This document shows positions 1-64,000 of a stretch of DNA of 64,000 nt, in pieces. Positions within the stretch are counted from its first letter, which is position 1, and every line of letters starts with the position of its first letter. Origin of the DNA: Diphasiastrum complanatum (Eukaryota; Streptophyta; Lycopodiopsida; Lycopodiales; Lycopodiaceae). The translations under genes and the position numbers were made by a program. The DNA lies in NCBI GenBank assembly GCA_029204225.1, contig CM055112.1, positions 1,559,314 to 1,623,313 of the forward strand. The letters run 5' to 3'. The notes beneath the pieces were generated by a model. It saw nothing but the letters and a program-made list of their open reading frames with translations. It searched no databases and was not told the DNA's origin.

Positions 1-589
1 TGCTGCTGGTGGCAAATCTATGCTCATAAGTTCAGTCATGTATATAGGTAGTTAATTCATCTATCAGTACGTTGAACCTACTGCGATTTCATGCATGCTG
101 CTACAGATTGATTATCAGACTGCTTCGAAATCTCAGTGTCACAAGAAAAATGAAACCATTCTCCATGTGGGGAAATACAAAAATTTCCTAGTTCAACAGC
201 GATTTTCCCATTTCAATAAGGGGGTTTTGGAGTGTCCAAGTAGGGACATTTCCCTGCTTGCAATGGATCTCCAAGGTTTTTAAAGTAGGAAATTGGTTCA
301 ACCTATGTAGGAAAATTTGTAATGTTATCTAGGTAAATCTAAATGATAAAGAAATGTATATGTAATTCACATTTTTCCTATTTTGCAAAAATTATGAATA
401 TGTAAGTAAAGTTAGATTGTGATGTAGTTATTCACACACAATTTGTGAACACCTAAGAAGACTTGCATTGTCATATAGGTCATTCCAAATTATGAAAAAG
501 ATGCATTTGCAATTCACGTTTTTCTTTATGTATCAAAATTTATAAATATTTTTTTTAATCTGAAAATACATTCAAACATCAATAAAATG
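1..589. other. AT-rich spacer, no gene
   Basis: No open frame here has a recognisable domain or sustained length. The only frame above 60 codons (95-283, plus) has no motif I know. The stretch is AT-rich with short homopolymer runs. I see no promoter or RNA gene that I would defend. Confidence 0.6.
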
Positions 590-1115
590 TAAAAGCACAA
601 CAAATTAGAAGCAGTAATAAAATGTAAAAAGGAAAACTAAATACATTTAACCCTTAAATAGAACCCCTAAATGTAGAATTTAAGCAAATTAAAAGTCCAC
701 AAAATGTCAAAATTGAAAACAGTCCTAAGAAAATGCAAGTTCACCAAATTAAAAGCCCAAAAAATGAGATTAATTTAAGACATTGAAAGCCCTAGAAAAT
801 TCTAGGGATTAGAATATTAGAAGCCCAAAAAATGAGGTTAATTGAAAACATTGAAAGTCCTAAAAAATGCTATGAATCATAATATAATTAAAAGCCTAAA
901 AAAGTCAAAATTCATAAATCAAATAGATGAAAAGCATAAAAAAAGTAAAAATTCAAGACATTTGAAAGCCCTAAAATATGGCAAGGGTCCTGAAGACTAA
1001 AACCACTGAAACTGTAAAAATTCAAGACATAGACAGCCCTTAAAATGTAAGGGTTCAATAGACTAAAATCTCAAAAATGTATAAATGCAAGACACCGAAA
1101 GTTCTTAAGAATATA
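590..1115. repeat. Decayed tandem repeat, ~65-bp period
   Basis: A two-part unit recurs. One half reads like aattaaaagcccaaaaaatg, the other like attgaaagccctaaaaaatg, each followed by an AT-rich linker. The first half appears near 688, 751, 817 and 888; the second near 720, 782, 850 and 960. Weaker copies occur near 1028 and 1094. Spacing is about 62-71 bp. The copies differ by many substitutions and small indels, so the array is old. It has no coding content. Confidence 0.6.
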
Positions 1116-1672
1116 GGTCCAACAGATAAATGTACGCCCCCCTTCTTTAGGCACTTCTGGTTTTGGGAAGAACTCTTGCTCAAAGTAGCGTTGTTTTGGA
1201 GTCATCCCACATTCATAGGTGCCCACATTTAAGGAAAGTTCCTCATTTACAAGCAGCCTCTTATGAGAGAGCAATGCAAATATGTATATTTACTCACTCT
1301 CCTCCACATGCTTTCGAGGCAGTTCTGGTCTTGAGGTAGGTCGGTCCATCTAACATTCAGACACCTCTTATAGGCTAGCCACTGTCATGTCACACAGACC
1401 TTAAAACTTGTAAGAGAACCACAATTGTAAGTTATTCCAATGAAAGAATTGCAAAGCATTCCAATAAATCTCGAATAAGCCGCATCTATTCTAGTTTGAT
1501 TTTGTGGGTTTGATGGGGGATTGCTTCGACACGGAATGAATAGAGGGGTTATTTGGTATACACACCCAAGAAACAAACACACCCAAGCAACAAGCACACA
1601 CATTAAAAAGTTCTCATACAATCCACAAACAAGATTTGTGTGTACTTCGTCCCAACTCCAGGGACCATATGC

Positions 1673-1776
<104 letters not shown>

Positions 1777-1868
1777 CATCAACAATAGACTATTTCACAT
1801 TGGAGCAATAAACGAACACATGACAAAGTCATGTCACAAAAGTCACTAATAAAATTTATATCTATTCC

Positions 1869-1942
1869 CCTAGCTACCCCCCCCCCCACCACACAAACAC
1901 ACACGTGCACGCGCATGTGCATACACATACACATACACAAAA
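1869..1942. repeat. Poly-C tract followed by CA-rich repeat
   Basis: A run of about ten C residues passes into an imperfect CA-rich stretch with alternating purine-pyrimidine segments. It lies just outside the left target duplication of the copia element that begins at 1,985. Confidence 0.8.
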
Positions 1943-1979
1943 CAAGAAAATGAAGATTAGTTTTTGTCCACTGCATAGC

Positions 1980-1984
1980 TTTGT
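1980..1984. repeat. Target-site duplication, left copy (TTTGT)
   Basis: The five bases TTTGT directly precede the left LTR and recur at 7,060-7,064 directly after the right LTR. A 5-bp duplication is normal for copia integration and shows that both element ends are original. Confidence 0.93.
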
Positions 1985-2793
1985 TGTTGAATTTCACACG
2001 TGTGGATTGTCCACTACATGTACTTGTGATCTCCTAAGATGTGTAGATGCACCAAGATCAAGACTAGATTGAGATTCAAGATCTATCTTTGATTCTATGG
2101 CAAAAACACACTACTACATGCATTCAATCACTTCCAACTCTCACTCACACGTGTGGGAAGTGTTCCAAAAGTATTCTAAGTAAAAACAAGCTGCTCTCCT
2201 CGGGTAGAGAGAGAAAAACCATCAAGAGCTCTCGGGTAGAGAGAGAAAGCTAGAAATTCAATGACACTCAAAATCCACTCAATCTCAAAATCAATTAGAT
2301 CCAAAAGGAGGAGTACAATGATACTAATAGATTCATGAGCTACTACTATGCTTAACTATGATTGGATCACACTTTGCCACCTCTTAATCCTATTGGACCA
2401 TTGATCCATGCACCTCTAAATTCTATTGGACTATATTCAAGCACACCTCAATTTTCTATTGGACCTCACAAGGTTCCACCTCTAAATCCTATTGGACCTC
2501 TTAAGCTTCATCAAACAAAAGCATGACACTTGTCTACACTCTAATTGGCACAAGTTTGGCTCAATATTGGCATTACAAGTGGAAATGGATAATGTGCCAT
2601 CTATGCCAAATTTGACCCTATCAACATCCTACACCTAAATGCTTGACTATGAAATTCTATGAGACCCCTATATCAAACATTTTGATTTACTTTACAATTC
2701 TCCACACGTGGGAACATCCTCCACACATGTGAGATTCACTTACAAACTTCTATCATAAAAAATACCAAGCTAGGATTTTGCCAATTTCTCACA
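1985..2793 (-). repeat. 3' LTR of the young non-autonomous copia element
   Basis: It starts TG and ends CA in plus orientation and matches 6,251-7,059 base for base as far as I can read. It contains two perfect CACACGTGTG palindromes (1995-2004, 2146-2155), a related CCACACGTGGG near 2702, and short repeats of the type cctattggacc near 2390, 2480 and 2490. Confidence 0.95.
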
Positions 2794-2802
2794 CTCCTCC
2801 TC
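2794..2802 (-). promoter_or_regulatory. Polypurine tract (plus-strand primer)
   Basis: On the minus strand GAGGAGGAG lies directly against the first base of the 3' LTR (TGTGAGAA). That is the position and composition expected of the RNase H-resistant primer for plus-strand DNA synthesis. Confidence 0.85.
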
Positions 2803-2919
2803 AAAAAGTAGCTTGGAAAGGTACTAGATCACTTGAGAAGTTTGTAAATCTTTTTGAGTGGATCCTTTGGTATGCATAGGAAGTGAAGATCAGCCAAGGG
2901 ATCCATCATAGCAGCACCC

Positions 2920-5493
2920 TCACCATATCCATGATAAGATCTCTTTGGTAGAGATCTCTTGCCAATGTCTTTGAAGAGTGCTCCACCAATATGCCACTAT
3001 TATCATGGGCTTCCTCCATGCTTGATGATGATTTTTGCCTTGAAAGTTCCACTTGCATGATGAATGCACCATAAATAGAGAAATCTGAGGCTTCCAAGCC
3101 TCATAAGGATCATGGAGATCAAGATCATAAGATGTGAAACAATGATGATTATCAAGATTATGCTTTCTAGCTTGACTAGTCCACATACAATGAACTATAT
3201 CCATGATGGATCTAATCTTGATATCAAAGACTATCTTGATCTTTTTTAGGCTAGTTACTCTCTCAAGGATGTAAGTGTCCACTTTGGATGCTTCACTTAA
3301 TCTCAAGAGGAGTTTACAATTTGCCTCAAAACATGTGAAAACATGATTTTCAAAAAAGTGAGTACCAAGCTCAATCTTGTTCTTACTAGAACCAAGAGTA
3401 TACTTTTGACAATACAATATCTTGCTTTCAAAAAGTATTGGAAACACATCTAAGTCAATAATGACAAGAAACATGTCCATACCATAAGCATCATACATAA
3501 CTAGTATAGCTTTTCTTGAACTTTGAGATCCAAAAAATTCAATGAAGCAGGATAGCATTTCAAGCAAAGGAAGAGAAGCATATATGAATGTGTTGTAGTA
3601 GATACAACATGAAAGATGCCCCTCTTTGCCATGTAAGGTGAGCCATAAAGACTCGGCCATGCATCTTGAAGATCTTCTTGAAATCATATGAAGAAGAAAC
3701 TCCTCCTCACACATTGGCCCCATCATAACTTGAATACCTTCAAAAAGGATAACTTGTGATGCTTCTTGAGAAGCCTTGATCTCGGCCACTTCCAAGATTG
3801 AATCTTCATGCAATATGACATCTCTATTCACCATCACATTTGAAATAGAGAGTGTAAAGACACTAAAGGCCTCCTTGATGGATGAGTATCCAATCATGAT
3901 CCATGAGCTTGGATCATCCTTCCTTCTTGTTTCCAAGGGAATATATGCAAAGCAAGCACTACCAAGTTCACTAAGGTGATCAACCTTAGGCTTCATCTTG
4001 AATAAAACTTCATATGGTGCTATTCCTTCAAGAGCTCCAATACTCCTCAAAGCTTTGATCTTCAATGAGAATTTCTTCTCAACATATGCTTTGAATAATA
4101 AGGAATAATCATACACCATAATACTTGAAGAGAGAAGATATGTGCATCTTGTGTAATCCTCCTCCTTTGAAATATTGGAAATATAAGAAACATCAAGAGA
4201 GTTTTCACTCTCACTTGGATCAAATTTGTAGATGCCTTCAAATCTTGATCCATATGCAAGGATCTCACCATCCTTCTTAATCACACAATTGTCAATATTG
4301 AAATTGACATCAAAGCCACTATCAAGAAGTTGGCCAACACTTAAGATGTTCTTTGTAAGCTTTGGGACAAAAAGAACATTGTTGAGAAAGAGATCTTTAG
4401 AAGATGCAAGCTTCAAGGGAATAATCCCTACTCCTTCAATATTGCACTCATGCTTACTTGCAAAGTATATGGTCTTCTTGACTCCATCATAAGGCATAAT
4501 AGATGAAAAAAAGTGCTTGGAGCCACACATATGTGAAGATGCTCCACTATCAATATACCATGAGTCATCCTTGTTGAAGGTGGAAGAGGAGAAGCTTGAT
4601 GCCAAAAGAGAGCCTTCTCCATCACTTGCAATATAGTCTTCTTTCTCATTGGTGATGTTGGCTTGATTGAGTTGATTCTTCTTCTTGAAGCAATTGGTGG
4701 CATAATGGCCTTTCTTGCCACAATAAAAGCACTTGATCATCTTCTTCTTGAGATTTGAATTAGAAGCATGAGAGGTATCCTCCTCCTCTCCATCTTGGTC
4801 TTTAGCTTTGTCATTAGAGAAATGATGGTGTTGCTTCTTACTCCTCTCTTTGTGCTTGGCAAATAGAACTTTGCCATCATCATGATTGAGTGATAGCTTG
4901 TCCATCATCAAGAGTTTGTACTCTTGTCTTGATTCTTCAGAAATAAGCACACTTTGAAGGGCCTCCAAACTTGGTAGCTCCTCCTTAATAGCATAGGATT
5001 GGACAAGGTTGTCATATTCATCTCTCAACCCATTGAGAATGACTTGTACTAGCTCACTTTGATTGATTGAGTCACCAATACATGCAAGCTCTCTATGAAT
5101 ATCCTTGACTCTCAAAACATAATTAGATGCACTCTCATCACTCTTTTGACTACTTTGGAATATTTGATTTCTAAGAGTGAGGAGCCTAGAGGTGTTCTTA
5201 GCCTCATAGATGGACTTGAGACAATCCCAAGCTTCCTTGGATGTAGAACAATCACCAATCTCCCTCAATATCTCATTAGAGACATTCATCTTAATGTAGT
5301 GGAGAGCCATCCTAGCTCTCTTCTTGTATTTTTGTACTTCTTGAAGGACTTGAGGCTCCTCCTCAATCCCAAGTACAATGTCCATCACATCTTGGAGTAT
5401 CAAGATGGACTCCATCCTCAACTTCCATATTGAATAATTGGAAGTAGACAATCTCTCACTTGGTTGCAACAAGTATGAACTCATTGAAGTCAT
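2920..5493 (-). CDS. Gag-protease polyprotein with novel C-terminus, 857 aa
   Basis: The first ~200 residues form a copia gag domain (UBN2 type; SERLSTSNYSIWKLRMES near the start). A CCHC zinc knuckle begins at Cys255 (CFYCGKKGHYATNC), and the aspartic protease motif has Asp315 (DSGASSHM). After a gag-pre-integrase-like segment (ILSVGQLLDSGFDV) the frame jumps. The integrase zinc finger and DDE core are missing, and only pieces near the integrase C-terminus remain (APYEVLFKMKP; VNRDVILHEDS). The last ~330 residues match no reverse transcriptase or RNase H motif I can see, and there is no YVDD box. Even so, the frame stays open to its end, which is unlikely by chance in AT-rich DNA. A full copia polyprotein is about 1,300 residues; compare 40,790-44,743. 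The start codon opens a typical gag. Confidence 0.85.
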   Translation of the reverse strand: MTSMSSYLLQPSERLSTSNYSIWKLRMESILILQDVMDIVLGIEEEPQVLQEVQKYKKRARMALHYIKMNVSNEILREIGDCSTSKEAWDCLKSIYEAKNTSRLLTLRNQIFQSSQKSDESASNYVLRVKDIHRELACIGDSINQSELVQVILNGLRDEYDNLVQSYAIKEELPSLEALQSVLISEESRQEYKLLMMDKLSLNHDDGKVLFAKHKERSKKQHHHFSNDKAKDQDGEEEDTSHASNSNLKKKMIKCFYCGKKGHYATNCFKKKNQLNQANITNEKEDYIASDGEGSLLASSFSSSTFNKDDSWYIDSGASSHMCGSKHFFSSIMPYDGVKKTIYFASKHECNIEGVGIIPLKLASSKDLFLNNVLFVPKLTKNILSVGQLLDSGFDVNFNIDNCVIKKDGEILAYGSRFEGIYKFDPSESENSLDVSYISNISKEEDYTRCTYLLSSSIMVYDYSLLFKAYVEKKFSLKIKALRSIGALEGIAPYEVLFKMKPKVDHLSELGSACFAYIPLETRRKDDPSSWIMIGYSSIKEAFSVFTLSISNVMVNRDVILHEDSILEVAEIKASQEASQVILFEGIQVMMGPMCEEEFLLHMISRRSSRCMAESLWLTLHGKEGHLSCCIYYNTFIYASLPLLEMLSCFIEFFGSQSSRKAILVMYDAYGMDMFLVIIDLDVFPILFESKILYCQKYTLGSSKNKIELGTHFFENHVFTCFEANCKLLLRLSEASKVDTYILERVTSLKKIKIVFDIKIRSIMDIVHCMWTSQARKHNLDNHHCFTSYDLDLHDPYEAWKPQISLFMVHSSCKWNFQGKNHHQAWRKPMIIVAYWWSTLQRHWQEISTKEILSWIW

Positions 5494-6238
5494 GTAAAGT
5501 GGAGATAAATAAAAGTGATGAACAAAAAATGTTGCTTCTCTCTCACTATAGGATCCAATAATGGTGTGCTACCATCTCCTATGCAAGATCTTGCAACAAA
5601 CTGTGAGATGATTCTCACTAGCTATCTCAATCTCTCCAAAACTAGATCTACTTCACATCAAATGATGGAGTATGGGAAAAGTTAGGATCAAACACTCTTA
5701 GCACGTGTGAAATACACTAAGAAACCAAATTTGACTCAAATACAATGATATTGCATGAAACAAAATGGCTAAGATCTCAAAACAATGCCTAGATCACATA
5801 TAGATGAGATTGGTAAGCATTCAACTGTGATTTTGGATCAAACAAGCAATCTTTTGACCAAACCAAATGTGTCCACCCAGGTCTAGGTGCCCTACCTAAC
5901 CCTCTTCAAAAGCTTATAACTTTTGATTGGCTCAACCAAATGGAATGAAACTGATTGCATCAGAAACTAGACAAAAATAGCTTCAAAACAAGCTATCTAG
6001 CAAGATTTTTGGATCAAACATGAAAGAGAACTCCCAAACTGAAATTGGATGTTCCTCACACGTGTCTGAGCACCTGATTCCGTACAGTACCAGGTCAGAC
6101 CCAATCAATGTCCTTTTGATCTCTTTTGATCCAAAATTGAACAAGATAGCTAGGAAAATGGGCCTTGACAATTTCTAGCTCAAGATTGATGAATAGTTTT
6201 CACTCAAATGGATCAAAATGCATGGTAATCTTAGGTAG
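5494..6238 (-). other. 5' leader of the non-autonomous copia element
   Basis: About 745 bases between the primer site and gag with no credible frame. They include GCACGTGTG and CACACGTGTC motifs (about 5700 and 6059). Packaging signals are expected here from retroelement biology, but I cannot point to one. Confidence 0.6.
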
Positions 6239-6250
6239 GCTCTGATACCA
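6239..6250 (-). promoter_or_regulatory. Primer-binding site (initiator tRNA-Met)
   Basis: The minus strand reads TGGTATCAGAGC directly after the 5' LTR. This is the standard plant copia primer site, complementary to the 3' end of initiator methionine tRNA. Confidence 0.95.
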
Positions 6251-7059
6251 TGTTGAATTTCACACGTGTGGATTGTCCACTACATGTACTTGTGATCTCC
6301 TAAGATGTGTAGATGCACCAAGATCAAGACTAGATTGAGATTCAAGATCTATCTTTGATTCTATGGCAAAAACACACTACTACATGCATTCAATCACTTC
6401 CAACTCTCACTCACACGTGTGGGAAGTGTTCCAAAAGTATTCTAAGTAAAAACAAGCTGCTCTCCTCGGGTAGAGAGAGAAAAACCATCAAGAGCTCTCG
6501 GGTAGAGAGAGAAAGCTAGAAATTCAATGACACTCAAAATCCACTCAATCTCAAAATCAATTAGATCCAAAAGGAGGAGTACAATGATACTAATAGATTC
6601 ATGAGCTACTACTATGCTTAACTATGATTGGATCACACTTTGCCACCTCTTAATCCTATTGGACCATTGATCCATGCACCTCTAAATTCTATTGGACTAT
6701 ATTCAAGCACACCTCAATTTTCTATTGGACCTCACAAGGTTCCACCTCTAAATCCTATTGGACCTCTTAAGCTTCATCAAACAAAAGCATGACACTTGTC
6801 TACACTCTAATTGGCACAAGTTTGGCTCAATATTGGCATTACAAGTGGAAATGGATAATGTGCCATCTATGCCAAATTTGACCCTATCAACATCCTACAC
6901 CTAAATGCTTGACTATGAAATTCTATGAGACCCCTATATCAAACATTTTGATTTACTTTACAATTCTCCACACGTGGGAACATCCTCCACACATGTGAGA
7001 TTCACTTACAAACTTCTATCATAAAAAATACCAAGCTAGGATTTTGCCAATTTCTCACA
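6251..7059 (-). repeat. 5' LTR of the young non-autonomous copia element
   Basis: The 809-bp partner of 1,985-2,793, with no substitution or indel seen on direct comparison. It would hold the element's promoter for minus-strand transcription. Perfect CACACGTGTG palindromes lie at 6261-6270 and 6412-6421. Confidence 0.95.
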
Positions 7060-7064
7060 TTTGT
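7060..7064. repeat. Target-site duplication, right copy (TTTGT)
   Basis: Matches 1,980-1,984. The DNA to the right (from 7,065) was joined to the DNA ending at 1,979 before insertion. Confidence 0.93.
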
Positions 7065-7197
7065 GATTTCACAAGCTGGTGAATCCATCCGTCACCCAAG
7101 GCTCAGTTATAAGTGTATGATTGTTGTCTTGAGCATTTCCCATCATTCACCCTCTCTTCTATACCCAAAACAATCGGGTCACATGGGATATGATGGT

Positions 7198-7262
7198 TGT
7201 AACTATCTGTCCATGAGAGTATGTAACTATCCGTCCATGGGAGCATGTAACTATCTGTCCAT
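7198..7262. repeat. Short tandem repeat, three ~23-bp units
   Basis: Three copies of a unit like gtaactatctgtccatgaga occur in a row with a few substitutions. Just after it (about 7322-7395) a separate duplicated phrase, atgaaaacaaatgatggcc, appears twice. Confidence 0.75.
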
Positions 7263-7840
7263 ACTTAATGCCCATCAAGTGTGATTAAGATATTTGGCAC
7301 CTGATCATGGCTCTCAAGATATGAAAACAAATGATGGCCTTTAGGATGAAACAAATGATAGATCACTCAAGCATATGAAAACAAATGATGGCCCTAGTTA
7401 AGAGTAGCCAAATTTTTGCACAACCGGGCCACATGAATGGTTATTTTGAGTACCGAGGTAGACCATAGTAATGAACCAGGAACATCTGATCCACCCTTGC
7501 CATTTCACATATTCATTTTTTGCTATTGATCATGATCCCATACCAAAGGATGTGTTGTACCAAGAAATACCAGCAATCCATCACTCATGATAGCTTGGCA
7601 TTGGTCCTTATCTTCAAAATGACTCATTGATTGATTGAATTTGAAAAATCCTAAGTTTTGGACATTCACCTAGCTCAAAGTTTATGCTTGAAATGTAGCT
7701 TTGGTCTAGTAGTACATGACACTCATTACTCCACACAACTCATTGAGGGTTTTAGTTTTACCAATCTCAAGTTCAATAGATTTAGATTGCCCTTATCAGG
7801 GAGCTTAGTTTTGAACCCTACATACGTTATCGGTAAAGTT

Positions 7841-8205
7841 GATATATAGCTCAAATTTGATGTCTATCATGCCAAACAGTTCAAATTTGGTCCTTGTGTT
7901 GGGAAAATGAGCATTCAGATGGCTTATATTTAACACCTTATCAATGTAGCTCAAATTCAAGGTGTATCCCTCGAGGTAGCTTGAGTTTGATGTATACATT
8001 GCAAGATAGCTCAAATCTATGCTACATTATTTATTGAGCGAGGATAATTGACCAATCATGAATTTAGTATCTTGGGATTATTCGAGATTGGCCCCTTGTT
8101 GATGGAATTGAACCTGATGACTCGAGATTGAACAAATATGATCTCTTTAATGCGAGATGGACCAATATTGGCTCTAATTACTCAAGCTTGCACATTGACT
8201 GACCA
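7841..8205. repeat. Two families of degenerate short repeats
   Basis: From 7841 to about 8030 the phrase atagctcaaatttgatgt recurs at about 50-60 bp spacing, partly altered (tagctcaaattcaaggtgt, tagcttgagtttgatgt). From about 8075 to 8205 a different phrase, ctcgagattg followed by a variant of accaatattggctc, recurs at about 45-50 bp. Neither has coding potential. The region looks like old tandem duplication. Confidence 0.5.
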
Positions 8206-10975
8206 AATTCAAGGATTGTGAAATTTATAGAATTGAAATAGCTCATTTTTTAAGCCTATAAGTTGAGATAACCCATATTTGATTCCTAACAAGCGGTTTT
8301 GGTCCTTCTAACTCACAATTGATAATTGAAATTGGACCAATCTTGACTTTACTACATTCAGATTGCCCTATTAGTGAAATTGTATTTCAAAGCCAACAAT
8401 GACGCGTGTTATGTAGAGTGGGAGAGTGATGGAAAAATCATCTATGATAAATTATAGTTCAAACCAATAGTGCGGCTTAGATTCAATACGTCCTTCAATC
8501 ACTGATGCACACGCTACCAAGGTTGTCTGCTATGATGTAGACCCCATCGAGCAACTATCACTATGCCTACCCTCATTTCAAGAACTTTAGAAAGACATTC
8601 CTTTGAATTTAGAGTTGGGTTTAGAATTAAGATTTGCCAGAATCCAACCTTCCTTGTCTCGACCCTTTTTGTGCACGAATCTGCAATCTGATTGTCCATG
8701 ATGTCAAGGACCTCATGCATTGTTAAGCATGTCTTTTCACCATACAACCTAGCAAGGTATGGAATTCCATCAAAGACAACGCCCAACATGTAGATGCTCA
8801 CACTCAGGCCTTGGCAGTCTGATTGTCAAAGGGAGAAAACCCAAGGTAAGGTGGCTCAAGTTACCCAACTCAACAAAGTTTCTTGAATTTCACATGTGAA
8901 GGTCGAGTGTGTGGGCAGCCCTTAGATGAGGTTTTTAGATTACAGTTTAGGTGGTGGTTCGTCACCGCCGATGACATTGTGAGTTCATTAAACCTTATCA
9001 TTTAGAGGAAGGAGAAGTCATAATAAAATCTCTATAGGTGAATTTGTGGAAGGATCATTGGGCACATGAACAGTAGGACCCATAGGTGTTCGAGAGCAAG
9101 GACCATGAAACAAGGGAGGAAAGCTTGCTAGGTGTGAAAAAAGAGGTGAAAACTTGAGAACGGCCAGTATGGTCAACAATTTGTGATGGAAGCAAGCAAG
9201 GAGAGTTTGTGGAAGAAGAGATGTGTGCAACAAGTGTAGCCAACTCGCATGAGGAAGTTGCCACATGAGCAAAATCAGCAATCGACGACATAGAATTATG
9301 GCCAGAAGCAACAAACGATCCATGAAGGTAGCTCACAAGAGATGTATTTGAGGTAGGATCAATCGAGAGGGTAGGAGGGAGGCTGAGAGTAACCTGATGT
9401 CGCTCTCAACCACACCATTGCTACTGTGTGAAGGCATTCCTGGTGATGCACATGGGTTGCTATCTCCCGCTACCATCATTATCTGCTCCAACTCGTTCTT
9501 TGTAATTTTCCTTGTAGTTGAAAACTCTAATTGGCTTTTTGGTTTTCAAGGGGAGGCTCAAACTTGACCAAAAAAAAAAAAAAATTAGATGCCAATGTCA
9601 ACGCAGGGCCAAGTTCCAACAACCCTTCCAATCCTATGAATGGCTCAACGGCAGCATTGAAATGAACCAAAAAAATTTCACGCTCACTTCACTCTTTCCC
9701 TCCTCTTGATTCGTCTTCCTCTGTTTGATCACTCACTTCTTCTGCTTCATATTTCTCTATTTGATCACTCACTTCTTCCATAGATCCTTCCCTTGCCGCA
9801 TCTCTATACCCTTCGTTGTCTTCTCTTTCTTCTGATAGCATGGCTCAAGGTTTTCTCTCAAGGCTAGGTCATGGCCTCCATCTTGCCGGCAGCTCCCTTG
9901 GGTTGGCTTCACTAGGAGCACATTTAGGGTGTTTGGCAGCATACCCTACGTAGCTTTCTGCTTATACGCGACTTACAGTAGCTACTTTGTATGATGCAGG
10001 AACCAGTTCAACCTCACAAGTAGCGGAAAACCTAGGATCCTCTATTTCGTCTTATGCAGGTGTACATATGGGAGCAGCTCTTGCAGAAAGGGCTCAAATT
10101 GTCCGAGCTCTTTGCTACTTATTACAATCGATAAAAGTCAGATTGCAAATTGAACGTTGTTTGTGTTATGATGTTTTTTGTACAGACCATGTCTGATATA
10201 CAGTTCTTTGTCTACAATGTTTGAAGTCTTTAGTCATCACACATTTCTTTGGTTTGACAATCAAATAGTTTTTGACTGCATTAGAAATTTTCTGGACTAT
10301 GTATCTTTGATGAAAATTTCTAATGGTATCTTTGTTGTGCTTTTCTTGTCTTCTTCACAGTCCAGACTATGACACTTGTAGTTTTCTTTAGGTCTTGGAT
10401 GAGATTTTCTTGTTTACATTTGGAGTATTATCACCTGTCTGCAAACAGTTTAGCATAGTCAAGATACTCACTAATTCTTGAAATGTCATATTGTTGTTAT
10501 GTGTGAGTTGTGCAGAATTATTTTCTGAAGAAAATTGTGGTTCTCCACACCTTCTTACCAAGAGCACTAGGATTTTTTTGAAATAGGTAGTATTAGAAGT
10601 AGATATGTTTTTGTAGATAAAAAATTGTCGCAAGTGCTTTTAGAGTTTGGATTGGAGCTATAGCATGGTCCTATGCTTTTCAGTTGAAGATTGGATTGTG
10701 TGGTGCATATTTGTTGAGGAAGAGCATTGACCAATTGCTAGCATTTGAGGCATTTGTCATTGAATTTAGCGACTTCATGTTTAACATATGAAGTTTTTCC
10801 TTGAGATTATACACTTTACTCTTGGCAGTCTCTCTTGCTATAGCTCCAACAACAAAAGCTAACTTCTTCTGATACTATTTTAAATATTGAAGCTGAGTTA
10901 CAATGTATTTTTTATATTTTCATTTTGGTCAAGTTCCGGAATGGAATGTGTTCCAATAATTGCATACGATTGAGA
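8206..10975. other. No supported gene
   Basis: I found no domain in any frame. Overlapping minus-strand frames at 9018-9336 and a plus frame at 9987-10196 are open but short and without motifs. A pure A run of 14 sits at about 9571. The plus-strand AP2 pseudogene just beyond makes it possible that parts of this stretch were once its upstream exons or introns, but I cannot show that. Confidence 0.5.
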
Positions 10976-10981
10976 CACGTG

Positions 10982-11237
10982 TGCTTATGATGATGAAGAA
11001 GCTGCAACAAAGGCATATAACCTAGCTGCATTGAATTATTGGGGCCTAGAAACAGTTATAAGCTTTTCTATGAGACTTTGATTTAAACGTCACAATTTTG
11101 AACTTTAACTCCATTCAAAGCATAATTAAAGTTTCTAATTTGCCTGCATGCTATCAACAGGCGGTCGATTATACAAGAGAAATAGAGGAAATGCCACGTG
11201 TCTCAGAGGAGTAATACTTGGTTTCATTAAGGTGTGA
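10982..11237 (+). pseudogene. AP2-domain transcription factor pseudogene (WRI1/ANT-like)
   Basis: Two exon-like blocks in the same strand. The first, from 10,983, reads [20 protein letters not shown] followed by GLETVISF. This corresponds to the second half of the first AP2 DNA-binding domain in double-AP2 factors of the WRINKLED1/AINTEGUMENTA group. The second, from 11,161 after a clean ...caacag acceptor, reads DYTREIEEMPRVSEE, then an in-frame TAA, then YLVSLR. This is the linker that follows that domain (family form: YTKELEEM.RV..EEYLASLRR). The intron (about 11,069-11,160) lies at the expected place, but the donor dinucleotide appears lost. No second AP2 domain or other exon is visible. 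The retained intron argues against a processed copy. Confidence 0.8.
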
Positions 11238-12523
11238 ATAAACTCTGGCTTTGTAGGTTTCTGGAACCATTAAGCTTATTGTAGGAAATAATGTGTAATG
11301 TCTCAATATACAACTGTTAAACTGTCTTTTGGATGATATGCTTCAGAGCTTGAATGGAATACATTTTGATTATTACTCTAGAAAAGCAATGGTTTCTCAA
11401 GGGGTTTTTCCAAGTACTGAGGTGTTGCTCTATATACAAATTATACCTTTCTGTCATAAGTATTATGACGTAAGAATATAATTCACGCTTCTTATTAAAA
11501 AATGCTTAGCATAAATCTACAAGCATGTCCCTCTTTTATAATATTTTCAAGTCCAAAAATAACTTTGTTGAAATAAAAAATGAATTTTCATAGTTGATCT
11601 ATATATAAGTAATATGACTAACTAATGAGAACTCTAAAATCTCAGCTTAATTATAAGCTTTCATATTGCTAGTACATCCATCTAATTCTTATAATAAGTA
11701 AGTACTTGATTACATGTATCTTTTTGGAAATGACAATCTTGTCTTTGATAGAGAAAGACTCCTATTATATTTTGTTATTTGTTAATCTAGTTTTGAAAAT
11801 GCAGCTTCTTGTTAGTTACAATATGATGACATCTAACACAACTATCACGAATACAAAATTTACTTCAAAAAACTAAATTTTGTAAACTTTTTTTTTTAAA
11901 GATGTTAAACAAATCATGTCTTATGTCATTGAAATGAACTAAAAATAATAAAAAATGATGATCCTTTGACTATGAACTTTTGTATCTTAGTTTCAATACA
12001 ATATATGCCTACAATTAGCACCACAAGACAAACCATTAATTAATCTGTATTTTGAAATTCCAACAAATCATGAAACTACTACACAATCTCAATAATTCAA
12101 TTATCAATGTCGCATACGATGCACTCTTTAGAATTTTTATTTCACTTGAATCATGACAAAATTGTGTAGCTAGTTCTCCTAAATAATGATGATGTATAGG
12201 AATATGCTTTGGTCTTAGAATGAAATCTATGATTCAAATGTCAAAGCTTTATAGCTCTCTTTGTCACCAAGTACGCATGTTGGGTGATCTTGAAAATTTT
12301 TCAAAATGAGAATTGTGCATGAAAACAACACTAAAGTGCTCCAAGTTATATATAGAAAGAAATGAAAAAGCTGAAGGTAATTCAAGATTGACTTAACCAA
12401 GTAAGTTAACTACCTTAATTTTTAGGTTATTACTAGCAAAGAAGAGGGGTTTGAGAGAGAGAAAGAGATGTGTGTTTGTATGCGATGGATGCAGGTTTAG
12501 GGTTCTGAGAGCTCAACAAAAAA
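11238..12523. other. AT-rich spacer, no gene
   Basis: High AT content and stop codons in all frames. There is no transposon terminus or RNA gene I can support. Confidence 0.6.
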
Positions 12524-12579
12524 ATTTGTGTGTGCGTGTATATGTATGTGTGTTTGCACATTGTGTGTGCATGTGTACA

Positions 12580-12612
<33 letters not shown>

Positions 12613-12768
12613 TGTGTGTGCATGTGTGATGATGTGTTGTGTGTGTGTATTGTGTGTATGTGTGTGTGTTGTGTGTGTGGGTGCGTGTGTATATGTATGC
12701 GTATGTGTTGTGCGTGCATGTGGTGTGTGTACACGTGTGTATGTGTATGTGTGTGTATGTGTATGTGT

Positions 12769-12805
<37 letters not shown>

Positions 12806-12870
12806 GTGTGTGCAAGTCTGTATACGTGTATGTGTGCGCGAGTGTGTGTATGTGCATGTGTTGTGTGTAT
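12524..12870. repeat. Long compound (TG)n-rich microsatellite
   Basis: About 350 bases of TG/TATG/TGCG repeats, including a run of six tatgtg units near 12,770-12,808. Open frames through it on both strands (Cys/Val or His/Thr-rich) are artefacts. Alternating purine-pyrimidine tracts of this length can adopt Z-DNA. Confidence 0.95.
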
Positions 12871-13025
12871 TTTTTTTTTAACCTAACAAATCTAAACAAA
12901 ACTACACATTATTACCAGAATACCAAACGTACAAATATCAAAGTAAATCAAATTTGTATAAAGTCATCACAGTCAAACATATCATATTGACCAAGCCTAA
13001 CAACCAGCAAAAGCTTACCTGCATC

Positions 13026-13440
13026 CATCCACAAAAACCCCTGTTGGTTACACTCCCACTCAAACTCCTCCCCAACCTTTTCCTCTTCATACCTCTTCCC
13101 ACTCTTCTCGTGATCGCCTTCAAACTCCTCCCCAAATCATTCCCATTGTAGTCAACTCCCCCACTCCTCTGAACACTCCCTTTGCCACCTCTCCATCAGC
13201 TAACGTCTTGCCATCCTATGACATAGATGCGGAGAAGCACATAGTGGAGAATGATCGTGGTGGTCGCGTCATCACTCGCATGAGGCAACTCACGCATGTG
13301 GTCTTCAACAAAGACATTTTCAAGGACTGGCGCAAACAAAGTGATGAGGAAAAAAATTATGTCATTGACCAATTGTATAGAGAATTTTCAATCCCCTCCG
13401 TTGATTTGGAATTTGACCGAATATGAATAGGAAAATGCAT
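13026..13440 (+). pseudogene. Transposase_24 (Ptta/En/Spm-type) fragment
   Basis: A frame continuous over about 400 bases begins with a proline/threonine-rich stretch (TPTQTPPQPF). It continues to DAEKHIVENDRGGRV and then FKDWRKQSDEEKNYVIDQLY plus EFSIPSVD. The W...eeK..v...L...F pattern, after a low-complexity proline-rich N-terminus, resembles the Transposase_24 domain of plant En/Spm-type proteins. A TGA ends it at about 13,426; reading past the stop gives a further plausible match (IGKCIGRLMSHCN), consistent with a nonsense mutation. I am moderately unsure because the domain is short and weakly conserved. Confidence 0.45.
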
Positions 13441-13776
13441 TGGAAGATTGATGAGCCACTGCAATGTAAGAAAAATAGTAATTATTCTTCCATAGAGAAT
13501 ACGATTAAAGTTTGAATAAGTTAAACAATATTAGTGTCTTCAATCGGGTTTATATCTGATCTATGTACTAATAGAACAAGTTTTGCTTTAATTGAATTTG
13601 CATGCGAAAATAATATATGGAATTAAGAGACAACTTAAGAAGACACTTTTAGACAATAAGATACTATTGATCAAAAACAAATTTTTGTAGTTCTGAATCT
13701 GAATCAGTATACATCTCTTGATGTCTTATCTCGTTGTTGTGTCTCTGATTGAATGAGTTGGTTACAATGAGTAGTG

Positions 13777-14407
13777 TGTGAAAGATTCAACTAGTTTCAT
13801 CACATTTTGCAATATTTCCATATTTGGCATATTGAGGCCAAAACTTGTTTTAGACTTAGAGGTTGACTTTTCAAAGTTCATTAGTCTAAATTTCATTTAA
13901 ATAAACACTTTTTGAAAGTGTGGGAAAGATAGAATGCAAGTTTGAGTAGATTCAATTTGACTAAGACCCAAAATTGGTAGGGTTAGCATTTTGGTGGGAA
14001 AGCCAAGTGGCGAAATAGGGTTTGGACCTGCTATAAAAGGACGTAACTTGTGGAGAGAGTCATCTTCTCTCTTCTCTATCTCATTTCATGCTTATACATG
14101 GTTCTCTTGGGTTCTACTATCCATTGGTGCACTATCTTGGTGATTGCTTGCAATTCTATGTGTAGAATGATCTATATTTGCTATTTTTGGATCCACACGT
14201 GTGAAATACAGTAGCTTGCTGGTTTTGTACGGACAAAAATAGTACATAATCATTTCATTCAAGTATGATCAAGTTCTATTAGTGTTTGCATCTCAAATTG
14301 TGTGTAGATGCTGATTTTTCTACATTGGTGAAATTGGTATTGTATTTCTCTTTCTAATCAAAGATCATTCAAGTAGATTGGATCTTAAGGATCTAAAATC
14401 TTTCACA
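13777..14407 (+). repeat. 5' LTR of a decayed copia element
   Basis: About 631 bp. It starts TGTGAAAG and ends ...TTTCACA directly before a primer-binding site. A TATA box (TATAAAAG, 14,032-14,039) is followed by a pyrimidine-rich tract (ctcttctctatctc). A CACACGTGTG palindrome lies at 14,194-14,203. Related copies occur at 19,826-20,365, 25,046-25,324 and 25,662-26,240. Confidence 0.85.
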
Positions 14408-14419
14408 TGGTATCAGAGC
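14408..14419 (+). promoter_or_regulatory. Primer-binding site (initiator tRNA-Met)
   Basis: TGGTATCAGAGC abuts the LTR end, as in the other copia elements of this window. Confidence 0.93.
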
Positions 14420-15023
14420 TTGTGTTTCAGGTTATGAAGGAGGAAATCAGATCTATCAATGATTTGGTGAAGATATCAAGTCTAGAGCATGCTAGAGAGG
14501 ATTCTACACCAAAATCGGATTTTTTGCTTTTGTAGATTGGATCTTTTGTAGATCAAAACACTAAATAGGTCAATATACTTGCTCAATTCCGATTTTTGAA
14601 TTCACATGCTGGATTTGGCCGATTTTTGGATCATTGGTTCAGCCTAAGTGGTGGCTTATAGATTGCATATCAAATTTTCAGCATTTGCATGTAGATTTGG
14701 AATAGTCAATTTTTTGTGATTTTGTCAAAACCCTAATTTTGATTGGATCTCTAGATAGTGAGGTTGCTGGACTTCATTTGAGTGTGTTTCAATCTTAGGA
14801 AGTGGCAAAAGTCATTAGATTGAGGATAGATCATAGGTTGATCAAGATTCCATGATTCTATGTGTTGATTTGCTTGGATAAGTGCTAGAAGAGAATTTGT
14901 GAGGTAGTTTCTTGGTGATTTCTTTTGAAAGCATTTGTTGTTGTTCAAAGGAGTGCTTTGTGCATTGAAACAGACTGAAAGAGAATATCAGGTCATGGCT
15001 ACATGGCAACCTCAATTGGAGTC

Positions 15024-17460
15024 ATGTTGGAAGCCAGTGATAGGCTTACCTCAAGTAACTATTCATTATGGAAAGTGAGGATGGAGTGACTTCTTGAGAT
15101 GAATGATGTTTTGGATATTGCTGTAGGTTTGGAGGAGAGACCAGCAACACAACAAGATCAATTGAGGTATGACAAGAGGGCCAAGAAGGCTCTACACATG
15201 ATAAAGATGAATGTTACTAATGAGCTTCTCAAGGAAGTTGGTAAGTGCACATCATCTTTGGAAGCTTGGAATTCATTGAAGAAGCCTTATGAATCCAAGT
15301 CTACTTCTAGAGTGTTGACTCTAAGAAGGCAAATCTTTTCTTTTTTGCAAAAGAATGAAGAAAGTCCAAGTACTTTTGTTTTGAGAATGAAAGCATTAAA
15401 TGATGAGTTAGCTTGCATAGATGAAAGCATTAAGGAAGGAGAGCTTATTCAAGTGATTCTTAATGGCTTGTTGGATGCTCATGCTAACATTGTTCAAAGT
15501 ATTGCTATTCAAAAGACTTTGCTAAGTTTGATGGATCTTCAAGAGATCTTGATCAATGAGGAATATAGGCTTCAAGCAAGAGGTGGATCTACATCGACAC
15601 TTCAAGAGGATGCCATGTTCACAAAGAGCAATTCAAGGGCAAAACCAAAAGCAAGTGGTCTAAAGGGGAAGATCAAGTGGATGCTTCTTCAAGTGGCAAA
15701 AAGAAGGATAGATCAAAGCTCAAGTGCTTCTATTGTGGCATCAAAGGACAAGAAGAAGAGAGATCAAGGAGACAAGCAAGGTAATCTTACTCTTGATGAG
15801 GATGGTTTGGATGTGCAAGATGCAAATGATGATGCTTTTGTGATTTCTTCATGTATGCTTGCTAATGATGGAGATCTAGATCCTTGGTGGATTGATAGTG
15901 GAGCAAGTTCACACATGACCTTTCACAAAGAGTACTTCACTTCTTTGTTGGCATATGGAGATGACAAGAGGGTGATCTACACGGCCAATGATGGTGAGTG
16001 TGCAATCAAAAGGATTGGCACAATTCCTATGTCTCTCTCTAGAAATAGGAATGTTCATTTGGAGGATGTCTTGTTTATTCCATCTATTACCAAGAATTTG
16101 CTTAGTGTGAGTCAAATGCTAAGTAAGGTCTTCAAGGTGGAGTTTGATGGAGATGCTTGTTTGATCAAAAGGAAGGATGTCTTGATTGGAAAAGGTAAAA
16201 GGCAAGGGAAGTTGTTCAAACTTGATGCTTGTGTTATTGCTAACCAAGTTGGATGTGTTGCAAGGGAGCAAATTTCTATTCAAGAGGTTTGGCACAAAAG
16301 GATGGGACACCTCAACTTCAAGTCATTGGAGGTAATGGCAAGGAAGAAGGTTGTGATTGGTCTTCCAAGTTCCTTAAGTAATGACAAGCATGTTTGTGAG
16401 TCTTGTGCTTTGTCTAAGTCACATAGACTACCTTATACTAGATCTATTTCTAGATCTACAAAGCCTTTTCAACTTGTACATTCGGATATTCATGGATTTA
16501 CTACAATTAGCAATAGTGGAGCTAAGATGTATGTAACATTCATTGATGATTTTAGTATATTTTGTTGGATCTATCTACTAAAGAGCAAGGATGAAGTGTA
16601 TGATGTCTTTGTCAAGTTCAAGAATGCAAGGGAGAACCAATTCTCCACAAAGATCAAGTGCTTGAGAGGTGACAATGGTGGTGAGTACATATCTAACAAG
16701 TTCAAGGCCTTTTGTGATGAGCATGGGATCAAGAGGGAGTATGCAACATCAAGGACCCCACAACAAAATGGAGTGGCTGAAAGGAAGAATAGAACTTTAT
16801 GTGAAAGTGCTAAAGCTATGAGGTTAAGTGCTAATCTTGACAAACCATTTTGGGATCAAGCTTTGTTGTGTGCCAATTTCTTGTGCAATAGGTGGTCGAG
16901 TGCTATTTTGGATGGAAGGACACCTTCTGAGATGCTATTCAAGAGGAGGCCGAGTGTCAACTTTCTAAGAACCTTTGGATGCACATGATATGTCAACATT
17001 ACTCTTGATGATAGGACCAAGGAGGATCCATCTTCAAGAAGAGGTATTTTTGTTGGATATAGTGAGGTGAATAAAGCGTACAAGGTTTACATTCCTTCTA
17101 CTAACAAAGTGATTGTTGGTAGAGATGTCATTTTTCATGAGGGAAACATTCCAAAGGTGTCTTCAAGCATGATTGATGGTAAAGTAGATGGTTCTAACAT
17201 TCTTGATGTTGATGAGAAGGATCCTACTTTGGATGGTGGTGATGATGGACCTTCATCAAGTCAAAAGCCAAGGAGAACATCAAGAGAAAGACAAGTACCT
17301 TCAAGTCTCACATATGATCAAAAGGGTAAGCAAGTAGTTTCTGGAAATTATGTTGCTTTCCTAACCTCTTTGGATGAGCCTACAAGTGTAGATCAAGCAA
17401 GGAAAGAAGAGGAGTGGATCCAACCAATGGATCTTGAGTATCGATCTCTTATGAAGAATG
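15024..17460 (+). pseudogene. Copia gag-protease-integrase pseudogene, truncated before RT
   Basis: The frame opens at 15,024 (MLEASDRLTSSNYSLWKVRM), but a TGA interrupts it at 15,087-15,089, and a second TGA replaces a Cys codon at 16,986-16,988. Between them lies a UBN2 gag and a protease motif (DSGASSHM). The integrase has the HHCC finger (VWHKRMGHLN...CESC) and DDE residues (VHSDI, RGDNGGEY, NGVAERKNRT). The zinc knuckle near 15,690-15,770 is destroyed by compensating frameshifts and a small deletion. Past 16,989 the frame keeps the integrase tail (VNITLDDRTKEDPSS; VGRDVIFHEG). Homology to the intact relative at 40,790-44,743 stops near 17,457, just where reverse transcriptase should begin. 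Transcription would start in the LTR at 13,777-14,407. Confidence 0.88.
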
Positions 17461-17912
17461 GAACATCTTTTGGAGGATCTTCTTGTGTACATGGAACTAT
17501 GCAAGTGGATGGATGTTATCTTGCTGTATCTTCCTCTTTGCTTACTCCTTGCAAAATCAAATGTGGTGAGTTCAAGGAAAAAAGGGAAAGTGGAGGATGG
17601 AGGTTTTCTGAGTATTGGATGCAAGATAATATCTCTCTCTCTATCTCTTTTCCTCACTCTCTCGTTCTCTTACATTATAGTATCAATTTCAATGTGATTG
17701 CAGTTTGGTTTTTTTGACTTCATATTTTCTATGTAGGTTTATATTGAAACAAAGGAGTCGGCGGATCCACACAATTTTTTTAAGATAACAGGCAAGTCGG
17801 AAAGGCCATCGAAATAGACGAATATATAGGATTTGTTATTCCGATGGCTTATTTTCTATGAGGATACCGTAGATCTAGAGTCTTTTGCTGTAGATCCAGA
17901 CCTACAAAGGGT

Positions 17913-17975
17913 CGGAATGCCTATTGGAATATCACGATCTGTGGGATTTGTTAAATCAGCGGCTATTCCGATGCC
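17913..17975. repeat. Palindromic module 1
   Basis: An imperfect palindrome opened by gggtcggaatgcctattggaat and closed by the near-complement tattccgatgcc. Related modules lie near 18,900-18,975, 19,300-19,405 and 19,665-19,745. The best conserved parts are ggtCGGAATgc and TTGGAATA with their complements. Confidence 0.5.
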
Positions 17976-18343
17976 AAATCCTCTATTCATCAACTGAATA
18001 TCCAATTTTGGGTGCACATACAGGATTCCATATGATCTTTATTGTTCTTTGTGTAAAATTAGATTGTTAGGTTTATTTTTTTGTGGTAACAAACTTAACA
18101 AACTACAATACTGGTTTTTGTTTTGCATTAGAAAAAATTTGAGCACAAAAGAGGCCTTTCAAAAAAATATTTTTTATTTTTTCTCTCAAAAGTTTCTTCC
18201 ACATGGACCAATCAAAACACTCAAATTTGAAATCTAGGTAACGTAGCTCCTTTAAATTCATATTTTTTTCTTTTTCAAAGAACTGTATCTTTGAGTCAGG
18301 GACAACCTATAAATAAGCCATTTTATTTGTAGTAATGCAATTC

Positions 18344-18660
18344 AGCAAAAAAACGGTATAACTTTTAAACAGCAGCTCAGATTGAGACGATTACAGTGCC
18401 ATCAAAAAGCCCTCATCGAGAACTTTTCAATGACACCCAACATGACCCAGTTTCAAACTACAAAGAAAAAGTTATGGCCAGTCAAAGGTTTGATCGATCA
18501 CCACGCAGCTGACCAAGTGTTGACCAACCATAACTTCTTCACCGTAGCTCAAAATTGGGTCATGTTGGGTGTCATTGAAAAGCTCTTGTTGAGGGCTTTC
18601 AAATGGCACCGTAATCGTCTAATCTGAGGTGTCGTTCAAAAGTTATGATTTTTTTCAGCC
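18344..18660. repeat. Long foldback (inverted repeat), ~130-bp arms
   Basis: The left arm (about 18,357-18,485) and right arm (about 18,521-18,650) are reverse complements with mismatches. The core tttcaatgacacccaacatg is perfectly mirrored by catgttgggtgtcattgaaa. Other paired blocks are acgattac/gtaatcgt and aagccctc/gagggctt. The loop is about 35 bases. Weaker pairing continues outward into A-rich and T-rich flanks. It has no coding content. Confidence 0.85.
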
Positions 18661-19299
18661 ACAGACTACACTATGCACATATTAGCTAACCATCAAAGTA
18701 TGTGTGGGAAGGACTACGGGTAGAAAAGGATTTTATTTTAGTATTTTACATTGCCAAAATATTGTCATCCTACGTGACCATCCTTATAGGGCCTTTCCAA
18801 GGCCAAATTTTCTCTAATGCATTTTTCATTGTTGATTTCTAGGCCGATCACCATCAGAACAGTTGAGGCGCACATTTTGTAGCAGATCCTAGGTACTAAC
18901 AGGGTCCGAATACACGATGTTGTTTTGAATAGTGTACCCGTGTCTATTCCAACGGCTATTCTGACCTCTCCTTACATTTTTTTTGAGCTTTCAAATGACA
19001 AATCTGTGAATTTTATGATACATTTGAAAATCTTATGTTTTGGTTTTTAGTAGAATTTTCAATTATGATGAGTAGTTCTATGATTTCCCCATAAGGCAAT
19101 AGTTGTATGAGTTTTTGTAATGAAATTATTTTGTAGGTTTTTATGCTGATTTTTAGGCTCAAACATCATCCAAGCAGCTGACCAACACAATTAATAACAA
19201 GTCTAGGTACTTGTATAATTTTGTAACAGTCTGTCTCCTATTTTTTGTTGAAGATCCACATTCTGTAGTGTAAGACTACATTCAATTTTATTTACATCA

Positions 19300-19760
19300 A
19301 CTGGGGTGGGAATACGTGGAGGTTGGAACAGACCTCAAAATATGTGGATCAATTTAAGGCAACATACCATACTTATTCCAAGGTGCATTCCGACCTCTGC
19401 TCATAATTTTTTACATTTCAGAAACAGATTTCCGATACACATTAGCAAGTTGTGCCTAAACAATGCTAGATTGTTACCACCTCATAAATGCTAGATTGTA
19501 TACCTTTGCTCATAAATTTTTACATAAATGTTTGTCTCCTATTTTTATTGTAGATGCACGTTTTGTAGTGTGGGACTACATTCAGTTTTATTTTACATTA
19601 GGATTTATGATAATATATCTCACATTTTAAAAACAAATCTATACTTTTATCGATGAGTCTGTTGATAATGGGTAAGATTTAGTGGAGGTCAATATAGACC
19701 TCAAAATATGTGGATTTGTTTAAGGCAGTATACCATCTCTTATTCTGCTAACTCTACCCA
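19300..19760. repeat. Palindromic modules 3 and 4 (diverged direct repeat)
   Basis: Two copies of a ~110-bp unit share agacctcaaaatatgtggat and the sequence ttaaggca.cataccat. Each is preceded by tgtagtgt..gactacatt (about 19,265 and 19,575). The first copy is bounded by ggaatacgtggaggttgga and ttccaaggtgcattccgacc, making it an imperfect palindrome. Confidence 0.55.
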
Positions 19761-19825
19761 AAATTCACCTAAGAACACTCTAAAAAAGCAAAAACAACTA
19801 AGAAAGCAACTAAAAAAACAAAGTT

Positions 19826-20365
19826 ATATTAGTTTAAAATGCATTTGAATAAACACTTTTGGAATGTGTGGGGAATGTAGAAGTCGTGTTTGAGTGGATT
19901 CAGATTTGAATGTAGGGTACATTCAATCTAGTTCGAAAAATAGTAGGATTTACATTTTGGAGGGAAACCACGTGGCAATTTAGGTCTAGGACCTGTTATA
20001 AAAGGATATAACTCATGGTAAGAGAAATAATTCTCTCTCTCTTATCTCATTCATGCTTATACATAGTTCTCTTGGGTTCTATTATCCATTGGTGCACTAT
20101 ATTTGTGACATCTTGCAATTCTATGTGTAAACTGATCAATAATTGTTATTTTTAGATCCACACGTGTGAAATAAAGTAGCTTAATATTATTGTATAGACA
20201 AAAACAATACTTTGTGTTCTGGTTCATGTTTGATCAAGATCTAGTAGAGTTTGCATCTCATTTTTTGTGTAGATGCTAATTTTTTCACATTGGCAAGATT
20301 GGTGGAGTTAATTGTTTTCTAACTAAAGATCAAAGGGATATTTTTGGATCTTACTATAGGGCTAA
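19826..20365 (+). repeat. Copia LTR, 5'-truncated, possible 3' LTR of the decayed element
   Basis: Matches 13,880-14,400 throughout, including TATAAAAGG (19,997-20,005), the pyrimidine tract, gttctcttgggttctat, CACACGTGTG (20,159-20,168) and the 3' part. The first ~100 bp and the polypurine tract are missing. It differs from the 5' LTR at many positions, so either the element is old or this is a related but separate LTR. Confidence 0.7.
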
Positions 20366-21235
20366 GGGTCAATATGACCATTTGTGACATGTACTGGGCC
20401 AAGAGCCAATGTAATTATTAAATGTTGAAAGTGTAATTGTGTTTAGGAGTTGTAGATTGTAAGTTGATTATTACGAAGTGGATAGGCACAATTAGTTAGA
20501 TGTGTAAGAAGGAAGTGTCGCTGTAAGTAGAATGTTATGTTAAGTCATACTCAAGGCGAAGTTGAATGGTCAGCAATCAATTGTAGGAGTAATGTTTGTG
20601 GTCTTCGACAGGAAGCTGAACAGACCGTAAGTGACTATAGTATCCTCAATTACGGTGCTAAACAAGAAGATGGAACGGCAATTTATGGTCATTACAATGA
20701 AGGGCGATAGGAAATTGTGGTGTTTTCACAGGAAGATAAATAGGGAATCTGAAGCCAAAAGGGGGGCTTTTGAATATTGGACTATTCAGGCAGTAGCGTA
20801 TTCAGGAGACTAAGGGTGAGAGCCGACTACTGGTTATATTTAGTTCAGTCTTTGTGTGAGTTGCAAGCAGCAAGAGAGTGTTACTTTGCTTAAGACCTTT
20901 TGAGCAACTAGCATGTAGGCATTGAATATTGTGTATCAGCTGTTACTTCTGAAATTGACTATTACACTTTTATATGTCGGGTGTTGTGAGCATGGTTGTT
21001 AGATATTTTCATAGAATCTAATTAATTATCGTATGAACAGTAGTTTGCAATGGTTTACCTCTGTTTAATTGGTATAATGCTATTGGATAGATATTGTTGT
21101 TGTTATTGTTATTGGATTCTAGTTAAGTTTGAGGGTTCCATTGTCGAAATTAAGAATTGGGAGTTAAGGGATTAAAACACACCCCTAACACCTTTTTGGT
21201 TCCATTGTCGGGACCATTTCTTTTTGGTAGCATAT
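20366..21235 (+). repeat. Probable gypsy LTR and leader remnant
   Basis: This lies just upstream of a gypsy gag pseudogene. It shares ttgcttaagaccttttgagca (about 20,890) with another LTR-like piece near 39,290. The sequence ttttggttccattgtcgggac (about 21,187) resembles the leader/primer region of Tat/Athila-type gypsy elements, which usually reads ttggcgccgttgccgggg. I could not fix the boundaries. Confidence 0.45.
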
Positions 21236-21389
21236 TTTGGAGTGGGATGAATTTGAATTGTGGGTAGAGTTAGCAGAGGAGGAAGTGGAGTTGCCTCTAA
21301 TGTCTAGAGGTGCTGGCTATTCGGATTTGGAAAAATCTATGATTCTATATGGAATGGAGGCTATTTCAATAGGCCACCGTACTCAGGTG

Positions 21390-22210
21390 GCTATATTCTA
21401 GTGTTTTAAAGGTAAGAAGCACGATGATCCCGACATGCACATTCACCTGTTTTTGGCAGTTTGTTAGGCGAATCCTGAAGTGGAGGACATTCAAAAATTG
21501 GAATTATTTCCCACATTGAAAGGAAATGCCTTACAGTGGTCTCACAGAATGGATTGCAAGAGTCTCGGAGCTGGGATGAATTGGAAAGGGCATTCCTTGA
21601 AAGGTATCGGAAGGAACATGAGGATGAAGAAATACTAGACAAATTGCAGGCAACCAAGCAGAAATGAAAGAAAGACGTATTATCTTATGTTCAACATTTC
21701 CAGGTTCTGAAAAATAGATTATAGGAATTACTCGCAAATGCAAAACACAGTAAGTATTTCCATCATGGATTACATAAGGTTCTTCGACGGGGAACTACTT
21801 CATTACAGGGTCAGGGCCTGGAACATATTGTGGATGCTGCAAGACAACTGGAGAAAGAAGACACTCATAAGAAGTACCGGCAATAGCGTCAACATCATCG
21901 GCAAGATGACTAGTCTGATTTTGACTCAAATACAGGTACAGAATCAGATGATTCCTCGAGTTCGGATGAGAGTTTCTCTTCTTTGCGTGATGGAAAATGG
22001 TCAAAGAAGAATAAGCAAAAGGTGAAAGCTAGTGAGCCATTACCAACAGTGACGAAAGAGTCTGTTACTATGGAGTTTCGCGAAGGGAATGTCTGGTTTT
22101 GCCAACATTGCAATCAAGAAGACATTATATTAATGAATTTCCTAATAGTACTCGGTATTGTGTGATTTGTAATGCATATAACCACTGGACAAATGACTGT
22201 AAAAGACTAC
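21390..22210 (+). pseudogene. Ty3-gypsy gag pseudogene
   Basis: The gag matrix/capsid signature is readable across frames. LELFPTLKGNALQWSH is followed by SWDELERAFLERYRKEHEDE and then VLSYVQHFQVLKNR. This is the Retrotrans_gag domain pattern (pL.l.g.A..W...l..sWdel...F...Y). A CCHC zinc knuckle, CVICNAYNHWTNDC, lies at 22,159-22,200. Several stops (TAG, TGA) and frameshifts break it. No protease or pol follows. It presumably belongs with the LTR-like DNA at 20,366-21,235. Confidence 0.75.
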
Positions 22211-22819
22211 AACCGGTAAGATCCGTTGGCGCATTTGCAGTCCAAGCACACCAACTTCAACAACTGCAAATGCAACAGCCTCAACATTAGCAACCACCGC
22301 TACAAGAGATGCCGCCACAAATACAGACATATCAAGGCTCTTATCAGCAAGGGAATCCGATACAATCACAGCCATTTCAACAACAAGTGTGTTATTGTTG
22401 CGCTAGCATCTCAAAGGGCACTGGGACTTGAGCGGTTTTCCCAACATGCTCTTAAATCTAACATTCATCCATCGTGCACTTACATAAAAGCCAACTTAGA
22501 AACGTAACAAGCTTAACCATTCAGACTTGAGAAAATTGGAATTCCAACCAACCTGAAAGTCGACTCAGAATCTATCCCCAAAAGGTAACCAAAGGCAAAG
22601 ACAAGCCACACATGAAACCCAAGGCAGAGTGGTCGCCAAACTGACCAAATGGCATAGCAACGAGCCACACGTCGGCGATGTGGACCCTTAGGTGTCGATG
22701 ATGCAAAAATGTTGTAGTAAGGGTCCTTCCACTTGGACCAGTCCCGGAGGCAAAACTGAAATGGAAATCATCCCCAAGGATCAATTTTATCAAATTTGGA
22801 AGAGGTTACATTCATTCAT

Positions 22820-22925
22820 AGACTGACTGGTCTCGGGGCCACCAACACGTGCTGGGCATAGTGCTTGGCTTGTGCTTGTAGAGGGAGCTAAGACTTGGCA
22901 ACTAGATTCCTGGCACTAGCTGATG
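22820..22925 (-). repeat. Gypsy LTR fragment
   Basis: The phrase ggtctcggggccaccaacac and the following ~85 bases match 33,825-33,920, the end region of the gypsy LTR there. Only this end piece remains. Confidence 0.75.
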
Positions 22926-22989
22926 TCAAATTTTAGAGTTTAAGGACTGAATTTGATCTACAAATGATTGGTGGCTTGGGATCTTGATC

Positions 22990-23576
22990 TATATCAAGAC
23001 TAGCTTCCAAATCTAGCTTCTATTTGACAATCTTTGTGATTCCAAGCAAGAACAATCAAGAAATGATGATCCATGGCTTCACACGTGTGAAGTACAACTA
23101 CAGTATGGCATGATAACAAAGAAATAGTTTACTTGTGATTTACTAAGCATTCATCCACAAAAAAAGTGCTTAAGAGAGTGAAAACACCAAGATTGCTTCA
23201 ACCAATGTTTCTCATCATTAGGTTCACAATGGATCCATCATGGATCAAGTACACAATCACCATAATTTCTCTCTAAGCTACATCCAGCATGTGTGGGATA
23301 GCTCATTGTACTTATCCATATCCACTTTGGAAAAGATCTATCAAGTTTGCCACATCATCCATTGGTGGTTTGTGTTGACCTTCTAGATTCCTACAATCTA
23401 GGACCTAACTCCTATAATTTCAGAGATGTCATATTTGACTCAAATGAAAGCTAATAAAAATGGATCTAAATATTAAAAGTGTCATTTCACATGTGTGGAT
23501 AGGTCCTCACACGTGTGGATCCACATAGATGTCAAATACATCAAAAAAACCATGTGAAATTTGCTAAATTCTAACA
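22990..23576 (-). repeat. 3' LTR of a truncated copia element
   Basis: Its right edge is clear: ...ATTCTAACA, with the minus-strand purine tract GAGGAG beside it and pol to the right. CACACGTGTG palindromes lie at 23,080-23,089 and 23,508-23,517. The left edge is uncertain. An inverted partial copy lies at 25,323-25,620. Confidence 0.75.
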
Positions 23577-23580
23577 CTCC

Positions 23581-25015
23581 TCAATTTTTACAAGATACAT
23601 CTATAGTACATTTATCTACAACTCCTAAAGCTGATCTTAACTTGGTAAATGAAGCCTTTGGCAAGGCTTTAGTGAGCAGATCAGCAAGGCAATCTGAAGA
23701 AGACACATGATGTAGCTTGATTTGCTTTGCTTGAACCTTTTCCCTTTCAAAATGGTGAGCAATCTCTATGTGCTTGCTCCTTGCATGGAATGTGGGATTG
23801 GTTGCTAATGTTTGGCTTGATTGGTTGTCACAGTATATTATTGGTTGCTCCTCAGCCTCCATGACTTGCAACTCCATCAAAAGCCTTTTCAACCATAAGA
23901 TCTCCTTTGTTGTTGATGTTAGTGTTGTATTTGGACTCGGTTGAAGATAGAGAAATAGTATCTTGCTTTTTGGAAATCCAAGACACTATGCCATTGCAAA
24001 GAAAGGTAACAAAAGCACTTGTGGACCTCCTATCCACTTTATCACCTGCAAAATCAGCATCCGAATATGCCCCATAGATTAGATCCATCATACAAAATGC
24101 AAAATTTCTTGGTGGCCCAGATGTACCTCAACACCCTTTTTGCATTTTTCCAATGACAAACCAATGAATTTTGCATAGATTGGCATAGTTTACCCACACT
24201 CTAACTTAGATTAGGCCTAGTTATAGTAAGATAGATCAAAGATCCTACAAGTCTTCTATATATTGTGATGTCCTCAAAGGATGCTTCATCATCACTATTA
24301 GAAACTTTTACATTTTGCTCCATAGGAGTTTCTACTCTTTTACAATCTTTCATTTCAAACTTTTCTAAAATAGAAGAAGCCTATTTGGATTCACAAATAA
24401 AACTCAAATCTTTGCTTCTTGAAACTTCTATTCCCAATATGAAATGAAGATTACCATGATCCACCATCTTAAACTCTTTAGAAAATGCTTCACTTCTTGT
24501 ATACCATCATGATCATTTCCACGAAGGATAATGTCATCTACATACAAAATGAGAATGATGATTTTACCATCATTGAATCTTAAGTACAAAGAAGGATCAT
24601 AAGCACTTACAACAAATCTTATAGAGTTCAAGAAAGCATTCAACCTAGAATAGCAAGATCTAGGTGCTTGCTTAAGCCCATAAGGGCTTCTTAGCAACAA
24701 ACACACTTTCTCTTCTTGATTTTCTTTGATGAAGCCCTTGGGTTGCCTCATGAAGATCTCCTCTTCCAAATAACCATTGGGAAATGCATTAGTCACGAGC
24801 AAAAGTTTCATCAAAATCTACTCCCTTGGTTTGCAAGAACCCATTTGCCACTAGCCTTGCCTTGTGTTTGTTGATGCTCCCATTTTAATTGTACTTCAAT
24901 CTATAGATCCATTTGCACTTAAGTGGTTTTCTTCCATGAGGGAGATCCACAAGCTTCCATGTATGATTCTCCAGAAGAGCATCACACTCCTTTTGCATGT
25001 TATCCCTCCAATTAT
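23581..25015 (-). pseudogene. Copia reverse transcriptase/RNase H pseudogene
   Basis: On the minus strand from the right one reads the start of RT with stops, then [38 protein letters not shown] and the catalytic ILILYVDDIILRGN. RNase H follows (YGAYSDADFAGDKVDRRSTS; SLSSTESKYN) and ends with FHARSKHIEIAHHFEREKVQ and LADLLTKALPK. Several frameshifts and a gap between RT and RNase H break it. Gag, protease and integrase are absent. The truncation at about 25,015 abuts a chimeric stretch of LTR pieces. Confidence 0.85.
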
Positions 25016-25017
25016 TT

Positions 25018-25630
25018 AATACAATCTAGGACCTAACTCCTATAATTGTCAATATTACGCCAAAATGCATTTTAGACTTAGATGAAAGTTATTTTTTTCA
25101 GAGTTCATTTGAATTACCACTATTGGAAAGTGTGGGAAAGCTAGGAGGTCGAGTTTGGACACATTCAAATTTGAATGTTAGATGCATTGAATCTAGTCAC
25201 ACTGTTGATAAGGTTTTTGATATGGAGGAAAAGCACAAAATTATTGATAAGACATGGACCTGCTATAAAAGGATGTAAACTCGTGAAGAAAGAGATTCTC
25301 TCTCTCTCTCTCTCTCCCTCTCTCATTAGGAGTTAGGTCCTAGATTGTAGGAATCTAGAAGGTCAACACAAACCACCAATGGATGATGTGGCAAACTTGA
25401 TAGATCTTATCCAAAGTGGATATGGATAAGTACAATGAGCTATCCCACACGTGCTGGATGCAGCTTAGAGAGAAATAATGGTGATTGTGTACTTGATCCA
25501 TGATGGATCCATTGTGAACCTAATGATGAGAAACATTGGTTTGTGAAGCAATCTTGGTGTTTTCACTGTCTTAAGCACTTTTTCTGTGGATGAAAGCTTA
25601 GTAAATCATAAGTAAACTATAGGTGCTTTG
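25018..25630. repeat. Chimeric block of LTR fragments with inverted flanks
   Basis: Three joined pieces. 25,018-25,046 (tctaggacctaactcctata) is the LTR type of 22,990-23,576. 25,046-25,324 is a plus-strand piece of the other LTR family, with TATAAAAGG at 25,264-25,272 and a CT microsatellite. 25,323-25,620 is the first LTR type again but inverted (ggagttaggtcctagattgt). The middle piece is thus bracketed by inverted copies of a ~25-bp sequence. Confidence 0.75.
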
Positions 25631-25661
25631 ATGATAAAGTGGCCTGGCCGTCTCCTGCCAT

Positions 25662-25970
25662 TGTGAGAAAGTTCAACTAGTTTACTCAAGTTTAGTCATA
25701 TTTTGGTTAATTGTCAATATTAGGCCAAAATGCATTTTAGACTTAGAGATAAACTTTATGAAAGTTATTTTTTTCAGAGTTCATTTGAATTACCACTATT
25801 GGAAAGTGTGGGAAAGCTAGGAGGTCGAGTTTGGACACATTCAAATTTGAATGCTAGATGCATTGAATCTAGTGACATTGTTGATAAGGTTTTTGATATG
25901 AAAGAAAAGCACAAAATTATTTATGAGACATGGACCTGCTATAAAAGGATGTAAACTCGTGAAGAAAAAG

Positions 25971-26040
<70 letters not shown>

Positions 26041-26240
26041 CATGCTTATACATGAGTTCTCTTGGGTTCATCTATCCAATGGTGCACTATCTTGATGATA
26101 TCTTGCAATCTTGTGTGTAGAATTCTCATATTTTGCTATTTTTGGATCCACACGTGGGAAGTATAGTAGGGTATTATTATTGTATGGACAAAAACTTCAT
26201 TTTATCATATATTTGATATTTTATCAAGTCTCTTACATGT
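25662..26240 (+). repeat. Copia LTR (solo or truncated), with (CT)n tract
   Basis: Begins TGTGAGAAAG like the LTR at 13,777 and follows it to about 26,200. It has TATAAAAGG at 25,940-25,948 and a 64-base CT microsatellite at 25,973-26,036, about 25 bp past the TATA box. No primer site or gag follows, so it is a solo or broken LTR. Confidence 0.75.
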
Positions 26241-26421
26241 GTGTCTCATAGGCAGTCTCATTGAGAGAATTGTGTTTCTTTAATGGAGTTTGCTTAATAT
26301 AATGATAACATTCTACTATAGGTTATAGTCTATTTATATTTATGTGTGGTTTAGATCTCCAGTTAATGTGGAGACTAAATCTATTAAGAGTCTAAAAAGT
26401 TGACAATATCCTAAATGATAT

Positions 26422-26700
26422 ATGCAAGAGATGTTGCAATTAGAACATAAAAGTATCTGTATTGCTCAAGATAGAGCTAAGCGTTGTGCTAATTTTAAGA
26501 GGTCTTCCAGAGATTTTAAAGTTAATGATTGGGCATATTTAGAAATTTTAAAGATTCTTGGGCATTATAAATTCTCTACTAGATATTGTGGACCATTTCG
26601 GATTATAAAAAAATTGGATCATAAGATTACGAACTTGACCTACAAGACAAGTCTACTGCTCATCCAATGTTTCATATAAGTTGATTAAAATTATTTATAC
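26422..26700 (+). pseudogene. Ty3-gypsy integrase C-terminal fragment
   Basis: The frame reads AQDRAKRCANFKRSSRDFKV, then NDWAYLEI, then STRYCGPFRIIKKLDHKI. This is the integrase tail with the GP(Y/F) module seen in gypsy elements, followed across a frameshift by HPMFHIS. The catalytic part is missing. Only one 86-codon piece is open. Confidence 0.8.
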
Positions 26701-26899
26701 ATTAAGGTGATACAGTTGGATTTGACGAAGATCTTACTCATTTGGAGGATATATCACTTAGTGTACCTTAAAAAATAGAAAAAATCCTCAGAATTAGCAA
26801 AAAGCAATTGAAAATTTTCTATCTCTAAGTGCTTGATTCAATGGAAAGCATGCACTTAGAATGGTGATTCACACAAAAGGTTCAAAAGGATAAAAAAGG

Positions 26900-27480
26900 A
26901 TTTTCCTAGGTTTCACTTCTAAGGACACAAATAATTCAAGGAAAGAATTATGTTACATGCATTTCTGGTAGAAGGCTATTCATAGTACCTCGACATGGAT
27001 ATTTAGCACTGTAGTGTATGAATGTAGTGTATGAATTTATTATTTATGTCTCATTATTTTGAACTGGGCCAGAAATGTAATTAGTAACCTTTTGAGGGCC
27101 CATGCAATCTGATTAGGGCATGTGGAACAATGCATGGTGTTTTGACGACTATATGCATGTAGAGGGATATCAATAGCAATTAAATATGAGTTTAGTAAAG
27201 GATCAAGGTTCTAGAGGGAGTATTCCTAGGCTCTTGAGGTCTATATATACCTATACAAGCTTTACCTACTGCGCTTTCAAATTCCGGTATTCAATTGTGA
27301 GAAACTTCTCTTCTTTTGTATTCAATCACCATGGCTCGACGGTTATGCTGATTGAGGTTTGATCTTCATTTTCTCTTTGGTTGGGTGGTTTGGCTCCATA
27401 GCCCTCCTTTTGCCATTTGCAATAGGACCTTAAGGATCTACATTGACAATCTTTACAATAATGATTTTATTTTGCTGCAT
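26900..27480 (+). repeat. Probable gypsy 3' LTR
   Basis: Directly downstream of the gypsy integrase tail. It contains tctatatatacc (about 27,240) as a possible TATA element and a T-rich end. No second copy lies in the window, so boundaries cannot be fixed. Confidence 0.35.
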
Positions 27481-28446
27481 AGTCTATATAGTCCATGTGT
27501 AGGTGATCAAAGAGACGTCTCTTGACATAGCCCGTATGAAGGTGTTTGAGATTCAGAAGCATAGACCGAGGAGAACACAAGATCAAATCAAAAGCTGAAG
27601 CTGGCACGTGAAGTGGGAGTAGTGACAACATTGTCAAAATAATAATAGTTCTAAACTAAATAAGATCATTTCATATGATGTTAGTTGCATGTATAAATTT
27701 GTGAATGCTCCATTAAGTGGAAGTCTTAATAACAACAATGTGCGCAGTCACACATGACTAAATAACTACTTAAAGTGAGAGGGTCCCCAAACTTCACATG
27801 AGTGTTCTACCACTCATCTCTCTCTCTCTAATGTCTCTCTATGGAATGGTTAGTTTGCCCTTCTCTAAAAACATCAATAAAGATCGCTTAAAGTCGTGCC
27901 TCCACCATCAAATTCATGTTTGGCTGCATGTATGTGCAAAAACAAAACTTTAAGATCGATAAGATTTGTCCTCGCTTTCTTATTGGAACTTTGACCATGA
28001 TGGAGAACCAAGACTCAAGAGAAGTGTATTGACGGGGTTTGGGTTCCCCTTCTGTATTTGTACCGAACCGTATAGAAATGTCTGATTTCGTATGGACGGC
28101 TGATTATTTGATGGCAGATGGCTGGCTTTCGCTTTTCAAGCTGTAGGGTCTAGGGAACACAAAAACCAAATGATCTTATTTGGCTTTCAAAATAGTCATT
28201 GTGTGCTGCTCGCAGGTACAAGAGAGGCGAAGCTGTCCAGCTTCTCGGTTTCTGATTTCGGGTTGGAATTTGAGAAATAAAGAGCAGTCCTGAATCGGGC
28301 AATATATAGAGTGTGGGAATCGGGACACTAAAGAGGTCCCAGTGAAATTGAAGCTTTCCAGAAGAATGATCACAAAATATTAGACTTGACCTTGTGAATG
28401 TCGCAAAACTAATACATGGGTTTCTGGATTAAGGCACTGCATGTAC
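27481..28446. other. No supported gene
   Basis: No frame carries a domain. If the transporter gene on the minus strand continued, its third exon would be expected in this direction. I looked for the continuation of the ...RDLARFVLG segment and saw none within this stretch. Confidence 0.5.
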
Positions 28447-28880
28447 CAAGAACAAAGCGGGCTAAATCGCGAAAACGAATTATTCGATGGCCACGAGCTT
28501 CGGTGTCTTCCAGGACCTTGGAAATGAGCGTGTAAGAATAAAAGGTGATGGCTGCTGCCAATACAATGGCCACTGTTCCTGGACCCCATCCCAGGCCTGT
28601 AAATGCGAAGGGAAGGCTCAGCAGAGCTGGTGCTGCAATGGATGTGGTCAAATGGTACCCTGCATGCAGCCAAGTCCCTGCATTTGCACATACAAACAAA
28701 AACATTATCATCAAGATCAAGCCCGCAAAGAGAAAGAAGGGAAAGGAAGGGAGGGTTTAGGGGGGGTTTGTACCTTTGGATTCCAATACGAACACAGCAC
28801 CTGCATCCACTCTTCCTGATGTTTCATGTCGATCAGAACTAGTCTGTTTGTTTGCATGTTCAGAAAGACGGGTATTTCGC
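28447..28880 (-). pseudogene. GABA/amino-acid transporter gene, exons 1-2 only
   Basis: Exon 1 (to 28,774) ends DAGAVFVLESK. A 96-bp intron (28,678-28,773, GT...AG) follows. Exon 2 (28,677-28,447) then reads GTWLHAGYHLTTSIAAPALL, then SLPFAFTGLGWGPG, a membrane segment (VAIVLAAAITFYSYTLISKV) and FRDLARFVLG before another GT donor. This matches the N-terminal region of plant AAAP-family carriers of the GAT1/lysine-histidine-transporter type, which move amino acids across the plasma membrane with protons. The start is uncertain: an upstream ATG (about 28,900, MVVAIDSSES) lies in another frame, so exon 1 has a one-base shift or a missing intron. Family members have roughly 450 residues; fewer than 150 are present here. 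It is either a gene remnant or the start of a gene with a very long second intron. Confidence 0.82.
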
Positions 28881-31800
28881 TTTCACTTGAATCAATGGCT
28901 ACCACCATCTTGTTCCTGCTATCAAACTAACACCGGTGTAAAATACTTAGCTCACTTACAAAAGCAAGCAACTATTCTGGGCACTTGGGTTGCTTCATAA
29001 CACCAGCATTCTGATCTATAATCTGCCCAGCCTTCACAGCTATCTCTCAATGGAAGCAGCAGCATCTATGCAAAAAAAGTAACAACCCAAAAAACCTGCT
29101 ACTTAACAGAACAGTAGCACAAGCACAGAGACTAATACAACAAAATTTACAAGCAGAAAACACTTGGAGATCAGTTATTAGAAGGACCCGGATATAGGCA
29201 GATAATAAAAGGGCATAACTCACAGAAATAATTTTACAAACATGTGTCACATCTAACAGTGTGTGTGAGAATTAACAGCAAAAGGGGTGAGGTTTCTTCC
29301 AAATACAAGGAAAATGGACTGTACTATGCAAATTCAACTATAGCTTTCAGTTTCTTATGTAGTGAGTAGGAATTTGACTGAGTGTAGCACAGGCAATGCC
29401 GTGTGCCTGTCTCTTTCTGCTCAATAATTCTGATGTGCACTGCATTATATCTTGGCAAATACAAGACAGACAAAGCGAAGGATCCCATGGATCTTTGAGA
29501 TACAACCGATCGCCAGATCCTCTGCTATCTCTCAGATTCTAGAATCTCTTCTGTCTCTATCGCTCTCGCTTCCTTCTCTCCTTCCCTGGTCGTGCTGCAG
29601 CTGCTGACTACAGCGCTAGCGGGTGCTGACGACAGTGACAGCGAGGGGGATATGACCCCACGGGCCACGAGCCCACTAAATTGGGGCCGCCTCTTGTTTT
29701 GCTACACTCATGATGGTCTTGTTTTGCTAAACTCATGATGGTCATGGCAGCCAATGAGTCTCATGTTAGCCATCACCATTTTACATTGGTGATTCCTTGA
29801 GAGCACCTACAACATCTCTTTAGCACCCACCAACCTATCCTGCCCTTAGCTATTGTCAAGGCAATGGCACTCATAGAGCACGTGAAGGTTGGTGGATGCT
29901 CTTAAAGAGCCACCATAGTTGGATGTTAGAAATCAGAGCCCATGACTACCCTACCAACTATACTTGCCTACATGCTCATCTAGACTAGTTGTGTAAACCT
30001 TTCAAGCCAAGCTTGAAACACTGAATAGTAGTGTTGTAAAGTTAGTTACAAGTGCAAGCTTTACTCTCGGCGCCACTGGCGCTAGCATTGTTTTCGGCAC
30101 CAGCAACAACAATGTTGTTCCCGCGTATTTGATGTCAGCGTCACTATCAACATCGCTTGACTAGAATCCAGCCAGTGCCAAGTCCCTATGGCTCAAAAAC
30201 TTTGATCGGATCTAGCAAAATCTAGAGAGCTCGGATCAATGTGCATTCACCTATCTCACACGATCTAGGTATGCTTAAAGGAAGCTTGGGGATCAATACA
30301 TTTTAGAGAGAGAATAACGTGCTTTTCCAACTTGGTCTTAGCACTTGCTATGAGGGCAAGTGGCGAATCCCACCATAACTATCGGGGGATGCGGGTTGTG
30401 ACTCAAGGCAACTCAGGGCGAGCCCAAGTCTCAGCTCCCCTTGCTGGAATGTTGTCGTAGCATTCACCTTGGCATGCCAGCACCCCGGAGACTAGGGTCG
30501 ATCACACACATCAAATGTAATACCCTGAGTCACAGTACCTGCCAGTCACGCAACTCATATCCCGATTCCCACACTCTTATCAATATACTTTGTGGCTACC
30601 AGCAAGTAACACATCAATAAAGTGATGCTTGATTTATGCTTAATCTATCACCTGGATTGAGCTTGCAATGCCAAATACAATAGGAAAAGGTCAATATCCC
30701 AACTAATGGGCAGATTTGGCATTGCACATAGAAACAGCTTCAATTAGATCAAAAGCTTGATATTGAATGTGCTCATTCTTTCTGGCTGCAACATTGTGCA
30801 TGGATCAATATCCTTTTCCATTTGAATCAAAACCAACAAACCAAGAAGCATTACCTAGGGCATAATTAAGGGCCCCTTGTTTTTCTACAAACTTGAATGG
30901 GTCTACTTTTTAGGCCTCTGCCCTCAAAATATGTATTCTCATGGATGGAGTTTTGAAAATACATAAGGCTCGAAGATGAAATTTTAAAAACATGTAGGCC
31001 TCATGGATGGAATCATTCACGAAAATTTCAAAACTATGTTCATAGATTTTCTTTTTAAATTTCTTGACACACATTATGTATGATAATGCATGTTTGATGG
31101 CCCATGGTAAGGATACAATGGCATATCCAATTGTCTTGTCGTGGTATCATGGCTCCATGGCTCGACAAGAGCACTCACCATTATATTCTTGCAATGGGCC
31201 TTCAAACATAATGGAGTTTTATCCTATTTAATCCAATGAATAGAAATGGAGCTGAAATTGGAGTAGCCAATAAGAATCCGGAGTAGCTGAGTATGGTGGA
31301 CATAAGAAAAAACTCTCAATGACAATGGGCCTCCAAACATTCATTATCTAGTCCATACATAAAAACTAAATATTTTTCCATATGTGTTAGGGACTATTTG
31401 CTAGGGATTGAGCTAAGATGTCAACCTGCATAAGAAGCAATTAACTATGAGAAAAGAGCATTGTTGGCATCCCACACATCAATATTTGTCAAAACTAGTC
31501 AACAACCTAGAATGCAACAATCTAGAGCATAAAAGCCACATCAAACATGGATTAATCACTTTAAGCATGACCTGAAACTTGTTCCCTATTGTAGTTTATA
31601 ACTATAAGAGATTACAAATTACAAGAAATGTATCAACATTAATATTAGATATCTGAAACAATTTGGATGTTTGTAAGTATGAAAGGAAAATTCATGGTCT
31701 ACCAACTATATCAAGATATGATTTAAAACATCCAAAATAATTGATTTCTATTGATCCATGTGGATGTAGGAGTGGAAAAAATTAATAAAAGACTTAGATG

Positions 31801-32406
31801 ATTCCAAATCAAGTGGTATGTTTAAAATGAGTCAAAATTAAGTTACTAAAATCAGAATATCTCTTCAACCTTGAGCCATGGGTTCAATTTTTTAGAGATG
31901 TCTTCTAAATTTGCAATTTGGATGAAGTTGACCTAATCTACATTTTGAGGACTCACTACAATAGTTGCTATGAATTTTGATGACATTTCTGACATGAAAT
32001 CATATGATAATTATATTTCAAATCAATCTAGGCATTGAAAAATGAGTCAAAATAAGGCTGTTGGAGTCTAACAGTTATATACATGTAGGGTTTTGACAAC
32101 TCACAAGGATACAGCTACCATGTCACGTGCCAACCTAAGCATTAAAACATCTAATCCATTCATAAACATTAAATTACAATGGAAATACAAGAAATCAAGA
32201 AAATACTCAAGAGATCAAGAAGATAGATAAAGATAGCAAAACTTCACCAAAATAGACAAAGTAAGAGTCCATTATTGATCATTCATAAGATAAGGCCTGA
32301 AACTAGAGCATGATCAAAGCTCTCATGTGATTGTAGGCACATGTACCACAAACTCCATCAAGAAAGCTCTCAAAGAGAAACTTCAAGATCACCAAAAGTT
32401 CAAAAA
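28881..32406. other. Spacer, no supported gene
   Basis: No frame with a domain. A pyrimidine-rich stretch at 29,540-29,600 could be an upstream leader of the transporter remnant on the minus strand, but this is speculative. A ~26-bp direct duplication (cttgttttgct..actcatgatggtc) lies at 29,692-29,742. Confidence 0.5.
31080..31215. repeat. Small foldback, possible MITE
   Basis: catgtttgatggcccatgg (31,088-31,106) pairs with caatgggccttcaaacat about 100 bases on. Inside, cttgtcg...cgacaag forms a second short stem around an atcatggctccatgg core. A third related arm (caatgggcctccaaacatt) lies near 31,325. No target duplication could be confirmed. Confidence 0.45.
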
Positions 32407-32409
32407 TCA

Positions 32410-32790
32410 CACTACAACATTCTGGGGGATTTATGACCCTATTACCAAGGCTTTTATGAAGATTTTATTTTTTTTTGAAAAAACATCATATACCTCAGTA
32501 TAAACCCTGAGTATGCCTCGGAACAAGATCCTCGATAATTGCCTTGGTAATCGAGGCTTCTTCACCTCGTTTTTGCGTTGTTTATAACACGCGTATACCG
32601 AGAGATACACCGCGACCCCTCGATATATCCCTCCTAACAAGCTATTGGTGACCCTCTCTATTCCGAGGATTATACCGAGGGGTATCCCTTGGTATATCTC
32701 TATCAAAAGTTTACCCTGTTCCGAGGGTTTAAAATCAGAAACTTTTTTTTAGGGCAGAATGGAGCCAGTCCATTCTACCCTAAAAATGGA
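32410..32790. mobile_element. CACTA-type transposon terminus with subterminal repeats
   Basis: The end CACTACAACA starts at 32,410, like the CACTACAA termini of En/Spm-class transposons. The next ~320 bp holds about ten variants of CCTCGGTATA/TATACCGAGG in both orientations (for example tataccgaggggtatccctt). This is the arrangement bound by the element's own accessory protein in known CACTA elements. A small perfect-looking hairpin (gggcagaatggagcc and its complement) sits at about 32,751-32,783. I did not find the opposite TTGTAGTG end. Confidence 0.65.
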
Positions 32791-32959
32791 CTCCATCCGA
32801 CATCAGGAGTCTTTTGCACCACTTCTTATGAAGTTGGTAAGCAAAATCATTTGTTCATTCATTATTGTTAATAAAAAAAATTGCAAAATTTATTTGAGTT
32901 ACATTTTAAGCACCTAAAAATTGATGAGGGAAACTTAAATTCAACGAAAATATATTCAT

Positions 32960-33665
32960 ACATAAATGTTCCAAGTACAAAAATATGTCAAATTGGATTA
33001 TTGAAATATACCTAATTATAATTAGATCCAGCTAAGTCGTCCTCATCCTGGCCATTGACGTCGCAATCGGACTCATGTGCCTATGATGCATGGGATTGAG
33101 ACTGTGATACCTGCATCCAATGAAGATGATTCAGTTATCTGAGAAATGTGATGAGATTGAAAGTCAGACCACATGAATGTAGTGAGGTTAAAGTATATCT
33201 TGAAGCCCCATATACCTCAGATCTAGAATATCCATCCGAATCAAGGCACAAGGAAGACTTGAAGTTTGTGAAGAAAGGATTCCCTGAAAATTCAGACCGT
33301 GTCAAACAATAATGGGAGGCTGCTAAGAAGCTACAGGCGACTTTAGGAACCATCTCACCTTGGCAGTGGTGGCCAAGGTTCTCCCATGGACATCGTTATA
33401 ACCTTGTCAAATGGCTCCATTCTATCCTAAACCTGGACTACATACAATTGAAGATCCATGTAGAGGACTTCATAAGTTAAACAAAATTATATATATTGAT
33501 ACATAAATGTTCGCATTACAAATATATATAAGAATGAAACACCTAATTATTAGATCCAATTGCATCATCCCCGTCTTGGCCATGGTCATCAGACTTATGT
33601 AACTACCATGCATGAGACTGGGACTGCGATACCTGCATGCAACGAAGATGTGTAAATTTTGTAAG
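32960..33665. repeat. Diverged direct duplication, ~540 bp apart
   Basis: The segment at about 32,965-33,135 (attagatccagctaagtcgt ... gactgtgatacctgcatcca) recurs at about 33,505-33,655 (attagatccaattgcatcat ... gggactgcgatacctgcatg). Related flanking text (catgaatgtagtgaggttaa versus aatgaatgtggtgaattcaa) continues after each copy. It lies within the putative CACTA interior. Confidence 0.65.
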
Positions 33666-33814
33666 TGATGTTGTTAGAGTGTCCGTCCAAATGAATGTGG
33701 TGAATTCAAAATATATGTTGAAACCATAATACATACCTCAGAATATCCATCCCAATCAATTCTCATTTCTTGTCTCTCCAATAATTCGAGTAATAATTGC
33801 AAGTTGTTGATATA

Positions 33815-35410
33815 AGACTGAACGGTCTCGGGGCCACCAACACGTGCTGGGCATTGTGCTTGGCTCGTGCTGGTAGAGGGAGCTGAGACCTGGCGACTGG
33901 ATTCCTAGCGCTGGTTGAGCTGCCCAAGTTTCTATCTGCCAGACTCCCCCTATAGTTCTGTTGTGATTCGGCGCACCCCCTCTGTTATGAAACATACTGC
34001 TTTCTGGTAAAGCACGCTTTTTGGAACTTAGTTTTTATTTTGCTGATTAAGCCTGGCAAGGCTGGCAGAATTAGTCTGGCTCCTGGACATGGGTCCCGGG
34101 AGCCGTCCCGGTGGCAGAATCAACTTGCTTCCTGACTAGGCCATGACTCGAGCTCCAAAGCTAGCTCATGACTTGTGACTACTTGACTGGCTCACCACAG
34201 GTCGGAGGCTCAGTCCTTGACGTTCTAACTTGCTCTGGGACCTTAGGGAGTGTCACCCCTTAGAGTCTTACAGGGCACATTGGGTGCACCTGAGTCAACT
34301 TTACAACATCCTCCCCTCGTTTGAAAAAGCTGATGTCCTCATCAGGGCCAAACTAGACCTAGGACGTATGGCACGGGCTTAATTCACCGGCCTTAACAAC
34401 TTTGAATTAACAAATACATTGGTAGTAGCACAGGAAAAGTGTAGATAAAGTTCACTTACGTAAAACCTGTGTAAAGCTGCAAGTGATTTATTGACAAACT
34501 TAAGAAAGATACCGGGAAGTTCCTTGAACTTCATAATGGCCATGAATGTTTATGTAGGAGGCATGCCGCCAGGTAGTGCTTTGTGTGCCGATCTGGGAAA
34601 ACGGCTATTGCGTTGGTTCTTCTGCAGATAATCTGCTAGTACTTTAGGGGCTCCCTCCTTAAGTTTGTTTTTGTACTCCCAAGAAGCCTCAATAAGTGGA
34701 GCCCGTAGCCACTTCACTAGATATTCACGTTGAACGCCAGTTCACTTTCTATGTGTCAATATTTGTTCTGGTACAAGCTACCTCTTCGTATCATCAAGTG
34801 TCATTGGTGGGTGACGGAGTTCGTGTTGCCGATCAAATCGCTCATCTGGTTTGTACCGTTTGAGTAATGAGATATGAAACACATTGTGTATATCTAAGCT
34901 GGATGGCAGCGCTAATCGGTAAGCCACTGGGTTGATCTTCTTGGTGACATAATATGGTCCCGCATAAGGTCGAGCAAACTTATGAGAAAAACCTTTTGGT
35001 AACGCAATGTTCTTTGTGTTCAGCCGTACTTGATCACCTTCCTCGAATTCCAGTTCTCGTCGATGTGGGTTTACATCAGCTGCCATACTCCTTTGTGACT
35101 GCTCTAAAAATACCTTCACCTCTGTCAGCTTTTTGTGCCACTCATTGATGAATTCCTCCACAGTGGGTACTGGTGTTTCTTGCACGCCTGTAAGAAAAGA
35201 GCTTGGAACAATCGGTAGCCGACCATTGCTTATCTCGAAGGGTGCCCTTCCAGTAGATCTGTTCACTTGGTTGTTATGTGCAAACTCGAGAATATCCAAG
35301 TAGTTGACCCAATCGGATTGGTCCCAAGCGACATAATTTCGTAAATATTGTTCAATCTGTCGATTGACTCATTCTGTTTGCCCATCTGTCTGAGGGTGAT
35401 ATGCAATGCT
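33815..35410 (-). mobile_element. Truncated Ty3-gypsy element (3' end)
   Basis: From right to left on the minus strand: integrase tail, ~470 bp non-coding, a purine tract (AACGAGGGGAGGA next to 34,308), and an LTR of about 490 bp (33,815-34,308, starting TGTTGTAAAG on the minus strand). The 5' LTR, gag and most of pol are missing. The right end breaks near 35,410, next to a copia LTR fragment. A second copy of its LTR end lies at 22,820-22,925. Confidence 0.8.
34778..35299 (-). pseudogene. Gypsy integrase C-terminal domain, 173 aa
   Basis: Open for 173 codons. EFAHNNQVNRSTGRAPFEI is the end of the catalytic core region. A basic linker follows (EFEEGDQVRLNTKNIALPK), then the GP(Y/F) module FARPYAGPYYVTKKINPVAY and the tail SLDIHNVFHISLLKRYKPDE. 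No chromodomain is visible after it. The frame starts at an internal Met only because upstream sequence is broken; the match continues upstream on the minus strand towards 35,410 (QTDGQTE-like motif across a stop). Confidence 0.88.
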
Positions 35411-35436
35411 GAAATTCTGAAATTAGCCTCTTACTC

Positions 35437-35592
35437 TATTTTGGCTCAATAGTGGCATTACAAGTGGAAATGCATAATTTGCATCTATGCCAAATTTATT
35501 TCTATCAACATCCTACACCTAGATGCTTGATGTAAAAAACATAAGACCCCTATATCTAACATAGATAATCTTTTTCAATTCTTCACAATGCC
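35437..35592 (-). repeat. Fragment of the 809-bp copia LTR family
   Basis: ggctcaatagtggcattacaagtgg and onward (tatcaacatcctacacctag) match 2,560-2,700 of the young element's LTR with several substitutions and small indels. It is an older relative broken at both ends. Confidence 0.85.
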
Positions 35593-35879
35593 CTGTAAAT
35601 AATTATGGGCATATAGAAAGATAGAGACAATGGAAAAAAGCATCCATTGTCATATACAAGACGCACATGTACATTCTCAGAAAATGAGAAATATATTGAT
35701 ATTTATGAGAGCTTTTACAAATATTGTATCATGATTGCTCTATTATCTGAACAATTCCGCCCAAATCTTTGCATTTGATTTTCTCTTCATGTCTTTTACG
35801 TATTTGCACAAACATACATCAATCAAATTATAGTTAGTGATCCAAATATTGACAAAAAGGATAATGAATACAAATTAAT

Positions 35880-37034
35880 ATACAAATTCATAGATTTCAC
35901 ATACCAATTTTCCATCCAATATAAAGCTGAAATATTCAGGGATATCTTGCTGTAAAAGTGTCAGTTCCGTTCTAATGTAGAATAAGGTCCAGTCCTGCTC
36001 AACCTCAATATTAGTAAGTAGCTCCCCATTTGCCATGATATCAATGCCTATACGATCAGTGTGTCCAATGTTGTCTAGATCTTGATCTAATGGGACCCAA
36101 GTACCATTGTGTTCTTTCCATCTCTGATAATAAAACACCATAAGAAATATCTGCAGTGGATCTTATATCCCAACCTTTGTCCATGAATTACAATAGAAAA
36201 TCATCTGATAGATTTTTACAAACAAACAATGTGGGAGTTCGATGCACCTCCATGTTTGAAAAAGAGCTGACAAACAATGACACTGGAACAAACCAGCTTA
36301 AGTGCACATTTTTTGATCTAGTACTAGTTTTGAGTAACTTCTGTACATCATTATATAGCTTGGAATGAAAACATTTTATTATATTGTCATTGACTGCAAT
36401 CCACCACACGTTATCTTGAAAATTAGATAGAGGTATAGACTCTAGTTTTTCCATTCCTCCATTTCTGTCTGGAATATACATAGCATCATGAAAAAATATT
36501 TCAGAATCTGCAAATTCTTTTGTTGTTCGTCCTCTATCTTGCAATTTGCCAATTTATGAATGGATGACATCTATAATACCTGAAAGAGATGCCACAGGTT
36601 CCCATTCATGTATATTTGAAGGATATAGATCTGCAATACAAAATCATAATACGCTCCGATTCATATATATGATTACGTTTTAAAAATGACAAGCAACCCA
36701 AAAAATTAAGATACTTACAATTACACTTTCAAAAATAATGTGGATTTACAGCCTCCACATTTAGTTCTGAATGCATATAAACATATTGAATAAGCACCTC
36801 TGAAATGGTTTGTCCTCTTGAAGAAGCTTTGAAATCAATAATCCGCCCTTTCCAATAAGATCTATATGTATACTTGGCCTCTTTCTTTTGGTGAAAAGCC
36901 CCTCTCGCCGATGGATGCATTAGTACCCAAGAAGCCTTATGATATTCATGAGCAATCCATGTGCCATCGTCTTCCCTCTCATTATAAAAAATTGCAGAGC
37001 ATATCAAGGATCTCGGTCTTCTTCTCATCACCAT
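35880..37034 (-). pseudogene. Unrecognised multi-exon coding remnant
   Basis: Three exon-like blocks in one strand. 37,034-36,729 reads DDGTWIAHEYHKASWVLMHP, later YTYRSYWKGRIIDFK and SEVLIQYVYMHSELNVE. 36,544-36,188 reads IFFHDAMYIPDRNG, DNVWWIAVNDNIIKCFHSKL. 36,141-35,875 reads WKEHNGTWVPLDQDLD, IGIDIMANGELLTNIEVEQD and PEYFSFILDGKLV; that last part resembles a ubiquitin-like (beta-grasp) fold. Introns are plausible (a ttgcag acceptor near 36,633), but start and end are missing. I do not recognise the family. Conserved-looking W, Y and acidic residues suggest former coding function. It could belong to the CACTA element to its left or be a host gene. Confidence 0.5.
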
Positions 37035-37399
37035 AGCTTGAAGAGTTCACGTTTGAACTTGTCAATATCAGAGTCCAAAGTATAATAGGCGCCAAACCTA
37101 TTTGTGAGTCCCAAGATAATTTTAACTTGAGGTTAACCCAAGCAGTTTAGTCAACTAGTCGTTGCGCTTGCCAGCCAATAGTATGCTTCCAATCTACTGG
37201 ACCGGAAATTCAAATTTGCCCAAACATGAATTGTGTTTTCCGGGTCAGGAGAGTTATGTTACATAGAAGCCACTATGTCAAGAACCAATTGGGCCACATG
37301 GACATAAATAGTGAGGAAAAAAAAAACTCGTAAGAAATGGCCCCTCTAAGTTTGAGAACTCCTGTAATGTGCGCTCGTTCCCTATATCTACACCACTTA

Positions 37400-38027
37400 C
37401 GCTTCAATACAACCACCAAGTTTTTCAGGAGAAAACAGAGAGAATTTGAGTTTTCAAGTTTTTCCTTCTCTCTGCTTTCATAAGTCTTCTACTTGTTGAG
37501 TACTTCTGTTTCTGACAGTTGGTAAGCCTCACCTTGTCGGATATGTGCTTGTGAATGTAACTCTGGTCTCTGGTCAGACACTCCTTTAGCCTTGATATTA
37601 TTGTATGAGAGCAATCGTAAATTCATTGCTAATAGTGTCTTAAAACTCATTGATTATTTGATTGTCTGTGCGATTGAATAATTGATTGCTTGGAACTTAA
37701 TTGTGATGTTAACATTCGGAATCATTGTTACATTACACTGACATATATCCAGACTTGCACATCCTAAAGCTTGCTCTGTGTTGTTGTAAATCAATGCTCT
37801 GAAATTTGCATATAGATACTCGTGCAGTTTAACTTAGTAGTCAGTCGTTCTTTTGAATGAGCACTATCTGTTGTTGAGGACAGATTGTTGGACTATATTT
37901 GGATTGTACTGAGCCATTTGCATATTTCTCTGCCTTGGTTTATCTGATGCAATAGACCTCGCTTGTCTGACAAACTTTATTAGGTGCATAGACCAATATA
38001 TCGGTTTGGCCGATAAGTTGGATACAC

Positions 38028-38106
<79 letters not shown>

Positions 38107-38536
38107 CACTATTTAGAACCTTGGCAATTGTCTTGAATTTGCTAGTAGAATCATGCGCTTATCAACGCAATTGTATTGTGGTATGATCGTTGTATTTACA
38201 ACTTCATTATACAGATTCGTTGTTGTTCTACACCTTCGCATTCTTGTTGATGATAACTCTCATTTATCTCACACAAACATTATTAAGAAGAGAATTGTAT
38301 GGTTGTCTCTGACACCTGAATTAATTCTGCATTCTCTTCATATCAGGTTATCAATATTAGAGAATTGCATGGCTATCTCAGATGCCTAATTTCTTTTGCA
38401 ATCTCTCTTTCACGATAGTCTATGACTCCTACACTAATAATCTGATTTCACACACAAAGAACTGCTCGTAACTCCATTCTCTAAGTAATCCACGGTCCTG
38501 GTTATAATAATTTTTTTGTTTTTTTTCCAATAGAAG
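37400..38536 (+). repeat. Copia LTR (second family), right part certain
   Basis: The last ~550 bp (37,985-38,536) match 55,500-55,930: an AG microsatellite, then tttagaac...ttgaat, acgcttatcagcg-like text, attgcatggctat.t..gatgcctaat and a final polyT/TTT-rich end. It is followed by a primer-binding site, so this is a 5' LTR. The left boundary is not determined. Confidence 0.7.
38031..38106. repeat. (AG)n microsatellite inside an LTR
   Basis: About 38 AG units with one interruption (gatagag). The sister LTR has a shorter AG run at the same position (55,545-55,575). Confidence 0.95.
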
Positions 38537-38548
38537 TGGTATCAAAGC
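38537..38548 (+). promoter_or_regulatory. Primer-binding site, one-base variant
   Basis: TGGTATCAAAGC follows the LTR; it is one base off the TGGTATCAGAGC of the other elements. A gag-like start (atggcatccaaggagaccct, about 38,598) lies 50 bp on but is soon interrupted. Confidence 0.75.
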
Positions 38549-38989
38549 TGATATCTAATTCCGCCCATAGAGTGATATCAGTGCTTGCGGGAATAGATGG
38601 CATCCAAGGAGACCCTTGTGACCCTCGACTTTGGGACTCAACCCATGGTATAATTTCTAAGGGCTACGATAGCCAACCAATGAATTTCAATATGTGACTC
38701 ACCGACTTCGTCATGATTAGACCTCCCTACCTCAAAGTGCACCAAACCCAAGAGAAATCTCTCTTCCCTTGATCTTGAACGTTGGGATATTGTGGCCTTT
38801 TTCAAATGAAGGATTCCCCTAACTAAAGGCCAAGATCACTACCAATTTCCAAATTTCTCTTCTCTAGTAATGGCTTGGTAGGATCATTATTCAAACAACT
38901 GTGTTTTGCCATGCAAGGCCAAAATGTTAAGAAGGCCTTCATATATATTTATGAATGGAAAAGATCATACCATTAGGAATAAGGAAAAG

Positions 38990-39535
38990 TCATTTTCGGG
39001 TTTGTTATTTAGACAATCAAAGAGTCATTCTCAGACTTGGTTACGATTAATCGACCACAAGTGACCGCGAACAAAACAGTTATGATACGTTGTGGGGTTA
39101 CGAAGCTTGTTTGTGGAAAGCTGAGTTTGTGTATAAATAGGACAACTTTAGCCGAAGTAGGGACTACTAATTATTGAACATCATTTCGTTTACATTTGAT
39201 GATAATGGGTCAAAGCCTGTCTATCATTATGCAATGATTTACATACTCTATTGTTTGCACTGTAGGCAACAAGAAGCATATGCCTTGCTTAAGACCTTTT
39301 GAGCAGTAGCAACTAGAGGCTGTAATGTGCTCTGTATTGTGTAGAGCTATAATTGTTGTATCATAGTTTTATTCTAATCATGGTGTTGTTGGGTTGTTGT
39401 CTATAAAAAACTATTTATTTCTCCATTGCGGTTAATCTTTATTGCATATTGTAGGGTGGTTGTTATATGAATTTGGTTATGACGATGTACTTTAAAATCC
39501 TGTAATGGATACGTAGTTAAGCATTTATTTTATCC
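38990..39535 (+). repeat. Gypsy-like LTR fragment
   Basis: Shares gcttaagaccttttgagca with the LTR-like stretch before the gypsy gag pseudogene (about 20,890). Flanking phrases (caagaagcatatgcc; gtattgtgtagagc) are similar too. No internal coding region adjoins it. Confidence 0.5.
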
Positions 39536-39544
39536 CCTATAGTT

Positions 39545-40139
39545 TCCACAAAAAAGAATGTCATCCACATAAAGTACAAGAATGATCACATCATATCTAT
39601 CAACTTGAAGTACAAAGATGGATCATATTCACTAAGAGTAAAATCTAGTGAGAGAAAAAAAAGTATTAATTTGAGAATACCAAAATTTTGAAGCATGCTT
39701 GAGACCATACAAGCTTTTGAAACGTAGGAAAACCTTATCCTCTTGACCTTGCATGATAAATCCCTCAAGTTGGTGCATGTAAATCTCCTCCTCAAGGTAA
39801 CCATTGAGAAAAGCATTAGTCACATCCATTTGATACATAAACCAATTGAAAAAAGATGCTAAGGCAATTAAAATTATGATGCTAGTCATTTTTGTCACGG
39901 GAGCAAAGGTTTTATTATAATCTAGACCTTTGACTTGAGCATATCCCTTTGCACAAAGCCTGGCTTTATACTTGTTGATAGAACCATCTTCATTGTATTT
40001 GTTTCTAAACAAACTGAGCTTAATTGACTTTGTGACTAGTTCTACATATGCACAGTGGTTCCGGAAACTCTAAACACTCATTTACAACCAATTTTATTTT
40101 TGTTTGGTGGAAGATCAACCAATTTCCAAGTATGATTTA
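39545..40139 (-). pseudogene. Older copia RT, left part (interrupted by the young element)
   Basis: On the minus strand this reads INHTWKLVDLPPNKNKIGCK at its right edge, then GSINKYKARLCAKGYAQVKG, MDVTNAFLNGYLEEEIYMHQ and, across a frameshift, VLYVDDILF at about 39,550-39,590. It is the first half of a reverse transcriptase. It is cut at exactly the left target duplication of the element at 40,140; the sequence resumes at 46,570. Confidence 0.88.
40135..40139. repeat. Target-site duplication, left copy (ATTTA)
   Basis: ATTTA before the left LTR recurs at 46,570-46,574 after the right LTR. Confidence 0.93.
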
Positions 40140-40794
40140 TGTGAAAAATACAGATCCTAAGTGGATCTAAACTCCAAGATCATTGGCTTGAATGCTTGCA
40201 CTCCAAACTACATAAGCTAGGAATTGGCAACACATTCTATGCTACCTAGAATGCAAAGAACTTGATCAAAAAGCATTTATCACAAATGGAAACTTCCATA
40301 AACATCAAGTGCGGCCCAAAATAACATTATACAGTCCATAATACATCAGCCTACCACTTTTGGAAAGCACCTAAGATCATACACAATAGCTTGAAGACAA
40401 TACACACAACAATGCTCTCAATGGAGGAAGAAACAATGACAATGATCTATTGATCTCAATGAAGCATACAAAAGGTTTCTCCAACCTGTTCTCCACGACT
40501 TCCCTACTATTTATGGATGAGGAAGATGACTCTCTCTCCTCTCTCTAGAAGGTACTTGACCCTAGATATTCCCTATATAGGAAAAATAGCTAAAAATGGC
40601 TTATATGACCAAAATACATCAAAATGGTCTCATTTTGAAGGGTATGAAGTTTGACACTTCATCATACTGAAAAAATACAGTAAATAAAAACATTGTGGCC
40701 TGGTTCACACGTGTGAAACTCCAGAACCAAAACTATTTACAATTTTAGCCAATTTAGGCCTCAAACTAGCTAGGAAATGTTGACAATTTTCACA
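40140..40794 (-). repeat. 3' LTR of the intact copia element
   Basis: Starts TGTGAAAAAT and ends TTTTCACA in plus orientation. On the minus strand CACACGTGTG (40,706-40,715) lies upstream of a TATA-like TATATAGGG (about 40,572-40,580), which is followed by a purine-rich run. Confidence 0.95.
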
Positions 40795-43700
40795 CTCCCT
40801 CTTCAACATTGGATGCTAGTTTCAACATAGTCTTTGAGCACATTCCAAGATTAGATCTATGCATTAAATATAGGTCCTTTCCCAATGGTTTGGTGAAGAT
40901 ATCAGCCACACACTCCTTTGAAGAGACATGTTGAAGCTCCACCTCTTTGGCAATGACTTGATCTCTCACAAAATGGTGAGCAATCTCAATGTGCTTGCTC
41001 CTTGCATGAAAAACAGGATTGCTTGCCAAGCTTTGGGCTGAAAGGTTATCACAAAGTATGATTGGAGTCTTCTCTGGTTCCAGCAAGTGAAGATCCAATA
41101 ACATCCTCTTGATCCAAAGAATCTCCTTGGTGCATGTTGTTAATGCCTTGTACTCGGCTTCGGTGGAAGATAGAGAGATAGTTGGTTGCTTCTTTGATAG
41201 CCATGAGACCACTCCATCTCCAAGATAGATTGCAAAGGCACTTGTTGACTTCCTATCCATTTGATCACCTGCAAAATCTGAATCTGAAAATCCACAAAGG
41301 TTAGGTGTAGTACCTCCATACAAGATGCCAAAATCTCTAGATCCCGAGATGTATCTAAGTACTCTCTTTCCTAGCTTCCAATGAGCCTCACTAGGATCTT
41401 GCATAAATTGACTTAGTTTACCAACCACAAAGCTTAGATCAGGTCTTGTGATGGTTAACCATATAAGAGATCCTATTAGCTTTCTATAGAGAGTAATGTC
41501 CTTGAAGGATCTTTCATTGCTTCTTGTAGTTAGCTTTACATTTGATTCCATAGGAGTAGAAACAACTTTACAATCTTCCATATGAAACCTTTTTAGAATA
41601 GAGTTAACATACTTTTCTTGACATATGAATGTAGATTTAGAAGTTCTAATAATCTCTATTCCTAAGATATAATGAAGTTTACCAAGATCTTGAATTTCAA
41701 ACTCTCTTTTGAGTGCCATCTTGATTTCATCTATATCTAGATTGTTACCACCACTTAAGATAATGTCATCAACATAGATCAAAAGTAAAGTGATATCATT
41801 TTCATTCAATCTAAAGTAGAGAGAATGATCATACTCACTCATAACAAATTTTTGAGAAAGTAAGAAGGAATTGAGCTTAGCATACCAACTCCTTGGTGCT
41901 TGCTTTAGCCCATACAAACTCTTTTGGAGATAGCACACATGATTAGGCTCATCATGTGAAACATAGCCCTCGGGTTGCTCCATGTAAATATCTTCTTCAA
42001 GATCACCATTCAAGAAGGCATTAGTAACATCCATTTGCCACATATCCCAATCATAAAGAGTTGCAAGAGAGATTAGGATTCGAATAGTTACCATCTTTGC
42101 CACGGGTGCAAAGGTCTCATCATAGTCAATACCATATTCTTGAGCATACCCCTTTGCCACCAACCTTGCCTTGTACTTGTTGATTGATCCATCTTGATTT
42201 GTCTTGATCTTGAAGATCCACTTACAACCAATTGCCTTCTTGTCCTTTGGAAGCTTTACCAACCTCCATGTGTTGCTTTTGATGAGTGCTTGATGCTCAT
42301 GATCCATGGCTTGGATCCATTCCTTCTTTTGAATTGCTTCACCTACACAAGTTGGTTCATCAAAAGAGGTAAGAAAAGCAAAGTTAGAGTTGTCCACCAC
42401 TTGCTTTCCTTTTTCATCATAGGTTAGCCTTGATGGCTTAGCCCTTTGCCTTTGAGTCTTCCTTGAAGTTTGCTTTGGAGTGGCATCTCCATCTTCATCC
42501 AAGACATCTTGCACATCATGATGATTAGTAGGCACATCAACATCAACATCAACAACATTGGAAACATTCTCTTCATGAAAGATGACATCCCTACTTATGA
42601 CAACTTTCTTTGTAGAAGGAATGTACACTTTGTAAGCCTTGCTTACTTCACTATAGCCAACAAACACACCCTTCTTTGATGAAGGATCTTCTTTAGTTCT
42701 ATCATCAAGTGTGATATTGACAAAACATGTACATCCAAAGATCCTACAATGCTTGACACTCGGCCTTCTACCATAAAGAACCTCATGAGGAGTTTTACCA
42801 TCCAAGGAAGCACTTGTCCATCTATTACATAGATAGTTAGCACATGCTAAAGCTTCCCCCCAAAAAGACTTAGCAAGATTAGCATGTAGTCTCATTGCCT
42901 TGGCACATTCACAAAGGGTTCTATTCTTCCTCTCGGCCACTCCATTATGTTGTGGAGTCCTAGGACTAGACATCTCCCTCTTAATCCCATGTGCTATACA
43001 AAAGTCTTTGAACCTATTTGAGGTGTATTCCCCTCCATTATCAGATCTTAAGCATTTGATCTTTGTATTGAATTGGTTTTCCATTTCATTCTTGAACTTG
43101 ACAAATGCAGCAAACACTTCATCCTTACTTTTAAGAAGATAGATCCAAGTATACCTACTAAAGTCATCAATGAAAGTTGCATACATCTTTGCCCCACCAT
43201 TGCTAGTTGTACTAGAAGAATGAATATCAGAATGCACAAGTTGAAAAGCTTCTTTAGATCTAGAAGTAGATCTAGAATAAGCAAGTCTATGAGATTTGGA
43301 CAAGGCACAATGTTCACAAACACTATTGTTTGCAACAAGACTTTTAGGGAGACCAAGAACAAGCTCTTTCTTTGCCATTACCTCCAAAGATTTGAAGTTG
43401 GGATGTCCCAACCTCTTGTGCCAAACTTCTTGGTTTGTCAATTGCTCCCTAGCCATACATCCTTCATGATTAGAGATCACACATGCATCAAGCTTGAAAA
43501 GTTTACCATGCCTCCTACCTTGAGCAATCAAGGATCCACATTTACTTATCAAACATGCATCTCCAATGAACTCCACATCAAGTCCTTTGTCAATCATTTG
43601 ACTTACACTAAGCAAATTCTTAGTGATTGAAGGAATGTACAAAACATTTTCAAGATTTGCTTTCCTATTTGTTGAAAGGGAAATAGGAATAGTGCCTATG

Positions 43701-44743
43701 CCTTTGATGTCACATTGACCATCATTTGCAGTGTAGATGATGTCACCTTCTCTCTCATAAGACAATAAGGATGTAAAGTATTCCTTATGTCTTGTCATGT
43801 GAGATGAGGCTCCACTATCAATCCACCAAGGATCATTATCATCTATGTTGGCTAACAAACTTGAAGTCATAACAAGTGATTCACATGTGTTATGTTCTTC
43901 CTCATCTATTGTAAGATTTCCTTGCCTCTCTCCTTGCTCTCTTTTCTTCTTATAACATTCATTTGCAAAATGACCTTTTATCCCACAATAAAAGCACTTG
44001 AACTTTGACTTATTGTTCTTAGTAGAAGAGGAAGAGGAAGAGTGATCATCATGATCAAAGTTACCACCTTTGGACCATTTCCCTTTGCCTTTACCTTTGC
44101 CCTTGAATTTGTCTTTTGTGAAGAAAGCCTCTTCACCTCCACCTTGCAAGGATGCACCATCAAGCTTTGATTGCAACCTATGTTCTTCAGCCAATAAGAT
44201 TTCTTGCAAGTCAACCACACTTGGCAAGACTCTTTGAATGGCAAAACTTTGCACAAGGTTAGCATGTTCATTTAGCAAACCATTCAACATAACTTGGACT
44301 ATTTCACCATCTTTTATGTTCTCATCAATGCATGCTAAATCATCACTTAGGGACTTAACTCTCAAGATAAATGCATGAGCACTTTCACCCTCTCTTTGCC
44401 TACTAGAAAATATTTGTCTCCTTAGGGTCAATACCCTAGATGTGGACTTTGATTCAAAGAGCTTCTTTAAGGCATTCCATGCCTCACTTGCACTTTGACA
44501 CTTTCCAACTTCCTTGAGAAGTTCATTTGTAACATTCATTTTAATGATATGAAGAGCCCTTTTGGCCTTCTTATCAAACCTTTGTTGCTCTTGAAGTGTG
44601 AGAGGTCTCTCTTCAATTTCTGCAACTATGTCCATGAGTTCATTCAACTCAAGTAAGGACTCCATCCTCACTTTCCAAGTAGAGTAGTTTGATGAACTCA
44701 ACCTTTCACTAGACTCTAGCATGATCCCACCATTGGAAGCCAT
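40790..44743 (-). CDS. Copia gag-pol polyprotein, 1,317 aa, intact
   Basis: Domains in order: UBN2 gag (1-~200); basic linker; CCHC knuckle from Cys250 (CFYCGIKGHFANEC); aspartic protease at Asp309 (DSGASSHM); integrase zinc finger from His442 (WHKRLGH...CEHC). The integrase core has Asp506, Asp568 (SDNGGEY) and Glu604 (NGVAERKNRT), with D568-E604 matching the DD35E spacing. Reverse transcriptase follows, with YVDD Asp992-Asp993. RNase H comes last (SDSDFAGD near 1,150; SLSSTEAEYKAL; RSKHIEIAHH). Length is normal for the family. No stop or frameshift occurs. The stop codon overlaps the first bases of the 3' LTR. The protein would form cytoplasmic particles, reverse-transcribe the element RNA and integrate it. 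The start at MASNGG matches related gags here. Confidence 0.95.
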   Translation of the reverse strand: MASNGGIMLESSERLSSSNYSTWKVRMESLLELNELMDIVAEIEERPLTLQEQQRFDKKAKRALHIIKMNVTNELLKEVGKCQSASEAWNALKKLFESKSTSRVLTLRRQIFSSRQREGESAHAFILRVKSLSDDLACIDENIKDGEIVQVMLNGLLNEHANLVQSFAIQRVLPSVVDLQEILLAEEHRLQSKLDGASLQGGGEEAFFTKDKFKGKGKGKGKWSKGGNFDHDDHSSSSSSTKNNKSKFKCFYCGIKGHFANECYKKKREQGERQGNLTIDEEEHNTCESLVMTSSLLANIDDNDPWWIDSGASSHMTRHKEYFTSLLSYEREGDIIYTANDGQCDIKGIGTIPISLSTNRKANLENVLYIPSITKNLLSVSQMIDKGLDVEFIGDACLISKCGSLIAQGRRHGKLFKLDACVISNHEGCMAREQLTNQEVWHKRLGHPNFKSLEVMAKKELVLGLPKSLVANNSVCEHCALSKSHRLAYSRSTSRSKEAFQLVHSDIHSSSTTSNGGAKMYATFIDDFSRYTWIYLLKSKDEVFAAFVKFKNEMENQFNTKIKCLRSDNGGEYTSNRFKDFCIAHGIKREMSSPRTPQHNGVAERKNRTLCECAKAMRLHANLAKSFWGEALACANYLCNRWTSASLDGKTPHEVLYGRRPSVKHCRIFGCTCFVNITLDDRTKEDPSSKKGVFVGYSEVSKAYKVYIPSTKKVVISRDVIFHEENVSNVVDVDVDVPTNHHDVQDVLDEDGDATPKQTSRKTQRQRAKPSRLTYDEKGKQVVDNSNFAFLTSFDEPTCVGEAIQKKEWIQAMDHEHQALIKSNTWRLVKLPKDKKAIGCKWIFKIKTNQDGSINKYKARLVAKGYAQEYGIDYDETFAPVAKMVTIRILISLATLYDWDMWQMDVTNAFLNGDLEEDIYMEQPEGYVSHDEPNHVCYLQKSLYGLKQAPRSWYAKLNSFLLSQKFVMSEYDHSLYFRLNENDITLLLIYVDDIILSGGNNLDIDEIKMALKREFEIQDLGKLHYILGIEIIRTSKSTFICQEKYVNSILKRFHMEDCKVVSTPMESNVKLTTRSNERSFKDITLYRKLIGSLIWLTITRPDLSFVVGKLSQFMQDPSEAHWKLGKRVLRYISGSRDFGILYGGTTPNLCGFSDSDFAGDQMDRKSTSAFAIYLGDGVVSWLSKKQPTISLSSTEAEYKALTTCTKEILWIKRMLLDLHLLEPEKTPIILCDNLSAQSLASNPVFHARSKHIEIAHHFVRDQVIAKEVELQHVSSKECVADIFTKPLGKDLYLMHRSNLGMCSKTMLKLASNVEEGV
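40795..40806 (-). promoter_or_regulatory. Polypurine tract
   Basis: GAAGAGGGAG on the minus strand ends next to the 3' LTR. It lies inside the last codons of gag-pol, so the primer and the C-terminus of RNase H share sequence. Confidence 0.8.
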
Positions 44744-45903
44744 GATTCTAATGTTTTTTCAACTTTTAGGTTTTGTCCTAAAGCACTTAGCACTCACTTT
44801 TCTCTCAACAAATGATAGATAAAGAGATCTATGAAGATTTAGGACCCTAAAACACTTCTATCTTGAACCTAGATGGTTTCCAAGCATAGAAAGGAAGATT
44901 GAAACACATGCAACACTTTGCACACACTAAGAATGGATTACAAAATCAAACCAACCTGAACACACTCTTGCTTAAGCTCTCAAACTTTCCAGCAAGTGAC
45001 CAAATCAAGTTATGGTGTGAAGAGTTACTTGCATTCTTAGAAAATACCCAAAACTAGGATGCCAAGATTACCTAGTAATGAACAAACTTGATCAACATAT
45101 GATCAACACACTAAGATATTGATTCAACCTGTAAAACCACATGTAAACCACACTTCTAAAAGTTTATAAAATCCAGCAAGTGATAAATACAAGATTTAGA
45201 GGTGAATGAATGAGCACACTTAGTGAATCACAAGACTAGCTTCACTATCTTGTCAAATCTTGGTGTTTAGATGTAGATCTAAGATCACTTCACATGAGAA
45301 TGTTCCTCAACCTGTTAAGAACCTGAAAACACACTTGCATAATGGTTAACACCTTCCAGCAAATGCTCCAATCAAATTACATAAGGAGAGTTACTTACAT
45401 GCTCAACAAAGTACACCAAAAATTATGCCAAAATTGATGACAATCTTTACAATATGCTCTTCACAATGGAGCTTACAATATGTTCACCCAAAAAAGGGGA
45501 TCTTTCATCCAAATGGGAGCTTTGCTCAGCCTTTAGGAGAATTACAACTCACTCAAAAGAGCATTTGTCATCCACTTAAGGAGAAGTTTCATCCACTTAA
45601 GGAGAGTGTTCATCCAAGAATGGAGATTGTCAACAATAGGATTGAAAAGAACATTGTTAGTATTGAATATGCACAAGCCTCACAATCACAAATGATTAGG
45701 TGTTATGATCTGATCCAAAATAGTTTCTTTTCAGCCTCTAATCTTCAATAGACCTGAAATATGCTTTTGATCCACAAGTTCAACTCACAAAACAAAGGTT
45801 AGTAAGATTTGATCAACAAAGCAATGCAAAATCATGCTAGAACTTGATCAAACATCCAAATATCACCAAAAATGGAATACTTACTGTAAATAGAAGCCAA
45901 CCA
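44744..45903 (-). other. 5' leader of the intact copia element, ~1.16 kb
   Basis: A long non-coding leader between primer site and gag. Three loosely similar stretches mention aacctg...ccagcaa(g/a)tg (about 44,955-45,000, 45,125-45,185, 45,310-45,365), each followed by tgatcaa or caaatcaa, so the leader contains degenerate internal repeats. A 108-codon plus-strand frame here is antisense and I do not consider it a gene. Confidence 0.6.
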
Positions 45904-45915
45904 GCTCTGATACCA
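45904..45915 (-). promoter_or_regulatory. Primer-binding site (initiator tRNA-Met)
   Basis: The minus strand reads TGGTATCAGAGC directly after the 5' LTR. Confidence 0.95.
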
Positions 45916-46569
45916 TGTGAAAAATACAGATCCTAAGTGGATCTAAACTCCAAGATCATTGGCTTGAATGCTTGCACTCCAAACTACATAAGCTAGGAAT
46001 TGGCAACACATTCTATGCTACCTAGAATGCAAAGAACTTGATCAAAAAGCATTTATCACAAATGGAACTTCCATAAACATCAAGTGCGGCCCAAAATAAC
46101 ATTATACAGTCCATAATACATCAGCCTACCACTTTTGGAAAGCACCTAAGATCATACACAATAGCTTGAAGACAATACACACAACAATGCTCTCAATGGA
46201 GGAAGAAACAATGACAATGATCTATTGATCTCAATGAAGCATACAAAAGGTTTCTCCAACCTGTTCTCCACGACTTCCCTACTATTTATGGATGAGGAAG
46301 ATGACTCTCTCTCCTCTCTCTAGAAGGTACTTGACCCTAGATATTCCCTATATAGGAAAAATAGCTAAAAATGGCTTATATGACCAAAATACATCAAAAT
46401 GGTCTCATTTTGAAGGGTATGAAGTTTGACACTTCATCATACTGAAAAAATACAGTAAATAAAAACATTGTGGCCTGGTTCACACGTGTGAAACTCCAGA
46501 ACCAAAACTATTTACAATTTTAGCCAATTTAGGCCTCAAACTAGCTAGGAAATGTTGACAATTTTCACA
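45916..46569 (-). repeat. 5' LTR of the intact copia element
   Basis: The 654-bp partner of 40,140-40,794. It holds the promoter for the element: CACACGTGTG at 46,481-46,490 upstream of TATATAGGG near 46,350 on the minus strand. Confidence 0.95.
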
Positions 46570-46574
46570 ATTTA
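46570..46574. repeat. Target-site duplication, right copy (ATTTA)
   Basis: Matches 40,135-40,139. Confidence 0.93.
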
Positions 46575-46850
46575 AAATCAATGTTTAAAACTCCAAAGAC
46601 ACGACCTCATGCCAAATCTCTGATTCTAATGCATCTTTCACACACGAAGGCTCATCAAAGGAGATGAAAAGTGCATTACCAATCTTGGCTTGCTCCCCTT
46701 TGTCAACATAAGTTAGCCTAAGTTCCTCGGCCTTATAACTTAAAGATTTGCTTGGAGTCTTGGATTGAGAAAATTGCTCCTCAAGCCTCGACCCCTCTCC
46801 ATCATCCTCTTGAAAAATAGGTAGCTTCATGGATCCAACATCAATTAATT
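46575..46850 (-). pseudogene. Older copia pol, right part (upstream of RT)
   Basis: On the minus strand: LRLTYVDKGEQAKIGNALFI, then SFDEPSCVKDALESEIWHE. This is the linker between integrase and RT seen in copia (FDEP...A......W..A). The sense of the text continues directly into NHTWKLVDLPP on the other side of the young insertion, showing one interrupted gene. Upstream integrase is not present. Confidence 0.8.
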
Positions 46851-48100
46851 AAGCCTAGTGAGCATTTTCCTAATTAGGTTTATTTTCCTTGACTAGCATT
46901 GATGTCCCTTTGAATAGTGTTGTCACATTAATGCCATATGCAGGTGCTCAATACAATTGGGATAATTGACATTCTCTATGTCGTCACCAATGGAGAATGC
47001 AAATATATGGTTTAAATTCCAATTCTTGTTCTTTGGAAGAGAGTTGCAAAGAAAAATTGTTTCGAAAGTGCATCGTATGTATATCGATGGGTGTTAAAAA
47101 ATACATGAAAACATCGTTGCATATATAGATAATTCTATTTTTTACTCTTCATTAACTAATTGTGACTTTGAAGAATGCACCAATGGAAAAGTGTTAAAAT
47201 TGAATCCATCTTCAAATCAATATAGATCGTTTTTAGGAGGAGTGTTAAAATTGAAAAACAATCCATATTGATTTCTTGGCTTGCTACAAATGTTGTACCA
47301 TGCAAGTATGTAGCCCATTAATGCAAAATGCCAAGTTTGGACTACATAGAACTCGAGCTACATGGTTATGTATTATCTAGTTTGATAAATGCAACTTGCA
47401 TATAGTTTGTAGACATAGAATTAGCATGATTATGCTTGTAGAAGCTCGTGGCAGCTCACATGCATTAATTGTAAGTGATCCATAGTGACATGCAAGGCAT
47501 GCACAAAGTTTAATGGACACATGCATGATGATTTGGACATTTCTAGTTAGAACTAGTACACTTGTAAAAAGTTGGTAGAATTTCATGCATGACAAGTGAC
47601 AAATGGCACATAGACTCTAGATGTCACTTTAGATGTCATTTTGGAATGGATAGATATGGTTCTACCTCGAGCTACCTCAATCTCCATAAATATGTGTAGC
47701 TCTCCACACAATCAATAATGTAGAACCAAAGTTTTGTAGCTATCTCATGCTTGGTTGGATCTAAACTGTTTTTCTTGTTATCTCTCTAGCTTTCTCTCTC
47801 TAACTCGTGTTGAAGCTAATGCTAAAACACTGTAATCTTGTACTTTTAATCATTATTTGATTCATTGCTATCATAGTCTATTGATTAGCATGCTAGATTG
47901 TGAATTAGCCATATCTTCTGAACAATCTAGAATCAGGGTACTGTGCCAATCACAAAGCTTAATCAAGATCATTCACTCTTGTGAACATTTCCTACATGTG
48001 TGAATTCTGGAATTTTCAGCAAAAAGAAGATTGTGAAAAGCTACATATATAATATTTTGTGCGATTAAACCTATTAAATGTGGTGAAAAGCTATTAATCA
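46851..48100. other. Spacer, no supported gene
   Basis: No domain in any frame. Around 47,640-47,860 a TC-rich run followed by gctaatgctaaaacactgta has the look of an LTR R-region, but I see no partner copy. Two similar phrases, gtgaaaagctacatatat and gtgaaaagctattaat, lie at 48,030-48,100. Confidence 0.45.
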
Positions 48101-48104
48101 AAGC

Positions 48105-49726
48105 TCGGTTGATGTCCTTGGAACTTTTTTGAGACCACTCGTGGATGAATTGGAGTATCTTTTTGTAAGTGGAATTGAGCTATATTACGACTATCCTCCC
48201 GACAACAAGCATTGTCATCTTTGTGCCATGTTGATAATGGTAATAGGAGATCCTCCTGCCCAGCGTAATTGGTCTCCTCAAAGATAGTGGCAAGGCTCTT
48301 TGTTGTCGAGATAAAGCTCAAGCTACCTTTGAAAATAGTCATGAAAAATGTATTATATGGTGGAAACAGATATCAAACCAGATATCCTCCAACCAAGCAG
48401 CTAATTTCTGAAATGGTAGAGGTCTTATCTAGATCAAAGAGGCCATGTCGCCAAATTGAAAAAGAAGAAATACTAAGAGGTGCTACACTATCAGGAGAGT
48501 CAACTCTTCAGAGGTTGTATGAACCGTATGGCTTCAATCTATCAATAGATTTTGTTTATGATGTTATGCACATCTTTTTCTTGAAGTTGTTTTGCAGATT
48601 TATATCATCTTTCTTCAAGGAATCAACAAATGATATGAAAAAAATCATCAATGTAGCAGTTTCAGAGGTGTTCAAGTCTACCCCCACCTCACTCCGCTAT
48701 GGACGTTGGCCACATGCGCCAAGGAAGTATCATGGAAACTTCAAAGCATAGGAGAATCAAAAGTTTATACAATGGTGCTTGCCTCACGTCCTGGGTGTTG
48801 TGACTAGTGTTCCCAGATCTTTCTATGACCTAGGTCTTCTATTAATTGATATTGCACAATTTTTCTACAACTACAGTCATGACATAGGATGGTCAAACAA
48901 GGATATAGAAATAGCCAAACGTTTGTTGCTTTCTTGGACGTTCCACAATGAGGAATCCTAAGGAAAATATTCATCTCTGTTGGAGCATATAGCAGGTTTG
49001 AGTTTCATTTTGATTTTCATATAAACGATGTGCATTTTTTGGTCTACACCTCTTATCTCCTTGTTAACAATGCAGGCAGCGGAGAAATTTTTTACGACAT
49101 TTATCGACCTGACATGCATGATGTTTTTTGGTGCATGCTTTTGAGCGAGAGTTATCTAGTTATGTGAATATTTCTACCAATAACCTAAGTATTGAATTAT
49201 CATTTTCTCAATATTATAGAAGGCAACTTTTCACTCTAGTTCTTGAGATGATCGAAAATGACAAAGATGGTCTAATCTCCTTTGAAATAATGCTCTTGGA
49301 ATTCCATACTTGTTTGATTCTCCCATAAGGATACGCAAATGAAAGTGTCCAATCCTCCATATATATGACATGGCATGAGCATGGAATTCTACAAGTTTCA
49401 TCTATTGCGAAGGCCAAAGAAGTCTGAAAATCACGTATTGCCTATAGTCAAAATTATACATGTAAGAGTCTTTTGGAAGACAAAGGGATTTCGATTACAA
49501 AGAGAAAAGAACAATATCGAGCTCCAAAGAAGGAGGAAGTCCAATACGTAGAGCATTTTTGGTGTATTGAAAGGAATCAAGGGCAATTTAGACGAGTTAC
49601 AATTTATAGGAAAGTATTTTTGCGAGGAGTTTTTGCATTGCAACACAAGGGAGAGTGCATGCTTTTCTTTGGTGCTAAGTACTACAAGCAACAAATTGTA
49701 GTTCAAGATAGTGAAAAAAGTCGCTG
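48105..49726 (+). pseudogene. CACTA Tnp2-like transposase pseudogene
   Basis: DVLGTFLRPLVDELEYLFVS, then GIELYYDYPPDNKHCHLCAM and VIGDPPAQ, match the Transposase_21/Tnp2 pattern (L.PL.dEL..L...G...yD......F.l.a.l...i.D.PA). Further on are MKNVLYGGNRYQTRYPPTKQ (compare the family's GHRRFLP..H box), SIDFVYDVMHIFFLKLF (compare ..hDvMH.), CLPHVLGVVTSVPRSFYDLG and, in the last part, YVEHFWCIERNQGQFRRVTI. Frameshifts and stops separate the blocks. This gene would encode the main transposase of an En/Spm-class element. The family assignment rests on the first block and the overall order. Confidence 0.6.
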
Positions 49727-49834
49727 AGCTAACTTCAATCAGAAAACGTATAATAAATTAGTTGTGCACTTTAAAAAAACAAATCATATTACCTATCAGA
49801 TACTAGATGAAAAATACTTACTTCTACATCAACA

Positions 49835-50625
49835 ATCTCCATGTGGCTATTTACAGTGGCCCCATCTGGCCTTGGCAAAAATGGCAACATTCTGCTGTAC
49901 ATCATGTCCATTTCGGCATGGGTAGACTTCAAGGAATTCATATTTAAACAGATGGGATTAATGATCCTATCTGAATCTTCCCTAAGGGATAATTAGTTAA
50001 ATTGAAAGAATTACAAAACTTATTAAAAATATGTGACTTGAATATATTCTATGTAATCACTTACTTTTGGCAGTATGGAATAATAAAGACTTTGGTCTCC
50101 GAGGTTGTATGGAGAAGATACTTTGCCGCCTTAGTTGGACTATGAAGGTTGTGTGCAAAAAAGGACATCACAACTCCAATATCCTTAGTATCATCGCATT
50201 TACATCTATTTACAAAATACATCAAACCAGCCTCCACAACTGGATTAGATATATCTGATGTCTTCTCCTTCAAGGCATTTCAAAAGTCTTTATTGTGTGA
50301 TTTACATAATCAATTGAACTTAGACAAAAAGAAAATTGACCTCCTAACTTATCAATCTCTTTGGCAACATACTCATCAAAAACTATATACCTCTCAGAAT
50401 CCAAAAATGAATCTTTCGGATCAACAAGAATCTTACACAAAGATCCTTATAAAAATCACCTATTAAAGTTATATCTAGATCCGATATTATTTGATCTACA
50501 GTAGAGGTCATATCCTCATTATTGTGGGATGGAATGGAGGGAATGGAAGAGGAACTACTTGAATAGTTAGGGGTGGTGGGAGGAGAAGAATGCATTGCAG
50601 ACTGGTGTGATGGTCCAACCAAAGG
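49835..50625 (-). pseudogene. Possible Ulp1/C48 protease-like remnant
   Basis: On the minus strand: DLDITLIGDFYKDLC, a one-base shift, then KILVDPKDSFLDSERYIVFD and EYVAKEIDKLGG. After a TGA comes NPVVEAGLMYFVNRCKCDDT, DIGVVMSFFAHNLHSP and KVFIIPYCQK. An 84-bp GT...AG intron is followed by DRIINPICLNMNSLKSTHAE. Secondary order and the phrases resembling (V/I)FIP... and L(D)SLKS fit an Ulp1-type cysteine protease, often carried by plant CACTA elements. The catalytic HW box is not visible and Asp seems replaced by Asn. The call is tentative. It converges on the Tnp2-like remnant. Confidence 0.35.
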
Positions 50626-50735
50626 ACGAGAGATATGAGGGGGGGATGGTGATTCGCTAGATACGACCCTTTGCCTGGCAGGCCTAGTGGGCTTGGTCTG
50701 TTTTCTCTTTCTTCGTTGAGGAACACGCCCTCTCT

Positions 50736-51135
50736 CTATAGGTGGTGGCCTAGAGGTGAAGCCACTCTTAAGACCTGATCGTATGTACTCCTTAGCCTCA
50801 TGACAAGATGCATGTCATGAGGCATGAGGGTAACTCTCTTGGCGTGCACTGTGCAAAGCTTAGAGTCCTCAAAAAATTCAACTTGAAAGTCCCCATAGGC
50901 AGTATGGAGGGCTTCCATCATCATGTGAGAGTGACTTTGTCACTAATCTCACAGGCCTATAGAATGGAGCATGGGGAATCAGAAGATTCGTTGTCCTCTG
51001 TAGTCTTATGATATCCCTTAACCATGATCTGCTAGGCCGACCTACTCTTCTACTAGTGCCCACTGCCCTTTGTACATGAGGACGAGGAGGCGGGGCAAAT
51101 GTGGTAAGATGTGTTGTCTGCTTGGTATGGGCCAT
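50736..51135 (-). pseudogene. Centromeric-histone-H3-like (CENH3-type) pseudogene
   Basis: Starts MAHTKQT at 51,135 (histone H3: MARTKQT). A proline-rich tail follows, then LRDIIRLQRTTNLLIPHAPF, aligning with the H3 alphaN/alpha1 region. The phrase TTNLLIP...PF is typical of CENH3, where canonical H3 has STELLIRKLPF. A one-base shift then leads to MEALHTAYGDFQVEFFEDSK followed by LCTVHAKRVTLMPHDMHL, the alpha2-loop2-alpha3 part of the histone fold. About ten residues between alpha1 and alpha2 (loop 1, part of the centromere-targeting region) are missing. With the frameshift this cannot make a normal histone. Downstream in a third frame is a basic, proline/serine-rich segment (GRVPQRRKRKQTKPTRPARQ). 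A TATA box lies 250 bp upstream. Confidence 0.72.
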
Positions 51136-51383
51136 TTCAACCTAAGATATCGTTATAGCATGCCAATCAGAGAGAACAGAGCATATCAGACAGGGGAGAC
51201 GCATGATGACGATATGCGAGATGGCATATCACTATGACGCGCGGAGGGGGAAGCTTTACTAGTATCAAACTCTCTGGGCACGTGGTGGCAGTATGCGGAT
51301 AGCGAGGTTGGCAAGTGAACGTAGAATCCTGAGGAGCTCTAGAGAACCAAGAAATCCGAAATGGAAATATGAGCTCAAAACAT

Positions 51384-51392
51384 CCTTTTATA
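51384..51392 (-). promoter_or_regulatory. TATA box upstream of the histone-like frame
   Basis: TATAAAAGG on the minus strand, about 250 bp before the ATG at 51,135. Confidence 0.6.
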
Positions 51393-51415
51393 CCTGTAGA
51401 ACGTCCCATCATTCT

Positions 51416-51645
51416 CACACGTGTGATCTGACACCTGCACCCCCGCACGTGTGGCCACACGCATCATCACACAGACCTGCCACGTGTAAGGATATCAATG
51501 GTCTCATCAATCATACGGCTGGCATGCACGTGCGAGGACACGTGTCTTGATCTGGGCCACACACATGTAATGGGACGACTAGCTTGTACAATCATACAGT
51601 TGGCATGCACGTGCGAGAACACGTGTCAAGATTCGATTTGTACAT
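51416..51645. promoter_or_regulatory. Dense ACGTG (G-box/ABRE-like) cluster
   Basis: About eight ACGTG cores in 230 bp: CACACGTGTG at 51,416, then gcacgtgtggcc, ccacgtgtaa, gcacgtgcgaggacacgtgt and again gcacgtgcgagaacacgtgt. The last two form a direct repeat (ggcatgcacgtgcga), about 75 bp apart. Such cores bind plant bZIP/bHLH factors. The cluster lies between two divergent frames. Confidence 0.6.
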
Positions 51646-51978
51646 GTGTCATGCTAATGATTTGGCCATTGTTTCCACACATGTGACAATTTTTACCGCA
51701 CGTTACCGAAACATGTCTACGGTTCAGATGCTCTGTATTACACTATATATATGAGTGTCGTTTTTCGAGATCAGTTTTGCATATTGAGTCTAGGAGACCA
51801 ACCTGCTCTAAAATCAGTACATACAATATTGCTACCACGTGCCCAAAACTGACACTTCCATAGTCGCACTGCTCCCCTGGTGCATACTTCTGATATCCAA
51901 AATTGTGTGTAGTGCATATCGCCATCACACGCCCAAGTTTACACTGTTTATGTCCCATCCTAACCGGCACCTCATATC

Positions 51979-53526
51979 GATATGGCCTCCTCTTCTGCTA
52001 GTTAGATCTATGATATAGCTCTTAGTTCTTTCCTTGTTGATGTTGAAGTTAGCGACAGACAGGCCCTTTTTTTGTCCTATTTCGATTTTTAGTTTGACAT
52101 AGAGAGATTTGTTATTGAGCATAGGGAAGCTTTTCCCAAACTGTACAAGGATTTTTATGAGTGATTGCAACAGGGTACCCTTCTGATGGATGGCCTGAGA
52201 TTTGTGCATTTCACATATTTGGCTCATGCTCAGCCTAGTGCCAAGCAAAGGTATGATCGTAAGTTTACCAAACTTATCGATCTGTTTAAATGTGTCATAC
52301 CCTATGAGGAACACAATCGAGTATGTCGCTTCATTCAGGAGGGCATGGCCTTCATGTTTTTCTTATCTGCTCTTATCCCTGACGAGGCAGAATCTTCTGG
52401 GTCATCTATGATTGGTTTGCCTGCCCCCACTACTCGTGTGGCTTCAAAGGTTTCCATTATTGATGAGGTTTTAGGATATGCAAAGGAGGCCAGGCAAGCA
52501 CAACAATATGATCCTGCCAAGGCTCGTTCTTTATCTATCTCTCCCTTATCTACCGTGAGCCAGATGGACCAGAGCAGAACCCTGATGGACCTCCCTTTGT
52601 ACCATATGGATGATATGGCATTCTTGTCCATTAGCGACATCAGAGACGTAATGGATCTCAGAGAGGATGAGATATTATCTCTTTTGTCAAGGATGATTTC
52701 TGAATTTAGTGATTTTATTGACTTTGATGATAATGACCTCATAGATGGCATCGACTATGAGGACCAAGAAGAATGGGCAAGTGGCACAGATGCCCTTCAA
52801 AGGATGTTATCTGAGAGCAGGGCATATGAGGCTAATATGCCGAGTGAGGAGGAGTTTTTGGCATTTCAGAAAAGGTATCTGCCACCTCCCATATATACTA
52901 TTCCAGCTGACCAGCAATCGACCATTATTGCTGGTCACAATTTAGAAGTTGCTGGTGTGATCCAAGCTGATGAGGAGGATCTGGTAAGTACACCTTCTCA
53001 CAAAAATCATTTACCATTTAACGTGTAACTGATGATTGATCTGCTAGTTTGACTAACACTTGATTATGTGTTGTAGGAAATCGTTGAAATTGATGCCTTT
53101 GCTAGCAGGCATGGAGGATTGAGAGAAAGACAAGGCGGGAGACCAAAGGATGCCTTATTGGCTCATTATTTGAAACATTTTGTAAATAACAAAATTTGTA
53201 TTCTTAACGAAAGGTTTTTTGTTAATGCAGGAACCTTGATCATGGCCATCAAGGCCCTATCTTATTTTGCCCAAGGGCATAAATATCCAAAAAATACATA
53301 TAAAATCATTTTTGTCAAAAGAGATGTTGCTCTTAAAATGTTCAATAAAGTGCCAGAAAATGTTCCTATGAGATCATCTGCTCTGGCAATTCTACCAGGA
53401 TATATAGATTTGAGCAAAAGGCGATCCACTCGATTTTTGGATCCGTATGATGGGAAAAAGTTCTTTCATGACCACACAGCAAAAATTGTCCTTAGAGACA
53501 ATGAGAAAAGAATGATTTATGCAAAT
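51979..53526 (+). pseudogene. Unrecognised spliced frame, divergent from the histone-like gene
   Basis: From an ATG at 51,979 the frame has three early stops (TAG, TAG, TGA) and is then open from 52,165 to 52,983. A 93-bp GT...AG intron (52,984-53,076) joins it in phase to a second exon (EIVEIDAFASRHGG...). A possible second, very short intron ends at 53,231. Recognisable local features are only an acidic region (FIDFDDNDLIDGIDYEDQEE) and a charged start (RYDRKFTKLIDLF). I do not know the family. It is cut at about 53,526 by copia RT sequence. The early stops look like single transitions (CAG to TAG, TGG to TGA). It may be an accessory gene of a CACTA element or a host gene. Confidence 0.5.
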
Positions 53527-54672
53527 TGCACAAGGCACTATACGGTCTGAAGCAAGCTTCAAGGGCCTGGTATGATAGAATAAATCATTTCTTGTTGCAG
53601 TACGACTTTACCTCCTGCACCGCAGATTCAAATGTGTATCTAAAATCGAAGGGGCCAAGCTATCTATAATAGCATTATATGTTGATGATTCCCTAATCAT
53701 CAGCAATTCAAATCAGTTGCTACAAGAAACTAAGTCCTTACTCTCATTAGAGTTTGAGATGATTGATTTAGGCCCAATCCATTACCTAATTGGAATGGAG
53801 ATTCATAGAGATCACGCGAGCAGAAGGGTCACCATAAGCCAACAATCCTACTTAATTAATGTACTTCAAAGATATGGCATGGAGGATTGCAAGCCCATAG
53901 ACACTCCTATGGATCCAAGATACAAACTATCCAAAGACATGTGCCCCAGAACAAATGCAGATCAGCAAAAAATGCGTAATTAGCTTTATCAATCTATCAT
54001 AGGTTCTCTCATGTATTCTATGATTTGCACACAACCTGATCTAGCATATGCTGTAAGCACGCTATCACAATTCATGTCCAATCCAAGCCTGCAACACTGG
54101 AAAGCTCTACAAAGAGTTTTGAAATACATTCAATCCTCAAAGGACTATGTCTTGAGTTACAACGGGAATACAGAAGCCGCACTCTCTTTGATTACCTACT
54201 AATTCAGATTGGGCAAGAGACATAGATACCAGAAAATCCACCTTTTGTTACATTTGCTTTCTTGAAGGAGGACCCATTTCATGGAATAGCAGAGATACAT
54301 TTCATTATCCTCTATGCAATCAGAATATGTCGCAGCTACGTCAACAATGAAGGAGATTTTATGGCTTAGAAAACTACTACAGGATCTGAGATTCACAAAT
54401 TGGTCCAACTAAACTCCAGTGTGACAATCAGAGTTGTATAGCTCTGTCATTGAACTGACGAACTCACACAAGGACCAAACATGTAGAAGTTCAACTTCAT
54501 TTTCTCAAAGAGAAGGTTCAGAATGAAGATGTTGCACTAAGTTACTATCACACCGATAGTATGCTGGCTGGCATTATGACAAAATCATTGCCAAGGGACA
54601 AACATTCTACTTTAGTAGAATTGTTAAATCTCAATTTGAGTCCAAATTCATAGCAGCAAGCTTAAGGGGGAG
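53527..54672 (+). pseudogene. Copia reverse transcriptase C-terminus and RNase H, degraded
   Basis: Reads YGLKQASRAWYDRINHFLLQ, IIALYVDDSLIISN (YVDD), IDLGPIHYLIGMEIHRDHA and YLINVLQRYGMEDCKPIDTP. RNase H follows, with several frameshifts (SEYVAATSTMKEILWLRKLL; RTKHVEVQLHFLKEKVQ; MTKSLPRDKH). It ends in a purine tract (aagggggag) against an LTR. Upstream pol, integrase and gag are missing. It differs from the families at 15 kb and 40 kb. Confidence 0.85.
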
Positions 54673-55540
54673 TGTTGGAATTCTAATCTTCTCCTACTCA
54701 TCCCTTCGCCCTCCTTCTACTCTCAAGAATTCTATCTCTCCAAATTCGTCTGCAGAATTACATGCAAAGTTGAATAAGGTAGAACCGCAAAGTCATCACC
54801 AGATTACGGTCTGACAGAAGGGAACCGTTAAAACAACGTTTATAGAGAAGCACGACAAACCACAAACTGCAAAACCACAGGGAGTCGTTAAAAATTGTAG
54901 ATTTCTATCTACGAGCACTTGCGAAATCATCAATGGCAACGAAAGTAAAATCTTGTTGACCACCACAAGTGACCTTCTTACGACCTCCTACGAATGACCA
55001 GAGTCAACTCTCCTCAACTATTTAAATGTAAGCAACCTACTTATGATTATCAACGAAGTCGACCAGCAACAACAATTTGCGAGTTCCTATGAAGTTAATT
55101 GACAACGGTTGACCCATCTCATTGTTTAGCTCCGTAAGTTATCACTTACGGTCATCAACGAAGGAAGCAAACGATCACCTACAAAGCAAAACGATCAACA
55201 ACTGATGGAACAACCAGCGGATGTTCAAACGATTATGGATAGACTACGGCCATCACGGCCTACATCTTTGCAATATGACGCATACGGCGGATACGTTACT
55301 CTGTACTTCTCCTCCTTCACGACGCTCTAATAACGGATCTATGGATCTTGTTTAAACGGTTGTTAATCATCTTGTAAACTATAATTACAGTAAATCAAAA
55401 GACTCTGACAACTATAAATATGTATTTAAGCGAAAAGAAGGGGTGATAGATATGCGTTGTTGAGTTGAACAACCTGTATGCATAGAGTAATCAAATGACC
55501 AAAAAGTCTTAAGTAACTAGCTCCTTAGACTTAGTGATTT

Positions 55541-55579
<39 letters not shown>

Positions 55580-55930
55580 GAACTGTAGCTATTGTTTTGA
55601 ATCTGTAAGTAGGAATACACGCTTATCAGCGTTTATTGTGTTCCGATTCTCTTTTCTATATATACGGATTCGCTACTGTTCAATCTTTATGTTCTTTATT
55701 GAATGTAATTGTCTCTCTCACTATCTTGCACACAAACATGCTTATCAGAGACAGAGGATTGCATGGCTATCCAAGATGCCTAATGCTTCGCAATCCTTTT
55801 GTTACGGTAGTCTCAGACTCCTACTTTGATAACCCAAAAGGGATAGCAAGGTTTTGATTCTGTTCCTAGTCAATCCACGTTCCTGAAATTGCAGTTACTA
55901 TTGTGTTTATTATTTTCTTACTGTTGGTAG
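54673..55930 (+). repeat. Copia LTR (second family), 3' LTR of the pol fragment
   Basis: Begins TGTTGGAATTC directly after the purine tract. The part from 55,500 on matches 37,985-38,525. An AG microsatellite is at 55,545-55,575. The right boundary is approximate. Confidence 0.75.
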
Positions 55931-56139
55931 AGGCATCATTTTACATCATAATCGCCTCTCATGTTATGCTTCTGTCATGTTCGTTGCAATCGTAATCCAT
56001 CGTAGACCAAGCATTTCACATCATACACCAACACAGGTATCTTTTAGTCAGTGAACGTTTGACCATCACCTTCGGGTCTTCAGTCCTCGAATCTTTAATC
56101 TTTGTGTCCGGGCAGCTCCCTTGTATTTCTACAGACTTG

Positions 56140-56335
56140 AGCTCAAAAGCTACATACATGACCAGAATCAAGACAATGAGGGATGAACTGCAGTTTATTG
56201 GTGAGCACATACGTGATGTAGAGCTGGTGCACAATGCATTGTGTGGCATTGCATAATCTTATCAGATGTTGTAAGTGGAATAGCATCAAGAGAGAGATTG
56301 CCAACCTTTAACGATGTTAGAAATTTTTCCGACAA
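56140..56335 (+). pseudogene. Copia gag fragment
   Basis: TRIKTMRDELQFIGEHIRDV followed by ELVHNALCGI matches the central UBN2 gag region (..i..ird.L..iG..i.d.elv...L.gl). After a stop one reads ASRERLPTFNDV. Nothing else of this element is certain. Confidence 0.65.
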
Positions 56336-57222
56336 GGGATTGGTCCCACCAGAAAGCCCCAGTGAGTGAAAGGGCCCACACTGCCCTTATGTGAGTGATA
56401 GGATCTATTACCACTTCCAACCCTGAGGGTTGTCCTAATCACCCCGTACTCCCAATCAATGAGACTTTTCCAGGCTCTCAGAAGTATGATTGCAAGGATA
56501 TCGACTATTGAGTCCTCAAAGTTCTTCTCAATGTGGTAGAAGTGAGAGAATGACTTCCCGTCATTCTATGAGGTCAGTAGAATATAAAACCATCCTTAGA
56601 ATCAAGTACTAGCTGAACCTTAGATATGGTAAGTAGCAATTCAAAAGAGCAATAAAATGGTTACATCTCTTTTTCGTTCATAGTCGAGGATAGGTAAAAT
56701 AAACGGTTCACGAGATCTAAGGATTTCCCCTAGACGTTCAGCACCAAAGATTGACACAATACGTTGAATGTAAGCAATTTTCTTCCCATTAAGTATTTTA
56801 ATACTCAAGTATGGTGATTGTACATAGGGAATATTTTGATCAACTGGTAAATTTGGTCTAAACATCTCATAGACAATCTCCTTTCAGAAATGATAATTAA
56901 CTAAAGTCTTTTTTAGAATCCACAAATAATCATAGATGCAAATGAGTAGCCGTAACAGGAAAACTAAAGTCACTATACACATTGATAGTCAGATTTCATT
57001 CATAGAATTCTAGGATGCATAGGAGTGAAATACGTACCATCAAAATGTTAAATCACCAAATGCTTAACCGGAGAAATCTCAGTCATGGGTGTAGTTGCAG
57101 AACTGCTATCACTCAGTAGTATGGATAATGGATCATAGGTACGTGGTCTCCAACTGTAAACACTTCAGTTCTACAGTCAGAAAGTATCGTATGACAGTCT
57201 CTTCTGGACTAGCTCTCAAAAC
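56336..57222. other. No supported gene
   Basis: Short frames only. The minus-strand frame at 56,641-56,865 has no domain known to me. Confidence 0.5.
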
Positions 57223-57883
57223 TGATGTGAACGTTGAACAATTCGGATGGATTTCAGATATGATTGCTGGTCACTGCCAACTGTATCATTCCTTCAATCC
57301 TCCAGAATGTAGACAGACATTGTTGATCTACGTTTTTTGATTAACACAACATTCAACAGAATTCAACCAGTGTGTGGAATTGATAAAATGAGTGAATGAG
57401 ATACACAAACGATGCAGACAACAATTCATTCAAGATTAGACAAGATACGAGTGATATGTGCATAATAGCTATAGTATCATCTATAGATCTTCTTGTTTTC
57501 TTGCGATGTATGACAGACCCACACAACATGTCGGCGTGACAGAAATGGCGCTCTCCCACGAGTAATGTCTCGCTTACTAGTTGACTTGTTGGATCTCTGT
57601 GGATCCTACTTACAAAACTTGTCTCGCTCACATGCGGACTTCAATTCTATGTTCTATTTGTGTGTCTTGCTTACTAGCATTAGACATCTTGTATTTTGCA
57701 TCAACTAGAAGGTATATAGTCACGTTGTGTAACTTCTAGATTAGAGTGATTAAACATCTACAACTACTCATGAATTACAAGAGTGGCGGATTAGCCATGA
57801 CTTAGAGTGCCTCACGTCTTTTCGTCAGAGTGAGGGCTGAAAGCTAGCAAAGCTTTGGTGATAGAAACGTTTTGTTTCTTCAG
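57223..57883 (-). repeat. 3' LTR of the third-family copia element
   Basis: About 661 bp. The right edge is set by the minus-strand purine tract TTTGAGAGAGAGC. The left edge is set by identity of its first 80 bp with 62,086-62,165, apart from a few substitutions. Confidence 0.8.
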
Positions 57884-57890
57884 CTCTCTC

Positions 57891-60800
57891 TCAAAGCATG
57901 ATAGCTTGATGACTCCAAGACTTCTCCTCTCTCTCAAAAAGACTTTTGTCTAGGGCTTTTGTGAAAATATTAGCAACCATGTCTTTCGTCCCAATGAAGG
58001 TGGTCTGCAGCATCTTCTTTCCAATCAGATCTCTGATCAAGTGGTACTTAATCGTGATGTGTTTCGTCCTTGAGTGGAACACAGGATCTTTCATTAGATG
58101 TATTGCAAATGTATTGTCCATCTACAAAATCAGAGGCTCACTCTTTGTTTCACCTAGTTTGTCAAGGAACCGTTTGAGCCAAATGATTCCATTAGCCATC
58201 TTTGCTGATGCAACGTACTCTGCTTCGCAAGATGATTGAGCCACAAAGGTCTGTTTCTTGTTGACCCAGAGAATTGCCGCTCCTGACGCGATGGTCCATC
58301 CTTCTGAGACACTTTTACAATCATCCTTGAGGGATGCCCAACTAGCATCACTGTAGGAAAGCATATGGAACCATGCATCACGACATTAACACAAGTCATA
58401 ATCTCTCGTTAATTGATGATATTGCAAAATTTGTTTTGCAATCTTTCAATGTGTCAAGCCAGGATTCGTCCAAAATTGGCTCATCCTGAACACTGCATAA
58501 GCAATGTCAGAACATGTGTTGTCTGCAAGGTACATCAACGAACCTATCAGCTTCCTGTAAGGGGTGAGTTGCATTAGTTCTCTCTCTTCTTTAGTCCTCG
58601 GACAATCATCGTTCGTGAATACCATTTCTACGAGCATTGGAGTATTCGATCCTTTGCAATTTAGCATCCCGAAATCCTCTAGGATTTTCTGGGTGTATCT
58701 GGACTGATGAAGTTACAATTTACCTCTCTCATAGTCCCTATCAATCTGCAAGCCAAGGTAACACCTGGCTTCTCCTAGATCCACAATCTCAAAATGTTTC
58801 AAGATGTCTTCCTTCACTTCAACAATCAAGTATCAGAGTGTCGTCCACATACATAGCCACAATGATAATTTTCCCATCTATGATTCTCACATATATATTG
58901 AAATCAGCCATCAGTCGCTTGAATTCTAATGATTTTAGGACTTGATCTTTCTTTTTGTACCATTGTCGAGCTGATTGTTTCAGACCGTAGATACTTCTAT
59001 ACATTCTGCATGCATAATCAGGAAGTGAATTCGAGACGTCTCATGGAGGTTGATCCATTTAGACCTCTTCGTCTAATTCACCATGCAAGAAGGTTGTCTT
59101 CTCATCCACAATGTGGATCCTGAGGTCATAAGCAGTTCCATATGCAAATAACAATCGTAGGGACAAATGTTTCATGACAGGAGAGAAGGTTGCAGAGTAG
59201 TCAATACCATATCTTTGAGAAAATCCCTTCGCTACCAATCTTGCCTTGTATTTTGAGACATTTCCATCTGGTCCATACTTGAGCTTGAATATCCATTTGT
59301 ATTTAACAGCCTTGCGCTTATGTGGTAATGGCTGCAACGTCCATACCTGGTTCTTCCTCATGGATTCCATCTCCTCGTTCATGGCTTGGATCCATTTGTC
59401 CTTCTCTGGAAATTCAATTGCTTCCTCAAAAGTTTGTGGGTCGCCACTGAATCCACGGAACTCTTTTGATGTGGAAGTTGTGCTGCTTGGCACATATCTT
59501 GCTGGCGCTCTTTGTTGTCTTGTTGACCTTCTAGATGATCCTTCTGGGACAGCAATGCCTTTTCCTTTGTCTGCTCTACTAGGTCTGAACCACCTTGGTT
59601 TATAGGTACTGTAGCAGAAGGTTGCCTCTCGAATCTTTTATCTTCTGATTCGTCACTCGAATGCAAAGAGCCTCGAAAATCTTCGTTTTCGTGTTCATCT
59701 TCCGCTCCCTCTATCACTAGTGGCAAATCATAGTACTATCTTTCCAGAACCTCATAGTTGATAGGACCATCATTGGTGATTGTCCTACTCTCATCAAATC
59801 TGACATCTCTCACTCTTTTCACAGTGTTCGTGTCTAGCATGTGGACTTTGTAGTATCACGAAATATTGCCATATCCTACTAGAAAAACTTGTTCAACTTT
59901 CTCATCAAGCTTCTTTTGAAGCTTATTAGGAATATGTGTAAGTTACACAACCAAAGATTTTGATGTGAGACAGGTTGGGCTTTCTACCCCACCATAATTC
60001 GTGTGGTTTTGTATGAGGGACACCAAACTTTCCTGTCATGTTTTGGATGTACGCAGTTGTAGCTATTGCTTCAGCCCACAGTATTCTTAGAACTTTTGAG
60101 TAGGCCATCATGCATCTGACAGCTTCCATCAGGGTCCTATTCTTTCTTTTTACAACACCGTTGTGCTATGGTGTGTAAGCTGCAATCCTTTTGTGAATGA
60201 TACCACGATTATTACAGAAGTCAATGAAGTGATTCAAGATATATTCACCACCTCAATCTGTCCTGATCTGCTTCATCTTGTTGTCAGTGCATCTCTCTGT
60301 CCAATTCATGTACTCTGTGAATTTGTCAAGTGCTTCTGATTTGTTTTGAGTCATATGTCAGAATGTACTAACTCCAGAATCCTGGTTGTCCTATAGGAGT
60401 CTTTGACAAATGGAGTGTGTGACATCTTACCCTTCAGACATGCATCACAGGTGGTCAAACTGGTTGCATTCGAGATGCTGACCCCTGTTATTGCTCCATG
60501 ATGGCTTGCTTGGTAAAGTGCCATTGAGTTCATGTGGCATAGTCTCTTGTGCCACAGAGTGTCTAGCGAATCATCATGAGTCTCATGCACTTGATCTGCA
60601 AGCATGTGTACCTTCAGGTGATATAGATTATCTTTTCTTTCGCCTTGAGTGATCAGGGTACTAGTACTGGCATCAATCACGTTGCATGCTTCATCAGAAA
60701 ACGTCACACGCATCCATTCATCAGCTATTCTTCCCACAAAAAGCAAGTCTTGCTGCAGTGTAGGCATGAACAGAACGTCTTTGAGTCATCTGTCTCTGCC

Positions 60801-61978
60801 ATTGCTGTTGAGTCATAGTGAACCAATATCGTTCACTTAATGTTTTGATCCATCTCCAAGAACTATGAATCTTGATGGATTTGCACTTCGGAAATCATAC
60901 ATAATTTGTCTTGATTTCATGAAGTAAGAGGTAGCTCTTGAGTCTAGGATCACCTCATGTGTGTCAGGCGTTGACGCTGCACACACGTCTGCACAAATGT
61001 AGGCAGTCGAACAATTTCTGTTTGATCTCTCTTTGACCATTTTTTAACTCTCTGGCTCCTCGACATAGGACAAACTATTACTGTTCTCCTGTATGTTCTA
61101 TGCTGATTTGTTTTTTGAGTTCAGACGATAGACCATGGCTACATGACCTTTCTTGTGGCAGTGGATACACTCAATCTTTGGATTGAGCCAGCACATATCG
61201 ACTGTGTGCCCATCACGTCTGCATCTCACGTAGGTCTTCTTTTCTCCACTTTGCTGTTTCGACCTCCCTTTGTTCTTCCACTTGCCTTTGCTAGTTCCCT
61301 CTGCTTGGTGATCATGATCATGCCTTTGATTTGACTCCCTCTTAGGCTTGAATTGTTTCTTGGTCCTTTCTTTATTGTCATAGAGGGCTTGATGAGAACC
61401 ATCCTCGTGATCAAGGTGCTTTCTAGCCTCAACTTTCTCTCGAATCTCGACAATTGCCTTTTCGAGGGTCATTGTAGGATCTTTCGCGAGCAGGGTTCTG
61501 GTTGTCTAGAAAGATCTAGGTAAGGCTCTCAACAAGTAAGTGAGCTGTTTCTCTACCGACACTGCGTTCTCTGCTCTAGAGTTGTGTAGTGACAAGAATA
61601 GATCCTTCATCTTCCTTACAAAAGAAGTGGGATCTTTGCCACCCACTACAGGTTCGTTGATCTTTCAACATCATTATTTGATTGCGTGATTTCGTTTGAA
61701 ATCTCATGAGCAGTGTATCCTACATCTCCTTTGCTTTGGAGAGTGTAGCCAGGTCAAGCGTGAGACTATCTTCAATGGATGATGATAGCAAGGCTACTAC
61801 TCCATTCACGTAGTCCTTTGTCTGATGTTGTAGGCATCTCCTCTGTGCCATCCACCCAGGGTAATAAATCTTCACCCTTTAATATCAGCGATGTCTTAAC
61901 TTTCCATGCTAGAAAGTTAGATCCCAACGAATCCAAAATTGTACATATCTTGGATTGTATGCTACTAATTGAAGCCAT
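57891..61978 (-). pseudogene. Copia gag-pol pseudogene, all domains, many lesions
   Basis: From the right: gag start (MASISSIQSK...NFLAWKVKTSLIL); a damaged knuckle near 61,130 (CIHCHKKGHVAMVY, last Cys lost); a protease with DSRAT where DSGAT is expected; the integrase finger (LWHKRLCHMN...CDAC); VHSDI; and RT (KYKWIFKLKYGPDGNVSKYK, VDEKTTFLHGELDEE, IVAMYVDDTLI). RNase H follows (YSDASWASLKDDCKSVSEGW; AQSSCEAEYVAS; HSRTKHITIKYHLIRD). Frameshifts and stops divide it into at least ten frames. The mutated protease and knuckle show that it is dead, not a sequencing slip. Confidence 0.88.
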
Positions 61979-62072
61979 TGAAGTGTGTTCTCTTTGTTGA
62001 TGATCGTTTGTTTGAATGCTTGGCCTCCTGGATCTGATAGCTTTTCGGCTATGTCAGACTATGACAAAGTAG

Positions 62073-62084
62073 GCTCTGATACCA
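62073..62084 (-). promoter_or_regulatory. Primer-binding site (initiator tRNA-Met)
   Basis: The minus strand reads TGGTATCAGAGC, one base inside the 5' LTR edge. Confidence 0.88.
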
Positions 62085-62165
62085 CTGATGCGAACGTTGA
62101 ACAATTCGGATGGATTTCAGGTATGATTGCTGGTCATTGCCAATTGTATCATTTCTACAATGTAG

Positions 62166-62960
62166 TATAGCCCTACCGCCTGTCAACAAGGGTTAGATCA
62201 CTGGATAGGTACCTAACTATGCATAGATGCTATTTTTAGTTAGTTTCCTACTTCCTCCCTTCACTCTATTCACCACTAACACTACTCTCCCTTAACTCTA
62301 CTCCTCTACACTAACATTCTTCATGATTTTGGGTGAAGGGAAAGGATAGAAAAGAAGAGGAAGAGAGAAGAGAAGAGAGAAAGAGAGAGATGAGATGGAG
62401 GTTAGCTCAAATGCTCCAAGTCATTGCTTATGGAGGAATTTTAAATAATCACAAACAAAATGCATGGAAGAAATGGAAATAACAAACAATCACAATAATA
62501 GCATAAGCAAGAGTGATTACCAAATGAGGATGCTCGAGCTCTCAAAATGATAGAGTCTCTTTCTCTCTATTAAGCATGAAAATAGTGTACAAATGGTGCC
62601 TATTTATAAAATGGGGAAGGCCCTTGCCCCTCAATCCTATTGGCTAATATTCACATTGATCCTATCTATTCATCTTGGACTCAACTTGATCCAAGGGTCC
62701 ATAGAAAGTACATTGAAATTCACAAGATTCATGTGAGTCCCAATTCGGACCCATCTCTAAAAAGTAATCTCTAAGTTTAAAAATGACTTTGGGTCTCTAG
62801 TTTTATTTTAATCCCAAGGCCCAAGTCAATTTTATTTTATTTACACTTAAGCTTGCGTGCTCATTGGGCTATGGGCTTACGCACGTAGGATGCCATGCCC
62901 TTGCAACACATTTTATTGGACAATTTTATTTATTTACACTTTGTTGGAAATACCCCCAAC
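62166..62960. repeat. Possible LTR of another element
   Basis: Contains a long purine tract (62,333-62,399) and tatttataaaatgggg near 62,611. It ends in taccccc aaca at 62,960, so on the minus strand it would begin TGTTGGGGGTATTTCC, a common plant LTR start. There is no second copy in the window, so this is a guess. Confidence 0.3.
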
Positions 62961-64000
62961 AGGACCCGCGGCCTAAAGTAGTGCCGGTCCCTCGACACTC
63001 GACCGATTTAGTAAAGCGTCCTCTTTGCCCACCTCTGGTGGATCAGGTAGCCCGTAACGTCTTCCATGAAGTTGAGACGGTCCAGTTTCTTCGAGTCCTT
63101 GCGTGTGTGGAAGGACTTGTGGACTCCTGTCAGCCATTCTTGATTGACCCATGCTTGGAATCGGCGTGTCCAGGGATCTCCAAGGAAGGTAGCTCAGTAA
63201 TATACACGAGCAACTCGCAGCTGATCTTCGACTTTGTTGGAAGCTAGCGCCTTATTAGGATCAAAGAATATTGAGGGAAGAAAATCATCCCATTTGGTTT
63301 CGATGCCCATTATGTTCTAAGTCTCGGACGTAAGTGGCTGTCGCGCAGACTATTGGATCAGGGCAGTTGATATAATGATTCGCGAACGTGGTGAGAGCCC
63401 TTTTGGCATCTACATCCGTAGTCCACCCGTATTCTGATGGAATGATCGGCCAATTAAAATTTTGAAGTGTGATCTTGTCCAGAGGGGTGCTGCATTCCGC
63501 CCATTTGGATCGTCGTGTACATGGCAGGAAGTGCGTGTTCACCCGTACTTGTTGCGGACTTGTCACATAGGCCTTGGTGGCCGTTGAGTCTCTTTCAAAC
63601 AACTACTGACAGCACTCTGGTTGTGGTTGGAAGGTGGGTAGTGCTTGCATCTCCTTGCCCTTTATTGTCTAAGCTGAAAACGATATTTGTCAGCCGCCTC
63701 TTGATGACTCGTGGGGATACCTTGATAGAAATTCGTTAATTTTCTCCTCCACGGACTTTGGTCTTTGGAAGGCCCGACTGGTAGATATCGTGCGCGAACC
63801 TCTGGATGATGTAGCTTGGCTTTGGCTGGTATCTGCGCCTTGGCCCTGGTCTCGCGTCTCAGCACCCGTATCTGTTGGCTCTTGGCCTTCGGACCTTTGA
63901 TCTTGACTAAATCCCCCTGCTGCTTGCTGGCTTTAGTCCTGGCTTGTACTGGCCTATGCAGCGTCAAAAATAGGTGGTGGTGGAATCACCATGGGGGTGG
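62961..64000 (-). other. Unidentified, GC-richer, coding-like DNA
   Basis: Less AT-rich than the rest. Two minus-strand frames are open for about 100 codons (63,967-63,662, basic, with SHQEAADKYRFQLRQ; 63,602-63,285, with LDKITLQNFNWPIIPSEYGW). Neither has a motif I recognise. They may be the end of a retroelement polyprotein entering from the right. The stretch runs off the window. Confidence 0.3.

Follow-up and report, generated by a model that had tools for sequence, protein, structure and literature searches.

A dead copy of a repeated ~9 kb unit, by form a DNA transposon, that joins an H3-type histone to an Ulp1-like region in Diphasiastrum complanatum

The window (the whole stretch of Diphasiastrum complanatum DNA that was analysed, 64,000 nucleotides) holds at 49723-53517 a segment that matches ten fetched copies at 87-99%, in whole or in part. 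Comparison with these copies identifies it as the remaining body of an element, which comprises the end of an Ulp1-like gene, a histone gene, a divergent promoter and a gene of unknown family. The H3-type histone ORF (50736-51141, minus strand), recognised by its PF00125 matches and by comparison with intact copies, is frame-shifted and has lost approx. seven codons. In particular, the frameshift splits the minus-strand histone fold, which a first-pass annotation had read from the sequence and which PF00125 bears out, into the pieces 50736-50939 (E 7.2e-12, above the cut-off) and 50878-51141 (E 3.5e-5, below the cut-off); intact copies give 8.5e-25 (L039) and 6.2e-25 (L058). A linker and the N-terminal Ulp1-like region of the same gene (50061-50735, minus strand) match the fused frames of copies L038, L039 and L040 and contain frame breaks. 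The presumed Ulp1-like exon 2 (49789-49992, minus strand) keeps its Asn box but has no HWS His box in this frame, and exon 3, which carries the Cys box in sister copies, is missing in the window beyond 49723.

The presumed divergent promoter (51142-51990) contains nine CACGTG (G-box) palindromes, as against 0.28 in dinucleotide shuffles, and 19 ACGTG motifs, as against 2.4; it is the ACGTG-richest 850-bp bin in the window, in line with the earlier description of an ACGTG-rich gap. Six other copies have 5-9 CACGTG in the matching gap, and a second family has 6. On its far side, on the plus strand, lie the presumed exons a (52165-53028, acidic) and b (53077-53517) of the divergent gene. The former has a single, chance-level Pfam match (0.59), and a 35% identical relative of it stands divergent from the second-family histone in L027, where exon b has a 42% identical relative. 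The spliced frame that had been annotated here is borne out as two pieces of no Pfam family (52165-53028 and 53077-53550), of which the part past 53517 is inserted sequence that cuts exon b at 53518.

Most sister copies cease to match on the left side at 49723-49725, and five (L016, L018, L020, L022 and L028) do so on the right side at 53516-53517. The left end of the element is displaced and inverted at 35587-37369 (minus strand), with the terminal inverted repeat (TIR) CATTACAGGAG at 37359-37369, read on the minus strand; in L011, L013, L017, L023 and L027, the matching segment lies directly left of the one that begins at 49723, in a single orientation. Positions 48021 and 49723 are junctions relative to L011 and L013. 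The inserted sequence (53518-57342, plus strand), which its frames suggest to be Copia-like, is common to L012 and L014, and 57342 is the point at which their match to the window stops rather than a mapped end. The window copy is dead: it is frame-shifted, cut at 49723, inverted at its left end and followed by inserted DNA from 53518.

Positions 50000-52000 have at least 44 matches in the genome, 25 of them near full length (85-100%); 40 of 915 first-look candidates were scored, and some matches are pieces of one copy. The aligned copies define a unit of ~9 kb with imperfect inverted ends, CATTA...TAATG, that agree at 23 of 31 positions (counted by hand). The unit contains, on the minus strand and in presumed exon pieces, a gene in which an H3-type histone is fused to an Ulp1-like cysteine-protease region, together with the CACGTG-rich promoter, the divergent gene described above and, also on the minus strand, a large transposase-like gene without a Pfam match; its ends and the last of these genes are described from the first of three families. 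The left terminus, CATTACAG/AGAG, was found with differing flanks in seven of nine left-side stretches (L009 not included; L011 and L013 have one insertion in common), and the right terminus, TAATG, in three of ten right-side stretches, two of them duplicates. Five further loci probed with short stretches (C6, C1259, C2, C7 and C19) yielded one left end (C6) and three right ends (C6, C2 and C7); the C1259 stretch ended ~13 bases before the left terminus, and the C19 stretch contained neither end. Both copies in which the two ends were found (C12 and C6) measure ~9.0 kb, and neither has a target-site duplication. Among the fetched copies, flanks are common to duplicates only. Since its copies have inverted termini in common while their flanks differ, the unit is, by form, a DNA transposon, and the earlier proposal that the histone segment belongs to a mobile unit is upheld; the C48-like part and the divergent gene belong to it as well. 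CACTA-type (CMC, EnSpm) elements end in CACTA...TAGTG, which the termini of this unit resemble but do not match, and are flanked by target-site duplications of 2-4 bp.

The large minus-strand gene, situated in the right-hand part of the unit, is probably the transposase of the element. Among the 150 histone places and 150 transposase-like matches listed, 43 histone places have such a match within 10 kb (0.26 by chance), and 41 of these pairs, some of them duplicates of one another, are on the same strand, 37 with the partner 2.9-4.6 kb upstream. Searches of Pfam, PDB and PHROGs gave no useful match, Pfam returning two chance-level matches only and no MULE (mudrA) transposase; PF02992 (Tnp2) was absent among the matches of the joined frames within a limit of E 10, although HMMER filters drop most matches above 0.1. 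By eye, one can read a D, a C-x2-C and an H-x4-H in it, and we infer a distant CMC/Transib-type DDE transposase.

In element copies, the histone and the first part of the Ulp1/C48-like region form one open frame, of 362-364 amino acids in L038, L039 and L040 and 486 in L058. Further frames carry the His and Cys boxes and are presumed exons of the same gene. In family 1 the boxes read HWS..ISL...MNS and QQ.DG.SCGWF; L058 has HWS...MNS and family 2 has QQNDAFSCAWF. Those that we take to be the His, Gln and Cys boxes of the Ulp1 active site are present, and the position of the usual catalytic Asp reads Asn. The approximately joined exons of L040 approach the C48 profile without exceeding its gathering score (E 0.0011; 19.3 bits, where 20.7 is required), and none of the window frames scanned matches it; the C48-like label is weaker than first given. 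The second family retains the histone, the linker, the Cys box, the divergent gene and the CACGTG boxes, and relatives of the histone-protease gene in the same genome have histones only ~45% identical. Searches of open-licence literature yielded no histone-Ulp1 fusion in a transposon. An AlphaFold model of L058 had a mean pLDDT of 35 and was for that reason left out of the fold searches.

The histone fold of the element has H3 as its best relative, and the 60 PDB matches listed are all H3, H3-like or H3/CENP-A chimeras. When the genome was searched with the histone protein, all 150 scored places (the best 150 of 6159 candidates) matched, 55 of them without and 95 with an internal stop. Among the matches listed for a rice CENH3 query, 13 at 57-58% were provisionally taken as ordinary H3, and the 137 others comprised 13 in the family-1 list, none in the family-2 list and 124 in neither; the host's own CENH3 was not singled out among them. 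An alignment and an unrooted 12-row tree were made with provisional reference sequences. In the tree, the histones of the element split off together (99/97) and fall inside neither H3 nor plant CENH3. They share LIPxAPF, the loop-1 Trp and the MARTK start with plant CENH3, but differ from it in their MARTKQT tail, as in H3, in lacking the CENH3-type loop-1 insertion of one or two residues and in standing outside the CENH3 group. They may be a sister of CENH3. The CENH3-like label stands for several residues but not for the placement in the tree; a centromeric histone is not established, and strict capture of a CENH3 finds no support in this provisional tree.

In the first copies, substitutions counted by codon position showed no pattern when the element was taken as a whole, and the dN/dS analysis was therefore split by copy group. 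Among nine hand-picked diverged or intact copies, the median dN/dS of the histone fold is 0.24 in frame as against 0.93 and 0.84 in the wrong frames (36, 36 and 33 pairs), and the fold appears to be under purifying selection there. No such selection is seen in the group of the window copy and its nearest copies, also hand-chosen, where the values are 0.65 in frame and 0.73 and 0.66 out of frame (28, 26 and 28 pairs; L032, L033, L035 and L037 are in neither set). Among the few close copies compared, neither the divergent gene (0.66 and 1.03 against 0.41-0.58 in wrong frames) nor the only piece of the presumed transposase for which there were sufficient pairs (0.56 against 0.45 and 0.57) gives a sign of coding constraint.

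The first-pass annotation had suggested that a Tnp2-bearing element of the CACTA class may have taken up part of a host CENH3 gene at this locus. A plus-strand Tnp2-like remnant does adjoin the histone in the window (48087-48287; PF02992 E 3e-5, 23.7 bits, under the cut-off of 28.6; the plus frame that follows, 48269-48751, does not match Tnp2), and the LIPxAPF and loop-1 Trp are what a CENH3 origin would lead one to expect. However, the remnant belongs to an independent repeat outside the element (48050-49720, plus strand), with at least 64 matches in the genome; 31 of the 38 at ~500 bp or more are on C20 or C21. A histone part is listed within 5 kb of only three of these 38 places, namely the window and its two apparent duplicates (C21:1.707M, 100%; C21:19.484M, 99%); a fourth, C21:19.611M, is ~9 kb from one, and around the other 35 none is listed at up to 5 kb. 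Of the ten fetched copies, the 99% duplicate L009 is the only one whose fetched stretch includes the Tnp2 part. On this separate distribution among the listed places, we reject the remnant as the transposase of the element. The distribution also largely refutes the capture reading, against which the position of the histones in the tree and their loop 1 speak as well, and which we now regard as very improbable. The recurrence that had been asked of the histone segment is found with the C48-like part and shared termini; among the places listed, its Tnp2 neighbour recurs within 5 kb only in the two apparent duplicates.

Passive transduplication, in which the element picked up a histone gene whose copies are non-functional passengers, as reported for the fungus Pseudocercospora fijiensis, would fit the stops in 95 of the 150 listed copies, the unconstrained decay of the window's own group and the lack of constraint on other element genes in a small sample. 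It is nevertheless improbable in view of the long open fused frames, the low dN/dS of the diverged copies relative to wrong-frame controls near 0.9 and the same fusion in relatives with ~45% identical histones. A virus-derived insertion as the ancestor of the repeats, rather than a classical transposon, is as far-fetched as CENH3 capture: some DNA viruses are reported to have histones (PMC9145170) and the presumed transposase is unrecognised, but the inverted-repeat ends and the scattering of ~9-kb units among differing flanks speak against it, and the 364-aa fusion gave five pattern matches and no confirmed one in one scan of a viral contig collection. Least probable of all is a host multigene family of divergent H3 variants located among repeats by chance, which would explain the many open frames but neither the shared inverted-repeat ends with differing flanks, nor the partner gene at fixed spacing, nor the 6159 candidates.

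The best explanation, and in our judgement a likely one, is that a ~9 kb TIR unit with an H3-Ulp1 gene as regular cargo has left a dead copy at this locus. As for the role of this gene, we tentatively propose that the histone part, whose tail has the MARTKQT of H3, would let the product enter nucleosomes or bind H4 and so position the protease on chromatin, where it could free silencing factors of SUMO or a related modifier. The element might then stay expressed, much as plant MULEs might through their VANC-type genes with an Ulp1 domain. A host bHLH/bZIP factor, or else the protein of the divergent gene, could bind the CACGTG boxes. More doubtful is the wider proposition that a very large and old radiation of plant DNA transposons encodes an H3-variant/SUMO-protease-like fusion that would enter nucleosomes, edit the modifier marks of silencing factors and so counter silencing inside chromatin, with CACGTG as a site of self-recognition or activation.

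Histone-carrying transposons in some fungi and Ulp1 cargo in plant MULEs and CACTAs are already in print. In the Dothideomycete fungi Pyrenophora tritici-repentis (PMC3538342) and Pseudocercospora fijiensis (PMC6710886), hAT transposons contain histone H3-like genes, which in the former are full-length and have ESTs (PMC3538342). Like the present element, these are DNA transposons with an H3-like gene between terminal repeats and many copies; unlike it, they have a hAT transposase and, in P. fijiensis, an 8-bp target-site duplication (PMC6710886, whose available part does not mention Ulp1), whereas the element has no recognised hAT domain and no visible duplication, and its histone is fused to an Ulp1-like region, also in diverged relatives. 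The Kaonashi/KIU MULEs (reviewed in PMC13317346) resemble it in having a transposon gene with a captured Ulp1 domain: the VANC proteins that such genes encode target short motifs in the non-coding DNA of the element and guide hypomethylation. In the element, however, no MULE transposase was found, the partner domain is a histone, and the motif is CACGTG in a presumed promoter, its binding being putative. The grapevine CACTA-ULP elements Cactavine-2, -3, -4, -5 and -13 also combine TIRs with an Ulp1-like domain (PMC2528002); the element differs from them in its own large gene without a Tnp2 match and in its histone part.

Here, the histone and the Ulp1-like region are one gene, found in diverged relatives and with its histone part apparently under purifying selection. 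If the proposed role is true, the element makes its own chromatin protein, and the reason for which Ulp1 domains are retained in transposons can be put to the test, the histone being the address and the protease the tool. For annotation, there is a warning that hundreds of H3/CENH3-like frames in this genome may be transposon genes: at least 424 non-overlapping H3-like places (150, 150 and 124 in three lists) were found, 13 more having been set aside as ordinary H3.

The window probably holds a dead copy of a TIR transposon-like unit of approximately 9 kb that carries a fused histone-Ulp1-like gene. In this copy (49723-53517), an H3-type histone fold lies on the minus strand at 50736-51141 (PF00125, E 7.2e-12 and 3.5e-5) and is broken by a frameshift; the linker and Ulp1-like region of the same gene follow downstream (50061-50735 and 49789-49992). 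A divergent gene with two presumed exons (52165-53028 and 53077-53517) and no Pfam family is located on the plus strand. The gap between these two genes (51142-51990) contains 19 ACGTG motifs versus 2.4 in shuffles, and nine CACGTG boxes versus 0.28. The histone fold, the plus-strand frame without a family, and the ACGTG-rich gap had all been recognized in the first-pass annotation and are confirmed here. In the promoter of L017, a fetched stretch of another copy (positions 9425-9719), the CACGTG boxes are spaced by 28, 35, 46, 35, 46, 35, 35, and 34 bp, and a tandem promoter unit may lie behind these spacings.

Genome-wide copies, which the annotation had proposed as a check, place the histone segment in a repeated unit. 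When the 1.74 Gb assembly was searched with 50000-52000 (915 candidates seen, 40 scored), at least 44 matches with 80-100% identity were obtained, including some that are fragments of a single copy. Of these 44 listed, 25 (window included) cover at least 1780 bp. Ten copies, each taken as two 10-kb stretches, were compared with the window and with one another. In most of them, the sequence to the left of 49723 is equivalent to inverted window sequence 35587-37369, so the left part through the right-hand gene, a large minus-strand gene and the presumed transposase, forms one block. It runs from the left part through Ulp1 exon 3, the other Ulp1 exons, the histone, the promoter, and the unknown gene to the right-hand gene. 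The left end, CATTACAGGAGTTCTCAAACTTAGAAGGGCC (CATTACAAG in the copy on contig C12), was found in seven of the nine left-side stretches other than L009 and was absent from L019 and L021; its flanks differ among copies, but L011 and L013 represent one common insertion. On the opposite strand, the right end reads CATTAGAGGAGTTACAAACATCAAAAGGGCC; one instance has A as the eighth base. It is present in three of ten right-side stretches, two of which (L020 and L022) are 99.5% duplicates, and the remaining stretches are truncated, interrupted, or diverged ahead of it. Shorter stretches from five more loci, on contigs C6, C1259, C2, C7, and C19, yielded the right end on C6, C2, and C7, and the left end on C6. 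Over 31 positions, the left and right ends match at 23 (counted by hand). The C12 and C6 copies, in which both ends are present, have a total length of approximately 9.0 kb, and no target-site duplication was seen at either copy.

The first-pass annotation had tentatively joined a Tnp2-like remnant to the histone unit. The piece itself is recognizable (48087-48287, plus strand; PF02992, E 3e-5), but its score falls below the cut-off, and as a part of the element it was rejected, being replaced by the 35587-37369 sequence in most fetched copies. The Tnp2-like repeat has at least 64 matches in the genome, and among the 38 listed of approximately 500 bp or more (19 on C20, 12 on C21), three have a listed histone part within 5 kb, which marks it as a repeat distinct from the element and speaks against the proposed association. 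These three are the window, C21:19.484M, and C21:1.707M, where the match to the histone query is just 824 bases long; a fourth place, C21:19.611M, lies approximately 9 kb from a listed histone part. The C20 copies of the repeat (48050-49720) form a dense set at 5.78M-9.09M, within approximately 3.3 Mb and in both orientations, with 76-86% identity and 19 members of approximately 500 bp or more.

The copy in the window is dead and has been rearranged. Relative to L011 and L013, which have its flank, 35587-48021 is inverted, with the 1.7-kb Tnp2-like repeat at the junction; L012 and L014 share its insertion at 53518, and the arrangement seen in the window is duplicated, with 99% identity, in L009/L010. 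An LTR retrotransposon (40140-46570) is inserted in the flank of the histone element, and it is probably young, since its two end repeats of approximately 655 bp are identical across the 300- and 153-nt stretches reported. Farther right, a 78-nt direct repeat (57221-57298 and 62084-62161) has 92% identity between units 4863 bp apart.

The fused reading frame is preserved elsewhere. With the L017 histone ORF as query, all 150 scored candidates (the best 150 of 6159 seen at first look) matched at 69-99% identity, and 55 of the 150 lack an internal stop, frameshifts being outside that count. Three further histone-bearing loci contain uninterrupted frames of 364 aa (L038 and L039) and 362 aa (L040) that run from MARTKQ through the histone and linker into the first Ulp1 part, as far as IIPYCQK or IIPYYQK. 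Downstream frames carry the boxes HWSxHIISL...MNS and QQxDGHSCGWF. A catalytic Cys, His, and Gln are readable, with Asn in place of the usual Asp. In profile searches, the annotated C48 assignment proves weaker than stated: the L040 pieces joined at an approximate splice reach 19.3 bits (Peptidase_C48, E 0.0011) against a cut-off of 20.7, and single exon pieces mostly gave no match. L058, which belongs to a third family, has a 486-aa open frame with equivalent parts as far as the His box and is 42-50% identical to five family-1 (window- and L017-type) proteins.

The histone had been proposed to be centromeric. It shares with CENH3 a LIPxAPF or similar motif and, in most copies, the loop-1 Trp, but it lacks the CENH3 loop insertion. 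In an unrooted 12-row tree with manually entered H3 and CENH3 references, the element histones separate as one group (99/97) that falls within neither H3 nor plant CENH3. In the alignment, family 1 and L058 have the H3 N-terminus MARTKQT and the second family MARTKST. "H3-type" is a safe designation for these proteins; "CENH3-derived" would claim more than these results support.

The histone fold appears to be under purifying selection among diverged copies. In Nei-Gojobori counts with the near-duplicates L030, L013, L021, and L034 left out, its median dN/dS over all rows is 0.24 (209 pairs), compared with 1.02 and 0.88 for the two incorrect forward frames; antisense frames give 0.37 in the one sharing third positions and 0.81 and 0.93 in the other two. 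Nine hand-picked diverged or more intact copies likewise give 0.24 versus 0.93 and 0.84 (36, 36, and 33 pairs), whereas the window copy together with seven copies close to it gives 0.65 versus 0.73 and 0.66, the sequence signature of neutral decay; L032, L033, L035, and L037 belong to neither set. Values are higher for the linker (0.58; 185 pairs) and the first Ulp1 part (0.45; 129 pairs), both over all rows, and also for the unknown gene (0.66 and 1.03, against 0.41-0.58 when read in wrong frames). One piece of the presumed transposase gives 0.56, against 0.45 and 0.57 in its wrong frames; its other two pieces had too few pairs. The evidence for selection thus concerns above all the histone fold.

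The right-hand gene frame has at least 150 matches (from 8866 candidates), and at least 43 of the 150 listed histone places have one within 10 kb, versus 0.26 expected by chance. This is a lower bound, since both sets comprise the best 150 matches, and the pairs are not all independent because some places are duplicates of each other. Both genes are on the same strand in 41 of the 43, and in 37 of these 41 the match lies 2.9-4.6 kb upstream of the histone. Searches of Pfam, PDB, and PHROGs gave no useful relative of the protein; by eye, it contains D, C-x2-C, and H-x4-H motifs (WHLAxDLK, HPCLYC, VHICTLH), which we take to be like those of CMC and Transib transposases and treat as a lead.

It can be envisaged that the transcript is spliced to the His and Cys exons, that the histone part would target the product to chromatin, and that the protease part would remove SUMO or a similar modifier, which might shield the element from silencing. 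For the anti-silencing step, the nearest precedent is offered by plant MULEs, whose VANC genes can carry a Ulp1 domain (PMC13317346), and for histone cargo by fungal hAT elements (PMC3538342, PMC6710886). No transposon with a histone-Ulp1 fusion turned up in searches of open-licence papers.

A second family is represented by an H3-like ORF adjacent to the C12 copy; it is 45% identical to the L017 histone and has its own linker and the Cys box QQNDAFSCAWF. A relative of the unknown gene is divergent from it (two pieces, 35% and 42% identical), and the intergenic region contains six CACGTG versus 0.24 in shuffles. Judged by sequence, the second family keeps the arrangement of histone, linker, Cys box, divergent gene, and CACGTG region. 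Its open frame with the first part of the histone, including 89 residues ahead of the Met, gave 153 matches (150 listed, from 5473 candidates), and the listed matches do not overlap those of family 1. A rice CENH3 query gave at least 13 matches at 57-58% and then at least 137 others at 37-55%; of these 137 listed, 13 also occur in the family-1 list, the family-2 list contains none of them, and 124 are outside both. At least 424 H3-like places are thus listed besides the 13 matched at 57-58%. Most of the 124 presumably represent further families of like kind, the one read being L058. Many have open frames of more than 300 aa; examples are C13:31266213, C156:47837, and C10:47288839.
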